A stretch of 41,048 bases of DNA from a virus: IMG/VR virus record IMGVR_UViG_3300025122_000044, positions 1 through 41,048 of that record; one strand, given 5' to 3'. This document shows, piece by piece, positions 1 to 41,048 of the stretch. The position numbers and the translations under genes are program-made. Below the pieces are notes generated by a model, which saw nothing but the letters and a program-made list of their open reading frames with translations, was not told the origin of the DNA and did not search any database. The stretch's first letter is position 1, and each line of letters begins with the position of its first letter.

Positions 1-157
1 CACCCCTCAAAGTCTTAACATTGCGTAAAGGGAAGCTAGGATTCGTTCGGCATATAACACAATCAACCATAATCTCTTTAGAATCGCTCATCTTCCCACG
101 AGTATCTGTATAAATATGCTCTTTGCAGTCTATGCATCTATACTCATAGATAGGCAA
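1..157 (-). CDS. Zinc-ribbon protein, C-terminus cut by window edge
   Basis: Reading the minus strand from a TTG at 155-157 gives a protein starting MPIYEYRCIDCKEH and continuing to the window edge without a stop. It has a CxxC pair near its start and a second CxxC (CVIC) about 30 residues later, the layout of FmdB-type zinc ribbons. The TTG follows directly on the TAA stop of the next zinc-ribbon gene, so the two look like a tandem pair translated together. A function in regulation or nucleic-acid binding is usual for such ribbons, but nothing here shows a specific role. The start is chosen because MP-Y-EY-C is the typical family N-terminus. Confidence 0.6.
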   Translation of the reverse strand, partial: MPIYEYRCIDCKEHIYTDTRGKMSDSKEIMVDCVICRTNPSFPLRNVKTLRG

Positions 158-343
158 TTATGTTGTCCTTCGCATATTCATACGAAATGATGTGCCCCTA
201 GAGAGAATTCTCTTGTGCTCTGTCTCTTCCTCGCACTCTTCGCAGTCTACCTTAATCACAGCTCTATAATCATCAGTGATTTTAGCTGTTATCTCAACAA
301 CATGCTCCTCACAATCAATACATTCGTATTCATACACCGGAAT
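158..343 (-). CDS. FmdB-like zinc-ribbon protein
   Basis: A 62-residue protein with two CxxC knuckles (CIDC and CEEC), the pattern of FmdB-type zinc ribbons. The likely start is a rare ATT at 341-343, six bases after a GGAGG ribosome site, because it gives the family-typical beginning IPVYEYEC. A GTG two codons further in is the alternative. The reading frame is open up to 394, but that extension overlaps the upstream HNH gene more and lacks a good ribosome site. It overlaps the end of the HNH gene by 14 bases, so it is probably coupled to it. Its similarity to the partial gene at 1-157 suggests tandem duplication. Confidence 0.65.
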   Translation of the reverse strand: MPVYEYECIDCEEHVVEITAKITDDYRAVIKVDCEECEEETEHKRILSRGTSFRMNMRRTT

Positions 344-932
344 AGGACACCTCCTTCCAAGTTTGACCCTTACGGATGCGAGTAATGGTTTCACGAACTA
401 CATCATATTGATCAGCAATATCTTGGTCTTTAGACCCAGCATCAATTAACTTTTTGATTACTTGAACTTGCTCAATCTTCAGCTTAGCTCTGTATAACCC
501 ACCCCCCGCTTTCTTTTTACCTGTAGCCTCTACAAAATCCATAAAAGTAGATTGGGTTTTGTGTGGACAATATCCATAGGCACCTAAGGATCTATTGCAA
601 TTATCACATAGCACTCGATAACCCTCTGGATAATTCTCAAAATAAAGGTGCCTAGCAAGACTTGCTCCAGGCAATGATTTTATATGCTTGCTACCCCCAC
701 CATTGATATGATCAATAGCTAGGAATTCTAGATTTGTCTCTTTACAACATTCACATCTAGGAATCCCTTGACTGTAGTGACTTAACACCTCATATCTAAT
801 AGAGAAACGATAAACCTTAGATGCCAACCTGGAGCATTGCCTACAAATAGTATGCAAACCTGACTTTCTCTTAGAATTCTTAGAGAATTCTATATCTTGT
901 TTGGTTTCATTGCATTTTCTACAAGCATTCAT
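330..932 (-). CDS. HNH endonuclease with zinc knuckles and C-terminal HTH
   Basis: A 200-residue protein. The N-terminus has CxxC pairs (CRKC, CRQC). The middle carries an HNH core with CECC, an IDHINGGG segment and VLCDNCN. The C-terminal 50 residues look like a helix-turn-helix (QDIADQYDVVRETITRI), a common DNA-recognition tail of phage free-standing homing endonucleases. A sigma70-like promoter lies so close upstream that transcription should start at the A of the ATG, so this gene appears to be an independent leaderless unit. It sits between the MazG-like gene and the zinc ribbons and was probably inserted as a mobile gene. DNA cleavage is inferred from the motif. Confidence 0.85.
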   Translation of the reverse strand: MNACRKCNETKQDIEFSKNSKRKSGLHTICRQCSRLASKVYRFSIRYEVLSHYSQGIPRCECCKETNLEFLAIDHINGGGSKHIKSLPGASLARHLYFENYPEGYRVLCDNCNRSLGAYGYCPHKTQSTFMDFVEATGKKKAGGGLYRAKLKIEQVQVIKKLIDAGSKDQDIADQYDVVRETITRIRKGQTWKEVSYSGV

Positions 933-938
933 ACACTC

Positions 939-967
939 ATACTACAAAAGATAATTATGAGTGTCAA
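939..967 (-). promoter_or_regulatory. Sigma70-type promoter of the HNH gene, leaderless
   Basis: On the minus strand there is a perfect -35 box TTGACA (962-967), a 17-base spacer and a -10 box TAGTAT (939-944). Six bases follow and then the ATG of the HNH gene at 932, which places the expected transcription start on the A of the ATG. No ribosome site fits between them, so the transcript would be leaderless. The -35 box overlaps the stop codon region of the upstream MazG-like gene. Confidence 0.7.
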
Positions 968-1272
968 TGTCTCCCGTTCTCTCCAGTGAGACCTCGCATA
1001 ATATCAGCTGCTATCAAAGCGTAGTTAGCAACATCAGCTGCTTCGTACAGGACTTCCTCCGGTCCTTCCTGTTGAATTGCCTGGAGGAGTTCTGTAACCT
1101 CACCCAACAGAAGCCGTATGATAACATTGATATCTGCATCATCCCAACCACCTCGATGATCGTTGAACTGAAGCTTAGCTTCCATTGCTTGAGCAAAGCT
1201 ATGAACTTTAGGACGAAGCTTAAGCTCTCCTTGACTTTCTTGAAATGCCTGCCATCGTTCTGCCTTAGTCAT
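964..1272 (-). CDS. MazG-like nucleotide pyrophosphohydrolase
   Basis: A 102-residue protein with the all-alpha NTP pyrophosphatase signature: a helix with EVTELLQAI followed some 15 residues later by EAADVANYAL, the E-x-x-E and E-x-x-D metal ligands of the MazG/dUTPase-2 superfamily. Such enzymes hydrolyse nucleoside triphosphates to monophosphate and pyrophosphate. In phages they are thought to clean non-canonical dNTPs or to influence alarmone levels. The substrate cannot be told from sequence. The gene overlaps the stop of the upstream 321-residue gene by one base, so it is translationally coupled to it. Confidence 0.7.
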   Translation of the reverse strand: MTKAERWQAFQESQGELKLRPKVHSFAQAMEAKLQFNDHRGGWDDADINVIIRLLLGEVTELLQAIQQEGPEEVLYEAADVANYALIAADIMRGLTGENGRH

Positions 1273-2237
1273 TACAGTGTTGTGCTTAAAGTAAAGCCAA
1301 GAAACTTATCTGTAGCACTCACCTGAAAGGTGGGCCAGACCCACAGGTCTGACACAAGGGGAACATCCAGCTTGGAAAGATTCACACCCACTGGACTAAT
1401 ACCAAGACCAACATGGCCATTGAAGTCTAGTGAGAACCTGCCGATACGGTAGTCTTGGTCGTTCTCGGTTAAACCATAACCGGATGTGATGAAACCTATT
1501 GAAGCAGATACGTTAGGATCAAGGGCGAGGTTGGAGGTTGCTGCTAGACCAAAATCAACGTGTGGTGTCCACCAACTAAGACTCTTCTGAGGAAATTTTC
1601 TAACTCTCTTGACAGTAAAGTCTTTGATATCGAAAGTTCCTACAATTTCTCCATTCAGATCTAACTCATCAACCCCTACATATGTAAGAGTAACAGCATC
1701 AGGAGTTTCAGCTTCAATAAGCCTCACTCTAAAATTCTGTGATAGGTGGTAGTTGAATTTGCGCGTGCAGGTATTAAGAACTGTATCAAGCCTGAAGTCA
1801 CTAAACCCAAAGGTTCCACAATCCAGTGGCTCACCATCATGTGGCTCAATCCCCTCAAAGTCAGGGTCGAGGGATGCATCTGCGATAGGGCATTCCCCTC
1901 GCACTCTGCGGACGATCGTCTTAACAACGACGTCACCGCCGCCACTGCTCTCCAGTGTGGCCACCAACTCGCCTAGCCCTACAACTTTGGCATTGGCCTT
2001 CTCCAGGTCTGCCAGGACCTTGGCATTCTCCTCTTTCAAGGTGTCTAGCAGCGTTCGTGACGCCACCAAGTCTGTCCTGGCTCTCCCTAGCTCTGTATCA
2101 AGCTTGGTGATCTCCTGGCGCAACTCAGGGGCCTCTATCCGCCCTCTGTCTCTACCTTGTCCATAGGCAACGACTGCAATCAAGATTGCAAGTGCCAGGA
2201 CAAAGCCCTTTAGCCAATGTTTAGAAAGGTACGACAT
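1272..2237 (-). CDS. Membrane-anchored coiled-coil protein of unknown function
   Basis: A 321-residue protein. Residues about 8-27 form one hydrophobic segment (GFVLALAILIAVVAYG) that looks like an N-terminal membrane anchor or uncleaved signal. Residues about 38-95 are a charged heptad-like coiled coil. The remaining 200 residues contain alternating strands and glycine-rich stretches with no motif I recognise. The topology (short inside, coiled coil and domain outside) is like inner-membrane spanins, but the length is much greater than usual. The start overlaps the end of the primase-helicase gene by 17 bases. Its function is unknown. Confidence 0.6.
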   Translation of the reverse strand: MSYLSKHWLKGFVLALAILIAVVAYGQGRDRGRIEAPELRQEITKLDTELGRARTDLVASRTLLDTLKEENAKVLADLEKANAKVVGLGELVATLESSGGGDVVVKTIVRRVRGECPIADASLDPDFEGIEPHDGEPLDCGTFGFSDFRLDTVLNTCTRKFNYHLSQNFRVRLIEAETPDAVTLTYVGVDELDLNGEIVGTFDIKDFTVKRVRKFPQKSLSWWTPHVDFGLAATSNLALDPNVSASIGFITSGYGLTENDQDYRIGRFSLDFNGHVGLGISPVGVNLSKLDVPLVSDLWVWPTFQVSATDKFLGFTLSTTL

Positions 2238-4800
2238 CTTCTCCCTCTGGTGTAGTTGCTCTTACAAATTGTCCATTCTCCCAGTACCCACCAGTCGTAT
2301 CTTGGTCCTTGGCAGCAAGCTTTCGCTGACGGATCACTTCTTCATCTACAGGTAGATAGAGAGATTTAGCTGGATGGAAGTCATAGTAGGTAGACTCCTT
2401 GTAATCAGTAATCTTGTTCTTGCCCCAGATCAACTCGACTGTAGGCTTCTTATGTCCAATGCCACCCTCGAATCCGTGGAATACTTCAGCTTTCTCAGCG
2501 CTTCCGTACGCCTTAACATGCTCTTCTACATCACAGAATAGGTGACCAATGAAGTTCGCTCGGAACTCCATTGCTACAGACTCTGCAATGTTGGTGTTAT
2601 TGGGTCGGACAAGTGGTCCTAACTTGGTGTACTCCATAGTAGCGATCACTGTCGCATGGTACTTCATAGCTATCTCTAGCTTGATGAAGTTAGCCATCTT
2701 CTTAAACCTAATTCGCTCATCAGCAGCCTGCCAATCAGCTAGGTTGTGGAAGTTGTCTAGGAAGTAGATAATAGGACGGTCAGGATACTTCTTACGATAG
2801 TATCCGACTAGCAGTTGAGCATAGGAGAGTGTCTGACCCCTCTCATGATCCTTACAAACGAGACGGCCCTGCGCATGCAGGCTACGCAAGTGCTGATACG
2901 CATGATCCCTGATGAACATGAGATCCTTATGCTCACCATTATGGTTGACGTGTTGGGTGAAGTACTTCGGCTTGGATATCTTGTTGATTGTAATATCCAA
3001 CCCATGCTTCTCTGCCTCATCAACTGACAACTGAGTAAGCCACCTATTCGTGATCATCCCTCGTGTATCATCAATTGTATGGAATAGGATCAAAGCTTCT
3101 GGATTGCTCATGACTAAGTCAAGAGCCAACTGACTCATAAAGGCTGTCTTTCCGGTGTTGGCCTTGCCGCCAACTACCATCAATACATCCTGTCTCCAAT
3201 CACCATTCAGCTTCTGCTCGATATCTGTAAAGTGATCTAGCTTATAGCCAGCTAGGCCATCATCTAGCTCTTGCTTCTCCTTAAGAGTATCAAGAGCTTC
3301 AACTACCTCTTCCGCACTAAACGATGCCTCAGTCTCTTGCCCACCCAGACTACCTAAACGGCTCAGGGCTTCTTGCAAGAGGAGGGTAGATGAATCTGGA
3401 TTACGAGCTGCCTCTCGAAGGGCTTCCTTGACAATCTCTTCTTTCTGAGAGCTTAAGTCAGCTTCCTGAATGTTAACGAGTCGCTCAAGCTCTCCCTTGA
3501 TAGCATCTAGGCTGATGGATGTGTACCTTGATAAGGATACACACATCTGCTCACGCTTTACTAGGTTTTCTTCGTTGAAGATGAGAGGGATAGCTTTGTT
3601 GCAGACTTCAACAGCATCCGCGCCGTCATCAAACTGCCCAAGTACCCATTCGAAAGCATCCTGTCGTGGCCATTCCAGCCAAGCATCTGCTCCTCTAGTG
3701 CGAACAAATGAATCTGGATCCTCTCCCTCTGGGAGAGTCATTACCTCGATTCTGAGTGAGGATACTCCTGATAGGATTCCCGGTTTACTATCTCTACCAA
3801 GTAGGAGGGAGGCGACTTTATCTTGTCCTGCTTTATCTCCATCGAGTGCAAGGACAATATGTTTGACCGCCGTTCGCTTAATAGTAGAGAGATGTAGCCG
3901 TGTAAAAGCAGTCCCACCAAGAGCGGCACAGCTATCAATGCCATTAAACACAAGAGTGGCCCAATCAGTATAGCCTTCAACCACGAAGAGCGCGTCATCC
4001 GTACTTTCTCTTGTCCGGAGCGCGTGGTGTAGACCGTAGAGTCGACTGCTCTTCTGGTAAATGTCACGGGTGCCACTAGTAGTTAGGTTAACATACTTAG
4101 GTGGCTTTCGCCCTCTCTTGCTATTGTTCTCCCACAGCTCAATCTTTTGCTCCCAGAGCAAGTCTCTTGCTGCGAATCCTACTGCTGATCCACCTTCATC
4201 ACAGATTGTAAAGATCAGTGAGTTTTCATTGAAGATAGACCTACGATCTAGGTCGATCTCCTTTAAGAACTTTACTAAGAACTCTTTCTTAAGCTCTTCC
4301 TGATAAAGTTCAAAGCTGGGAACAGTACCAATACCATACCGGCGAGCCCAATCAGGGCTCCAACCACGCTGATTAATAGCGTTGTTGACCAATTCATTAT
4401 CAGTGGTCCTACTAACGATACGTGCAGCACGAGAGTAAGCACGATAGATATCAAGCTCATATTTCTCGGCATCTGTTAGCTCCTCGAACTCAGCTTCAAC
4501 ACCAAACTTACTGCACAGATACAGGACATTATCAGGAATGTATCCTCGTCCTTGGATAGGCTTATTCTCATGGTAATGAGCAGCCAACATGATATTGCCG
4601 GTCAACCCACATGCAAAGCAGTGGAAGATATGGCCATCAGGATGAACAGACATATCGTCTCCATCCACATCATGCTCGTTAGGATTGAAGCACTTAAAGT
4701 GCTTGCCATTCCTAGCCTTAACTCCAAATTCTTCCAGGTAGTCAACTAGATATGGCTTCAGCCGATCAATTGTCTCCTGATAGTCCTTAATCTTCAGCAT
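2221..4800 (-). CDS. Bifunctional DNA primase-helicase
   Basis: An 859-residue fusion of primase and replicative helicase. The N-terminal zinc motif uses C37, H43, C61 and C64 (CHC2 type). The Toprim domain shows VEGYTD at 274-279 and ALDGDKAG at 318-325, the acidic residues of primer synthesis. A DnaB/RecA-type helicase domain follows, with Walker A GGKANTGKT at about 544-552 and a Walker B-like IIYFLDNFHN. The layout matches T7 gp4-like proteins, though longer. It would unwind the fork and make primers for the DnaE polymerase encoded downstream. The protein ends in EGEDVVPF, which resembles the acidic DIPF tip of single-strand binding proteins. Confidence 0.92.
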   Translation of the reverse strand: MLKIKDYQETIDRLKPYLVDYLEEFGVKARNGKHFKCFNPNEHDVDGDDMSVHPDGHIFHCFACGLTGNIMLAAHYHENKPIQGRGYIPDNVLYLCSKFGVEAEFEELTDAEKYELDIYRAYSRAARIVSRTTDNELVNNAINQRGWSPDWARRYGIGTVPSFELYQEELKKEFLVKFLKEIDLDRRSIFNENSLIFTICDEGGSAVGFAARDLLWEQKIELWENNSKRGRKPPKYVNLTTSGTRDIYQKSSRLYGLHHALRTRESTDDALFVVEGYTDWATLVFNGIDSCAALGGTAFTRLHLSTIKRTAVKHIVLALDGDKAGQDKVASLLLGRDSKPGILSGVSSLRIEVMTLPEGEDPDSFVRTRGADAWLEWPRQDAFEWVLGQFDDGADAVEVCNKAIPLIFNEENLVKREQMCVSLSRYTSISLDAIKGELERLVNIQEADLSSQKEEIVKEALREAARNPDSSTLLLQEALSRLGSLGGQETEASFSAEEVVEALDTLKEKQELDDGLAGYKLDHFTDIEQKLNGDWRQDVLMVVGGKANTGKTAFMSQLALDLVMSNPEALILFHTIDDTRGMITNRWLTQLSVDEAEKHGLDITINKISKPKYFTQHVNHNGEHKDLMFIRDHAYQHLRSLHAQGRLVCKDHERGQTLSYAQLLVGYYRKKYPDRPIIYFLDNFHNLADWQAADERIRFKKMANFIKLEIAMKYHATVIATMEYTKLGPLVRPNNTNIAESVAMEFRANFIGHLFCDVEEHVKAYGSAEKAEVFHGFEGGIGHKKPTVELIWGKNKITDYKESTYYDFHPAKSLYLPVDEEVIRQRKLAAKDQDTTGGYWENGQFVRATTPEGEDVVPF

Positions 4801-5261
4801 TAAATCTTGGTGTCCTTGATGATCTTGGTCTCTGCCCCCATTGGGGTTACGATACCAAGGTCCCGTGCAGCTGCAGCACGACGCTCTTCTTCTAGCTCTC
4901 TAGCTAGCTTCTCTTCGGCTTCTTGCTGCATCTTAGCCAGTGGCTCATCAAACTCCACTCGCTTAATCTCAACCAGCTCATCTTCAGTCGTCAGTTCACG
5001 ATCTGTCAGCACCTTAACTAGTGCATAGATCTCACCGCTGTTATTGACTGCGAGTCTATGTGTGTTCTGCGAGATCATAGAAAGGCGACCATCAAGATTG
5101 CCTCCTACCTCTTGCATGAACGCCTGCTGCACCCATGCTACTCCAGAGATCAGTTGCTGGATTTGTGCTTCCAGCTTATTGATCTGATTGAGTAGGGATA
5201 CAGGAATATCATTTACGTCTCTCGGGTCAGTCTTGCTGCCCAGGTCAAATTCCTTCGCCAT
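4800..5261 (-). CDS. Hypothetical coiled-coil protein
   Basis: A 153-residue acidic protein that I do not recognise. Residues 20-45 and about 90-130 are predicted helical, and the second stretch is a glutamate/arginine-rich coiled coil (AEEKLARELEEERRAAAARD). It overlaps the primase-helicase start by one base, so the two are coupled and it may act in the replication complex. That role rests only on position. Confidence 0.6.
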   Translation of the reverse strand: MAKEFDLGSKTDPRDVNDIPVSLLNQINKLEAQIQQLISGVAWVQQAFMQEVGGNLDGRLSMISQNTHRLAVNNSGEIYALVKVLTDRELTTEDELVEIKRVEFDEPLAKMQQEAEEKLARELEEERRAAAARDLGIVTPMGAETKIIKDTKI

Positions 5262-5493
5262 GTTCCTCCACTGGGAACTCGGCCTGCATTCTAGCCTGCA
5301 CGTCCTCCAGCATTTCTTGTTCTTTTAACTCGGCCTCTCGCTCGATAAGCATTTTCTTGTACTCTTCGATCGCTGCTACTTGAGCTTTCTGATCTCTAGC
5401 ACGCTGCTTAACCTGGCGGGCCATATAGTAGTTAGCGGGCAAGCCTTGGCTGCGCGCTAAGTTTCTCTTGATACGTCTCGTGAAGCTTCCCAC
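5245..5493 (-). CDS. Hypothetical basic/helical protein
   Basis: An 82-residue protein read from a GTG at 5491-5493 that has a GGAGG six bases upstream. The open frame extends to 5556, but the extension is hydrophobic nonsense-like sequence and has no ribosome site. The N-terminus is basic (TRRIKRNLARSQG) and the rest is a charged helix ending in acidic residues. It overlaps both neighbouring genes. No family is recognised. Confidence 0.55.
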   Translation of the reverse strand: MGSFTRRIKRNLARSQGLPANYYMARQVKQRARDQKAQVAAIEEYKKMLIEREAELKEQEMLEDVQARMQAEFPVEEHGEGI

Positions 5494-5686
5494 TTCTATC
5501 CTCCACCCTTCCTTTCTTTGGGTCAATATAACCAATAACCATACCGCTAGCATCAAAGAAAGCGGACTTCATTAATGGTTGATCCCAGAAGGTTAGCCAA
5601 GGGTCTACGGACTCAAGGGTATATCCCTTGCGCAGAAGACCGTCTCGACATACCTCTCTTTGCTTTTTGTGATTATTCCTTACCAT
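5432..5686 (-). CDS. Hypothetical small protein
   Basis: An 84-residue protein read from an ATG at 5684-5686. A TTG two codons earlier is an alternative start. It contains a mixed segment with aromatic residues (DPWLTFWDQPLMKSAFFDASG) and a basic C-terminus. It overlaps the phosphoesterase gene by 14 bases and the next gene by about 60, so two frames are used in that overlap. Function unknown. Confidence 0.5.
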   Translation of the reverse strand: MVRNNHKKQREVCRDGLLRKGYTLESVDPWLTFWDQPLMKSAFFDASGMVIGYIDPKKGRVEDRSGKLHETYQEKLSAQPRLAR

Positions 5687-6707
5687 CCTCAAACCTCACT
5701 AAGCGTGAAAATGTTAGCGGGTCTGACTCAGACATCCCCCAAATCCACTGTGATGCTGCGTCTCCATATCCTAGAGATTCACCAAAATCATCAACGCCAC
5801 AGAGACTTCCATTACGGAAGACTGCTCGGTCCATAACAAACTCAAGTCCTGGCTGATGCCAATGCCCTGTAGCTGCGATCTTAAAATCATGCTGTAGGAT
5901 CCAATTCTGCCACTGACTTCTAGGCGCTGGAGAGGTTCCTCTCTTCGCCTTGTGTCGCAGCAAGACATTGTGTCCCTTTATGTTACCTACAATAAACTCA
6001 CGTGTTTCGGGATAAGTAACGTCGATAGGATCATCGACAAGATCGGCCATCAGACCTAGCATGATTGCAATTGCTTGATCCCAGTTAGTCAGCTCATCAC
6101 TGTACCTGCTAACTCGACCATGGTTGCCTGGTGCTGCCAGAACACGGATCGGGAGACCCGTTTCCTCATGCATCTGTCGTAGCCAAGCAAACATTCCCTT
6201 GGCAGTGCCATAGACCTGTTCGATAACTGTTTGCTCTAGATGTGAGGCTTGTGTTGGATAGATACCTTCGCCATCAATTAAATCGCCTCCTAACAGGACG
6301 ATAATCTCATCGGCTTCTCGCTGTACAGAAAGTTCTACAACTTCTGACAATATCTTGGTCATACGACCTATGCCAATTGCCACGTTGAAAGAATACTCGC
6401 CTCTCTTATAGGGATTAGGGATCGACTTTCCAAAATGTAGATCAGATAAGAGGACAACAATGCTCTCTTCTCCTGATGTCACCGGTAGCAAAGGTTTCCT
6501 GCGGACAGGTGCGCTAGCTGCCTCCTTAAGCAATCGTGCAAGCCCCTCAAGGGATCTGCGAACCGCATGCTTAGTGGCAGACTTGGGAAGAGAAAGGTCT
6601 AGCAGCCCTCCGTCTTGCTCTGCTACTACTGGAGCCCTCGTTCCTTTATCTCTTTCTCTCCTCGCTCTTCTTGTCGCCGCAGCTTTCTGCGCTGGTGTTT
6701 GACTCAT
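5673..6707 (-). CDS. Calcineurin-like metallophosphoesterase
   Basis: A 344-residue protein. After a basic, low-complexity N-terminus of about 75 residues, it carries the metallophosphoesterase motifs in order: DLHFG (D89, H91), GGDLIDG (D142), GNHGR (N195, H196) and later GHWHQPG. This is the two-metal site used by SbcD/Mre11-like nucleases and related phosphoesterases. Its place next to DnaE and the primase-helicase suggests a role in DNA end processing, but no SbcC partner is present in the window, so the substrate is open. Confidence 0.85.
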   Translation of the reverse strand: MSQTPAQKAAATRRARRERDKGTRAPVVAEQDGGLLDLSLPKSATKHAVRRSLEGLARLLKEAASAPVRRKPLLPVTSGEESIVVLLSDLHFGKSIPNPYKRGEYSFNVAIGIGRMTKILSEVVELSVQREADEIIVLLGGDLIDGEGIYPTQASHLEQTVIEQVYGTAKGMFAWLRQMHEETGLPIRVLAAPGNHGRVSRYSDELTNWDQAIAIMLGLMADLVDDPIDVTYPETREFIVGNIKGHNVLLRHKAKRGTSPAPRSQWQNWILQHDFKIAATGHWHQPGLEFVMDRAVFRNGSLCGVDDFGESLGYGDAASQWIWGMSESDPLTFSRLVRFEDGKE

Positions 6708-6714
6708 ATTTCTC

Positions 6715-9700
6715 CTAATATCGTGCTGTTACTTCAGCATCGGGTATAGCCCGTGAGATCTCCCTCCTCAGTTCGTTAGGGTTTACAATCCGTGTGTCGG
6801 GAGAAAACCATCCGTCACCAACACTTACTTTCAACCATACATTCCCACCTTTATATCTAGGTAGGATCCCTGACAACTTCTCCACATCTTTTGTAGTGGA
6901 GATCCTCACTTCTAGGCCCTTGCAACTATCTTCTGCAAGGTCTTCGAGAGAAGCAACTGCTCGCGCAATCACTCCCTTCTCACCCTTTCTTGTATTCACC
7001 TGTCCTCTAATCAGGACAGCACCTCCCTCCTCTAAGAGAGAGGCATGCTTCAGGTACGTACCTGAGAAGCAAGTGACTTCTACTTCGCCTGTCTTGTCAC
7101 CTAAGGTGACCCAAGCCATTGGACCAGACTTCGATTGATAGATCGAGACCCGCCCAATAAAGCCACCGACAACTACATCCTTGTTGTCTGGAACTTCTTC
7201 AAGATTGATAGCTTCACAGGTTACTTTCTCTTGTAGTACCTCTCGAAAAGCATCAAGTGGATGCCCCGATAAGAAAATACCCAGAGCTTCATGTTCATTC
7301 ATGAGCTCTAGCTCTTTATCAGGTGGTACCTCTGGAATAAAGAAGTCGTTAGTCTCTTTGAAGAGGCTTCTCTGACCACTACGACGGTCAGCTTGATGTC
7401 GCTTGGCCTTGAGGATTGCATCCTCATATCCATACGCTAGCTGAGCCCGAGTATGGACCATGCTGTCAAATGCTCCTGCATGGATAAGAGTAAGTACGTT
7501 ATTGGTTCGGCACTTACCAAGGTGAACTCGTTTGACGAAATCATAAATGTTCTCAAACGAACCCTTGCTGCGAGCCAATATGATTGCATCGATCGCCGAG
7601 GTTCCAAGTCCTTTGATTGCCTCGAACCCAAAGAGAATTTGCTCATCTTTTGCTGTAAACTCCTGAATACTTGTATTGATATCGGGACCAAGCACTCCCA
7701 CTCCTGCGTCTCCAGCCTCTGTTACCAGATCCTGAATCGCAGCAAAGTCTCCTGCCTTGACTGACATCGAGGCCGCTAAGAATTGTGCTGGATAATAGTA
7801 CTTCAGATATGCAGTCTGATATGCAATGATTGCGTATGATACCGAGTGTGCCTTGTTAAAGCAATAATCAGCAAAGTCTGCAATGCCTTTCCAAGCTGTA
7901 GCTAAGACAGCTGGGTCATTTCCCAGCTCTGTCCCACCACCGATGAACTGATCCTTAAGAGCAGCCATTTCCTTGGGTTTCTTCTTGCCGATGGCACGAC
8001 GCATCAAGTCTGCTTCCGCCAAGCTAAATCCAGCTAGATCTTGAGCAATCTTTAGAACCTGCTCTTGGTAAACCAGAACACCATCTGTAGAGGCTAGGAT
8101 AGGAACGACGCTTGGATGGGACGTCCACCCTGCCGTCAGCGTACCCCCTCCTCTTACCTTGAGAATCTCCTTAAGCATCCCGTTATCCATTGGACCGGGA
8201 CGGTACAATGCAAGCACGGCACTTAGTTCATCTATGCTACGAGGACGGAACGCCTTGGCAAAGCTCCGCATACCCTTCTTTTCCATCTGAAAGACACCAT
8301 AACTACTACCCGTATCAAAGATATTGGCATAGACATCAGCGTCTTCTAGATCTAGGTCTACTACATCAAACCCTGGTACTGTTTCTTGAATCATATTGAC
8401 TGCTAGATCAATAACATCCAGTGCAGCAAGGCCCAAGAAGTCATACTTTACATACCCTGCATCCTCTACCTCTTTCATATCCCACTCTGTCACTGGGATA
8501 GTAGTCTTAGGATTCACTCTACCTAGAGGAATTTCATACCCCAAAGGTTTATCGTGAATAATGATTCCTGATGCATGGATGCTAGTATGTCGTCGAAGAG
8601 ACTCAATCTGCGCACCTAGATCGCAGATCTTCCTGAAGTCTTTATCTCCCTCGTACTTAGCCTTGAAGGTCTTGTCCAAGATGCAATAATGCCTCTTGGG
8701 CTTACCATGCTCATCGTACTCTACATCGGTCGAAAGGGTGACTCTGTGTCTGCCCTGGCCACCTCTGTCTTCGTCGGGGATTGCCTTCGCAAATTCGCTC
8801 TGTCGCTCGGCTCCGTGACCGAGGACTCGTGCAATGTCACGAACAAGCCCCTTTGGCTTGAAGATACTGGCGGTTCCGATATGAGCGACTTTGTCGTTAC
8901 CAAAACGCACGGCGAGTGCTTCAACCAGCTCGTCTCTTCTGCTTCTTTGGAAATCGGTATCGAAATCGGGCATAGATACCCGATGAGGGTTGAGAAACCT
9001 TTCAAAATACAAGCCGTACTCGACAGGATCAAGGTCAGTGATCCCCATGCAGTAAGCTGCAAGAGATCCGGCACCCGAGCCTCTCCCTGGTCCGACACGG
9101 ATACCCATGTCTCTAGCAATCTGGATGTACTCTGCGACCACCAAGAAATAAGATGGATAGCCCATTCGCTCGATAACTTCGAACTCATAGTCAAGCCGTT
9201 CTTGATAGCCGTCTGGAATTTCTGGAAACCGCTCTGCGAGCCCGGCTTGGGCAAGGCGGCGAAACCGTTGTTCATCTGTCTCCTCCTCAGATGCAAAGCT
9301 CGGAATAAAGACCTTAGTCTCTGCGAACTTTACATCACATGTTTCAGCCAAGTTCGCCGCAGCAAAACAAGAATCCCTCTGTCCGATAGCCGCGAATGCA
9401 TCGTGGATTTCGTCCGGAGTCTCAATGGAGAACATCTCTTCATTGAACTTGTGTCGCTTGGGATCTGATACCACCTTGCGCATGCCAAGACAAAAGTTAA
9501 TGTCCTGCATCTCGGAGTGGTCTTTGACTAAGTAGTGTGCGTCGTTGGTAGCAACGAGAGGAATATCCATCTGCCCTGACAGCTTGATCAAAGCCTTGTT
9601 ATAGGGAACCTGCTCCTCTTCTCCATTCAACTGAATTTCAAGGAAGTACCGGTCGCCGAAGATACTCTTGTACCTATCGGCGATCAATCCAATCATCTGG

Positions 9701-10167
9701 TTATCCCTCAGAGCCTCGGCCAATTCGGAACCAAGACAGGCAGAGAGACAAATAATCCCCTCGTTGTACCTCTCCAGCATATCGTAATCAATACGAGGCT
9801 GGGTATAGAAACCTCTGTTAAAGGCTTCGCTCATCAAGGCTACCAGGTTCTTATAGCCTTGCGAATCTTGAGCAAGGAGTACAATGTGGTTGGACCCACC
9901 CTTGTTTGAATACACCTTGCCATTAATCGTTCCCCGACATTTCTCTACATCGGGTACGATATATGCTTCTACGCCTGGGATATAATTTACCCCAAACTTC
10001 TTGGCAGCTTTTCTCATCTGCCAGATGCCACCTAATGTACCGTGGTCAGTGACTGCTACGCTAGTCATCCCATGGTCACGGCATCTCTTCATCAGGGCTT
10101 CTGCCTTGATGGTCCCATCCAGGAGCGAGTGTTCAGAATGCGTATGTAGATGTGCGAAGCGATTCAA
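6715..10167 (-). CDS. dnaE: DNA polymerase III alpha subunit
   Basis: An 1150-residue replicative polymerase of the bacterial C family, close to the usual length of DnaE1. The N-terminal PHP domain keeps its metal-binding residues (HLHTHSEHSLLDG, then TDHGTLGG). The palm carries the catalytic PDFDTDF at about residue 400. Near the C-terminus an OB fold can be seen (VVVGGFIGRVSIYQSKSG). No separate proofreading exonuclease or beta clamp is seen in the window, so it may use host clamp and PHP-based proofreading. It replaces the A- or B-family polymerase that most phages carry. It lies directly downstream of the DHH gene. Confidence 0.97.
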   Translation of the reverse strand: MNRFAHLHTHSEHSLLDGTIKAEALMKRCRDHGMTSVAVTDHGTLGGIWQMRKAAKKFGVNYIPGVEAYIVPDVEKCRGTINGKVYSNKGGSNHIVLLAQDSQGYKNLVALMSEAFNRGFYTQPRIDYDMLERYNEGIICLSACLGSELAEALRDNQMIGLIADRYKSIFGDRYFLEIQLNGEEEQVPYNKALIKLSGQMDIPLVATNDAHYLVKDHSEMQDINFCLGMRKVVSDPKRHKFNEEMFSIETPDEIHDAFAAIGQRDSCFAAANLAETCDVKFAETKVFIPSFASEEETDEQRFRRLAQAGLAERFPEIPDGYQERLDYEFEVIERMGYPSYFLVVAEYIQIARDMGIRVGPGRGSGAGSLAAYCMGITDLDPVEYGLYFERFLNPHRVSMPDFDTDFQRSRRDELVEALAVRFGNDKVAHIGTASIFKPKGLVRDIARVLGHGAERQSEFAKAIPDEDRGGQGRHRVTLSTDVEYDEHGKPKRHYCILDKTFKAKYEGDKDFRKICDLGAQIESLRRHTSIHASGIIIHDKPLGYEIPLGRVNPKTTIPVTEWDMKEVEDAGYVKYDFLGLAALDVIDLAVNMIQETVPGFDVVDLDLEDADVYANIFDTGSSYGVFQMEKKGMRSFAKAFRPRSIDELSAVLALYRPGPMDNGMLKEILKVRGGGTLTAGWTSHPSVVPILASTDGVLVYQEQVLKIAQDLAGFSLAEADLMRRAIGKKKPKEMAALKDQFIGGGTELGNDPAVLATAWKGIADFADYCFNKAHSVSYAIIAYQTAYLKYYYPAQFLAASMSVKAGDFAAIQDLVTEAGDAGVGVLGPDINTSIQEFTAKDEQILFGFEAIKGLGTSAIDAIILARSKGSFENIYDFVKRVHLGKCRTNNVLTLIHAGAFDSMVHTRAQLAYGYEDAILKAKRHQADRRSGQRSLFKETNDFFIPEVPPDKELELMNEHEALGIFLSGHPLDAFREVLQEKVTCEAINLEEVPDNKDVVVGGFIGRVSIYQSKSGPMAWVTLGDKTGEVEVTCFSGTYLKHASLLEEGGAVLIRGQVNTRKGEKGVIARAVASLEDLAEDSCKGLEVRISTTKDVEKLSGILPRYKGGNVWLKVSVGDGWFSPDTRIVNPNELRREISRAIPDAEVTARY

Positions 10168-10183
10168 ATTCTTTCCTCTTGCG

Positions 10184-11191
10184 TCACAACAGCATCTCCT
10201 GCTTATTTACGTCAGCTTCCAGCTGTTCGGTAACCTTGTCAGCTACTGTCTGCTGGAAATTCCACCAGACATCTCTCTTGACATAGCCTTCAGCAATCAT
10301 AGCCCCTGCCGCTGAATCATGACCTCCGCCATCATACAGCTCGGCAATCTTTCTAACGTTGACATAGTCACCATCAGTACGGAAGGAGGCTCTGCCTGAC
10401 CACTTGTTCACTCGGACCACTGTGTTCCCTGAATCACAGAGCACACCTAAGATGTCATCATCTACGCCAGCAGCCCTAGCTCCTGACAACGCAACAATTA
10501 AGCTGTGCCCACCAATATCTGTCTTGATGATTTCCAGTTCTTTCATTCCCATGAGGAACTCATCGTTATACTTTAAGTATAACTTGTCATGATACTGTTG
10601 GATGAGGTCTTGAGTGAGCTTTGTATCACACCCACCTACCTCTGGTCCTTGATCACACCTGCCACGTAGAAGACCTACGTACCACATAGCTCGTAGCCCA
10701 TTGAATTTGAAAGCCACTGTATCTGCCCATAGTCCAACGTATAGGATGGGGTGCACCACCCCTCCTTGAATCAAGACACACCCCGTAGAAGGTACGTCTA
10801 ATGCATAGACTCCCTTCCCTGGATCATGCCTCTCTATAGATGCCTGATGATGATCAACGACCACAACGTCGGTGATGTTAGGATAATTGTCAAGATCCCA
10901 ACCAAGACGATCAGGATCTGGATAGTGGTCGAGGCAAATAGCAGATTGAGCTTGGTCTCTGACATCAATACGCTCACCGAGTTGGTCATGCGCAAAGTCC
11001 CCCGCCTCATAGATCCACTCAGTCTCTGGCCTAAAGTCTCCTGTGACATGTGTATATGTTTCTTTGTTGTGCCACCTAAGAAAATGGAGGACAGCTGCTG
11101 TGGCTGACGCTGCGTCACAATCTGGATGCCTATGTCCTACTACTAGTATTGGCTCAGGAAGCTCTAACAGCTTCTCGCTTAGGTTGTTCAT
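10184..11191 (-). CDS. DHH-family phosphoesterase
   Basis: A 335-residue protein with the DHH superfamily signatures: VVGHRHPDCDAA near residue 18, VVVVDHHQAS near residue 112 and GGGHDSAAGAM near the C-terminus, the DHHA1 substrate-binding motif. Family members are RecJ-type nucleases, nanoRNases or cyclic-dinucleotide phosphodiesterases. The compact size matches the NrnA type, which degrades very short oligonucleotides, and would recycle nucleotides. A role against cyclic-nucleotide signalling of the host is a second possibility. It overlaps the glycosylase gene by 38 bases. Confidence 0.88.
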   Translation of the reverse strand: MNNLSEKLLELPEPILVVGHRHPDCDAASATAAVLHFLRWHNKETYTHVTGDFRPETEWIYEAGDFAHDQLGERIDVRDQAQSAICLDHYPDPDRLGWDLDNYPNITDVVVVDHHQASIERHDPGKGVYALDVPSTGCVLIQGGVVHPILYVGLWADTVAFKFNGLRAMWYVGLLRGRCDQGPEVGGCDTKLTQDLIQQYHDKLYLKYNDEFLMGMKELEIIKTDIGGHSLIVALSGARAAGVDDDILGVLCDSGNTVVRVNKWSGRASFRTDGDYVNVRKIAELYDGGGHDSAAGAMIAEGYVKRDVWWNFQQTVADKVTEQLEADVNKQEMLL

Positions 11192-11888
11192 TTACGTATC
11201 TTTTCTGAAACATCCGTACATCATTCCATATACGATTACGGATATAGTTACATAGGGTTGGATTACTTGATGCATGAAGGATTGCTGCTGGGTGGTACGT
11301 AATCAACACCTCAGTCTCTGGAAAGGATGGGTGTTTATGAATCGTACCTGAATAGTCCTTCATCCGTGCCTTAGACGGAAGGTCCAGGAGGTATCTGGCT
11401 GCGGTAAGACCGGTGCAGATAATAACTCGTGGAGATAGCAGCTCGATCTCTCTGTGAAGGAAAGGTCTGCAGGCAATCGCACACTCGTGAGTCGGGGTGA
11501 GGTTCTGCTTAATTCCGGAGTGATCAATTGGTCTGCATTTAACAATGTTACCGATATAGAAATCTCGGTTTGGGTCAAGCCCAATGGATTGGATGATGGC
11601 GTCAAGCTTACGTCCAGCTGGTCCACTAAATGGGAGCCCGCAGGCGTCTTCAATAGCTCCAGGAGCTTCTCCAGCAACCATATATTTTGCTTCCGGATTC
11701 CCTCGGTAGACAACGACTTGTGAACGTCCTCCGTGGCTGAGTCTACATCCGTCACATCCGGTGGACTTGAGGGTAGATCCAAAGCTCTGAATATCTGTCT
11801 CTCGAAGTGCCGGATGTACTGCTGACTCCCGTGTGGATATAAGCTCATCCTCTCCATCTTCCCTAGTCTTCCACAATTGCATCTGCAT
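11154..11888 (-). CDS. Uracil-DNA glycosylase, family 4 type
   Basis: A 244-residue protein. The active-site loop reads GEAPGAIEDACGLPFSGPAG from about residue 73, and a later TYHPAAIL is the second conserved motif. Four cysteines (C45, C48, C118 in VKCRP, C140 in ACRPF) are spaced like the 4Fe-4S ligands of family 4/5 glycosylases. The enzyme removes uracil from DNA. Together with the dUTPase two genes upstream it would keep uracil out of the phage genome, which argues that this phage uses thymine DNA. The N-terminal 40 residues are an extension without motif. Confidence 0.9.
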   Translation of the reverse strand: MQMQLWKTREDGEDELISTRESAVHPALRETDIQSFGSTLKSTGCDGCRLSHGGRSQVVVYRGNPEAKYMVAGEAPGAIEDACGLPFSGPAGRKLDAIIQSIGLDPNRDFYIGNIVKCRPIDHSGIKQNLTPTHECAIACRPFLHREIELLSPRVIICTGLTAARYLLDLPSKARMKDYSGTIHKHPSFPETEVLITYHPAAILHASSNPTLCNYIRNRIWNDVRMFQKRYVNEQPKREAVRAS

Positions 11889-12306
11889 ACAGCTTCCTTA
11901 CTTCACTAAGCCACATGCTTGTATGCATGGAGTCAGTATGATCAGGGGTAATAAACCATGCTCCACCCCCAAAGGAACCAGGTCTTAGCTTGCTACATGA
12001 ATGAGCAAACTCAACCTCAATCGCAGGCATCTCTGGATCAGTCTTAGCTAACCACTCTAGAAAGGCAAGGTCAGCTTCACCTAGTGATTCTTCAGCAAAC
12101 AGGTAGTACTCATCTTGATTGACACGCTCACACCTAAGACCTAAAGATCGATCATACGGATCCTCTCCCCAGATCTGTTTAGCTAGAATCTCAAGAGCAG
12201 GATCTTCATACTCTTCATCATACATATTGAGATCAATAAGATCTCTATGTATCTTGGTTAGTGGAAGGTAAGGAGCAACGGTCCCTTGAGTGTAATAGTT
12301 AGCCAT
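11863..12306 (-). CDS. Hypothetical acidic protein
   Basis: A 147-residue protein of unknown function, rich in acidic and aromatic residues. The C-terminal half (SCSKLRPGSFGGGAWFITPDH) looks like a folded alpha/beta domain. It sits between the dUTPase and glycosylase genes with overlaps at both ends, so it belongs to the same operon. No catalytic motif is seen. Confidence 0.65.
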   Translation of the reverse strand: MANYYTQGTVAPYLPLTKIHRDLIDLNMYDEEYEDPALEILAKQIWGEDPYDRSLGLRCERVNQDEYYLFAEESLGEADLAFLEWLAKTDPEMPAIEVEFAHSCSKLRPGSFGGGAWFITPDHTDSMHTSMWLSEVRKLYADAIVED

Positions 12307-12878
12307 TACTCTCCTGTACTACCAAATCCACCACGGTCTTCAGCAAACTGGTTGGTATTTTGTAGCTCCCATCGAACTGGAACTGTCTCTTCGATCAACA
12401 ACTGACCAACTCTCTCACCCCTACGGATAAGCGCTGGCTTAGTATCATATCGAATGTACCAATTGTCTCGTGGTTGTGGCCGACCACCCTCACCAGGTGC
12501 CTTGAAGGCTTCATGCCGCAGGTTCATCAAGCCCTTTGGTTTGTTAGGACCTACGTTCCTCCACCTTACTGGCAGCTTGAACAACGGAGCCATGATACGG
12601 TCTCCAGGTCCAGCATAATCCTCATCAATAATGCCTACACCATTAGCTAGGACAAGTCCTCGCTTGATGCAGATACCTGATCGGACACATAGCTTGAAAT
12701 GGAATCCTTTAGGTGCCTGAGCGATAATGCCGGTATCCACCAGCACCATCTCATTATCTTTTAAGAGGTAGTCCTCTCGGGCATAAATGTCCCAACCTGC
12801 ACTCCTCTCTGTTCCTTGTGTTGGGGCTTCACCGCCCGGCATCACAAAGAACTTTACCTCTTGAATCTTCTTTGCCAT
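12306..12878 (-). CDS. dut: dUTP diphosphatase (trimeric type)
   Basis: A 190-residue protein with all five motifs of trimeric dUTPases in order: AGWDIYA, VRSGICIKRGL, NGVGIIDEDYAG, RRGERVGQLLIE and RGGFGSTG, the last being the glycine-rich C-terminal arm that closes on the substrate. It hydrolyses dUTP to dUMP and pyrophosphate. An insert of about 45 residues between motifs 3 and 4 makes it longer than the usual 145-155 residues. It overlaps the next gene by one base. Confidence 0.95.
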   Translation of the reverse strand: MAKKIQEVKFFVMPGGEAPTQGTERSAGWDIYAREDYLLKDNEMVLVDTGIIAQAPKGFHFKLCVRSGICIKRGLVLANGVGIIDEDYAGPGDRIMAPLFKLPVRWRNVGPNKPKGLMNLRHEAFKAPGEGGRPQPRDNWYIRYDTKPALIRRGERVGQLLIEETVPVRWELQNTNQFAEDRGGFGSTGE

Positions 12879-12879
12879 C

Positions 12880-13230
12880 TTACTCCCACCTTATCTCGGC
12901 GTTTTGTTCCTTCCACTTCCCATTCTCAAACAGGATGCGAAAATTAGCACCGTCTTCTCCTACGAACTGGATATAACATCCATCCTGTAGGAACGGGGCA
13001 ATTGCAGTGAAGAACTCATCTTCACTGCAACCCCACTTCTCACCTTCCCACTCAAATGAGCGTTGCTCATCCAAGCGAAAGCCCATTTCAGGTACAACTT
13101 CATTGATTGCACGTCGGCCACAGTCACACTCTGGCAACGGCTTTCCTGAAAGGGCCTTATATACTTCTTCGTAACCAACATCTTCTCTTAAGATGAGGTC
13201 GCCACCATTGTGGCTGACGTAATATCCCAT
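12880..13230 (-). CDS. Hypothetical protein
   Basis: A 116-residue acidic protein that I cannot assign. It has a CDC doublet near residue 36 and a C-terminal beta-rich segment (CYIQFVGEDGANFRILFENGKW). It lies one base from the dUTPase start and shares a base with the PhoH-like gene, so it is cotranscribed with both. Confidence 0.6.
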   Translation of the reverse strand: MGYYVSHNGGDLILREDVGYEEVYKALSGKPLPECDCGRRAINEVVPEMGFRLDEQRSFEWEGEKWGCSEDEFFTAIAPFLQDGCYIQFVGEDGANFRILFENGKWKEQNAEIRWE

Positions 13231-14144
13231 TACTCCCCTTCTAAGACCTCGCTTACGAGCTCTACCAAGGGTGATCGGCAGTTTTTAATTAGCTCAATAT
13301 ATGAGGTCAAGCCAGACTCTTTGGTCCGCTTGTCGTGGATGAGGCGGTGCATACCGCTCTCTTTCCACTTCATCCGGCCATCAATCTGGCCAGGGTCACC
13401 CATCAATACAATCTTGCTACCCTCCCCTACTCTCGTAGTCAGAGTCAGTAGTTCATGTGCTGTGAATGATTGCACTTCATCTGCAATAATGAAGGCATTG
13501 TTGAAGCTGCTACCACGCATCACGCTCACTGGAATGCAACGGATCTTGTCCTTCTCTTCCAGCATACGGATGTAGGCTAAGCCCATCTTGTTTTGAATCT
13601 GACTCATGTTCCCAAAGAACGAGTACAGATAAGGTCCGAACTTCTCTCGAACATCGCCGGGCACCGCACCTAATTTCACCCTACCTACCTCAACCATTGG
13701 CTTGGTAAGTACGACATAGTCGTAAGAGTCGTCTTCGATGAGCATATGCAACGCTGCGGCACTGGCACAGATAGTCTTGCCTGTACCTGCACGCCCAGTG
13801 ACAATGTTCATTGCAATGTCTTCATCTAGAAGGCAATCAAGAAGCATCTGCTGCTCCTTGTTGCGGGGGTCTAACCCAAACACATTCATCTTGGTTGGTA
13901 CCAGATTAAATCTGGTACCACACATGCTAACCTTAGTTAATGCGGATTGGCTTTCTGCTGCCTTCAAAACAACAGACATGTTTGGATAGAATGGTGGGGC
14001 TAGCTCTGTGGCTATTGGCGTTGACTTCTCTTTATATATTCTATCAATAGTTCTTGATGAAACTCGTACTACTCTAACTCCAGTGTATTGCACTTGATTG
14101 ACTCTCTTATACGTTGGACCTCTCCATGAATCTCCACCACACAC
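13230..14144 (-). CDS. phoH: PhoH-like P-loop ATPase
   Basis: A 304-residue protein with the PhoH fold: Walker A GRAGTGKT at about 117-124, then VVLTKPMVEVGRVKLGAVPGD, a DEVQSF Walker B and VLMGDPGQID, which are diagnostic of PhoH/superfamily 1 helicase-like ATPases. PhoH is one of the commonest phage auxiliary genes and may act in RNA handling. The start is uncertain. The frame opens with GTG at 14144, which overlaps the HD gene by 76 bases, while a GTG at 14093 would reduce the overlap. Confidence 0.9.
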   Translation of the reverse strand: MCGGDSWRGPTYKRVNQVQYTGVRVVRVSSRTIDRIYKEKSTPIATELAPPFYPNMSVVLKAAESQSALTKVSMCGTRFNLVPTKMNVFGLDPRNKEQQMLLDCLLDEDIAMNIVTGRAGTGKTICASAAALHMLIEDDSYDYVVLTKPMVEVGRVKLGAVPGDVREKFGPYLYSFFGNMSQIQNKMGLAYIRMLEEKDKIRCIPVSVMRGSSFNNAFIIADEVQSFTAHELLTLTTRVGEGSKIVLMGDPGQIDGRMKWKESGMHRLIHDKRTKESGLTSYIELIKNCRSPLVELVSEVLEGE

Positions 14145-14677
14145 AAATGGCTGTTGGGATCACCTCCCATCCATTGCGGGTCTTCGCGGTATACAACCGC
14201 GAGGTAGATCTGGATCAGTTCCTCCGCCTCATCTAGATACTTATGTTGCCTGCCGGTGTCCCACCCTGCATCGGCCATTGATCGTAGATTATCTAGTCTA
14301 TCAGCAATCTTAATTGATACCACCTCTGGTGTGGTATGAAGAAGCCGAGCTAAGTATCTTTTCTTAACAAAATAGTTTGGCTTTCCTTTGCGCATCGTCA
14401 TGGTTGGTTTGCTTAGCAAGTCCACCATGCCTGCAATCTCTACACCAAACTTGTGGAAGATCTTTATGTAGTGCTCCTCACCACAATCTTCAACCACATC
14501 ATGCAAGAGTGCTACTGCTATCGCTCTCTTACTACCTCCCCATGCCTTGACCATATCAGCCACCCGTCGTGGGTGTACAATATACGGCACCCTCTTGCTT
14601 TCAGGACTCTTCCTGAATTGGCCTTCATGTGCCTTTAAGGCGTACTGGAATGCTCTTTGTTCTAGCGTTTGTTCCAT
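14069..14677 (-). CDS. MESH1/SpoT-like HD hydrolase
   Basis: A 202-residue protein made of a single HD domain of the RelA/SpoT hydrolase type: AHEGQFRK at about 16-23, H35, HDVVED at 59-64 and KIADRLDN at 121-128. These are the manganese and nucleotide-binding residues of MESH1 and small alarmone hydrolases, which remove pyrophosphate from (p)ppGpp. There is no synthetase domain. In a phage it could blunt the host stringent response or act on NADPH or another nucleotide, as reported for some MESH1 proteins. Substrate is inferred from family only. Confidence 0.85.
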   Translation of the reverse strand: MEQTLEQRAFQYALKAHEGQFRKSPESKRVPYIVHPRRVADMVKAWGGSKRAIAVALLHDVVEDCGEEHYIKIFHKFGVEIAGMVDLLSKPTMTMRKGKPNYFVKKRYLARLLHTTPEVVSIKIADRLDNLRSMADAGWDTGRQHKYLDEAEELIQIYLAVVYREDPQWMGGDPNSHLCVVEIHGEVQRIRESIKCNTLELE

Positions 14678-15123
14678 GGTACGAAACTCTTCATTTCCTC
14701 TACGCTAGGAAAGTTATCTCCAGTGAAATGATAGCCTCGATCATCAATATACATTCTTGAGTAGGGCTTCTCTACTGGAAAGGATAGTCTGTCCGAATCA
14801 AATCCATGAAACTCAAACCAGTCTCTCATGGCTTGAATAGCCCCAGGCCATGTACTCCTAACTGAGAAAACATGAACTGTAAAAGCTTCGCATACTTCAT
14901 CTAGCCACTCCAGTGCACCTGGAACAGGTGGGTCAGGAATAACTACTGGACTAGTCCATGCACTAGTGTAGTGATGGAGAACACCATCAAAGTCTACACA
15001 TAAAGGCTCGCTATTCCATGGAGCATCAAGACCGCTACTGAGAAGTAGCGACTCCAGCTCCACGATCCTCCGGACTAGCCTCGCTGACTCCGATGTCAGT
15101 TGCTCGATCTTCTTCTCGCTCAT
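14662..15123 (-). CDS. HAD-family hydrolase with short coiled-coil N-terminus
   Basis: A 153-residue protein. After a helical stretch of about 30 residues comes the HAD motif I DFDGVLH (D44, D46), then a conserved VFSVRS motif II-like segment and a C-terminal YIDDRGYHF containing the motif IV acidic residues. Phage members of this family include nucleotidases and polynucleotide 3-prime phosphatases. The substrate is not evident. It overlaps the HD gene by 16 bases and the next upstream gene by 89. Confidence 0.75.
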   Translation of the reverse strand: MSEKKIEQLTSESARLVRRIVELESLLLSSGLDAPWNSEPLCVDFDGVLHHYTSAWTSPVVIPDPPVPGALEWLDEVCEAFTVHVFSVRSTWPGAIQAMRDWFEFHGFDSDRLSFPVEKPYSRMYIDDRGYHFTGDNFPSVEEMKSFVPWNKR

Positions 15124-15658
15124 TTACTTCCTCTCTTTGCCTTTCAATCCTCTGATAGAGATGCTCAAAGACTGATAAGCCTAAGCCCATCTCTTCTCGA
15201 CTGACCGGATTCATATTCTCAGGGATGGTTAGTGTTGTCACAATCCTTCCCTTACGGTTTAGTTTGGTGACAGGTAGGAGCTGACAATTATACGCCCTTC
15301 CCTGCCCCTCTACCTTTGGCCTATGCATCTCCTTAAAGGCATACATATCCTCACGACAGTGGAATGCTCGAAAGCATCCACATCGCTTACACATGAATGT
15401 GTATTGAGGGGTAGAGCGGATAGACAAGATGTCTCGTGGAAGACTCCTGAGAACGTCCAGAATGGTCTCCTCATGATCAGCCATAGCGCGGGCCCACTTC
15501 ATCTCTTGGTCGGCCTCTTGACGCGTCCTGTGCTCTCTAAGACGGTCTTGGTGAGCGCGCTGTGCGCTCTTGATCTCTCGTTGCTGCTTAGCCCGCTGCA
15601 ACTGGCGTTCTCGCGCCCTCTTCTGACTCTTCTTCATTGTTTTCCTCAGGGTCTGCAC
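15035..15658 (-). CDS. Hypothetical zinc-binding protein with basic coiled coil
   Basis: A 207-residue protein. The first 60 residues are a very basic, glutamine- and arginine-rich helix. A CKRCGCFRAFHC cluster near residue 90 may bind zinc. The C-terminus is acidic. An internal ATG at 15637 is an equally good start. It overlaps the end of recA by about 70 bases and the HAD gene by 89, so long stretches are read in two frames. Function unknown. Confidence 0.55.
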   Translation of the reverse strand: MQTLRKTMKKSQKRARERQLQRAKQQREIKSAQRAHQDRLREHRTRQEADQEMKWARAMADHEETILDVLRSLPRDILSIRSTPQYTFMCKRCGCFRAFHCREDMYAFKEMHRPKVEGQGRAYNCQLLPVTKLNRKGRIVTTLTIPENMNPVSREEMGLGLSVFEHLYQRIERQREEVNEREEDRATDIGVSEASPEDRGAGVATSQ

Positions 15659-16709
15659 GTAGCAGCTCTGCTAGATAATCCATTGTCTCTGGGTGATTGA
15701 CTAAAAATGCCCGGACCTGCTCTGCACCTTGCAGTCTCATTTCCTTAACAGTCCATTCGAGAGCAACAGGGATGCCGCTCTCATCATCATCACCTGTTGT
15801 AGAAGCATGCATAAATGGAAGAGTTAGCCAAGAGCCACTCTGTACCATTATGCCTTGCGCCTTGCACATATTGATCATGGCAAGGTATGCATCAAGCCCC
15901 TCTCCGAACCTGATCTCTCCCTCAAAATCTCTGAATGGAGGGAAGGTCTTGTTCTTAACGGTCTTGACTCTTACCTTATTAGCAATGATCTCTGTTCCCC
16001 TCTTAGTAGAACCGATACGACGTACATCGATACGAATGGAAGAGTAGAACTTAAGCGCTCTACCGCCTGGAGTAGTCTCGGGATTACCGAACATCACACC
16101 CAGCTTCATACGAATCTGGTTGATGAAGATGACTACACAGTCAGAGTTGAACACTGCGCCATTGATCTTACGAAGAGCCTGGCCCATGAGTCTAGCTTGA
16201 AGGCCCATGTGAGAGTCACCAATGTCACCCTCCATCTCAGCTCTTGGTACTAGTGCTGCTACCGAGTCTACAACGATCATGTTGCAAGCTCCTCGACACA
16301 GGTAGTCTACAATCTGCAAAGCTTGCTCACCTGTGGAGGGCTGGGAAAAGACTAGCTTACCCATGTCGATACCCAATGCCCGGGCATATTGAGGATCGAG
16401 GGCGTGCTCAGCATCGATAAACGCTACCTTGCCGCCTGCCTTCTGTACCTCTGCAATTGCATGCAATGCGATGGTGGTCTTGCCAGAAGATTCTGGTCCA
16501 TACAACTCGATGATTCTACCCTTAGGATAACCACCACCAAGAATTTCATCTAATTCCATGTTGCCACTAGAGTATCTCTCTAGAGGTTCTGGATTCATGT
16601 CATCAAAGACGTAAGCTGCGCCCTTTCCGAACTCTTTCTCAATACCATTGAGAGCAAGCTCTAGCGCTCGATCTTGAATCTCTTCTTCTGTTAGTTTCTT
16701 ATTCGCCAT
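15588..16709 (-). CDS. recA: RecA recombinase
   Basis: A 373-residue bacterial-type RecA. Walker A is GPESSGKT at about 71-78, Walker B is MIVVDSVAALVP, and the L2-region FINQIRMKLGVMFGNPETTPGGRALKFY is nearly canonical. It would pair homologous DNA during phage recombination and repair. Most phages carry UvsX or annealing proteins instead, so this close-to-bacterial form suggests acquisition from a host. The last 20 residues are acidic as in cellular RecA. It overlaps the dNMP kinase gene by 11 bases. Confidence 0.97.
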   Translation of the reverse strand: MANKKLTEEEIQDRALELALNGIEKEFGKGAAYVFDDMNPEPLERYSSGNMELDEILGGGYPKGRIIELYGPESSGKTTIALHAIAEVQKAGGKVAFIDAEHALDPQYARALGIDMGKLVFSQPSTGEQALQIVDYLCRGACNMIVVDSVAALVPRAEMEGDIGDSHMGLQARLMGQALRKINGAVFNSDCVVIFINQIRMKLGVMFGNPETTPGGRALKFYSSIRIDVRRIGSTKRGTEIIANKVRVKTVKNKTFPPFRDFEGEIRFGEGLDAYLAMINMCKAQGIMVQSGSWLTLPFMHASTTGDDDESGIPVALEWTVKEMRLQGAEQVRAFLVNHPETMDYLAELLRADPEENNEEESEEGARTPVAAG

Positions 16710-17259
16710 TTTTCTCCCTAAGTCTATCCAGCATAGATAGGCTAGCTTGCCATAACTCAGGAATGGTACCGATATTGTTTACAATCAAGTCCCAATTCTT
16801 AAAGTCATCAAGCGCTGTCTCTGATCGATGCTGTGATGTAGCGATCACCTCTCGGGAGGGCCGCGACACCTTAACTACAAAGCCTCCCCAGGTTTTGATT
16901 GCTTCAGCTTCTTCGTGGAAGCGAAGATCAGTAATGACAACAGGAATGCCAGAGCCTGCATACCTCATAGCCAGTCGCCCTAGCGACCGTACCCAGATAT
17001 CTTCTCCGAAGACAGGCTTCATAGCATCTGTACCAAACATCTGAAGTGCCCAGCGTGGTGTGAAGCCCCAATACTCATCAACAACCTCTTTGAGGTCACC
17101 GTACAGTTGGTCTTCATCGAAGCCAAAGATCTCTCGTGCTCCGTCTTTTAGATTATCCGCAAAGGCCAGACGTTGAAACCCATGGGACTTAACCAGGTAT
17201 TCCCCGATCGTATCTTTTCCTACCTGGGCTTTATGTCCCAGACCAATAATTAGACTCAT
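16699..17259 (-). CDS. Deoxynucleoside monophosphate kinase
   Basis: A 186-residue P-loop kinase with GHKAQVGKDT at about residues 8-17, resembling the T4 gene 1 type dNMP kinase, and VVITDLRFHEEAEAI in the middle, the second conserved motif of this family. It would convert dNMPs, including dTMP and dGMP, to diphosphates for replication. The position downstream of the ribonucleotide reductase and upstream of recA fits the dNTP-supply role. Confidence 0.85.
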   Translation of the reverse strand: MSLIIGLGHKAQVGKDTIGEYLVKSHGFQRLAFADNLKDGAREIFGFDEDQLYGDLKEVVDEYWGFTPRWALQMFGTDAMKPVFGEDIWVRSLGRLAMRYAGSGIPVVITDLRFHEEAEAIKTWGGFVVKVSRPSREVIATSQHRSETALDDFKNWDLIVNNIGTIPELWQASLSMLDRLREKNGE

Positions 17260-17632
17260 CCTCTCCTCGGGCTTCCTGGACCCTACTTAGGAAGCTTTCC
17301 TCATCGATGTCGAGTATCTCACACAGGTCTGTAAAAGTTACATCCCATGGAGACATCACCTTTGCTCCATTGAATAGGAAGTCAGCAGCTGTCTTCCATT
17401 CTTGGAACTCTGTATGTCCATCACTATACTCAGAGCTTTTAGACATACTGGTAGGGTCCATCTCCAAGTAGTCTTTTGTAGCTCTGGTAATGAACGAGAC
17501 AAGAAAGTCTATCGAGCCAGAGTTACTCGGAGTGGAATCTGGTTCCCACTCCGAGTAACCATACTCAGCTAACTCATCAACCTGTGGGGAAAGTACAGGT
17601 GTCGCCGTCGCAGAATTTTTCTCCCACTCCAC
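17231..17632 (-). CDS. Hypothetical protein in the RNR-kinase operon
   Basis: A 133-residue acidic protein. The segment EFQEWKTAADFLFNGAKVMSP is the most conserved-looking part and is followed by a predicted helical DLCEILDIDEESFLSRV, resembling the small proteins found beside nucleotide genes in other large phages. It overlaps the RNR gene by 56 bases and the kinase by 29. Function unknown. Confidence 0.6.
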   Translation of the reverse strand: MEWEKNSATATPVLSPQVDELAEYGYSEWEPDSTPSNSGSIDFLVSFITRATKDYLEMDPTSMSKSSEYSDGHTEFQEWKTAADFLFNGAKVMSPWDVTFTDLCEILDIDEESFLSRVQEARGEDESNYWSGT

Positions 17633-19565
17633 CTTGTGTCACCTCATCAAGATCTAGAGGCTCAATTTTGAGCATCGTCGTCTCGTATTCTTCTTTGGTA
17701 ATCTCTTCATACGGCATCTGCTCGTAGAAGTCTGTCTTAAGTGGTAGGAAAGAGATTCCTTTCAGCCTTGGTTCATATAGCTCCAAAGCATCCTTGATCT
17801 CTGTTGCTTCTCGCTCGTTGAATGTAATAGTTGCAGATACCTGGTTGTCTGCCCAGTAGTACTGCATTTGTGCAGCATTCTCTAACTGCTCCCACATGCT
17901 GGCATCTTCTTTGCCTTTTACAAAGTCCTGCTCTTCAATCGGGAACTCTACAACAACTGTATTTGGACTATAGGCATCTCTCTCAACCACATACCCGGCT
18001 TTGCGGAGCAAACCAACGAGATCGTGATTCTCATTAAATCTGACTCGCCTGATGTAGTACTCAGAGTGTGGGAAGTGGATTCCCGGAGGTTCTCCTGGCA
18101 GAAGAGACACTGTTCCAGAGGGCTTAACTGAAGTAAGCTTGATAGACTTTGGGATACATAGCCACTCAGCGTAGACTCTGTCCAGTTGCCTAAGGTACTC
18201 ATAACCTTTGTCTGCCCAATTCAGAGTCTCCCTTCGTCCATGCTTGCCAAACGCCCGAATGATACCAGACATACTGGTACCAATCCTACGATTTCTACCC
18301 ATGACCTTATTAGTCTGTGGGATATGAGTCATGATCAGAGTCACTGTTTTAGCATACAAGTATGCAACCTTCAGTGTCTGACGATACTCTTCATAGGTAT
18401 CATGTCGTGCAGGGAAAGTCTCCACCAAAGTACACAACTCGTACGGTTCCAACGTCTGTTCTAGACAAGGATTGCCACCACGAGCCCGGACGTCAGCCCA
18501 ATTGCTGGGATCCTTCATCCTTCCAAACTCTCTTGCATTCTCCAGCCATTCATAGCCTGGCTCACCATTTAGTGAGGTTAGCTCTGCTGCTTGTGTGTAG
18601 TCTTGACCTACCTCACAGAAGATGGAGTTGTTGGATGCCCAACGATGAGACTTTACCTTCTCTTTGTCCTGCTTCATCGACATGTATTCCATGTCGTCAG
18701 GATTACCAAATACGATCTCGGCTGTACGTCTAACATTACCCGCTACGACACACTTACCAATCAGGTTCATGATGTCTACGATATCTACGGAAGTAAGTCG
18801 TTGTCCGACTCGTGTATCCAATAGATCGCGAATAGAATTATGCATAGCCATAAGTGGACCGGGGCCACTGGCAGTACCTCCAAAACCTTTAATAGGAGAT
18901 CCCTCAGGACGAATGAGACTGTAGTCAAACTCAACCTTCAGGTGTTTTGGTGTCAGATAGGAGGTAATGAGAATTTCAGTAGCGTAGACCCAACCCTCAC
19001 GATCATCTGTAATGCGATAGGTCTGCTTACCAAAGACTCCATTAATGGGCCTATGAACTAGTGCCTTGTTAGCACCCCGAACATCAAAGCCACACCCTAC
19101 ACCCAACATGGATACATCCATGAGGAATGCAAACGGAAGTCCTTTCTCCTCTTCGATCTGCTCTGTTGAAACAAAAGCGCAATTGTTAAGAGCACATCCA
19201 CCACGTTTCTCAACGTATTCTGTGCCCATCATCCACAGACCACGACCTGGAGGTAGGAACTTGAACTCCCACATCATCCTGAACATTTTCTGTGCTGTGT
19301 TTTGTGCCTTCTCGTCGCTCCAAGGGAGCCTCATCTGAAGACAATGCTTCTTTTGTACCTTGAAGGTACCTTCTACTACTCTTCTAACAGTCTCGCACCA
19401 CTCTTCGGTACGACTCTCTCCCTCAATCGCTCTGGCATACGTTCTCTTAAAGACTACGTAGCCAATTGGTCCCCATTCTGGCTGGGTACCTTCATACTGC
19501 TGGTAGAACTCATCACTGAGTTCAAAATTAACTGGTTGGTTCTTCCACGTTGCTGCTCTCTCCAC
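17577..19565 (-). CDS. Adenosylcobalamin-dependent ribonucleoside-triphosphate reductase (class II)
   Basis: A 662-residue monomeric class II reductase of the Lactobacillus RTPR type. The active-site half-cystine region GGCALNNCAFVST is near residue 138. The thiyl-radical loop reads NPCLEQTLEPYELCTL, and the C-terminal redox pair is FCDGDTC. It reduces NTPs to dNTPs with adenosylcobalamin as radical source, so it needs host B12 and works with or without oxygen. No separate beta subunit is seen, as expected for this class. It is slightly shorter than the 739-residue RTPR. Confidence 0.93.
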   Translation of the reverse strand: MERAATWKNQPVNFELSDEFYQQYEGTQPEWGPIGYVVFKRTYARAIEGESRTEEWCETVRRVVEGTFKVQKKHCLQMRLPWSDEKAQNTAQKMFRMMWEFKFLPPGRGLWMMGTEYVEKRGGCALNNCAFVSTEQIEEEKGLPFAFLMDVSMLGVGCGFDVRGANKALVHRPINGVFGKQTYRITDDREGWVYATEILITSYLTPKHLKVEFDYSLIRPEGSPIKGFGGTASGPGPLMAMHNSIRDLLDTRVGQRLTSVDIVDIMNLIGKCVVAGNVRRTAEIVFGNPDDMEYMSMKQDKEKVKSHRWASNNSIFCEVGQDYTQAAELTSLNGEPGYEWLENAREFGRMKDPSNWADVRARGGNPCLEQTLEPYELCTLVETFPARHDTYEEYRQTLKVAYLYAKTVTLIMTHIPQTNKVMGRNRRIGTSMSGIIRAFGKHGRRETLNWADKGYEYLRQLDRVYAEWLCIPKSIKLTSVKPSGTVSLLPGEPPGIHFPHSEYYIRRVRFNENHDLVGLLRKAGYVVERDAYSPNTVVVEFPIEEQDFVKGKEDASMWEQLENAAQMQYYWADNQVSATITFNEREATEIKDALELYEPRLKGISFLPLKTDFYEQMPYEEITKEEYETTMLKIEPLDLDEVTQGGVGEKFCDGDTCTFPTG

Positions 19566-19884
19566 TGTCCACTAGACCTCCTGTTGGTTCCGGGGACGGC
19601 TGCACTAACTCCAACAGGTGTCGTACACCTTGTGTTAAAGCAGCAAGGTTCTTTCGTACTAGGGCATCTGTGTCGTTAGTGAGCTTTGTCACCTCGTTTG
19701 TGGCATACACATGAAGCCCATTCAATAGAATGGAGTTCAAGTTACTGCCTCCGACTAGCTCAAACGCAGGACGCCCGTTGTCTAGGATACCTACTACGTA
19801 TCCAACTGACAGTACTGGCTTCTTCTCTTCTTCTTTCTGTAGCTCTCCACTGGCCTGTGGCGCATCGTTCTGCAAATCACTCAT
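19528..19884 (-). CDS. Hypothetical protein
   Basis: A 118-residue protein with low-complexity ends and a compact middle (VLSVGYVVGILDNGRPAFELVGG, then a helical segment). No motif is recognised. It overlaps the RNR start by 38 bases and lies just downstream of the next gene, so it is in the same transcript. Confidence 0.6.
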   Translation of the reverse strand: MSDLQNDAPQASGELQKEEEKKPVLSVGYVVGILDNGRPAFELVGGSNLNSILLNGLHVYATNEVTKLTNDTDALVRKNLAALTQGVRHLLELVQPSPEPTGGLVDSGESSNVEEPTS

Positions 19885-20472
19885 TTATTGTAACATCCTT
19901 AGTTCGTGTGCGTTGGCTGTACCGATATTCTGAATCTGATACTGGGCTGCTCTTAGGTTGGCAATGATTGTCTCAAAGAACCTGGCTTCCATTTGTCCTC
20001 TACGCAAACACGCAAATTCTTCCGCAAGATCTGCCTCTGCTGTAGTAAGCAGAGTGTCCTTAGCAGGACATCTCAACCTCTTTCCCTCATCACTCACAGC
20101 CTCGGGACTTTGATACCACGACACTTTGTCGCGGATCTTTCCCTTGACCTCAGCGCTGAGCCGGTCTTCAAGGTTGATACAAGCAGATTGTATCTTGTTC
20201 CAGTAATAGTATGCTTCGTTGGTCTTGCGGATAAGCAATGTGACATATTCGTTGACTTGCTCCGGTGTCATCCTGACGAGAGCCTTACCATCCTTTCCGG
20301 TTGGAGTGATGGAGAAGTGAACTTCCCAATCCTTAATCCTTTGTCCTTCAATGATAGTATTCTCCCAGAATGCACCTAGATAGGCATTCCAGAGGTTCCT
20401 ACTTTGCGAAGTAGTTCTCGTTAAAGCTGAAGCACGGCTCGCAACATCCGCATCTATTCTTTTATCACCCAT
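19885..20472 (-). CDS. Hypothetical helical protein
   Basis: A 195-residue, mostly alpha-helical protein without recognised motif. The frame opens at 20496, but the ATG at 20472 (MGDKRIDADVAS) fits better because it reduces overlap with the IMPDH-like gene to 8 bases. It ends one base from the next gene. Function unknown. Confidence 0.55.
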   Translation of the reverse strand: MGDKRIDADVASRASALTRTTSQSRNLWNAYLGAFWENTIIEGQRIKDWEVHFSITPTGKDGKALVRMTPEQVNEYVTLLIRKTNEAYYYWNKIQSACINLEDRLSAEVKGKIRDKVSWYQSPEAVSDEGKRLRCPAKDTLLTTAEADLAEEFACLRRGQMEARFFETIIANLRAAQYQIQNIGTANAHELRMLQ

Positions 20473-21469
20473 GATTAAACCTTGGTCCAGACTCAATGAG
20501 TCCAGCTACGGTTTGTCTCACAAACGAGCCATTGATGCGAAGGTCTCGAACCGTCCTAGCATTACAATAACTCATTGCGGACCGTAGCCCTCCGTCGAAT
20601 TCAGTCAAGACTTCCAAAACATTTGTATCTTGTTGAACTTCCATCTGAACTCCCTCGTGTACCCGCTCTGAGGTATACGTTGAGGAGCCTCGGTAGTGCC
20701 CGTCTCCCGCTGATTCCTCGCAGCGAGCAAACATCCCACCTACCATTACTGCATCTGCCCCAGCAATAATTGCTTTGGCTAGATCTCCCGGATGCTTAAG
20801 GCCACCATCAGCTACGATGCTGGCGTCTAAGCCATGCTCATAAAAGCTGAAGGCTATCTGTTCGATTGCAGTCAGCTGAGGAACTCCTACCCCAGAGACT
20901 AATCTGGTGGTGCATGCACGCCCAGGCCCGACACCAACTTTGATAATGTCGGCCCCTACCTTTGCCAACTGACGCGCACCTCTCCTTGTAGCTACATTCC
21001 CTGCCATAATGCATGGACCAGGACCCAATAGCTTTCGTATATGACTTACTCTATCAACCATTACCTGAGAGTCTCCTCTAGCAAGATCGACTGTCAGGAT
21101 GGGATAGGCTCCTATGTCTACGGCACTGTCATACATATTTCTAATCTCTGAGTTTGTCTCAGATAACCCCACAGTAAAGCCATGATCAACTGGACTTTCC
21201 TTCATCATCCTGACATATGTCACATATTCAGAAGGAGATAAGCCTGCCCTCCCAAATTTCCTTGGAAGGATTCCAATTCCACCTGCATCATGCATAGCTA
21301 AGACCATAGGTAAGCCTGTTACCGAGGGCATATTAGCAGACATGACAGGTGTGGATAACTTAGGTCCATTCTTTAATTGAATGCTAGAATCAACCTCAGT
21401 ACGTGAGTTAATTTTAGAGAAGGATGGTTGGATTAATACATCATCGTATGACAAACCTTCTCTATACAT
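20465..21469 (-). CDS. IMP dehydrogenase / GMP reductase family enzyme
   Basis: A 334-residue TIM barrel without the CBS domains of cellular IMPDH. It has SYDDVLIQP near the start and the catalytic cysteine loop GVGPGRACTTRLVSGVGVPQ, followed by DGGLKHPGDLAKAI and MVGGMFA. The LVSGVGVPQ continuation is closer to IMPDH, while the short length and C-terminal region are like GMP reductase, so the direction of the reaction is undecided. It would shift the host purine pool towards guanine nucleotides or back. It overlaps the amidase by 8 bases. Confidence 0.88.
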   Translation of the reverse strand: MYREGLSYDDVLIQPSFSKINSRTEVDSSIQLKNGPKLSTPVMSANMPSVTGLPMVLAMHDAGGIGILPRKFGRAGLSPSEYVTYVRMMKESPVDHGFTVGLSETNSEIRNMYDSAVDIGAYPILTVDLARGDSQVMVDRVSHIRKLLGPGPCIMAGNVATRRGARQLAKVGADIIKVGVGPGRACTTRLVSGVGVPQLTAIEQIAFSFYEHGLDASIVADGGLKHPGDLAKAIIAGADAVMVGGMFARCEESAGDGHYRGSSTYTSERVHEGVQMEVQQDTNVLEVLTEFDGGLRSAMSYCNARTVRDLRINGSFVRQTVAGLIESGPRFNHG

Positions 21470-22316
21470 TCAATTCTTCCCCCATACGATCTGCTAGATA
21501 GGTAGGCTCTGGTTCTGGAGCATAGATTGTATCGATTGTATCGTAGAAATGTAGAGCAGGGCCTGGATCTATTTTGTTGGTTGGATCAATATGCTCATGA
21601 CCAAGCTGACAGTTCTTTGGGATATCTAGCTCAGCAACAAGAGCTCGTTGGAGGGCAATGTATGCCTCTAGCTGAGGGGAGGTGTAAGCCTCCCATCCTC
21701 TACCTCTTGGATCAATGAACAGTGGCCCAGTAAATGGGCACTTAGTCCATGTCTTAAACCCTGTTGACTTAGTACCTGTCAACTTCCCCCAGTTACATAG
21801 GTCTAGACCTACGAACCAGTGGTTAGGATTAGAAGACTTACGTCTAGGACGATTGCGCGTCGGAGGGATAGAAAAACTAAGCCCCTTCCTCGCTGCATGC
21901 CAAGTTCTATCTCTAATGGATACGAGTTGGATAATATGACCGTCGCGGCAGACTAGGAAGTGCGTCGAAACACTACGATATTTATTGCCTGCGGCTTTGT
22001 TTCGGTCGTGACGTTGGAGGCGCTTGGCTGTATTCCGCCCATCGCCTAGAGCATCGTAATGGGTAATTACGCCAACGAATTGATCTTGATACTCTTCCGT
22101 GATTACACGGTGCATTCCCTTCCAGAACAATACCTCCAGAGGTATTAGCTCAACGGAATGAGTATCATCTGATTGGAGCCATCCATCTTCTGTAAACCAT
22201 AGCTCAGGACCGTCTGGTAAGACGGGAGCGGTTAGGACGGATGGATATAGACTGGTAGGTGTGTCTGGTGGTTGAAAGCTTTCGCGAGCTCTCTTGATTA
22301 GATTCTTGAATGTCAC
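21462..22316 (-). CDS. N-acetylmuramoyl-L-alanine amidase (endolysin)
   Basis: A 284-residue amidase_2/PGRP-type domain: VITHYDAL near residue 86 supplies the first zinc histidine, THFLVCRDGHIIQLV and DRTWHAA follow, and LGHEHIDPTNKIDPGPAL carries the second zinc histidine and the final ligand. It cuts the amide bond between muramic acid and the stem peptide. There is no signal peptide, so it would need a holin, which is not visible in the window. No cell-wall-binding domain is recognised. It is placed among nucleotide genes, which is unusual for an endolysin. Confidence 0.87.
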   Translation of the reverse strand: MTFKNLIKRARESFQPPDTPTSLYPSVLTAPVLPDGPELWFTEDGWLQSDDTHSVELIPLEVLFWKGMHRVITEEYQDQFVGVITHYDALGDGRNTAKRLQRHDRNKAAGNKYRSVSTHFLVCRDGHIIQLVSIRDRTWHAARKGLSFSIPPTRNRPRRKSSNPNHWFVGLDLCNWGKLTGTKSTGFKTWTKCPFTGPLFIDPRGRGWEAYTSPQLEAYIALQRALVAELDIPKNCQLGHEHIDPTNKIDPGPALHFYDTIDTIYAPEPEPTYLADRMGEELNV

Positions 22317-22345
22317 TTAGTGTGGGTACGTGTACCTCTACCTCC

Positions 22346-22648
22346 TTATAAATTGTCTAAACCTGCATGCTTAGAAAGCTCGATCTCTGCTTGCCACATA
22401 GTCTTGAAGCGCTTGTCATACCACAAGAGCAATCGACAAAAACAGCTTTGATTTTGTCTACTGCCGTTGTCTTGGATCTATATCGGATAACTTTGATCCG
22501 GGGCTTATGAGGTAGCATCATATGAAGAACCCTGATCCATTCCCCATACTCAGCTGGAATCTCACTATCGTAGCCCCCCCCACCACACATATCGAGTAAT
22601 AGCCTTTAGTTTAGCTAAAAGCTCTTTACTATTTTCAAGGCTTGACAC
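22346..22648 (-). pseudogene. Small zinc-ribbon protein gene split by two compensating frameshifts
   Basis: A GTG at 22646-22648 has a GGAGG six bases upstream and opens a frame beginning MSSLENSKELLAKLKAITRYVWWGG. That frame stops soon after a run of eight G (22574-22581). The next frame then reads GYDSEIPAEYGEWIRVL and on to VFVDCSCG. Near 22430 the original frame takes over with YDKRFKTMWQAEIELSKHAG and ends at TAA 22346-22348. The combined product of about 100 residues looks like one protein with a CSCG zinc knuckle. The two shifts cancel. They may be sequencing or assembly errors at the homopolymer, true mutations, or less likely programmed shifting. Confidence 0.5.
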
Positions 22649-22883
22649 CTAGTTCCTCCAGCAAGTCTCCAAGAACCCTATCAGGACCATAGGTAGCGTG
22701 GTCTTGTTCTGTGGGCTTATAATCATAGTCTCTTAAGACACACTCCCAAGATTGTCCTGAATAGAAGGCAGTCGAAAGAGCTTCTGAAATTTTTTCTCGC
22801 AAAAGCTTGAGCATGTCGTTTGCGTACGCTGCATCTAAGCGATTGTCATCGCAACAGCTGCAAAATATATCTTCAAATCTCAT
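22635..22883 (-). CDS. Hypothetical protein
   Basis: An 82-residue acidic protein with a cysteine cluster CSCC near residue 8 and mostly helical sequence after it. It overlaps the start of the next (frameshifted) gene by 14 bases. Its end contains the ribosome site for that gene. Function unknown. Confidence 0.55.
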   Translation of the reverse strand: MRFEDIFCSCCDDNRLDAAYANDMLKLLREKISEALSTAFYSGQSWECVLRDYDYKPTEQDHATYGPDRVLGDLLEELGVKP

Positions 22884-22916
22884 GTGCTTCAGGGTCTTTC
22901 ACCTGAAGCTTCTACC

Positions 22917-23054
22917 TTAACGGGTAGCCGTGGTCGTTGTGTTCTTCACAACCGTCTTGTTGCGATACCGACTGATCACTGCCTTCTGGGCATTGATCGT
23001 GCGGGTTAGCTCCTCGATCTGGTTGTAAAGATCCTGCTTGGTTTCCCTAGCCAT
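22917..23054 (-). CDS. 45-residue hypothetical protein
   Basis: A short gene starting at ATG 23052-23054, seven bases after GGAGG. The product begins MARETKQDLYNQIEELTR and ends in a threonine-rich tail. It is helical and basic. It overlaps the stop of the preceding small gene (ATGGCTAG arrangement), which supports coupled translation. Function unknown. Confidence 0.55.
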   Translation of the reverse strand: MARETKQDLYNQIEELTRTINAQKAVISRYRNKTVVKNTTTTATR

Positions 23055-23175
23055 TCACTTTCCTCCTCTTGATCTGCTTCTGCAACTTCGTCTGCTGCCC
23101 TCGTTGGGCGCTAAGCTGGCGCTTGAGCTGCTGGATTGACTGCTGCAGGTTGCCGATCTTCTCGTTCTGGGACAT
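23047..23175 (-). CDS. 42-residue glutamine-rich coiled-coil protein
   Basis: Starts at ATG 23173-23175 after a GGAGAT site and encodes a heptad-like helix rich in glutamine and lysine (IQQLKRQLSAQ), ending in a basic tail. The first 65 bases also encode the C-terminus of the upstream 257-residue protein in another frame. It may oligomerise with its 45-residue partner, but this is inference. Confidence 0.5.
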   Translation of the reverse strand: MSQNEKIGNLQQSIQQLKRQLSAQRGQQTKLQKQIKRRKVNG

Positions 23176-23884
23176 TTCTATCTCCTAGCTTCTCTATCTC
23201 AAAGTTCAATGGGTTCTCGCGCAAATCACGAGACACCCTGCCAATTAGTAGTACCATTGGACTGGTCTCATGGTATTCGATGTATCGATCTACCACGAAA
23301 CGCGCTCCTATATCACCAGCGGCTTGACTAAGTAGCTCAGGAAACAGCTGCCTACGTAGCAGCTGCCATTGAGTATGAATAGCACGGTGTCCACTCGGAG
23401 CTGTAGCTCTGATTGAAGGTGGTGCTTCTTTGTATGGAATTAAATCCCATACCGATCGCTTCTCTCTTCCTCTCAGAAGAGTGATAGCTATCACTGGATC
23501 ATCTTGACCGTTGAAGTACAACCCATGTCGAATGAACTCCGACAATGCGTGAATCTTCTCAGGATCTAGACAACCACAATAGTCAAACCATGCTAGGTTA
23601 TACCTACCAGGTGCATCATGGATATTTCCTTGGTGTAGATTGATTGGGATATTACTTAGTGCTACCCGTGCTTGTTGCACTTCGACCACCTCACCATCCC
23701 ACTCGTATCCATCCATCTGGATTTCAATCGAGTCACCAATCTGAGCTAGTTGCTCCTCGAACCACATCGTCCTACCTGGTAATCCCAAGTATTTGATGTC
23801 TTTCTTGAAGTGACTTAGGCTATGTCCTAATAGGACACGACGAGTGAAGCTCTTCAACTCGCCTCCACCAAGATAATCTGCCAT
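23111..23884 (-). CDS. Hypothetical protein with methyltransferase-like fold
   Basis: A 257-residue protein. The middle, NIHDAPGRYNLAWFDYCGCLDPEKI followed by DPVIAITLLRGREKRS, resembles the strand-4/strand-5 region of Rossmann-type SAM methyltransferases, but no clear glycine-rich SAM loop is seen. It could be a degenerate or divergent methyltransferase-like protein. The C-terminus is proline- and alanine-rich and overlaps the 42-residue gene. Confidence 0.5.
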   Translation of the reverse strand: MADYLGGGELKSFTRRVLLGHSLSHFKKDIKYLGLPGRTMWFEEQLAQIGDSIEIQMDGYEWDGEVVEVQQARVALSNIPINLHQGNIHDAPGRYNLAWFDYCGCLDPEKIHALSEFIRHGLYFNGQDDPVIAITLLRGREKRSVWDLIPYKEAPPSIRATAPSGHRAIHTQWQLLRRQLFPELLSQAAGDIGARFVVDRYIEYHETSPMVLLIGRVSRDLRENPLNFEIEKLGDRNVPEREDRQPAAVNPAAQAPA

Positions 23885-23887
23885 GTT

Positions 23888-24202
23888 TTATGCCGTTGAT
23901 ATCGTATATGTTCTTGTGGGATTCGTACTAAACTTATTCAAAGACCATCTCTTCAACGAATCGAAAGAAGAACAGTTAGGACACGTTCGCTTTGCAAACC
24001 AGTGATGGGCGTACAGATATCGTTGACTGAATTTTTCGTTGCAATCCCCGCAGTACCATTCGTACTTGGGTTTAACAACCATGTCGCGGATATCATTGGC
24101 AATTTTCTTGACTACATCTCGCATCAATTCATACCTCAGTGCTCTGAAGAATGTGAATACGAAATGCTTTACTACAAAATTCCATACAGTCGCTAACATC
24201 AT
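23888..24202 (-). CDS. Zinc-ribbon protein with N-terminal hydrophobic segment
   Basis: About 104 residues. After a hydrophobic, possibly membrane-associated N-terminus (LATVWNFVVKHFVFTFFRAL) comes a zinc ribbon with YCGDC and, 20 residues later, CPNC. The start is taken at an ATG near 24202 because the longer frame would overlap the HNH gene by 45 bases. Function unknown. Confidence 0.55.
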   Translation of the reverse strand: MMLATVWNFVVKHFVFTFFRALRYELMRDVVKKIANDIRDMVVKPKYEWYCGDCNEKFSQRYLYAHHWFAKRTCPNCSSFDSLKRWSLNKFSTNPTRTYTISTA

Positions 24203-24756
24203 CTCTTCGACCGGCTTCGATTCCTTTTGGTAGGAATTATCCAAGACTCAAGCAATTTTTTTTCTTGGATTTCTTCTAATGCCGGCCTTATAACCTCCTT
24301 TGCTTGAAATGGAATATCACTTAGAAGGTGGTTGCATTTTTCACAACATGCAACAACATTCTCTAATGAATGCCCTAAGGAGGAGTCTTTTCGATCAAGT
24401 CCGTAGCTAGGAGTTTCGGTGCAGTAGTAACAAGGCTCCTTCATTCGAGCTATTGCATCTTCTTCACTTAATATTTGATCCAGCCATCCTCTTTTTCTAT
24501 CGGTAGCCTTATAGCTAAGGTATCGATGATGAAAGATATTGTTATAATAGCTCTCTCGACTTCTTCTTCGATTTGCAGCTAAGTACTCTGCGTCCTGCTT
24601 CTTTCCTTTATGATATTCTCTTGCGTAATCTTGCTGTCTTTTCTTACACCACCAGATCCACTTATCTTTTCGATATGAACGCTTAATCCAATGCTCTGAC
24701 GGTGTTGTCTGCAGATTGCAATGCTCACAGACTTTTGGCAATGGTTTGTCAGTCAT
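24199..24756 (-). CDS. HNH endonuclease, probable mobile gene
   Basis: A protein of 185 residues when started at ATG 24754-24756. It has an N-terminal CEHC pair, a basic middle, and an HNH-type core with CYYC, LDRKDSSLGHSLENVVACCEKCN, typical of phage free-standing HNH nucleases. A promoter lies immediately upstream and predicts a transcript beginning at the A of this ATG, as in the HNH gene at 330-932. A GTG two codons earlier is an alternative start that would fall outside that transcript. The gene is AT-richer than its neighbours, consistent with recent insertion. Confidence 0.82.
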   Translation of the reverse strand: MTDKPLPKVCEHCNLQTTPSEHWIKRSYRKDKWIWWCKKRQQDYAREYHKGKKQDAEYLAANRRRSRESYYNNIFHHRYLSYKATDRKRGWLDQILSEEDAIARMKEPCYYCTETPSYGLDRKDSSLGHSLENVVACCEKCNHLLSDIPFQAKEVIRPALEEIQEKKLLESWIIPTKRNRSRSKR

Positions 24757-24762
24757 AGTCAC

Positions 24763-24791
24763 ATTCTAATATAGAATGATGCTTAATACAA
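24763..24791 (-). promoter_or_regulatory. Leaderless promoter of the second HNH gene
   Basis: Minus-strand -35 TTGTAT (24786-24791), 17-base spacer and -10 TAGAAT (24763-24768), followed by six bases and the ATG at 24756. The spacing matches that of the promoter at 939-967 exactly, so transcription should start at the A of the ATG. The -35 box is weaker than consensus. Confidence 0.55.
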
Positions 24792-24801
24792 TTACAGTTA
24801 A

Positions 24802-25380
24802 TTAAGCATGCGTTGTGACTGTTACTGTCTTACCTCCTAATGTCATCATACCGAATGTCAAAACCAGCAGCTCTTGAACCGTCAGTTCTCTTTCGTTTTC
24901 TCCTGGCTTCTCACCAGGATAGATGTGTACGTCGTACCCATCCTCTGTCTTAATGATGTACTTCTTACCTTCACTGAGCATGGAAGTGACCATTTCACTT
25001 ACTTTGTCCAGGCTTAAAGCACTCTTCATCAACGTAATCTCCGGGTTGTCCTCTACCTCTGGAGTCATTACCTCCATCATAGGAATCAAGGACCCGCTCA
25101 ACTCTTGCCACACCTCTAACTTCTTGGCTTCATCAGCCATAAAGATCTTAGGTGAGGGCCAGTAGTATACAAGAGCTTCACCCTCTGTTAGAGGCTGAAA
25201 GTCTGCGCATACAATGTTGAGTGATGCTGTAAGGCGAATTGTCTCTTTCTTCTTGAAAGATACCAGCTCGTACGGAAGGACTCCTGAGCTAGTTTCGTTA
25301 GCGCCGGCAGTCATGACCTTACTTAAGGTCTCTCTGTCATACTTTGACAGATTATGGCAATACACCATGACTTTAGACAC
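24802..25380 (-). CDS. Hypothetical protein
   Basis: A 192-residue protein without recognisable motif, acidic overall, with an alternating helix-strand pattern and a threonine-rich end. It overlaps the upstream gene by 8 bases. Function unknown. Confidence 0.6.
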   Translation of the reverse strand: MSKVMVYCHNLSKYDRETLSKVMTAGANETSSGVLPYELVSFKKKETIRLTASLNIVCADFQPLTEGEALVYYWPSPKIFMADEAKKLEVWQELSGSLIPMMEVMTPEVEDNPEITLMKSALSLDKVSEMVTSMLSEGKKYIIKTEDGYDVHIYPGEKPGENERELTVQELLVLTFGMMTLGGKTVTVTTHA

Positions 25381-25996
25381 TGTCAGTTATCTCCATCCAT
25401 GTATCAACTTCGGAGGGCTCTTCGAACACCACCTCACCTGCACATTCATCTGCCTCAAAAGGGTCTAGATCATCTGGAAGAATTACATCTTCCAGTTTGA
25501 TCTCGATTGCGTTACCTGGAACCCAATCTGCCAGAGAGATATGCCAATCTGGCACAGTTCCATCTGGATTAAGTGTATGAATTGGAATGCGGCTACCAAC
25601 CATATAGTTGAGTCGCAACCTACAACTGTATGTATCCTCTCTCCCAAACATAGTATCTGAGAGTTCTGCAATTTCAATGTTACTTACCATCCCCTCGATG
25701 CAGATAGCACGAGAGATAGCGTCAGAGATCTTGCGAGGTACCCATCCAATATGGCGAGGGCGCTTCCAGATAGAAGGGATGATTAACTCAACTTTTACAG
25801 CTGTTGAGTCTTCCTCAGTTGCTTCATAGGTCAGCTTAACTTGAGTAAGTCGATCCTTTCTAGATCTCTTCAGTCTCCGGAGAGTAAGCTGACGCTTATC
25901 TTCTTTCGTGACACCAGATACAAAGAAAAGGACTTCCCCCTCTCCATTATCCGTTGTCCCCGTCAGATTGTCCTTCCACTTCTCTTCTAATAACAC
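25373..25996 (-). CDS. Hypothetical protein
   Basis: A protein of 207 residues when read from a GTG at 25994-25996, which has GGAG seven bases upstream. The frame itself is open to 26044. The middle has a basic stretch (TLRRLKRSRKDRLTQVKL) and then beta-rich sequence, and the C-terminus is very acidic. No family is recognised. Confidence 0.55.
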   Translation of the reverse strand: MLLEEKWKDNLTGTTDNGEGEVLFFVSGVTKEDKRQLTLRRLKRSRKDRLTQVKLTYEATEEDSTAVKVELIIPSIWKRPRHIGWVPRKISDAISRAICIEGMVSNIEIAELSDTMFGREDTYSCRLRLNYMVGSRIPIHTLNPDGTVPDWHISLADWVPGNAIEIKLEDVILPDDLDPFEADECAGEVVFEEPSEVDTWMEITDSV

Positions 25997-26471
25997 TTGG
26001 AATCTCCAGGAACTGCACTGCCTCAAGAGCTGTTTTCTCAACACCCATTAGCATGGCGAGCTGATCGACCGTTGTCTCTCTGAGGCTCTTGACCTTGGTT
26101 TCTACATTTTGAATCAAGTCGGCGGCGAACTCTTCCAACTCCTCAGGTGTTCGCTTCTCTTCCTTAACTCTAATTTCCAACTCATGGTTTGCTACCCACT
26201 CTGAGAATAGGAAGCCCATGATGGCAATGGTAATAAGCTGACGCACCATTACTGGCGGTAGCTCATCGCTTTCCTGTGACTCCATAACAGAAGCGATCAA
26301 TCGTGAACAGAGTGGAGCTACTGTTTCGGTGATCTGATTCCCATCAGGGTCAGAGAGAGCGGCATCAGTCAACTCAATGAATGACTTGACTTCTTCTACA
26401 AAATCGAGCTGAGTGCCATCACGGTAAAGCTCTACCGTGCTAACCTCATCTCTCAGGCTGAATCCTAACAT
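25947..26471 (-). CDS. Hypothetical helical protein
   Basis: A protein of 174 residues starting MLGFSLRDEVS at ATG 26471, after an AGGAGG nine bases upstream. It is mostly helical and acidic, with one hydrophobic stretch near the middle (VRQLITIAIMGFLFSEWVA). It overlaps both neighbours. Function unknown. Confidence 0.55.
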   Translation of the reverse strand: MLGFSLRDEVSTVELYRDGTQLDFVEEVKSFIELTDAALSDPDGNQITETVAPLCSRLIASVMESQESDELPPVMVRQLITIAIMGFLFSEWVANHELEIRVKEEKRTPEELEEFAADLIQNVETKVKSLRETTVDQLAMLMGVEKTALEAVQFLEIPSVIRREVEGQSDGDNG

Positions 26472-26805
26472 TTTTAAGGGCCTCCTGTAGTTCTTCTGAT
26501 GGTGGTGGCATCCTAAAGAGCCCATCCATCTCAATTTCAGGTGAGTTGGGTACAGGAGGTTGGGCTACGGCCTGTATATCAATTGCTACTTGAGTATCAA
26601 AGAGAACAGTAGCCCATTGTCCTGCACGATGACGTAATGCCTCTTTATAGACTTGCATCTCAACAGTGCCATCACTAACCTCATCTCGCGGTCGCTGCTG
26701 CGGGGGATCTCCTAGTTCTTGGTAAGCTAGTTTGAACCCAGCAGTGACACACTCAGAGCCTAACTCAACCAGACCTGGATCTAGTTTGGATTCTTCTTTA
26801 GACAT
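26446..26805 (-). CDS. Hypothetical protein
   Basis: A protein of 119 residues started at the ATG at 26805 (MSKEESKLDPG). The C-terminal third is proline-rich. The start lies within the last codons of the Whirly-like gene, so the two are coupled. Function unknown. It might act with the DNA-binding protein, which is inference from position. Confidence 0.55.
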   Translation of the reverse strand: MSKEESKLDPGLVELGSECVTAGFKLAYQELGDPPQQRPRDEVSDGTVEMQVYKEALRHRAGQWATVLFDTQVAIDIQAVAQPPVPNSPEIEMDGLFRMPPPSEELQEALKNVRIQPER

Positions 26806-27262
26806 CCCAGCCAAGCACCCTTGGTGTTGCAAACTCAATCAAGTTCACTAGAGACGTAATGTCCGCTGTACTCAAGAAGATGTTCACGAACCCGCTTTCA
26901 CCATCTGCTTGCTTGCCAGAGATGAATACCTTAAAGGTACCGGCTTGCTGGCCTGGCTCAATCTCTAACTTGCTTGTATCTCCGGTGCTAGGGTGCTTAT
27001 GAAAAAGCTTAACTCCTGCCCCCGTTCTCAAACCAGATAGAATCTGACCAAAGTCATTAAACCCTAAACCGATAAGAATCTTCTTGTCCCAGTCACTCTT
27101 ATCAGAGTTAGGAATTGCCTTGGCTGCTTCAACAAAGACACAGCCATTCCTCTCTACTCGCTGGTGATCACCACCCTCACTCCAGGTGGGTCCCTTGAAA
27201 GAGAATTGAATCTCTCCCTGCCCTCTACGATAGAAGGATGCATTTGATGTAAATTTTGCCAC
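26798..27262 (-). CDS. Whirly-like single-strand DNA-binding protein
   Basis: A 154-residue protein that I match by eye to the Whirly fold known from plant nucleoid and transcription proteins. The order of landmarks agrees: RNGCVFVEAAKAI, then SDWDKKILIGLGFNDFGQIL, then LFHKHPSTG, a strand pair around LEIEPGQQAGTFKVFIS, and the end EFATPRVLGWDV, which corresponds to the FALPHIMGWD end of plant Whirly proteins. Such proteins form tetramers that bind single-stranded DNA. No classical SSB is seen in the window, so this may be the phage replication SSB. It overlaps the 119-residue gene by 8 bases. Confidence 0.65.
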   Translation of the reverse strand: MAKFTSNASFYRRGQGEIQFSFKGPTWSEGGDHQRVERNGCVFVEAAKAIPNSDKSDWDKKILIGLGFNDFGQILSGLRTGAGVKLFHKHPSTGDTSKLEIEPGQQAGTFKVFISGKQADGESGFVNIFLSTADITSLVNLIEFATPRVLGWDV

Positions 27263-27621
27263 TATACCTCCACGTCACTCATGTTTGGAACTGGTTTGCC
27301 AGTCACTTTGCGTAGTGCGTTTGGGAGCGCTTGCTCCCAGTCCTGATCATCTGGCGGGCTCTCTCGCGAGAGCATCTCGATCATCTGCCTAAGTGCATCA
27401 GATGACAGGATCAGCCCCGCCCCTAGTGTGGGACGGAGCTTAAAATCTGCTTTGACTAGTTGAGGATTGACGTATGGACGGTCGTACAGAGCCTCACCAA
27501 GTTGCACCCCTAGATTGATCAGCATGTATGCTGACTCTAGTGGTTTTAACTTGTATTTGTTGATGACATCAGTGATATCATCCAGGCAGGCTTGTACCTT
27601 CTTCCTCCGAAATCCTTTCAT
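27262..27621 (-). CDS. Hypothetical protein
   Basis: A 119-residue helical protein that I do not recognise. It lies just downstream of the tmRNA and shares one base with the Whirly-like gene, so it begins the next run of coupled genes. The N-terminus is basic (MKGFRRKKVQ). Confidence 0.6.
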   Translation of the reverse strand: MKGFRRKKVQACLDDITDVINKYKLKPLESAYMLINLGVQLGEALYDRPYVNPQLVKADFKLRPTLGAGLILSSDALRQMIEMLSRESPPDDQDWEQALPNALRKVTGKPVPNMSDVEV

Positions 27622-27632
27622 CTATCTCTCTG

Positions 27633-28083
27633 TGGACCTGGCACGAGTCGAACGTGCGTCTTCAAACACTCATGTATCAATTGATACGACCATGCCTAAT
27701 TGCTGCTAGGCTCAGAAGGGCAAACATGGTTTGCCTCCACCAGGACATTCCTTATAGCTGAATCCGAAGCTCGTACTACCACATATTAGGCAGTACAATT
27801 TCTAAATTAAATGACCCACTCTTATAACCGCTGGTGTCTGGCGGGGTTGACGTTGATTCTGTTGAAAGGCTCAACGTTTCACAAAGCCCCTGTCACTACT
27901 TACGCAGCGACTGCGACGCGACTGCCGAAGAAAGAGCTAAGCTCCTCACGGATGTTCGCGAAGGTTTCAGAAATGGCGTTGCCAATTACTGTTTCACATA
28001 CTTTTATTCACGTGAGCCAAGCATGTTTCTCACGGGTCGCAATCTTTACCTTCTTGTATCCAAATCGATACCATTTCAGGCCC
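27633..28083 (-). ncRNA. ssrA: Phage-encoded tmRNA
   Basis: The 450-base gap holds a tmRNA. The 5-prime end GGGCCTG (28077-28083) pairs along all seven bases, with one G-U, with CAGGTCC at 27634-27640. The T arm reads GACGCACGTTCGACTCGTGCC, with a perfect five-pair stem and the TTCGACT loop typical of tmRNA. Between them lies an open frame for a proteolysis tag ending in AVAA and stop TAA at 27900-27902. Several hairpins after the tag could form the pseudoknots. The 3-prime end is A-C-A rather than ACCA, so CCA must be added, and this phage encodes a CCA-adding enzyme. tmRNA frees stalled ribosomes and tags their products for ClpP-type proteases. Both the tRNA half and the tag are seen directly. 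Confidence 0.88.
27900..27983 (-). other. tmRNA tag-peptide reading frame
   Basis: From GCG at 27959 the frame encodes ANIREELSSFFGSRVAVAA and TAA. A resume codon GGC at 27981-27983 is the better fit, because the bases just before it resemble those before the E. coli resume codon, and it would add eight residues. The VAVAA end is the signal recognised by ClpXP-type proteases in other bacteria. Confidence 0.75.
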
Positions 28084-28090
28084 AAATTGA

Positions 28091-28114
28091 GGAGCCTTTT
28101 TTACCAGGGGCTCC
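28091..28114 (-). other. Hairpin just upstream of the tmRNA
   Basis: GGAGCC and GGCTCC form a six-pair stem with a 12-base loop eight bases before the tmRNA 5-prime end. It may be an end-processing signal separating the tmRNA from the upstream message. It has no U tract directly after it, so it is a poor terminator. Confidence 0.35.
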
Positions 28115-28132
28115 ACAAGACCTGGATACCGT

Positions 28133-28504
28133 TTAGAACGGTGGGTTACCGCCCGTCGTGATGGCTCCACCACTCGTACCACCACCAGATGGTGTGGTCG
28201 TAGCAGCTGCTCCACCAGTCTCTGCTTCGTATGCAGCGGTGACATGCGCCAGGATCTCCTGGTACACCTCTCCGTTAATGCATCCGACTTCGTCGAAGTA
28301 CTTCTTGTTGCGTCCCTCAGCAGGCTGAGCTGGATCGTGGTTACGATTCTCATTCTGTGGGAAAGCCAAGAAATAGCCTCCGTCGTCCTTGCTGATCAGC
28401 CTGAAACGAATCCACAGTGCGTCTGCGATAGTTACACTACCTGCAGCAGCTACTCTGCTTGTTCCATTGTTTGGCCAGATCTTTGTCTCAGTAATACAGT
28501 TCAT
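28133..28504 (-). CDS. SpoVG-like nucleic-acid-binding protein
   Basis: A 123-residue protein. Residues 3-95 follow the SpoVG pattern: an N-terminal strand, a variable loop, WIRFRLISKDDGGYFLAFPQ as the central hairpin, and a YFDEVGCINGEVYQEILAHV helix. SpoVG proteins bind DNA and RNA site-specifically and regulate gene expression. The last 25 residues are glycine- and threonine-rich and end in NPPF, which recalls the flexible tail and PF tip of SSB proteins. The assignment rests on pattern matching. The gene lies between the reverse transcriptase and the tmRNA. Confidence 0.7.
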   Translation of the reverse strand: MNCITETKIWPNNGTSRVAAAGSVTIADALWIRFRLISKDDGGYFLAFPQNENRNHDPAQPAEGRNKKYFDEVGCINGEVYQEILAHVTAAYEAETGGAAATTTPSGGGTSGGAITTGGNPPF

Positions 28505-28517
28505 CTAATCTCCTAAT

Positions 28518-28718
28518 CTATCCTTCTTCGCTTCCAGCGTCAAGAAAACCCATGTGCTTCATCACCTTATCCACAGTGCTCATGAGCTCTTTCGCCAGTT
28601 CGACTTCTCGCTGTAGAAGGAGGAGTTGGTACAGGTCAGAGGCTCTGTTGTGGAAGTCGATCGTTATCAACTCCCACCTCTCCGGCTCTCCCGGAATCAG
28701 TCTCGCCTGATCTGGCAT
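28518..28718 (-). CDS. Hypothetical small helical protein
   Basis: A 66-residue protein from ATG 28718, which has GGAG just upstream. An ATG at 28730 is an alternative. The last 83 bases of the reverse transcriptase gene are also read by this gene in another frame. It is mostly helical (LYQLLLLQREVELAKELMSTVDKVMK). Its position directly after the reverse transcriptase makes it a possible retron accessory protein, but this is not shown. Confidence 0.5.
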   Translation of the reverse strand: MPDQARLIPGEPERWELITIDFHNRASDLYQLLLLQREVELAKELMSTVDKVMKHMGFLDAGSEEG

Positions 28719-29637
28719 GTTCTCCTTCATACGTTCTCATGAGAGAGTCGTATTGCGATTGCTTTATGCTTCTTATGTATTCGAGAAGTCCTTGACTACT
28801 ATCGTCAATCGATTTCCCGCGCAGTCCTAAAAAGTGAAGGTGCTGACGCAATGCGTTCCGTACCTTCTTCGAGACACCTAGTGTCTCATTATTTACAACA
28901 ATTCCAGTGACTGTCATCCTCTGGAAGTATGGCGTGAGCTTAACCTTCCGCTTATTCACACGGAAAGAAGCCTGCTCCATCAACTCACGTATCCGTCCAG
29001 TGAACCATTTGGGAATTTCTTTGCCACTAAAACTGAGATCATCAGCGTAGCGGGTATAGTTCAGTCCCTGTGAGTCAGCCAGTCGTCTCAGCTCAAAATC
29101 TAATGGAGTGAATACGATGTTGGCTAGTGCTGGACTAGTACATGCACCTTGCGGGAGGGCACCGTCGAGGGTACAGAGAGATGTGAGCACTTCTGCAGCA
29201 ACGGCTTCCCAATGCAAAGCTGGGATTGGATCTCCTGCCGCTATAGTTGGGGAGGTTTCCTCTCCAACAGCTTCCATCAATTGGACAGGCAGAGATTTCC
29301 ACACGTCTTCGCTCACACCCTGTAACATTTGATACACCATGTACGATGTTACTGATGGGAAGAAGTCCTTGAGATCGATGTTCAGTACATACCATTTCTC
29401 ATCCTTATCAAGATGGCGATGGGGCATGGCATTGGTGATGGGGCTACGCCCCTTTCTAAATCCATGAGCTGCATCATGAAGAGGAAAGGTATCGAACCAT
29501 GTCTTAGCTAGTTCCTGCCAGTGAATAATATCACCAATAGGTTCCGTAATCTTACGTCGCTTCCCGTTGGGTTTTGGTACATAATAGATGCGGTAGCAGT
29601 CTCGCTTATTAGCGAGGATCTTCTGCAAGCTATCCAT
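28636..29637 (-). CDS. Retron-type reverse transcriptase
   Basis: A protein of 333 residues from the ATG at 29637, which overlaps the TAA stop of the HNH gene (TAATG). An upstream ATG at 29670 is possible. The catalytic motifs are clear: NIDLKDFFPSV and YADDLSFSG (YADD about 197-200), with LPQGACTSPALANIVF before it. Two retron hallmarks are present: NAMPH (the NAxxH motif, about residue 69) and VTGIVVN (the VTG motif, about 243). These separate it from diversity-generating and group II intron enzymes. Retron RTs copy a structured ncRNA into msDNA. The enzyme is preceded by an HNH gene and a structured gap. Confidence 0.88.
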   Translation of the reverse strand: MDSLQKILANKRDCYRIYYVPKPNGKRRKITEPIGDIIHWQELAKTWFDTFPLHDAAHGFRKGRSPITNAMPHRHLDKDEKWYVLNIDLKDFFPSVTSYMVYQMLQGVSEDVWKSLPVQLMEAVGEETSPTIAAGDPIPALHWEAVAAEVLTSLCTLDGALPQGACTSPALANIVFTPLDFELRRLADSQGLNYTRYADDLSFSGKEIPKWFTGRIRELMEQASFRVNKRKVKLTPYFQRMTVTGIVVNNETLGVSKKVRNALRQHLHFLGLRGKSIDDSSQGLLEYIRSIKQSQYDSLMRTYEGEHARSGETDSGRAGEVGVDNDRLPQQSL

Positions 29638-30260
29638 TACAGCTGCTCTCCCTTCAGGAATGTCTTCCAACTTGGATGACTAACAGCAACTCCCCTAAAT
29701 GACTTCCACTTAGGAATGAATGGCTCTCTTAGCAACTTCATCCCTGCTTCTTCGGGTGTTCTTCCACCCTTCTGTGAGTTACAGGGAACACATGATGTTA
29801 CACAGTTCATGAAGTTGGTTCCTTGGAATCCATTCTTCTTAGCTCGTGGCACAACATGGTCAATGTTTAGTAGCCAATCCCCATTTCTATCTTTCTTCTT
29901 GCCACCATAGCTTACACCACAATACTGACAGGTGTAACGATCACGTTCAAAGATGCCATTCCGACTGTATTTTACAACTCTGTCAGGCAATCTATTGTAT
30001 CGTGTCAACACCAAGATATGAGGAACTAGTACTGGAATCTTAGCATTTCCATGTTGGAAATAACCGACACCCATTACGAGGTTCTCTTTGTCCACTGGCG
30101 CTTCTAGCCAGCTTTCTAAACTGTGAACCTCATATGTATCAGGATGGATAGCATTTGCTGAACCATTAAACAGTTGCCGAAAGGCTTGCTTAACATCCAC
30201 GATGTGGATCGGTATCCAGTGCTTGTTCAACACCAATGCGTCACTTTTTCGGCTCTTCAT
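29637..30260 (-). CDS. HNH nuclease paired with the retron reverse transcriptase
   Basis: A 207-residue protein. The first 90 residues resemble the N-terminal domain found in many bacterial HNH proteins (LNKHWIPIHIVDVKQAFRQLF). The HNH core is CQYCG, LNIDHVVPRAKKNG and NCVTSCVPCNSQKGG, with all expected residues. It has a normal ribosome site (AAGGATGAGGG), unlike the two leaderless HNH genes. Its stop overlaps the RT start. It could be the toxic effector of a retron defence unit or an ordinary homing nuclease; tight linkage favours the first, without proof. Confidence 0.85.
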   Translation of the reverse strand: MKSRKSDALVLNKHWIPIHIVDVKQAFRQLFNGSANAIHPDTYEVHSLESWLEAPVDKENLVMGVGYFQHGNAKIPVLVPHILVLTRYNRLPDRVVKYSRNGIFERDRYTCQYCGVSYGGKKKDRNGDWLLNIDHVVPRAKKNGFQGTNFMNCVTSCVPCNSQKGGRTPEEAGMKLLREPFIPKWKSFRGVAVSHPSWKTFLKGEQL

Positions 30261-30280
30261 CCCTCATCCTTTTGAGAGTG

Positions 30281-30341
30281 TGGTGGTACGTTAGGAATCG
30301 AACCTGAGGGGAAGCGTCCTTCACCCAGCCATTTCCGTACC
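30281..30341 (-). other. Truncated tRNA-like element with encoded CCA
   Basis: The element of 61 bases starts GGTACGG and ends CGTACCACCA, so six acceptor pairs form and CCA is encoded. A D-arm-like stretch resembles that of Ser or Leu tRNAs, and the T loop is TTCGATT, but the anticodon arm is missing. It could be a decayed tRNA or a tRNA-like signal. It begins four bases after the candidate retron RNA. Confidence 0.5.
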
Positions 30342-30344
30342 AAA

Positions 30345-30492
30345 ATGCTATCAAGATATTATAAGATAGGCAGTTCTTCTTATATTGGGAGCCATCACGA
30401 TCGTGATGGCATTATATCAGGCGGTCGTCCTGATCTATCCACAATTAGATATAAGTCGTGAGCTATCGATCTAACAACTATTTTGACAGCAT
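30345..30492 (-). ncRNA. Candidate retron ncRNA (msr-msd)
   Basis: Between the E1 gene and the HNH-RT pair, ATGCTGTCAA (30483-30492) pairs through ten bases, one G-U, with TTGATAGCAT (30345-30354). The enclosed 128 bases hold four hairpins in a row: TTAGAT/ATCTAA, ATCAGG/CCTGAT, a perfect 20-base palindrome near 30391-30410, and TATAAGA/TCTTATA. An outer closing stem around a run of hairpins next to a retron RT is the a1/a2 layout of retron RNAs. No conserved priming site could be assigned, and the msd stem is shorter than usual. Confidence 0.4.
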
Positions 30493-30497
30493 AATGC

Positions 30498-31463
30498 TTA
30501 CACAGCTTTTAACTTGCCCTTGTAAGCTACATCATAGAGATTTAACTCTCGTAAGGTGTCTTGAAATTCAGACACCTTGTTGGCAGCGATCTCAAGATTC
30601 TTCTCAGTCAGCCGCACCGGGCTAGACTGATTGGTGAGCGTCTTGAAATACACCATGTGATGGTTCAAGGGCTCATGCTTGAGAATCTGCTGCAAGATAT
30701 TAAGCAGTACTTGAGAAGCCATCATGTTGACGAAGATCGTCTGAGGATTTTCAAGAGCTGCCTCTGCACAGCTTGCCCTGGCTGCTATCTCCTCTGTAGG
30801 AAGCATGCCTAGATCTTCGAATGCTGTTGGAAACATCTCAAAGTAGTTGGGTAGGGTAAACGGCGCTCGATCTGTATGAGTCGAGTCCATCCCGCGTATT
30901 GTTGGAAACCTACACCTGTAGCCTACAACAATCTGACCATGATGTTCCTCATTGCCAGAATCTAGCCAGAACGATTCGTATAGCTGACTTCTCTTCTCGT
31001 ACCACTTCCAAATCAATCGACGTGTCTTGTTGTTATCCACACAAGAAACGATGATTGGTTTAGCGTTACGAACTTGATTGAAGACTACCCGATCAATAGC
31101 TTCGGGAGTTTCCAAGAAGCTATTGGCATATGCGATATCCAGGCCAAATGCTGTGGAGTATCGCCGGGCCAACACCTCGGCCTTAGGCTTCCCAATGTCA
31201 CTTACAATGAAGTTCTGGCGAATGAGATTCTTCTCTTCTACCAGATCTCCATCCACAATAACCAACTTGATGGTATCTGCTCGGGATGAGCCCATCGCCC
31301 CTCGCCGGGTCTTGTTGATCAATGAGATGTATCGTGCGAGATGTGGGATAAGATAGCCACCAGTACCACCGGTACCCATGACAACCACAACCTTATCCAC
31401 CGCTCGATTAGAACCACCTCGACTGAAGTAATTCTTGAAGGGATATGTCTTCTCAATCTTCAT
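30498..31463 (-). CDS. E1/ThiF-like adenylating enzyme of PRTRC-like cassette
   Basis: A 321-residue E1-like protein. The nucleotide loop is GTGGTGG at about 30-36. VDGDLVEEKNLIRQNF (71-85) holds the acidic, asparagine and arginine residues for adenylation, and SCVDNNKTRR (140-149) matches the next conserved segment. C184 and C232 are candidate catalytic cysteines. It would adenylate the C-terminus of the Ub-like protein encoded at 34862-35062 and pass it to the E2. It is the last gene of the cassette, two bases from the JAB gene. Confidence 0.85.
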   Translation of the reverse strand: MKIEKTYPFKNYFSRGGSNRAVDKVVVVMGTGGTGGYLIPHLARYISLINKTRRGAMGSSRADTIKLVIVDGDLVEEKNLIRQNFIVSDIGKPKAEVLARRYSTAFGLDIAYANSFLETPEAIDRVVFNQVRNAKPIIVSCVDNNKTRRLIWKWYEKRSQLYESFWLDSGNEEHHGQIVVGYRCRFPTIRGMDSTHTDRAPFTLPNYFEMFPTAFEDLGMLPTEEIAARASCAEAALENPQTIFVNMMASQVLLNILQQILKHEPLNHHMVYFKTLTNQSSPVRLTEKNLEIAANKVSEFQDTLRELNLYDVAYKGKLKAV

Positions 31464-31465
31464 GA

Positions 31466-32995
31466 TTACCCTACAGTGTCCTCATCTTCCATTGCTGCCT
31501 TGAACATCTGAGTATAGACATCTGTCTCTTCATTATCCATCTCATCCATCAAGATGAGACCGAATGCCTCTGGATCTTCTTCGAAGGTAGTCACCGCGAC
31601 ATCGATCTCTGCAGCATATCCATTAGAGATCAGCCGACCAACAAACTTGATGACATCGCCTTGATCCATTGCAGTGCAGAGTTCATCTACACCTTCATAG
31701 AACTCATCATCGCCCAACATGAGCCACCCAAAGTCTCCAATGCCACGTGACCCGTGCGAATCGTACTTACGGGCAAAGTAGTCATCGAAGTCGTCCGGGT
31801 CCTCTCCCGCCGCCCAGACCCTCTCTGTCTCATCCTTCGACAGTCCGTACTTGATCCACTCATCGACAAATTGCTCGCCGAAGATCATCCGCAAGCGATT
31901 CTCGCGCATTTGAATAGTCTGTCCACCCACTGGAGCGGAAGAGACCCCAGGTCGTCCGAGGGGGAGACTGTACTGTCTTGGTTGAGAAGTTGGATGTCCT
32001 GTATAGGAACCACGAAAGCCGGCTGGTCGTCTATGGCCTCCGTAGCTTCCCTGTCCCATCCATGCTTGCATCCATCCATCGTCGTCATCGCTTGACCATG
32101 GCTCCCATCCACTGCCGCCACTACGTGCACCATGGACATGCTTGATGTGACCAGCATGCTTGGCTACATCTTGAACATTCTTGACCCACTCTTCGTGTGG
32201 GTACTGTACAATTGGAATCTCTTCCAAGCCTTCGATCGCTTCTTCTGTACAGTCGAACATATCCCAGAGACTCAACTTGACGTACTTGCCTGCTGCTGGA
32301 CAGTGAGCGCGCAGTGCCCACTCTGGTTTCTTACGCTCAACATGACCCACCACGCCGAACAACCTAAGAGCCTTCTCATCAGCTGTATCCGTACCCGAGA
32401 AGTAACCTGACATTGTATTATGACTATGGATCTCCATAGCTGTCAGATATCGCCCATTAGACTCATACTTATCATTCCGCTCATAATTGACGGAAGCCTT
32501 AGAGACTCGATGAGTAGGAACATCGATGAAGTATTCCTCTTCTTCCTTGTCCCAATAAATAACAGCATAAGCCTCAGCTTGCCGCATATCCTTACAGATC
32601 TTACGGAAAAAGCTTACGATCTGCGCAAACATATTGCGAGGAATCTTCGGCAGCTTGAGATGGAACCCTTCCTCAATACTTGATGAAAGTCCCTTGAGCT
32701 TGTTGTCATGCTGCTTTACAACGATGACACCAATCTCATTCTCTTCTCGCACATAGATACCATCACCCTGAGGGATGGTAGTTACCGGCTTTTCAAATGT
32801 ACCAGTAAGAACTCCTTCTTCAGGAATCTCTGACACAAAGCCGTGGCGGCGCTGAGCAATTCGGAGCTTGGCTGCATCCTTAGCAGCATCCCGCTCCTTC
32901 TTTGCTTTGTATTCCTCAACCCTATTCTTCATTTGCTCAGGTGTAGGCTTACCCTTCATTACCTGAACCTGCGTACCATTTCTTAATGAACCCAT
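31466..32995 (-). CDS. JAB/JAMM metalloprotease of PRTRC-like cassette
   Basis: A 509-residue protein. An N-terminal helical region of about 50 residues is followed by a JAB domain with the complete zinc motif HSHNTMSGYFSGTD (H190, H192, D203), the HxHx10D signature of active deubiquitinase-type isopeptidases. The second half, about 250 residues, is glycine- and serine-rich in the middle and then acidic, and has no motif I recognise. PRTRC protein A of plasmids combines the same domain with other material. It would process the Ub-like precursor or remove it from targets. It overlaps the E2 gene by one base. Confidence 0.87.
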   Translation of the reverse strand: MGSLRNGTQVQVMKGKPTPEQMKNRVEEYKAKKERDAAKDAAKLRIAQRRHGFVSEIPEEGVLTGTFEKPVTTIPQGDGIYVREENEIGVIVVKQHDNKLKGLSSSIEEGFHLKLPKIPRNMFAQIVSFFRKICKDMRQAEAYAVIYWDKEEEEYFIDVPTHRVSKASVNYERNDKYESNGRYLTAMEIHSHNTMSGYFSGTDTADEKALRLFGVVGHVERKKPEWALRAHCPAAGKYVKLSLWDMFDCTEEAIEGLEEIPIVQYPHEEWVKNVQDVAKHAGHIKHVHGARSGGSGWEPWSSDDDDGWMQAWMGQGSYGGHRRPAGFRGSYTGHPTSQPRQYSLPLGRPGVSSAPVGGQTIQMRENRLRMIFGEQFVDEWIKYGLSKDETERVWAAGEDPDDFDDYFARKYDSHGSRGIGDFGWLMLGDDEFYEGVDELCTAMDQGDVIKFVGRLISNGYAAEIDVAVTTFEEDPEAFGLILMDEMDNEETDVYTQMFKAAMEDEDTVG

Positions 32996-33681
32996 CAGTA
33001 ATTCTCGCCTCGGACTGTCTCGTTAATGACATCTAAAATTGTTTTGGAAAGATTATAGTCTGGGTCATGCTGATACTCGCCAGCAGTTGCACACTGCTGG
33101 ACAAAAGGCAGACTTCCACCTAAATCTTCGTTGAATGGAGTGGTATAGAAAGCATTGATAGCACCACGAACAGACCATAGGTTACGAATGTCAATGACAT
33201 TGTCACCCCAACATACGTTTCCATTGTCGTAGACATTGCCATAGCGATTGAAAGAGAAGACAGTGTCTCGCTCCCCTCTCACTGAGCGATGTAAGCCAAA
33301 GACTTTCATTCCTCTCAACCTATTGCCCGTCGCCTCGCCTGTTGATGGGACTGGGTTTAGGCAAAAGGCAAAGAGAAGATGGGGAAAAGGTACTTGCTCA
33401 ACAAAGGTTCGATCGTTGCTTCGGCGACCAAAATATAGGTCGCTTTTTCGAGGAGCTGACTCACAAATAAAGCCTTGCTTGTCACCTCGTTGCCCAAACC
33501 AGAGACAGCTTAAGGTTCCACCAGGAATCAAGCCAGTTTCAAACGATGTATCACTAAAGATATATCGTAGGTCATCTGGATTCACATTCTTTACAGTCTG
33601 AGTTGTTTTATGAAACTCAGTAATTGTAGCGAGTGAACCCTCAATCTCAATTGAGACCTTTTGCACTTCTCTAGATGCCAT
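32995..33681 (-). CDS. Prokaryotic E2-like conjugating enzyme (E2-D / PRTRC B)
   Basis: A 228-residue protein. The segment FNRYGNVYDNGNVCWGDN places a cysteine at about 157 in the VCWG context typical of the E2-D family found with PRTRC systems, where this cysteine is thought to accept the Ub-like protein. The upstream LLFAFCLNP and downstream helices also fit the family by eye. It shares one base with both the upstream 273-residue gene and the JAB gene, so all are coupled. Conjugation activity is inferred from family and neighbours. Confidence 0.8.
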   Translation of the reverse strand: MASREVQKVSIEIEGSLATITEFHKTTQTVKNVNPDDLRYIFSDTSFETGLIPGGTLSCLWFGQRGDKQGFICESAPRKSDLYFGRRSNDRTFVEQVPFPHLLFAFCLNPVPSTGEATGNRLRGMKVFGLHRSVRGERDTVFSFNRYGNVYDNGNVCWGDNVIDIRNLWSVRGAINAFYTTPFNEDLGGSLPFVQQCATAGEYQHDPDYNLSKTILDVINETVRGENY

Positions 33682-34502
33682 TAGGTTCCTGTTGTCGTCG
33701 TGGTGGTGGGCGAAAAGTACATGTTAGTACTTCCCGCGCTGTCAGCCACCCAATATGTATTATTGAATGTAAGGTAGTTAGAGGTAGATATGACAGGATG
33801 CTCAGTTGTATATGCTTGAGGATCCAGGGTTAGGTAGAGCTCATTGAAGTTATTTCGCTTTGCATCTTGTGCTGCATTGCGCTGCCTTCCAAACTCATCT
33901 GCATTATCTGCTCTATCAATAGCTTCATTGCAGATAGCTTTAAGAGCAGGAAGACAAGTTATCAACTTATACAAGCCTGAGGTTTGATCACTGAGTGTTA
34001 GATGAAATCGTTGATCATATTCATCAAAGAACAAAGTCGCCCGATGAGGTGATTCGGCTGCCTCATCTTGCAATGCCGTAAGTCGAGTTATTAAATCCGC
34101 ATGAATCCTTTGATTGGATAGTAAGCGCCCAGCTCGATCAAACTTCTCTTCAACTTGAGCTAAAGCAGTAATAACCTTACCTTGAGGTGTTGTTGGATCG
34201 ATTGGAATAGCCCAAGTGTAACAATTACGAATGCGACTCCAAGTTTGTCCACCTCCACCTTTATCTCCCAAGATGTAGCCATGAACACCTCGTGGCTTGG
34301 AGATTACCCAATCTGGGAAGTAATATTGGAGTGCCACTTTAAGCAAGCGGCCACTGACAGTAGTGAAGTCGCTCCCCTTTACTCGCTGTCGATCTACATC
34401 CAACATCTTTCTGTCTCGCCCGATGATGCCCTCTCGTTGCAAGAGGTCATGTGCCCGCGCGTAATCCAGAAAGAAGTGATATGCTTGTAAGGCATCGCTC
34501 AT
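33681..34502 (-). CDS. Cassette protein of unknown function (PRTRC F position)
   Basis: A 273-residue protein with a helical, basic first half and a threonine-rich end. I recognise no motif. In plasmid PRTRC cassettes, as I recall, a protein called F lies between the Ub-like C and the E2-like B, and this gene takes the same position. It is joined to the E2 gene and the 91-residue gene by one-base overlaps. It could be an adaptor or the conjugation target. Confidence 0.6.
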   Translation of the reverse strand: MSDALQAYHFFLDYARAHDLLQREGIIGRDRKMLDVDRQRVKGSDFTTVSGRLLKVALQYYFPDWVISKPRGVHGYILGDKGGGGQTWSRIRNCYTWAIPIDPTTPQGKVITALAQVEEKFDRAGRLLSNQRIHADLITRLTALQDEAAESPHRATLFFDEYDQRFHLTLSDQTSGLYKLITCLPALKAICNEAIDRADNADEFGRQRNAAQDAKRNNFNELYLTLDPQAYTTEHPVISTSNYLTFNNTYWVADSAGSTNMYFSPTTTTTTGT

Positions 34503-34777
34503 TAGATGTATGTATCTGCTCCAATTACTGCTGGGATTTCACGAACTCGACTGAAGATTCTAGTAGTTCTATGCATATCTGTCTCTAAGGAGCTGATCTG
34601 CATCTTAAGTTCATCTAGATCATCGAAGGTTAAACCATGCCTCTCCATGAGTGGCACAATATTAGACGGTGTTCGCAGCTTGATTAGATCCTTTAAGAAC
34701 CCAAGCCTTGCTGCAATCGGTGTCTCTTCGATGTTTGCTGCTGCCAATGCAGCAGTTACTTCTTCAATAAAGGTCAC
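34502..34777 (-). CDS. Hypothetical helical protein in the cassette
   Basis: A 91-residue helical protein, partly amphipathic (LGFLKDLIKLRTPSNIVPLM). It lies between the Ub-like gene and the 273-residue gene, overlapping the latter by one base. No family recognised. Role in the Ub-like pathway is inferred from position only. Confidence 0.55.
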   Translation of the reverse strand: MTFIEEVTAALAAANIEETPIAARLGFLKDLIKLRTPSNIVPLMERHGLTFDDLDELKMQISSLETDMHRTTRIFSRVREIPAVIGADTYI

Positions 34778-34803
34778 GTTACTATCTTATAGGTATGGTG
34801 AGC

Positions 34804-34826
34804 AAGGGGAGGAGTGACCTCCCCTT
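34804..34826 (-). other. Intercistronic hairpin after the Ub-like gene
   Basis: AAGGGGAGG and CCTCCCCTT form a perfect nine-pair stem with a five-base loop between the Ub-like gene and the 91-residue gene. No U tract follows, so it may stabilise the Ub-like message or attenuate, giving more Ub-like protein than enzymes. This is inference. Confidence 0.5.
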
Positions 34827-34861
34827 ACTCTGTTGTGGTAGGGCTCTCGCCCCCAAGGGTA

Positions 34862-35062
34862 TTAGCCCTTGTTACCAGAAACGACCGAGTAGTCCCAGAA
34901 CGTCGAATCGTCAGTCTCCCGCGTTGTTACGCGACAGTTAGACAACTCCGGCCACTCTTCAGCGAGAACTTCTCCGAACTCTGCTGGAGTGAGGCTCGGG
35001 TCCTCGACAGGGATGGACTCGCCGTTGTACCGTGCAATGACGGGCTTCGCGGAATCTGCCAT
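34862..35062 (-). CDS. Ubiquitin-like protein (PRTRC C-like)
   Basis: A 66-residue protein. The segment ARYNGESIPVEDPSLTPAEF, then VLAEEWPELSNCRV and the end SVVSGNKG, correspond closely to PRTRC system protein C, which has YNG near its start, a DPNPSLSPEE-type turn, a YPEL segment and a GTKG end. The family has a ubiquitin-like fold. The C-terminal KG tail would be the conjugated end. It is the first gene of the cassette in the direction of transcription. Function as a modifier is inferred from the linked E1, E2 and JAB genes. Confidence 0.78.
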   Translation of the reverse strand: MADSAKPVIARYNGESIPVEDPSLTPAEFGEVLAEEWPELSNCRVTTRETDDSTFWDYSVVSGNKG

Positions 35063-35113
35063 GGTTCCTTCTCTCCTTATGGGTTAACTTACCAAATGAC
35101 CAAGCTGGTGTGC

Positions 35114-35524
35114 TTAGTCTCGAAGCTGGTTGCGCAGACGGGTGTTTACCGCCCTCTGTGCTGTCAGCTGCCTTCTGAGTGCTGCCACTTCGTCTTCCAA
35201 CGCTGCGATTATCTCAGACTGTGCCTCGGCCTCTTCCCAACCACCACTCTCCGACACATCCTCGGGATTCAGGTGACGCTGTAGCGCCTCCCGAGCCTCG
35301 TTGAGCCTCTCCTCACGGGCTTCCACCACGTTGAAGAGGTCATCGGCTGCATCACAGACCAGCTGTGCTAGGTCGTCGACCGAACGACAAGTCCGAAACA
35401 ATCGTGCACCGTCGGCTCCGAAAATGACTGCATTCAGCTCTTCGCCTCTTCGGACCTTTACGACGAACTCCTGGAAGTCGCCGATCAGATCGGTGAAGAA
35501 ACTCTGTACGCTTCTTTCAGACAT
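35114..35524 (-). CDS. Hypothetical coiled-coil protein
   Basis: A 136-residue, very acidic and helical protein with a long coiled coil in the C-terminal half (EDEVAALRRQLTAQRAV). Its base composition is GC-richer than its neighbours, as are the flanking small genes. It lies just upstream of the Ub-like gene and might belong to the cassette, but no PRTRC family is recognised. Confidence 0.55.
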   Translation of the reverse strand: MSERSVQSFFTDLIGDFQEFVVKVRRGEELNAVIFGADGARLFRTCRSVDDLAQLVCDAADDLFNVVEAREERLNEAREALQRHLNPEDVSESGGWEEAEAQSEIIAALEDEVAALRRQLTAQRAVNTRLRNQLRD

Positions 35525-37136
35525 CTATTGCCTCCTTTGCCAATTGCTTCAGAGTCCCAAGCTCATTTAGCTCGGGATCATCCATCACTTTCTCAAAGAG
35601 CCCATTAAGAATCTCTTTGAATCTTGGACCTGGCTTGAGTCCCATCTCAATGAGATGTCCTCCGTTAAATACCATGTCCTTGAGGGTAAATGCAGCATTC
35701 TCCTTCTTCAATTCTGCCATCATCTTTTGAGCCAGAATATGATGAAAGGTCTTGCCTCTCTTCTTTCTATTACCCTCACGATCTGCTTCCCGCAGGAGCA
35801 GAAGCTCTTCGAAAGCTTCCTCTCCTCCCACATTCCTGACCAACCTTCTGATTGTCCCAAGGGACGACTCAGAACAGATCTTCTTTACTTCAACCTGTTT
35901 GGTTTCTTCACAGGCTGGACACTTATCCTTCTCAGGTAGGAAGGATGGACGACTTGTCGCGAGTCTAGAGTAGTGGCTACGCCACATCTTCCCGCACGCC
36001 CCACACTTACTGCTCCAAGTTTCGCTGTCGATTCGGAACAGATGGTACCGAACCAAGTTCGCTACCCTCCTCACTCCCTTCTTCGACATCTTTAACTGAC
36101 GACACTGCTTCGCCGCGAGAGCTTCCCCTACACTGTCATGAGCATGGAAGGTCGTATCCTTACGCACCTGTCCAGCGCCACAACGTACACACCCGTCCTT
36201 GTTCTCAGGGCGACGCAGCCCGCACCGACTACAATTGAACGTAGTTCCTTTTGTCTTCGGCTTAGCAATGTCATGGAACAGAGCAGCTAGTACAAGTACC
36301 GGATCCTCTGTCCTCTTCCTCATTGCCTTTGCTGCCAGCACTGAATGCATCCAGACATCATCCGTATGGAAGCTGTTCTGTACACATCCGATACTTGGCA
36401 CCATGTATGGCATCCAGAACTCAATGAGTCCTAGATCAGTTGCCATCAGCAATGCTCTTTCCAGGCCCTCAGGGGCCCCTTTGAGCAGCTTCAGGAGTTC
36501 ATCCCTCTTCCGCTCCCAGGAAACCCTCTGAAGACCCTCTCGGCTCTCCTGGATGCCATCTACAACCCTTGGGTGCAGATCGAATCCAAGCTGTGCCACG
36601 AACCGAACTGCCCTGAGGATACGGAGGTGATCCTCCTGAAATCTCAGAACCGAATCGCCGACACAAACAACCTTCTTCTCAGCGATGTCCTTCGTTCCAT
36701 CGAAGGGATCGATGAGTTTATTTCCCTCAAGGTCCCATGCCAGGGCATTCATGGTGAAGTCTCTTCGAGAGAGATCTTCTTCAATCGTATCTGCCCAAGC
36801 TACTGTGGCACGACGTCCGTCAGTGCTTACATCCTTACGGAATGTAGTCACCTCTGTTGCATGCCACTGTCGAGGAGCAGAGCTTCCCATGTCATGAAGT
36901 GGCATGGTTACCGTAATGGTTCCGTGTGCCTTACCTGTTGGTACTGTCCTAAACCCTCGAAGGGTTTCAAACAGTTGTTCTACTTGGTCTGGTGTTGCAT
37001 TGGTTGCCAGGTCTACGTCATGAAACTCTCGTCCAATGACTGCATCTCGTACGCATCCACCTACTACGTAGGCTTGGTACCCAGCTGTGATGAGAGCCTC
37101 TCCAACTCCCTTCTCGTATGTAGGTACCTGAATCAT
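35517..37136 (-). CDS. cca: CCA tRNA nucleotidyltransferase with HD domain and zinc ribbons
   Basis: A 539-residue enzyme. The nucleotidyltransferase head shows GGCVRD at about 26-31 and HDVDLAT (D40, D42). RRDFTMNALAWD and LRFQEDHLRILRAVRF are the next conserved motifs. An HD domain follows (FHDIAKPK). Into it are inserted two zinc-ribbon-like pairs, CSRCG/CVRCG and CGACG/CPACE, which bacterial relatives lack. It adds or repairs CCA at tRNA 3-prime ends. None of the better tRNA genes here, nor the tmRNA, encodes a full CCA, so the enzyme is probably required. It overlaps the coiled-coil gene by 8 bases. Confidence 0.9.
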   Translation of the reverse strand: MIQVPTYEKGVGEALITAGYQAYVVGGCVRDAVIGREFHDVDLATNATPDQVEQLFETLRGFRTVPTGKAHGTITVTMPLHDMGSSAPRQWHATEVTTFRKDVSTDGRRATVAWADTIEEDLSRRDFTMNALAWDLEGNKLIDPFDGTKDIAEKKVVCVGDSVLRFQEDHLRILRAVRFVAQLGFDLHPRVVDGIQESREGLQRVSWERKRDELLKLLKGAPEGLERALLMATDLGLIEFWMPYMVPSIGCVQNSFHTDDVWMHSVLAAKAMRKRTEDPVLVLAALFHDIAKPKTKGTTFNCSRCGLRRPENKDGCVRCGAGQVRKDTTFHAHDSVGEALAAKQCRQLKMSKKGVRRVANLVRYHLFRIDSETWSSKCGACGKMWRSHYSRLATSRPSFLPEKDKCPACEETKQVEVKKICSESSLGTIRRLVRNVGGEEAFEELLLLREADREGNRKKRGKTFHHILAQKMMAELKKENAAFTLKDMVFNGGHLIEMGLKPGPRFKEILNGLFEKVMDDPELNELGTLKQLAKEAIDV

Positions 37137-37138
37137 GA

Positions 37139-37720
37139 TTAAATCTCTGGGTGTATAAGGTCTGCTAGACCTTTCGATCCATACTCTAAAGCCTCTTCGG
37201 CTGTGAAGTATCTATCACTGACCAAATCCTTTCGGATATGGTCCCTTCTTCGTCCCGTACATCTTGCGATGTGATTGACCATGATGGTCATCTCCATGTC
37301 CATCGAGATCTTGTAGTCATCCAGCTGTTTCGCATTGCCGTGATAACCACCAGATACTTGATGGATCATGATGATGCTGTTGGGAGAGACAACTCTGCCT
37401 CCTGGGACGCCTGCCATGGCGATCAGTGCCGCCCCGGAGGCAGCAATGCCTTCCACCTGTGTAATTACAGGTGAGTGTAAGGATCTCATGCAGTCAATGA
37501 TTGCAAAGGTATCTCTTACATTTCCTCCACCACTATTTACATAGAGGTGGATTGGAGGGAAGGATTCCCAACGTGCTCCTAGTCTATCAATGTGCCTAAG
37601 AGACATGCACACCTGTACAGCTAGCTCCTCATCAATCGTTTGATGTAGGTATACCTCACGACTCTCGTCGTTGAAGTAGACTTGGGTGCTAGCTGGTACT
37701 AGGGTTTTTTCAGCCTGCAA
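37139..37720 (-). CDS. clpP: ClpP-like serine protease
   Basis: A ClpP-fold protein of about 193 residues. The catalytic serine is in EGIAASGAAL (S95 from the TTG start), the histidine in IIMIHQVSGG (H120), and an aspartate lies in KDLVSDRYF near 165-169. LYVNSGGGNV is the oxyanion-hole region. The frame opens far upstream at 37978 with low-complexity sequence that is the shadow of the overlapping gene, so I place the start at TTG 37718-37720, inside the end of that gene. Phage ClpP could degrade tmRNA-tagged proteins or process capsids. No ClpX or scaffold gene is in view. Confidence 0.88.
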   Translation of the reverse strand: MQAEKTLVPASTQVYFNDESREVYLHQTIDEELAVQVCMSLRHIDRLGARWESFPPIHLYVNSGGGNVRDTFAIIDCMRSLHSPVITQVEGIAASGAALIAMAGVPGGRVVSPNSIIMIHQVSGGYHGNAKQLDDYKISMDMEMTIMVNHIARCTGRRRDHIRKDLVSDRYFTAEEALEYGSKGLADLIHPEI

Positions 37721-38009
37721 AGCCCTGAGGCGTTGCGGTTGCGAAACGGGATGGTGCGTTTTGCATGCTTCGGAGAGAGTCGGTTGGCTTGACTGTCCTT
37801 CGGTTGATACCGCTAAGGACGAGCTGTCGTGTCCCATTGCTCTCTCGTGTGATGATGTCCTCGACCGTTGCAAAACAGACTGGCTTCTCGTCACGAATGA
37901 CAGAAGCTGTGTCGCCGATGACAAAGTCACCGAATGCTTCGGGGGTTGTGAGGGTGTGGTTCGTGTTGACTGGGTCAACTACGAACCTGGTTACTGTTAC
38001 GTCGCTCAA
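37710..38009 (-). CDS. Hypothetical protein overlapping clpP
   Basis: A 99-residue protein started by TTG 38007-38009, six bases after a strong GGAGG. It has a beta-rich N-terminal half and an RxxxxR-rich C-terminus and ends at TGA 37710-37712, followed by six A. The ClpP frame is +1 relative to this one, and they overlap by 11 bases. The arrangement suggests coupling, or less likely a +1 frameshift fusion. Function unknown. Confidence 0.6.
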   Translation of the reverse strand: MSDVTVTRFVVDPVNTNHTLTTPEAFGDFVIGDTASVIRDEKPVCFATVEDIITRESNGTRQLVLSGINRRTVKPTDSLRSMQNAPSRFATATPQGFAG

Positions 38010-38163
38010 TTTCTTTCCTCCATTCCTTTCTTATATTTAGCCCTTCTTAGGGCCTGTAAAACTGATGAGAGGGGTCACCCCCTCAGACCAGTCGACGTCG
38101 TTCGAGCTCACGAGATGCAGCATCTCAGGAAGAGCATGCAGTAACGTACGTCGACACGTCGAC

Positions 38164-38242
38164 GAACTCACCTTGCAAAGGGGTACTCTGAGAGACATGC
38201 GCCCCGTGGGTCGTGTCTCGTAGCCCTTGAAAAGGTGAGTTC
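38164..38242. repeat. Inverted repeat, 11-bp arms with inner stem
   Basis: GAACTCACCTT at 38164-38174 and AAGGTGAGTTC at 38232-38242 are perfect complements. Inside, AAGGG and CCCTT extend the stem after a small internal loop, and GAGACA/TGTCTC forms an inner hairpin. This is a long composite stem. Confidence 0.75.
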
Positions 38243-38412
38243 TCTGGCTTGAGCTTCTAGTTATCCTAGTACGCTCTATTTTCTCCGTCCTCTTGGACGC
38301 TTGAATTCTGACAAGACGAGTCTTTTATCTTAGTAGCTATAGCTAAGAAGACTTGTTCCTCTCAAGGCTTAGCCTTGCTTACCAGCCCAGGATTATATTA
38401 CCTGGTACTAAT

Positions 38413-38483
38413 ATAATTAAGATCTAACTAAGCAACGAGAGGCCTTCCGTGAATACCGATCGGCTTAGTTAGATCTTAATTAT
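38413..38483. repeat. Perfect 21-bp inverted repeat with alternative pairing
   Basis: Arms at 38413-38433 and 38463-38483 are perfect complements around a 29-base loop. The first five bases of the left arm can instead pair as part of a nine-base repeat (38392-38400 with 38409-38417), so two mutually exclusive structures are possible. Confidence 0.8.
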
Positions 38484-38634
38484 CCTCTTGCTGCTCCCAA
38501 TCTTTCATGGTCCACAGCTATGTCATCAGCCATAGTGGCTGGTTTGAATTCTGACTGCTGGAGATTTCTCTCCAGGAACCAGCTCGCCGACGGTCCGACG
38601 GTCCGGCTGCCCGGACTTACTAAGAAATCGGCGA

Positions 38635-38742
38635 CGACATCCAGGAGTATATTGACAAGTACCAGTAGAAGCCGTGCTTCGTACGCTGGCGTTTAGACTT
38701 CGTCTAAGAAGCCAGGGACTTTTGATATACTCCTGGATGTCG
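38635..38742. repeat. Perfect 18-bp inverted repeat enclosing further hairpins
   Basis: Arms at 38635-38652 and 38725-38742 are perfect complements. The 72-base interior holds CTGGC/GCCAG with TTAGAC/GTCTAA inside it, and GAAGC/GCTTC. A preceding TCGCCGA/TCGGCGA pair (38584-38590, 38628-38634) adjoins it. Confidence 0.8.
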
Positions 38743-39017
38743 GGTTACTTCTCCCGAAAGGAATCCCTTCGGTTAGAAGTTTTGTCTGATCCAATCTAGA
38801 TCTTGAGCTTAGCCATTGTCTTACCTCACTACGCCTTATCGGCGAGAATTTGGGGAAACAGTCAATCCCATTTCCACTCTAATAATTTTTTCTAGGTTTT
38901 CCTACGCGTCAAACGATTCATTGCTTAACATCGGGAAGAACCCCCAATCGATCCTATGAGCCTTCTCGGGAGGACGATCATTTGATCTTGTTTCCGGATC
39001 ATACAGACTGAATGTAA

Positions 39018-39683
39018 TTAACAGCAAGACCTTTCCTTCTTCTTCGTGGTGGAATCAAGAGTCGAACTTGTAACAAGAGGGGCATGAACCCTCTGCCTAC
39101 CCGGTAGGCTCCCACCATTTCGACGCCAATGCCTGTACTTATGCAAGTACTGCCCGAGCTTGCGCAGATAATGGCGTCGTGGCGTGCTGAACCCTGTATT
39201 GTAGTGCCCCATCCAGTACGGAACCCCGTACATCTTCCTGGCACTACCCTTCTTCCTCTTCCAGAAGTTCAGCGTGTGGTAATAAATACCACGGTTCAGC
39301 TTATCCCTGTACAGATCCCGACACTTCCTAATGCGCAGGTTGTCGGGTACAGGATGCCAAGCCTGGTGTTTACGCCAGGACTCACAGTGAATCTGATGCC
39401 GTCCATAGTCTCCTGAAGCTGATCGCACATAGGTATGGGTAGGACTCTCTCGAAACCTCCTCCTCCCTACATACAGGGCTTGTGGCCCAGCTTCAATCCG
39501 AATATGAGCCAGCACCAGATAAGGGTCGTAGCCTTGTCGTGTTGCTTCCTCCACATCCTCCATCACCTTTGGGTGACCGAAATCAGGGAGAGGTTCAACA
39601 TATTTGGCATGAGCAGCTGTGCTCCAAAGAGCAAGCATAATCATGGCAAGCGTGGCTACAAAAACTTTCGTTGGCGTTCGCAT
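39018..39683 (-). CDS. Secreted lytic transglycosylase-like protein
   Basis: A 221-residue protein. The first 26 residues form a signal peptide (basic start, hydrophobic core, STAAHA cleavage site). The SLT-type fold is suggested by a catalytic glutamate in RIEAGPQ, the SGDYGRHQIH segment and GHYNTGF, which correspond to the conserved motifs of soluble lytic transglycosylases. It would cleave peptidoglycan outside the cytoplasm. The frame continues through a tRNA gene, so its last 34 residues are encoded by tRNA sequence and its immediate flank and are probably a recent or nonfunctional extension. The C-terminus is basic. Confidence 0.75.
   Translation of the reverse strand: MRTPTKVFVATLAMIMLALWSTAAHAKYVEPLPDFGHPKVMEDVEEATRQGYDPYLVLAHIRIEAGPQALYVGRRRFRESPTHTYVRSASGDYGRHQIHCESWRKHQAWHPVPDNLRIRKCRDLYRDKLNRGIYYHTLNFWKRKKGSARKMYGVPYWMGHYNTGFSTPRRHYLRKLGQYLHKYRHWRRNGGSLPGRQRVHAPLVTSSTLDSTTKKKERSCC
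39047..39116 (-). tRNA. tRNA with CAU anticodon
   Basis: The acceptor GGTGGGA pairs along seven bases (one G-U) with TTCCACC. The anticodon arm is GAGGG-TTCATGC-CCCTC, giving CAT, and the T loop is TTCGACT. The D arm is short. It is elongator Met or, with lysidine, Ile. The CCA is encoded only as far as A. It lies wholly inside the 3-prime end of the transglycosylase gene on the same strand. Confidence 0.8.
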
Positions 39684-40000
39684 ATTCTCTGGCGTCGTGC
39701 TCTCTTAATATCTCCAAGAGACTTTGGATGTAGCACTTGCCATCTAGTTTCCTTGTTGATCTCAGGGAAGCAGCGCCGACACCCGATGTTCCTACAAGCA
39801 GGACCTTGCCCTGCCTGATGGTCATTCATCTTGATTTTGCTCTGCCTCTTCGTACGTAGAGCTGCACGCCGATCTGATGCACCGCCCTTCTTCTTGTTCG
39901 AGGAGTCGCGAGTCTCTGCCATAGAGGCATAAGCCTGTTTGCGCCTCTGGTTCCGGGTCAACCCCAGATTCTTTTTACCAGACCGTCTTCCCTTAGCCAT
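39656..40000 (-). CDS. Hypothetical basic protein
   Basis: A 114-residue protein very rich in lysine and arginine, with CRNIGCRRC near residue 70 as a possible zinc knuckle. It overlaps the transglycosylase start by 28 bases. The frame lies between two tRNA genes. It may bind nucleic acid, but no family is recognised. Confidence 0.5.
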   Translation of the reverse strand: MAKGRRSGKKNLGLTRNQRRKQAYASMAETRDSSNKKKGGASDRRAALRTKRQSKIKMNDHQAGQGPACRNIGCRRCFPEINKETRWQVLHPKSLGDIKRARRQRICERQRKFL

Positions 40001-40022
40001 GGTTCTTCTCCGTATTTAATTG

Positions 40023-40106
40023 CGGAAGGTGTGAGGATCGAACTCACGCGACCTTGCGATCGGACACCTTAGCAGGGTGCTTGGGACGCCATCTCCCGTA
40101 CCTTCC
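40023..40106 (-). tRNA. tRNA-Ser (GCU)
   Basis: Acceptor GGAAGGT/ACCTTCC is perfect. The anticodon arm CACC-CTGCTAA-GGTG gives GCT. A long variable arm follows, as in serine tRNAs, and the T arm is GTGAG-TTCGATC-CTCAC. CCA is not encoded. It would read AGC and AGU codons. Confidence 0.9.
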
Positions 40107-40378
40107 TAGTCATTCAAAGCCTCAAGAAGAGACTTTTCCATCATATCCATAAGAAGAGCGCTAACCCTCTCTCGTAAGCGAATGAAGTAGTCGGGACCTG
40201 GTTCACCATTAACCAAAACCCCACTCCTTAACCCTTGCTGTAACAACACGACCAACTTAAGAAGAATCCAATTGCGAGATGGTGTTTCACCATTCTCTTT
40301 GAATTCATCTAACTCTGCATCAATCCATAAGACTTGAGTCTTAAAGGTTTCCTCAGGTGTAAGTGTTCGTGCTCCCAT
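40106..40378 (-). CDS. Hypothetical helical protein
   Basis: A 90-residue acidic, helical protein without recognised motif. It lies between two tRNA genes and its stop codon touches the 5-prime base of tRNA-Ser. Its good start and codon frame support it as real. Function unknown. Confidence 0.55.
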   Translation of the reverse strand: MGARTLTPEETFKTQVLWIDAELDEFKENGETPSRNWILLKLVVLLQQGLRSGVLVNGEPGPDYFIRLRERVSALLMDMMEKSLLEALND

Positions 40379-40388
40379 TCTTTCCTAG

Positions 40389-40463
40389 TAGCGGAGGCCG
40401 GATTCGAACCGACGACCTCTTGGGTATGAACCAAGCAAGCTAACCAGACTGCTCCACTCCGCA
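40389..40463 (-). tRNA. tRNA with CAU anticodon, initiator-like
   Basis: Anticodon arm CTTGG-TTCATAC-CCAAG gives CAT. The D arm GAGCAGTCTGGTTAGCT and the unpaired first acceptor base (T1 opposite T72) are features of initiator tRNAs, but the three G-C pairs expected in the initiator anticodon stem are incomplete. T arm GTCGG-TTCGAAT-CCGGC. No CCA encoded. Confidence 0.8.
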
Positions 40464-40474
40464 TCATATTGTAG

Positions 40475-40540
40475 TAGTCCCCGGTGGACTCGAACCACCT
40501 CCCTCGGTGCATGCTGCCGAGCGGCTTCCGGATGAGGACA
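40475..40540 (-). tRNA. Atypical tRNA-like gene, isotype unclear
   Basis: A good T arm (GGTGG-TTCGAGT-CCACC) and six acceptor pairs (GTCCTC/GGGGAC) are seen, with a CTCGG/CCGAG stem in the anticodon position. However, the D arm is very short and the anticodon loop has nine bases. It may be a degenerate tRNA. Confidence 0.5.
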
Positions 40541-40641
40541 TATTGCGCCGCCACCTGATTATGAATCAGATGACGGCAGTAAGGTGAGAAAAAGCGACAA
40601 GAGATTGTTATCTTAGCTTTTTAGCTAGAACCCCATAAGTT

Positions 40642-40715
40642 GCGGGGTCCCCTGGAATCGAACCGGCAAAGTCTGATTTCAAGTCAGAAGGAGCTCCATG
40701 CTCCGAAGTATCCGC
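40642..40715 (-). tRNA. tRNA-like gene with UGA anticodon
   Basis: Anticodon arm TCTGA-CTTGAAA-TCAGA gives TGA, which would read UCA (Ser). The D stem GGAGC/GCTCC and a TTCGATT T loop are present, but the acceptor pairs at only four bases and the variable arm is too short for a normal serine tRNA. It may be decayed or atypical. Confidence 0.55.
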
Positions 40716-40740
40716 TGTCTGTACTGCACTCTCTGTTTCC

Positions 40741-41048
40741 TTAAGAGTTTATCCAATTTGTGGAGCGGGTCTGTTCATCCCATCCCTCGCAACCACAATA
40801 GAAATAATCGTATCCATATCTTGACCCGTAGTATCCACCCTGTCCTTCACTCCATGACTTTCTTCCCAAGAATTGAAAGTGAGGAAGGTCCCATGAAGAA
40901 GGCTCTCTCTTTCGGCATAGAACACATATAGATCGTCGGTCAGTCAGTGCTGGAAGGTCGATCTCTCCATCTACCAGCTTGTGACTTCTTCCTCCCTTGT
41001 AGCAAGTGCATATAGGCTTTTTCTTTTCGCCTGTTGTTACTCCACTTA
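40741..41048 (-). CDS. Cysteine-rich zinc-binding protein, N-terminus outside the window
   Basis: The minus strand is open from the right edge to TAA at 40741-40743, giving at least 102 residues. The protein has CTC, CVLC and CGC pairs spaced over about 75 residues, which suggests one or two zinc sites, and a glycine- and tyrosine-rich stretch (GGYYGSRYGYDYFYCG). No family is recognised. Confidence 0.6.
   Translation of the reverse strand, partial: SGVTTGEKKKPICTCYKGGRSHKLVDGEIDLPALTDRRSICVLCRKREPSSWDLPHFQFLGRKSWSEGQGGYYGSRYGYDYFYCGCEGWDEQTRSTNWINS

Follow-up and report, generated by a model that had tools for sequence, protein, structure and literature searches.

Whirly proteins cover single-stranded DNA (ssDNA) inside chloroplasts and mitochondria. 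They have been called plant-specific (PMC6963530, PMC9070903, PMC11359715). In plants, the second lysine of the KGKAAL motif is needed for formation of the 24-mer and for protection (PMC6963530). The algal and Marchantia WHIRLY-like proteins are also without KGKAAL according to a 2022 review (PMC9070903), and high structural similarity has been reported for the proteins of Ostreococcus, Klebsormidium and Marchantia (PMC9070903). Further from this family stand the guide-RNA binding mitochondrial proteins MRP1 and MRP2 of Trypanosoma brucei, and the PC4-like ssDNA-binding protein of phage T5, a proposed promoter of recombination-dependent replication (PMC8545432).

The window analyzed here is a linear fragment of 41,048 bases from an IMG/VR virus record, and it encodes a Whirly-domain protein of 154 aa at 26798..27262 on the minus strand. 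This protein shares the PF08536 family and the beta4-alpha-beta4-alpha fold of the plant Whirlies StWhy1/p24, StWhy2 and AtWHY1/2/3, but it has no organelle transit region and its gene sits in a phage replication and nucleotide-metabolism neighborhood. The algal and liverwort proteins, likened to it here by description, are eukaryotic and organelle-targeted, unlike the phage protein. MRP1 and MRP2 have the same fold (Z of about 14) but show no sequence match at the profile level. The T5 protein is likewise a phage ssDNA-binding protein with a eukaryotic namesake and the wider PC4/Whirly/PUR-type arrangement; however, it belongs to a different family, consists of a single beta4-alpha half that must dimerize, and was absent among the structural matches of the window protein. 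The locus places a familiar domain family in a kind of carrier new to it, and the protein departs from land-plant Whirlies in both motif and tail. Full-text searches of open-licence papers listed none described as reporting a phage Whirly; prior notice in databases is possible.

Family membership and fold of the window protein

The Whirly open reading frame starts with GTG and overlaps the stop codon of the preceding gene by one base. A first-pass annotation had recognized in it a Whirly-type order of segments and an LGWDV ending, and had assigned it to the Whirly fold and family; both readings were borne out. The chain ends LGWDV, and PF08536 was the only Pfam family returned by hmmscan (E = 4.6e-9; score 36.7 bits, cut-off 23), with the domain placed at aa 14-132 and the fold extending over the entire chain. 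In a phmmer search of the PDB, plant Whirlies took ranks 1-5 (E = 0.0016-0.019), with alignments that extend through the terminal LGWD. No SSB domain (PF00436) was detected in the Pfam scan of the window protein, whose model matches Whirly.

A viral profile built from 11 homologues (alignment A2) was run against the whole PDB. This search returned plant Whirly chains only, over approximately their full length, at E-values of 1.2e-21 to 5.5e-19; the first non-Whirly chain followed at E = 0.71, and MRP1/MRP2, which reach a Z of about 14 in fold comparison, gave no match at E up to 10. All 11 members of the alignment matched PF08536 individually, and so did L052 (70.5 bits); L018 scored 51.8 bits. 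No PUR domain appeared in the Pfam scans of the window protein and the other members. The best match of the window protein in PHROGs, the main phage family library, was no better than E = 0.15; as PHROGs holds no name for the Whirly family, the family is invisible to routine phage annotation.

An AlphaFold2 model built on the 11-sequence alignment (pLDDT 88.5, pTM 0.81) displayed the Whirly order of secondary structure, beta4-alpha-beta4-alpha, so that one chain contains two helices and two antiparallel sheets of four strands each. The top 12 PDB matches in Foldseek were all plant Whirlies (TM 0.76-0.85, normalized to the query), and plant WHY1/2/3 were recovered by both Foldseek and VIA-align 2. 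The latter gave Z-scores of 17.3-18.4 for plant Whirlies, 13.7-14.3 for trypanosome MRP1/MRP2 and 7 for PUR-alpha. Pairwise identity between the viral and plant Whirlies was about 20%. The first-pass annotation had made its assignment dependent on structure prediction, with an unrelated fold as the outcome that would speak against it; the model matched plant Whirlies. Taken together, the sequence profile, the structure prediction and the structural comparison confirm that the window protein is a true Whirly-domain protein.

In an alignment of 18 viral proteins, 25 columns reached a conservation of 80% or more, and about 15 of these have the same or a similar residue in three plant Whirlies. 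The positions common to viruses and plants are Y10, K11, A16, G39, A46, G50, W57, K60, F63, H87, K96, L98, E133, P146 and W151, corresponding to the Y-K that opens the first hairpin, an AA, a G, the stretch APxxG..YDWxxKxxF, an H, K.L, an E, a P and the terminal GW. At the KGKAAL site the window protein reads RRGQGEIQF, and its relatives mostly read YKKxGAAQF, in which the first lysine and the AA are kept and the second lysine is not. The acidic/aromatic disordered C-terminal tail of land-plant WHIRLY is absent from the window chain, which ends at LGWDV. Since KGKAAL is also missing from algal WHIRLY-like proteins, its absence here excludes the land-plant type and not the domain family. The phage protein thus belongs to the Whirly domain family but falls outside the land-plant type. 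One viral member (L018:7977-8480) is extended at its C-terminus by EDDNEELFAEIDELRELILKLQVRLKS, a segment acidic at first and then coiled-coil-like; it was the sole extended member.

Carriers and gene neighborhood

Single-protein queries of IMG/VR with the window Whirly or with the window reverse transcriptase gave no matches. Related records were reached through the DNA polymerase III alpha gene (6715..10167, minus; PF07733, PF17657 and PF02811), and in four of these seven records a Whirly homologue was present, with identities of 26-45% and in every case a score above the Pfam cut-off. Alignment-based scans of IMG/VR added further homologues, bringing the family to 22 viral records (the window and 21 other IMG/VR contigs, of up to 192 kb), with some redundancy, as G003 and G004 share the same gene and L028 and L029 are identical at the Whirly gene. 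One pair of close relatives showed 91% amino-acid versus 77% nucleotide identity, and another pair showed a dN of 0.14 with saturated dS. Higher identity at the amino-acid than at the nucleotide level, together with low dN and saturated dS, indicates that the gene is under purifying selection.

A terminase large-subunit profile matched five of the larger records: the nearest relative (G002, 120 kb), G003, G009, G011 and G019. Weak matches in G006, G013 and G021 were left uncounted as they overlap or resemble the PhoH ATPase. The presence of terminase in these five records identifies the carriers as tailed phages, so the phage setting proposed for the window in the first-pass annotation stands by way of its relatives. 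The sole cultured-phage homologue found was ME3_95, a hypothetical protein of 121 aa from Acinetobacter phage vB_AbaM_ME3, encoded 3.4 kb from recA. It matched the viral Whirly profile at E = 2.5e-9 and was the best match among the predicted viral structures of BFVD (TMt 0.78); Pfam did not recognize it, and it was reached only via structure and the viral profile. Compared with the window protein it is shorter and lacks the first hairpin, and both the host and the phage lineage differ. No Whirly relative was found by tblastn in INPHARED phages and plasmids, and 85,000 prokaryote genomes, scanned twice with short exact patterns that distant homologues would escape, likewise gave none. The gene is thus conserved within a group of tailed phages that are large and known mostly from metagenomes.

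The first-pass annotation had placed the Whirly gene near replication genes. This holds loosely, in that DNA polymerase III alpha, a DnaG/DnaB-type primase-helicase (2221..4800, minus; DNAG_N, Toprim_2 and DnaB_C matches) and RecA (15588..16709, minus; PF00154, E = 2.7e-116) lie 10-25 kb away. Immediately beside Whirly stand a SpoVG-like gene, a tmRNA and the gene of a retron-type reverse transcriptase. RecA is a likely functional partner of Whirly. The window also encodes a class II RNR, IMP dehydrogenase, dUTPase, UDG, dNMP kinase, PhoH, a CCA-adding enzyme and ClpP.

Directly upstream of Whirly, and joined to it by the one-base overlap, lies a gene for a small helical-looking protein of 119 aa (27262..27621, minus). 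A similar-sized gene occupies this position in most related contigs; across the subgroups only position and size agree, as a profile comparison with the 85-100 aa gene found elsewhere gave no sign of homology. Beyond it come the tmRNA (27630..28083, minus; Rfam RF00023, 71.2 bits against a cut-off of 47), the gene of a SpoVG-like nucleic-acid-binding protein (28133..28504, minus; PF04026, 27.9 bits, just below the cut-off of 29.6, with a model that matches solved SpoVG structures) and the reverse transcriptase gene (28636..29670, minus; RVT_1, PADLOC RT_III-A at E = 1.8e-63). In the window and its closest relative, HNH, reverse transcriptase and ThiF genes lie upstream of a shared series of SpoVG-like gene, tmRNA, small helical gene and Whirly. 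The reverse transcriptase is not conserved in most Whirly contigs and is present in L016; of the loci tested, none but the window and this nearest relative had the tmRNA and the reverse transcriptase. About 14 contigs share, with small variations, the arrangement JAB, ThiF, ubiquitin-like, (kinase-like), PhoH, (small helical gene), Whirly, followed by a small gene, the SpoVG-like gene, a gene of about 185 aa and often RNR, with RecA further on. Of 19 contigs examined, 16 have a SpoVG-like gene no more than about 1.5 kb from Whirly.

Members of the SpoVG family act as regulators. The model of the window SpoVG-like protein is of moderate confidence (pLDDT 71); from residue 99 its pLDDT falls below 50, in a disordered linker and tail ending ...GGNPPF. 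The C-terminal tips among the relatives (PPF, PIPF, MPY, PLW and SDEW) are aromatic, and an aromatic tip of this kind recalls the C-terminus of SSB; the three cleanly read OB-fold SSBs of the Whirly records end without one. The SpoVG-like protein may itself bind ssDNA, as one more such protein of these phages, or it may act as a Whirly partner. The same architecture of domain, disordered linker and conserved aromatic tip was seen in relatives including L017:8816-9205 and L034:9538-9900.

Proposed role and origin

The reading we prefer, with a probability of roughly 0.75, is that these proteins form a viral Whirly branch of large tailed phages and serve as ssDNA-binding accessory proteins in replication and recombination, beside an OB-fold SSB. 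From the predicted fold and the kinship with plant Whirlies, we infer that the chains would assemble as tetramers via their two helices and bind ssDNA along the two antiparallel beta-sheets, without strong sequence preference, as the plant proteins do. Whirly would then most likely coat and guard the ssDNA arising in phage replication and in RecA-dependent recombination, a coating that would keep short repeats from re-annealing and ends from being joined wrongly; limiting annealing at short repeats is a role shown for the plastid Whirlies (PMC6963530). It would act alongside the OB-fold SSB, in addition to it in about half of the sampled records, and probably works together with the adjacent SpoVG-like protein. 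We infer a division of labor among Whirly, the OB-fold SSB and the SpoVG-like protein. Against this reading speak the second KGKAAL lysine, which the viruses do not conserve, the missing acidic/aromatic tail, and the OB-fold SSB that nine of 20 records already encode.

The SpoVG-like neighbor could instead be the protein that handles ssDNA, leaving Whirly to RNA binding or transcription. Whirly would then mainly bind RNA or act on transcription, in guide-RNA annealing, as a transcription factor or in a late-gene switch, and not in replication. In plants, RNA binding and functions in splicing and transcription are likewise known for Whirlies (PMC9070903), the fold is shared with the RNA-annealing MRP1/MRP2 (Z of 13.7-14.3), and a tmRNA and a SpoVG-like protein are among the window neighbors. 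We nevertheless consider such a role unlikely: the sequence kinship is with the ssDNA-binding plant Whirlies and not with MRP, the block contains the replication and nucleotide-metabolism genes RNR, RecA and PhoH, and, within the loci tested, the tmRNA, like the reverse transcriptase, did not occur beyond the window and the relative nearest to it.

The relationship to SSB was examined across the Whirly-bearing records. An OB-fold SSB (PF00436) was found in 9 of 20 records and was not found in the window, in G002 (120 kb) or in G003 (190 kb); these negatives are weak, as the record search was a loose first-look filter that missed PF08536 in the window. The remark in the first-pass annotation that no ordinary SSB was in view holds for the scanned open reading frames of the window and fails for the group. 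The presence of SSB in nearly half of the records does not support a simple replacement, and we reject the idea that Whirly generally stands in for an absent SSB. That Whirly is the main SSB of the phage, in place of the OB-fold protein, is thus very unlikely; the lack of a PF00436 match in the window, G002 and G003 favors it, but the records are fragments, and the SpoVG-like neighbor with its SSB-like architecture is another candidate. Coexistence of Whirly and SSB in these phages resembles the situation in plant organelles, which contain mtSSB and OSB proteins as well as Whirlies (PMC6963530). Finally, a resemblance of fold alone, through convergence or very remote kinship of the kind seen with PUR or PC4 domains, has a negligible chance of being the explanation: Whirly, PUR, MRP and PC4 do have a general beta4-alpha arrangement in common and identity to the plant proteins is only about 20%, but the profile matches run over the full length at E-values of 1e-19 to 1e-21 with matching motifs, and Z falls from 18 for plants to 7 for PUR.

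The accessory ssDNA-binding role we prefer leaves room for a broader and more tentative idea, which we regard as rather doubtful: Whirly may primarily be a phage ssDNA-binding family, whose phage branch would be a core replication/recombination factor forming a module with a SpoVG-like protein, and plant Whirlies may have been taken up from a phage early in plastid-bearing eukaryotes. The organellar T7-like primase-helicase and RNA polymerase have already been ascribed to phages, and phage-derived plant Whirlies, if the idea is true, would join them as parts of organellar replication. The phage proteins are candidates for the source of a plant organelle protein with unexplained origin and, as some occur beside an OB-fold SSB, they provide a prokaryotic setting for Whirly roles beyond those of SSB. 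The cultured phage ME3 makes the idea testable.

Other features of the window and its relatives

The RNR of the window (17577-19565, minus) is of the B12-dependent type; its Pfam barrel-domain match covers only aa 214-258 of 662, and the protein is possibly divergent. The retron-type reverse transcriptase gene overlaps an HNH nuclease gene (29637-30260), and no msr-msd RNA was located for it. The region 30498-33681 (minus) encodes ThiF/E1, JAB and an E2-like protein (Prok-E2_D, below the cut-off), and ubiquitin-like conjugation genes were observed near Whirly in most contigs. Small ubiquitin-like proteins ending ...ATGSVKGN were recognized by eye, without a Pfam match, in relatives (L017:4067-6255 and L020:4878-5552); in L020 three tandem copies in one open reading frame resemble a polyubiquitin precursor.

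Phage tmRNAs are known from about 2% of phage genomes (PMC9004378). The window copy, which was missed by ARAGORN, has a tag of approximately 27 aa by eye, ending VAVAA. Its counterpart occupies the same place in L016 (6847-7252, plus; Rfam 89.7 bits) and carries an unusually long tag of 30 aa, ADMIESIETVFAGLRADFAMIFGSGELALA.

Follow-up and report, generated by a model that had tools for sequence, protein, structure and literature searches.

The window analysed here is a 41-kb stretch of DNA (41,048 nucleotides; IMG/VR virus record IMGVR_UViG_3300025122_000044) whose minus strand carries a cassette of six tightly packed genes (35062-30498). In order, these encode a ubiquitin-like protein (Ubl), a small protein, a large protein, an E2-like enzyme, a JAB protease and an E1-like enzyme. 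An ORF check confirmed the coordinates, lengths and strand of the six coupled genes as they had originally been predicted, and the motifs named at that time (the SGNKG end, GNVCWG and HSHx10D) are present in the sequence. All six ORFs are intact; three gene junctions overlap by one base, one gap measures 2 bases, and 84 bases separate the end of the Ubl gene from the start of the 91-aa gene. The remaining genes of the window are phage-like (PHROGs), and no terminase or sheath match was found within the 41 kb.

Leave-out HMMs for the Ubl, E2, JAB and E1 families, built without the window and without loci L010, L047 and L127, were searched against the window, in which 271 ORFs are 40 aa or longer. 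Each model matched exactly one ORF, namely the expected gene (E = 1.6e-9, 2.9e-29, 3.9e-62 and 3.2e-77, respectively), bearing out the prediction of a full, PRTRC-related modifier-E1-E2-protease set borne by a phage. Library models matched the cassette as well, but all four PRTRC models scored below their curated cut-offs: PRTRC_C against the Ubl (E = 2.5e-4, 21.1 bits, cut-off 45.95), PRTRC_B against the E2 (E = 4.5e-5, 22.9 bits, cut-off 131.45), PRTRC_A against the JAB protein (E = 1.2e-13, 51.1 bits, cut-off 101.8) and PRTRC_ThiF against the E1 (E = 7.9e-32, 110.5 bits, cut-off 144.75). Among the Pfam models, ThiF (E = 7e-15) and Prok-JAB (E = 7e-6) exceeded their cut-offs, whereas Prok_Ub (Ubl, E = 6e-4) and Prok-E2_D (E2, E = 1e-4) fell below theirs. 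The matches anticipated for the 66- and 228-aa proteins, to PRTRC_C/Prok_Ub and PRTRC_B/Prok-E2_D, were thus obtained, albeit beneath the curated cut-offs. PADLOC E1-E2 models matched the window E1 at 5.6e-6.

The Ubl (34862..35062, minus strand, 66 aa) terminates exactly in SGNKG, and its Lys-Gly C-terminus is invariant in a 22-row alignment. The AF2 model is beta-grasp-like, with a strand-strand-helix-strand-strand arrangement (pLDDT 84); a PDB fold search with this model gave no match at E <= 0.001, UBL and PB1 domains being among the top matches at E 0.19-0.3. An xGxKG end motif is found in 66 of the 69 viral Ubl proteins, 32 of which terminate exactly there, and 18 of the 69 bear at least two such sites. 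This is the pattern expected of precursors cleaved after Gly and, judged by their sequences, the multi-site proteins look like polyubiquitin-style precursors. KLEB27-3 gp199 has four repeats.

The E2-like conjugating enzyme (32995..33681, minus strand, 228 aa) bears a predicted catalytic Cys157, within GNVCWG, preceded by Asn149. Both residues are invariant in 21 phage E2 sequences and reproduce the Asn that lies eight residues ahead of the Cys in the UBC superfamily; Asn-x7-Cys occurs in 125 of 147 E2 relatives compared to 16.5% of shuffles. The E2 model is confident (pLDDT 86). A PDB fold search with it returned nothing at E <= 0.001 and a yeast Ubc2 chain at E 0.2 (TM-score 0.17); retinoic-acid-binding proteins among the Foldseek matches (TM-score 0.1) were discarded as meaningless. 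The JAB/JAMM metalloprotease (31466..32995, minus strand, 509 aa) has a long C-terminal extension and an intact E141...HSHx7Sx2D signature, in which E141, H190, S191, H192, S200 and D203 are invariant in 17 sequences; HxHx7Sx2D is present in 73 of 77 viral JAB members. Its relatives in cellular genomes were recovered by an alignment query and not by a one-sequence query. The E1-like adenylating enzyme (30498..31463, minus strand, 321 aa) has a ThiF fold, a GxGGTG motif and a candidate catalytic Cys232; D143, C232 and other residues are invariant in 7 diverse sequences. For the E1, a single-protein query gave no relatives on viral contigs and the first mixed alignment was too diverse, while a three-sequence alignment succeeded.

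Two companion genes lie between those for the Ubl and the E2. The small protein (34502..34777, minus strand, 91 aa) is conserved in position and has a hydrophobic C-terminus (..DTYI). A homologue is present in L010, and most large-phage loci have a counterpart that ends in an aromatic and an aliphatic residue, often preceded by acidic ones. The large protein (33681..34502, minus strand, 273 aa) diverges fast: its position is kept across loci while its sequence is unlike that at other loci, and the L010 contig holds its sole detectable relative (31-33% identity), also when searched with the 273-aa family. When this family was compared by HHalign with all other proteins in the same position, the top probability was 36% (L143), which is not convincing homology, and an early impression of kinship from shared motifs was abandoned. 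Neither companion matched PRTRC F or E, TIGR03742 being silent everywhere, controls included. Neither the 273-aa nor the 91-aa protein can thus be recognised as PRTRC F or E. The proposed C-F-B-A-ThiF gene order holds only loosely.

Three further features on the minus strand are linked to the cassette, and we do not claim them as members. A retron-type reverse transcriptase (RT; 28636..29670) contains NAMPH, QGACTSP, YADD and VTG motifs and matches RT_III-A at E = 1.8e-63. It is overlapped by the gene for a 207-aa HNH endonuclease (29637..30260; PF01844, E = 1e-6) that is conserved in L010, where the HNH-RT pair is retained, and is 48% identical in L127. Between the E1 and HNH genes lies a structured non-coding stretch (30261..30497; MFE -72.8 kcal/mol, z -4.2 vs shuffles), a candidate retron RNA that is tRNA-like in its 3' part; an Rfam search gave no match for it, retron included. 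Retron-type RTs adjoin cassettes in several lineages. Apart from the window, 35 virus records were tested, and 21 of them have an RT on the cassette strand; among 15 selected records of 100 kb or more, the RT lies within 9 kb of the cassette in 14, with no RT match in the isolates KLEB27-3, ME3, D69 or Arash. Proximity to terminase was likewise observed. In eight of the 19 relatives with a terminase match, mainly in one clade, no more than 1.1 kb separates the cassette from the terminase gene and the two are oriented divergently, and the Arash cassette adjoins terminase across the record ends. The Arash E1, JAB, E2 and small protein are listed in purified particles (PMC10585845), in a list that comprises 116 proteins, many of them enzymes, so carry-over is possible. 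The Arash gp251 proteomics entry was set aside as Ubl evidence because it was deposited in a frame other than that of the Ubl.

The cassette is far from unique and is carried by dozens of phages. Relatives were found at ~74 distinct IMG/VR loci, 63 of which keep the order Ubl-E2-JAB-E1, and in the isolates Bacillus KLEB27-3, Acinetobacter ME3, Vibrio D69 and Salmonella Arash. In the E1 tree, 29 rows, Arash and D69 among them, form an exclusively viral clade (support 97), which points to long residence in phages. The window belongs to a different viral group that is separate from canonical PRTRC, annotated PRTRC plasmids being placed in a clade of their own. All six genes were under purifying selection in most of the relative pairs compared.

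Taken together, these findings suggest a phage-encoded module for Ubl conjugation and deconjugation, a reading drawn from sequence to which we assign a probability of roughly 75%. With relatives in dozens of large phages, phages probably run their own protein tagging during infection. As we infer the pathway, the E1 would adenylate the C-terminal Gly66 of the Ubl and take it up as a thioester, probably on Cys232. After transfer to Cys157 of the E2, the Ubl would be attached to some protein present in the infected cell through an amine, a lysine being the likeliest. Removal would fall to the JAB protease, which in relatives would additionally cleave polyUbl precursors behind Lys-Gly. Target choice probably rests with the two companions, the fast-diverging large protein and the small one with its hydrophobic tail, acting in an E3-like or adaptor role.

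Two other readings were rejected. A ThiS/MoaD-type sulfur-carrier or small-molecule pathway, or adenylation without protein transfer, would account for the E1 matching ThiF families and for MoaD heading the PDB sequence matches to the Ubl profile (E 0.025). It is nevertheless very improbable given that E2 and JAB accompany E1 in most loci, that tandem precursors exist, that the C-terminus is Lys-Gly and not Gly-Gly, and that no sulfurtransferase or cofactor genes were found in the window. Related cassettes are common on plasmids, as would be expected if the phage had recently captured a decaying PRTRC cassette as a passenger; yet the ORFs are intact, the closest relatives of the window cassette are viral with conserved flanks, and dN/dS is mostly well below 1 in viral relatives, leaving this origin scarcely credible.

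As to what would be tagged, our weakly held preference is for the phage's own late proteins, those of packaging and the particle, because of the terminase proximity in relatives and the listing of Arash cassette proteins in particles. Alternatively, the tag may serve host takeover or counter-defence by reprogramming or inactivating host proteins such as RNA polymerase, a defence protein or the translation apparatus. Rapid divergence of the large protein at a kept position would be expected if this protein had to keep up with changing targets in the host, and the cassette is phage-borne with no metabolic pathway genes found beside it in the window. On the other hand, dN/dS of the large gene is low in most pairs, no host link is visible and the cassette occupies a conserved place in one clade, such that we view a host target as possible but somewhat unlikely. 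Bacterial Bil systems tag tail proteins of phages and, by analogy, the cassette, HNH and RT could form a defence locus directed at superinfecting phages, whose proteins would be tagged. The frequent same-strand RT and the HNH-RT pair in L010 favour such competition, but the RT match is absent from all four isolates, retrons and Ubl cassettes may simply share an accessory region, and defence cargo is less typically retained by vertical descent over long periods; we judge it unlikely. Also doubtful is a broader version of the conjugation reading, in which large phages would have long-standing Ubl conjugation lineages of their own, with polyubiquitin-style precursors, a fast-evolving substrate-choosing pair and a functional tie to the RT, and would tag either phage particle or packaging proteins or those of rivals during infection.

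Bacterial Ubl conjugation is known chiefly from antiphage defence and from plasmid cassettes that are uncharacterised. If the conjugation reading is true, phages would be users of Ubl chemistry and not just its victims, given that dozens of them carry conserved full sets with polyUbl precursors. No description of phage-borne PRTRC-like cassettes was found in the literature open to search, and the searchable papers assign no function to PRTRC-like biochemistry, for which Bacillus phage KLEB27-3 provides an isolated model for testing. Trypsin would leave one Gly (+57.02 Da) on the target and not a 'KG' tag; this mass equals that of carbamidomethyl, a common alkylation artefact, with which the predicted modification would be confused in standard tryptic proteomics.

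PRTRC plasmids (TIGR03735-03738, TIGR03742, ParB TIGR03734) carry homologous C (Ubl), B (E2), A (JAB) and ThiF (E1) genes in one direction, and the phage models found the C, E2 and ThiF genes of PRTRC plasmid L046. In contrast to these plasmids, many phages encode tandem Ubl precursors as well as a small protein with a hydrophobic tail, and no ParB lies among the cassette genes, in agreement with the original prediction. ParB had no match in 24 of the 25 virus and phage records searched and a weak one, far away, in the other, compared to 9.6e-124 for the control plasmid. Since neither ParB nor PRTRC-F was found and the PRTRC scores fall below cut-off, the cassette is a PRTRC-like phage variant and not PRTRC proper; the 'PRTRC-like' label holds in that sense.

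Operon class 6d of Iyer, Burroughs and Aravind (2006) combines Ubl, JAB, E1 and E2 with an additional protein that diverges rapidly (PMC1779556). As in the phage cassette, its Ubl, E1, E2 and JAB are separate genes in one operon, whereas class 6d is listed from cellular genomes only and its E2 has an absolutely conserved His after the Cys (PMC1779556); the 21 phage E2 sequences contain no invariant His and have an invariant Asn184 instead. Class 6e polyUbl operons share tandem Ubl domains with the phage relatives, but their E2 is inactive and their JAB is fused to E1 (PMC1779556), while the phage E2 keeps its Asn and Cys and JAB, E2 and E1 remain separate. Bil (BilABCD) likewise places Ubl, E2, JAB and E1 in one operon (PMC11354881), in contrast to which the present cassette is carried by phages and has two extra genes; Bil-named PADLOC models gave no match in the cassette, the Bil content of that library being uncertain. 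CBASS Cap2/Cap3 (an E1-E2 fusion plus JAB) has a similar E1 domain, whereas the cassette E1 and E2 are separate proteins, and a CD-NTase model had no match among the cassette neighbours. Finally, the lambda tail assembly genes I and K provide a phage example of a Ub-like domain and a JAB peptidase, with no E1 or E2 described for them (PMC1779556); the cassette has both enzymes.

The window's six-gene cassette is real and represents a widespread phage version of an already known type of system. The original prediction had placed six coupled genes at 30498-35062, and all six ORFs were present there on the minus strand. From 35062 to 30498 they encode the predicted ubiquitin-like modifier (Ubl, 66 aa), a small (91 aa) and a large (273 aa) protein, the E2 (228 aa), the JAB metalloprotease (509 aa) and the E1 (321 aa), with tight junctions (in gene order, 84 bases, three one-base overlaps and a 2-base gap). 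The remaining genes of this 41-kb virus record match phage families, including a DNA polymerase, UvsX-like recombinase, ribonucleotide reductase, PhoH, endolysin and Clp-like head protease. Neither terminase nor sheath was matched within the 41-kb fragment, so its phage nature is based on classification and gene content. The window also encodes a tmRNA (27630-28083, minus strand; Rfam RF00023, E 6.7e-26) and three tRNA genes (39046-40463).

Library profiles matched the expected cassette proteins at E-values between 6e-4 (Prok_Ub) and 7.9e-32 (PRTRC_ThiF). Since every PRTRC model scored the cassette proteins below its curated cut-off, we built models from relatives alone, excluding the window and the contig of its close relative L010. 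Each had a single match among the 271 window ORFs, namely the cassette Ubl (E 1.6e-9), E2 (2.9e-29), JAB (3.9e-62) or E1 (3.2e-77). The E1 carries the nucleotide loop GTGGTG, DGD and RQNF, and its Cys232 was invariant among 7 diverse sequences. Classical E2 enzymes display HPN-x7-C; Asn149 and Cys157, invariant in our E2 alignment, have the same Asn-x7-Cys spacing, which occurred in 125 of 147 E2 relatives compared to 16.5% of shuffles. Likewise invariant were JAB E141 and H190-S-H192-x7-S200-x2-D203 (17 sequences) and the C-terminal Lys-Gly of the Ubl (22-row alignment). Judged from sequence, the phage cassette very likely performs conjugation chemistry as predicted.

The Ubl model (pLDDT 84) had a strand-strand-helix-strand-strand order and a floppy tail; among its 50 best PDB matches, all non-significant, were UBL, PB1 and protein-G-like beta-grasp domains, with other proteins at the very top. 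The E2, whose UBC fold is thus putative, gave a confident model (pLDDT 86) with exclusively non-significant PDB matches, yeast Ubc2 ranking 30 (E 0.2, TM-score 0.17).

An E1 tblastn search matched Bacillus phage KLEB27-3, Acinetobacter phage ME3, Vibrio phages D69, D181 and D148, Salmonella phage Arash and others, in which the neighbouring genes read as Ubl, E2 and JAB. IMG/VR scans yielded 35 loci with an E1 alignment and 80 with a JAB alignment. Once near-copies were removed there were 74 viral loci, 63 with the order Ubl-E2-JAB-E1. A terminase search of 28 relative contigs was positive in 19 (18 exceeding the family cut-off), and many relatives are thus clearly phages. A midpoint-rooted E1 tree (156 rows, quick method) grouped the window with L010 (support 99) and the relative locus L027 (97), placed Arash and D69 inside a 29-row all-viral clade (97), and put the annotated PRTRC plasmids L009 and L046 elsewhere (99). 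L010 and the window share the order Clp-like protease, CCA transferase, cassette, HNH, RT; in the relative phage L127, an RNA-binding protein (L127:2682-4409; phrog_850, 2.3e-43) lies close to the Clp-like protease.

Several individual loci deserve mention. The Arash Ubl (L007:107-307; 66 aa, ..RTGTKG) is absent from the GenBank annotation, which has gp251 over the same stretch in another frame. The ME3 JAB gene (L004:3640-6750) is interrupted at its catalytic HSH motif, its halves separated by homing-endonuclease-like ORFs, probably an intron. L008 (NZ_CP065512) is a Cytobacillus plasmid of 240 kb whose cassette encodes a two-repeat Ubl; with a weak phage sheath match (3.6e-5), it is possibly a phage-plasmid. 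L143, a Thermoplasmata archaeon MAG contig, has Ubl-E2-JAB-E1 with an RT nearby, and in L011, a 316-kb virus contig, a gene that by eye reads as GHKL-type ATPase-like (3414-4802) directly precedes the Ubl.

An xGxKG-type motif was found in 66 of 69 distinct viral Ubl proteins, as the exact C-terminus in 32 and in at least 2 copies in 18; the exceptions were ME3 (..GNKAA), L044 (..GQKNG) and L075 (..GSKAV). KLEB27-3 gp199 comprises four tandem repeats, each closed by AGVKG, and other phages with tandem Ubl have two to six. From their sequence, single-repeat Ubl proteins, the window's included, look already mature; the others would need a protease, for which JAB would be the natural candidate.

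The companion proteins were more variable. Protein-level divergence between relative pairs was faster in the large and small genes than in other cassette genes, with dN/dS ~0.05-0.45 for most cassette genes and 1.25, from few changes, for the large gene of the L085/L086 pair. The large protein keeps its position and not its sequence, forming 32 clusters, and no convincing link joined the window's cluster to the remaining ones. In large-phage loci a small protein near E2 usually ends in an acidic stretch followed by one aromatic and one aliphatic residue (DDFI, EEDFV, DVDYI; DTYI in the window). When the small ORFs lying between Ubl and E2 were collected, 73 in all, 39 had such an aromatic-aliphatic end; most of the rest come from other subfamilies or look spurious.

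In addition to the window, 35 virus records were tested, and 21 of these encode a retron-type RT on the cassette strand, 18 of them within 8 kb; the combined chance was ~4e-6 over 15 records (Fisher's method), which are not independent. These RTs are QGxxxSP-like, distinct from the SQ of diversity-generating elements, and no RT match was found in KLEB27-3, ME3, D69 or Arash. We regard the association as a lead. Same-strand RTs lie 0.05-13 kb from the cassette in several E1 lineages (L010, L021, L022, L029, L032, L036, L041, L050, L061, L081, L084, L085, L092, L101 and others). Window positions 28636-30497 (minus strand) hold a structured RNA region (z -4.2), an HNH endonuclease and an RT with NAMPH, YADD and VTG motifs, a candidate phage-borne retron; the region had no Rfam match, and the HNH-RT pair is kept in L010 and L127. 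A tRNA-like 3' part (GGTTCGATTCC..ACCA; 30280-30340, minus strand), not called as a tRNA, sits just before the HNH gene, and this phage also encodes a CCA-adding enzyme.

The cassette lay within 1.1 kb of a divergent terminase in 8 of the 19 relatives with a detectable one (L022, L025, L032, L033, L035, L040, L059 and L092), just beyond, at 1.1 kb, in L084, and at 4.3 kb in L085; in Arash it adjoins terminase across the record ends. The 116 proteins listed by Arash particle proteomics include the E1, the JAB, the E2 and the small protein. Adjacency and proteomics give a weak hint of late expression and of a role in packaging or in the particle, given that most cases belong to a single clade and that the proteins listed may be carry-over.

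The ME3 and KLEB27-3 records already label individual genes as PRTRC-like, and we found no description of complete phage-borne sets in the open-access literature. Among systems already described, plasmid PRTRC and class 6d of Iyer and colleagues (PMC1779556) come closest. As for the proposal that the cassette is PRTRC-like, its anatomy, the expected profile matches and the absence of ParB held, whereas the curated PRTRC cut-offs were not reached. Although the phage cassette differs from PRTRC in missing these cut-offs and ParB, and from class 6d in an E2 without the conserved His after the Cys, it resembles both in anatomy.
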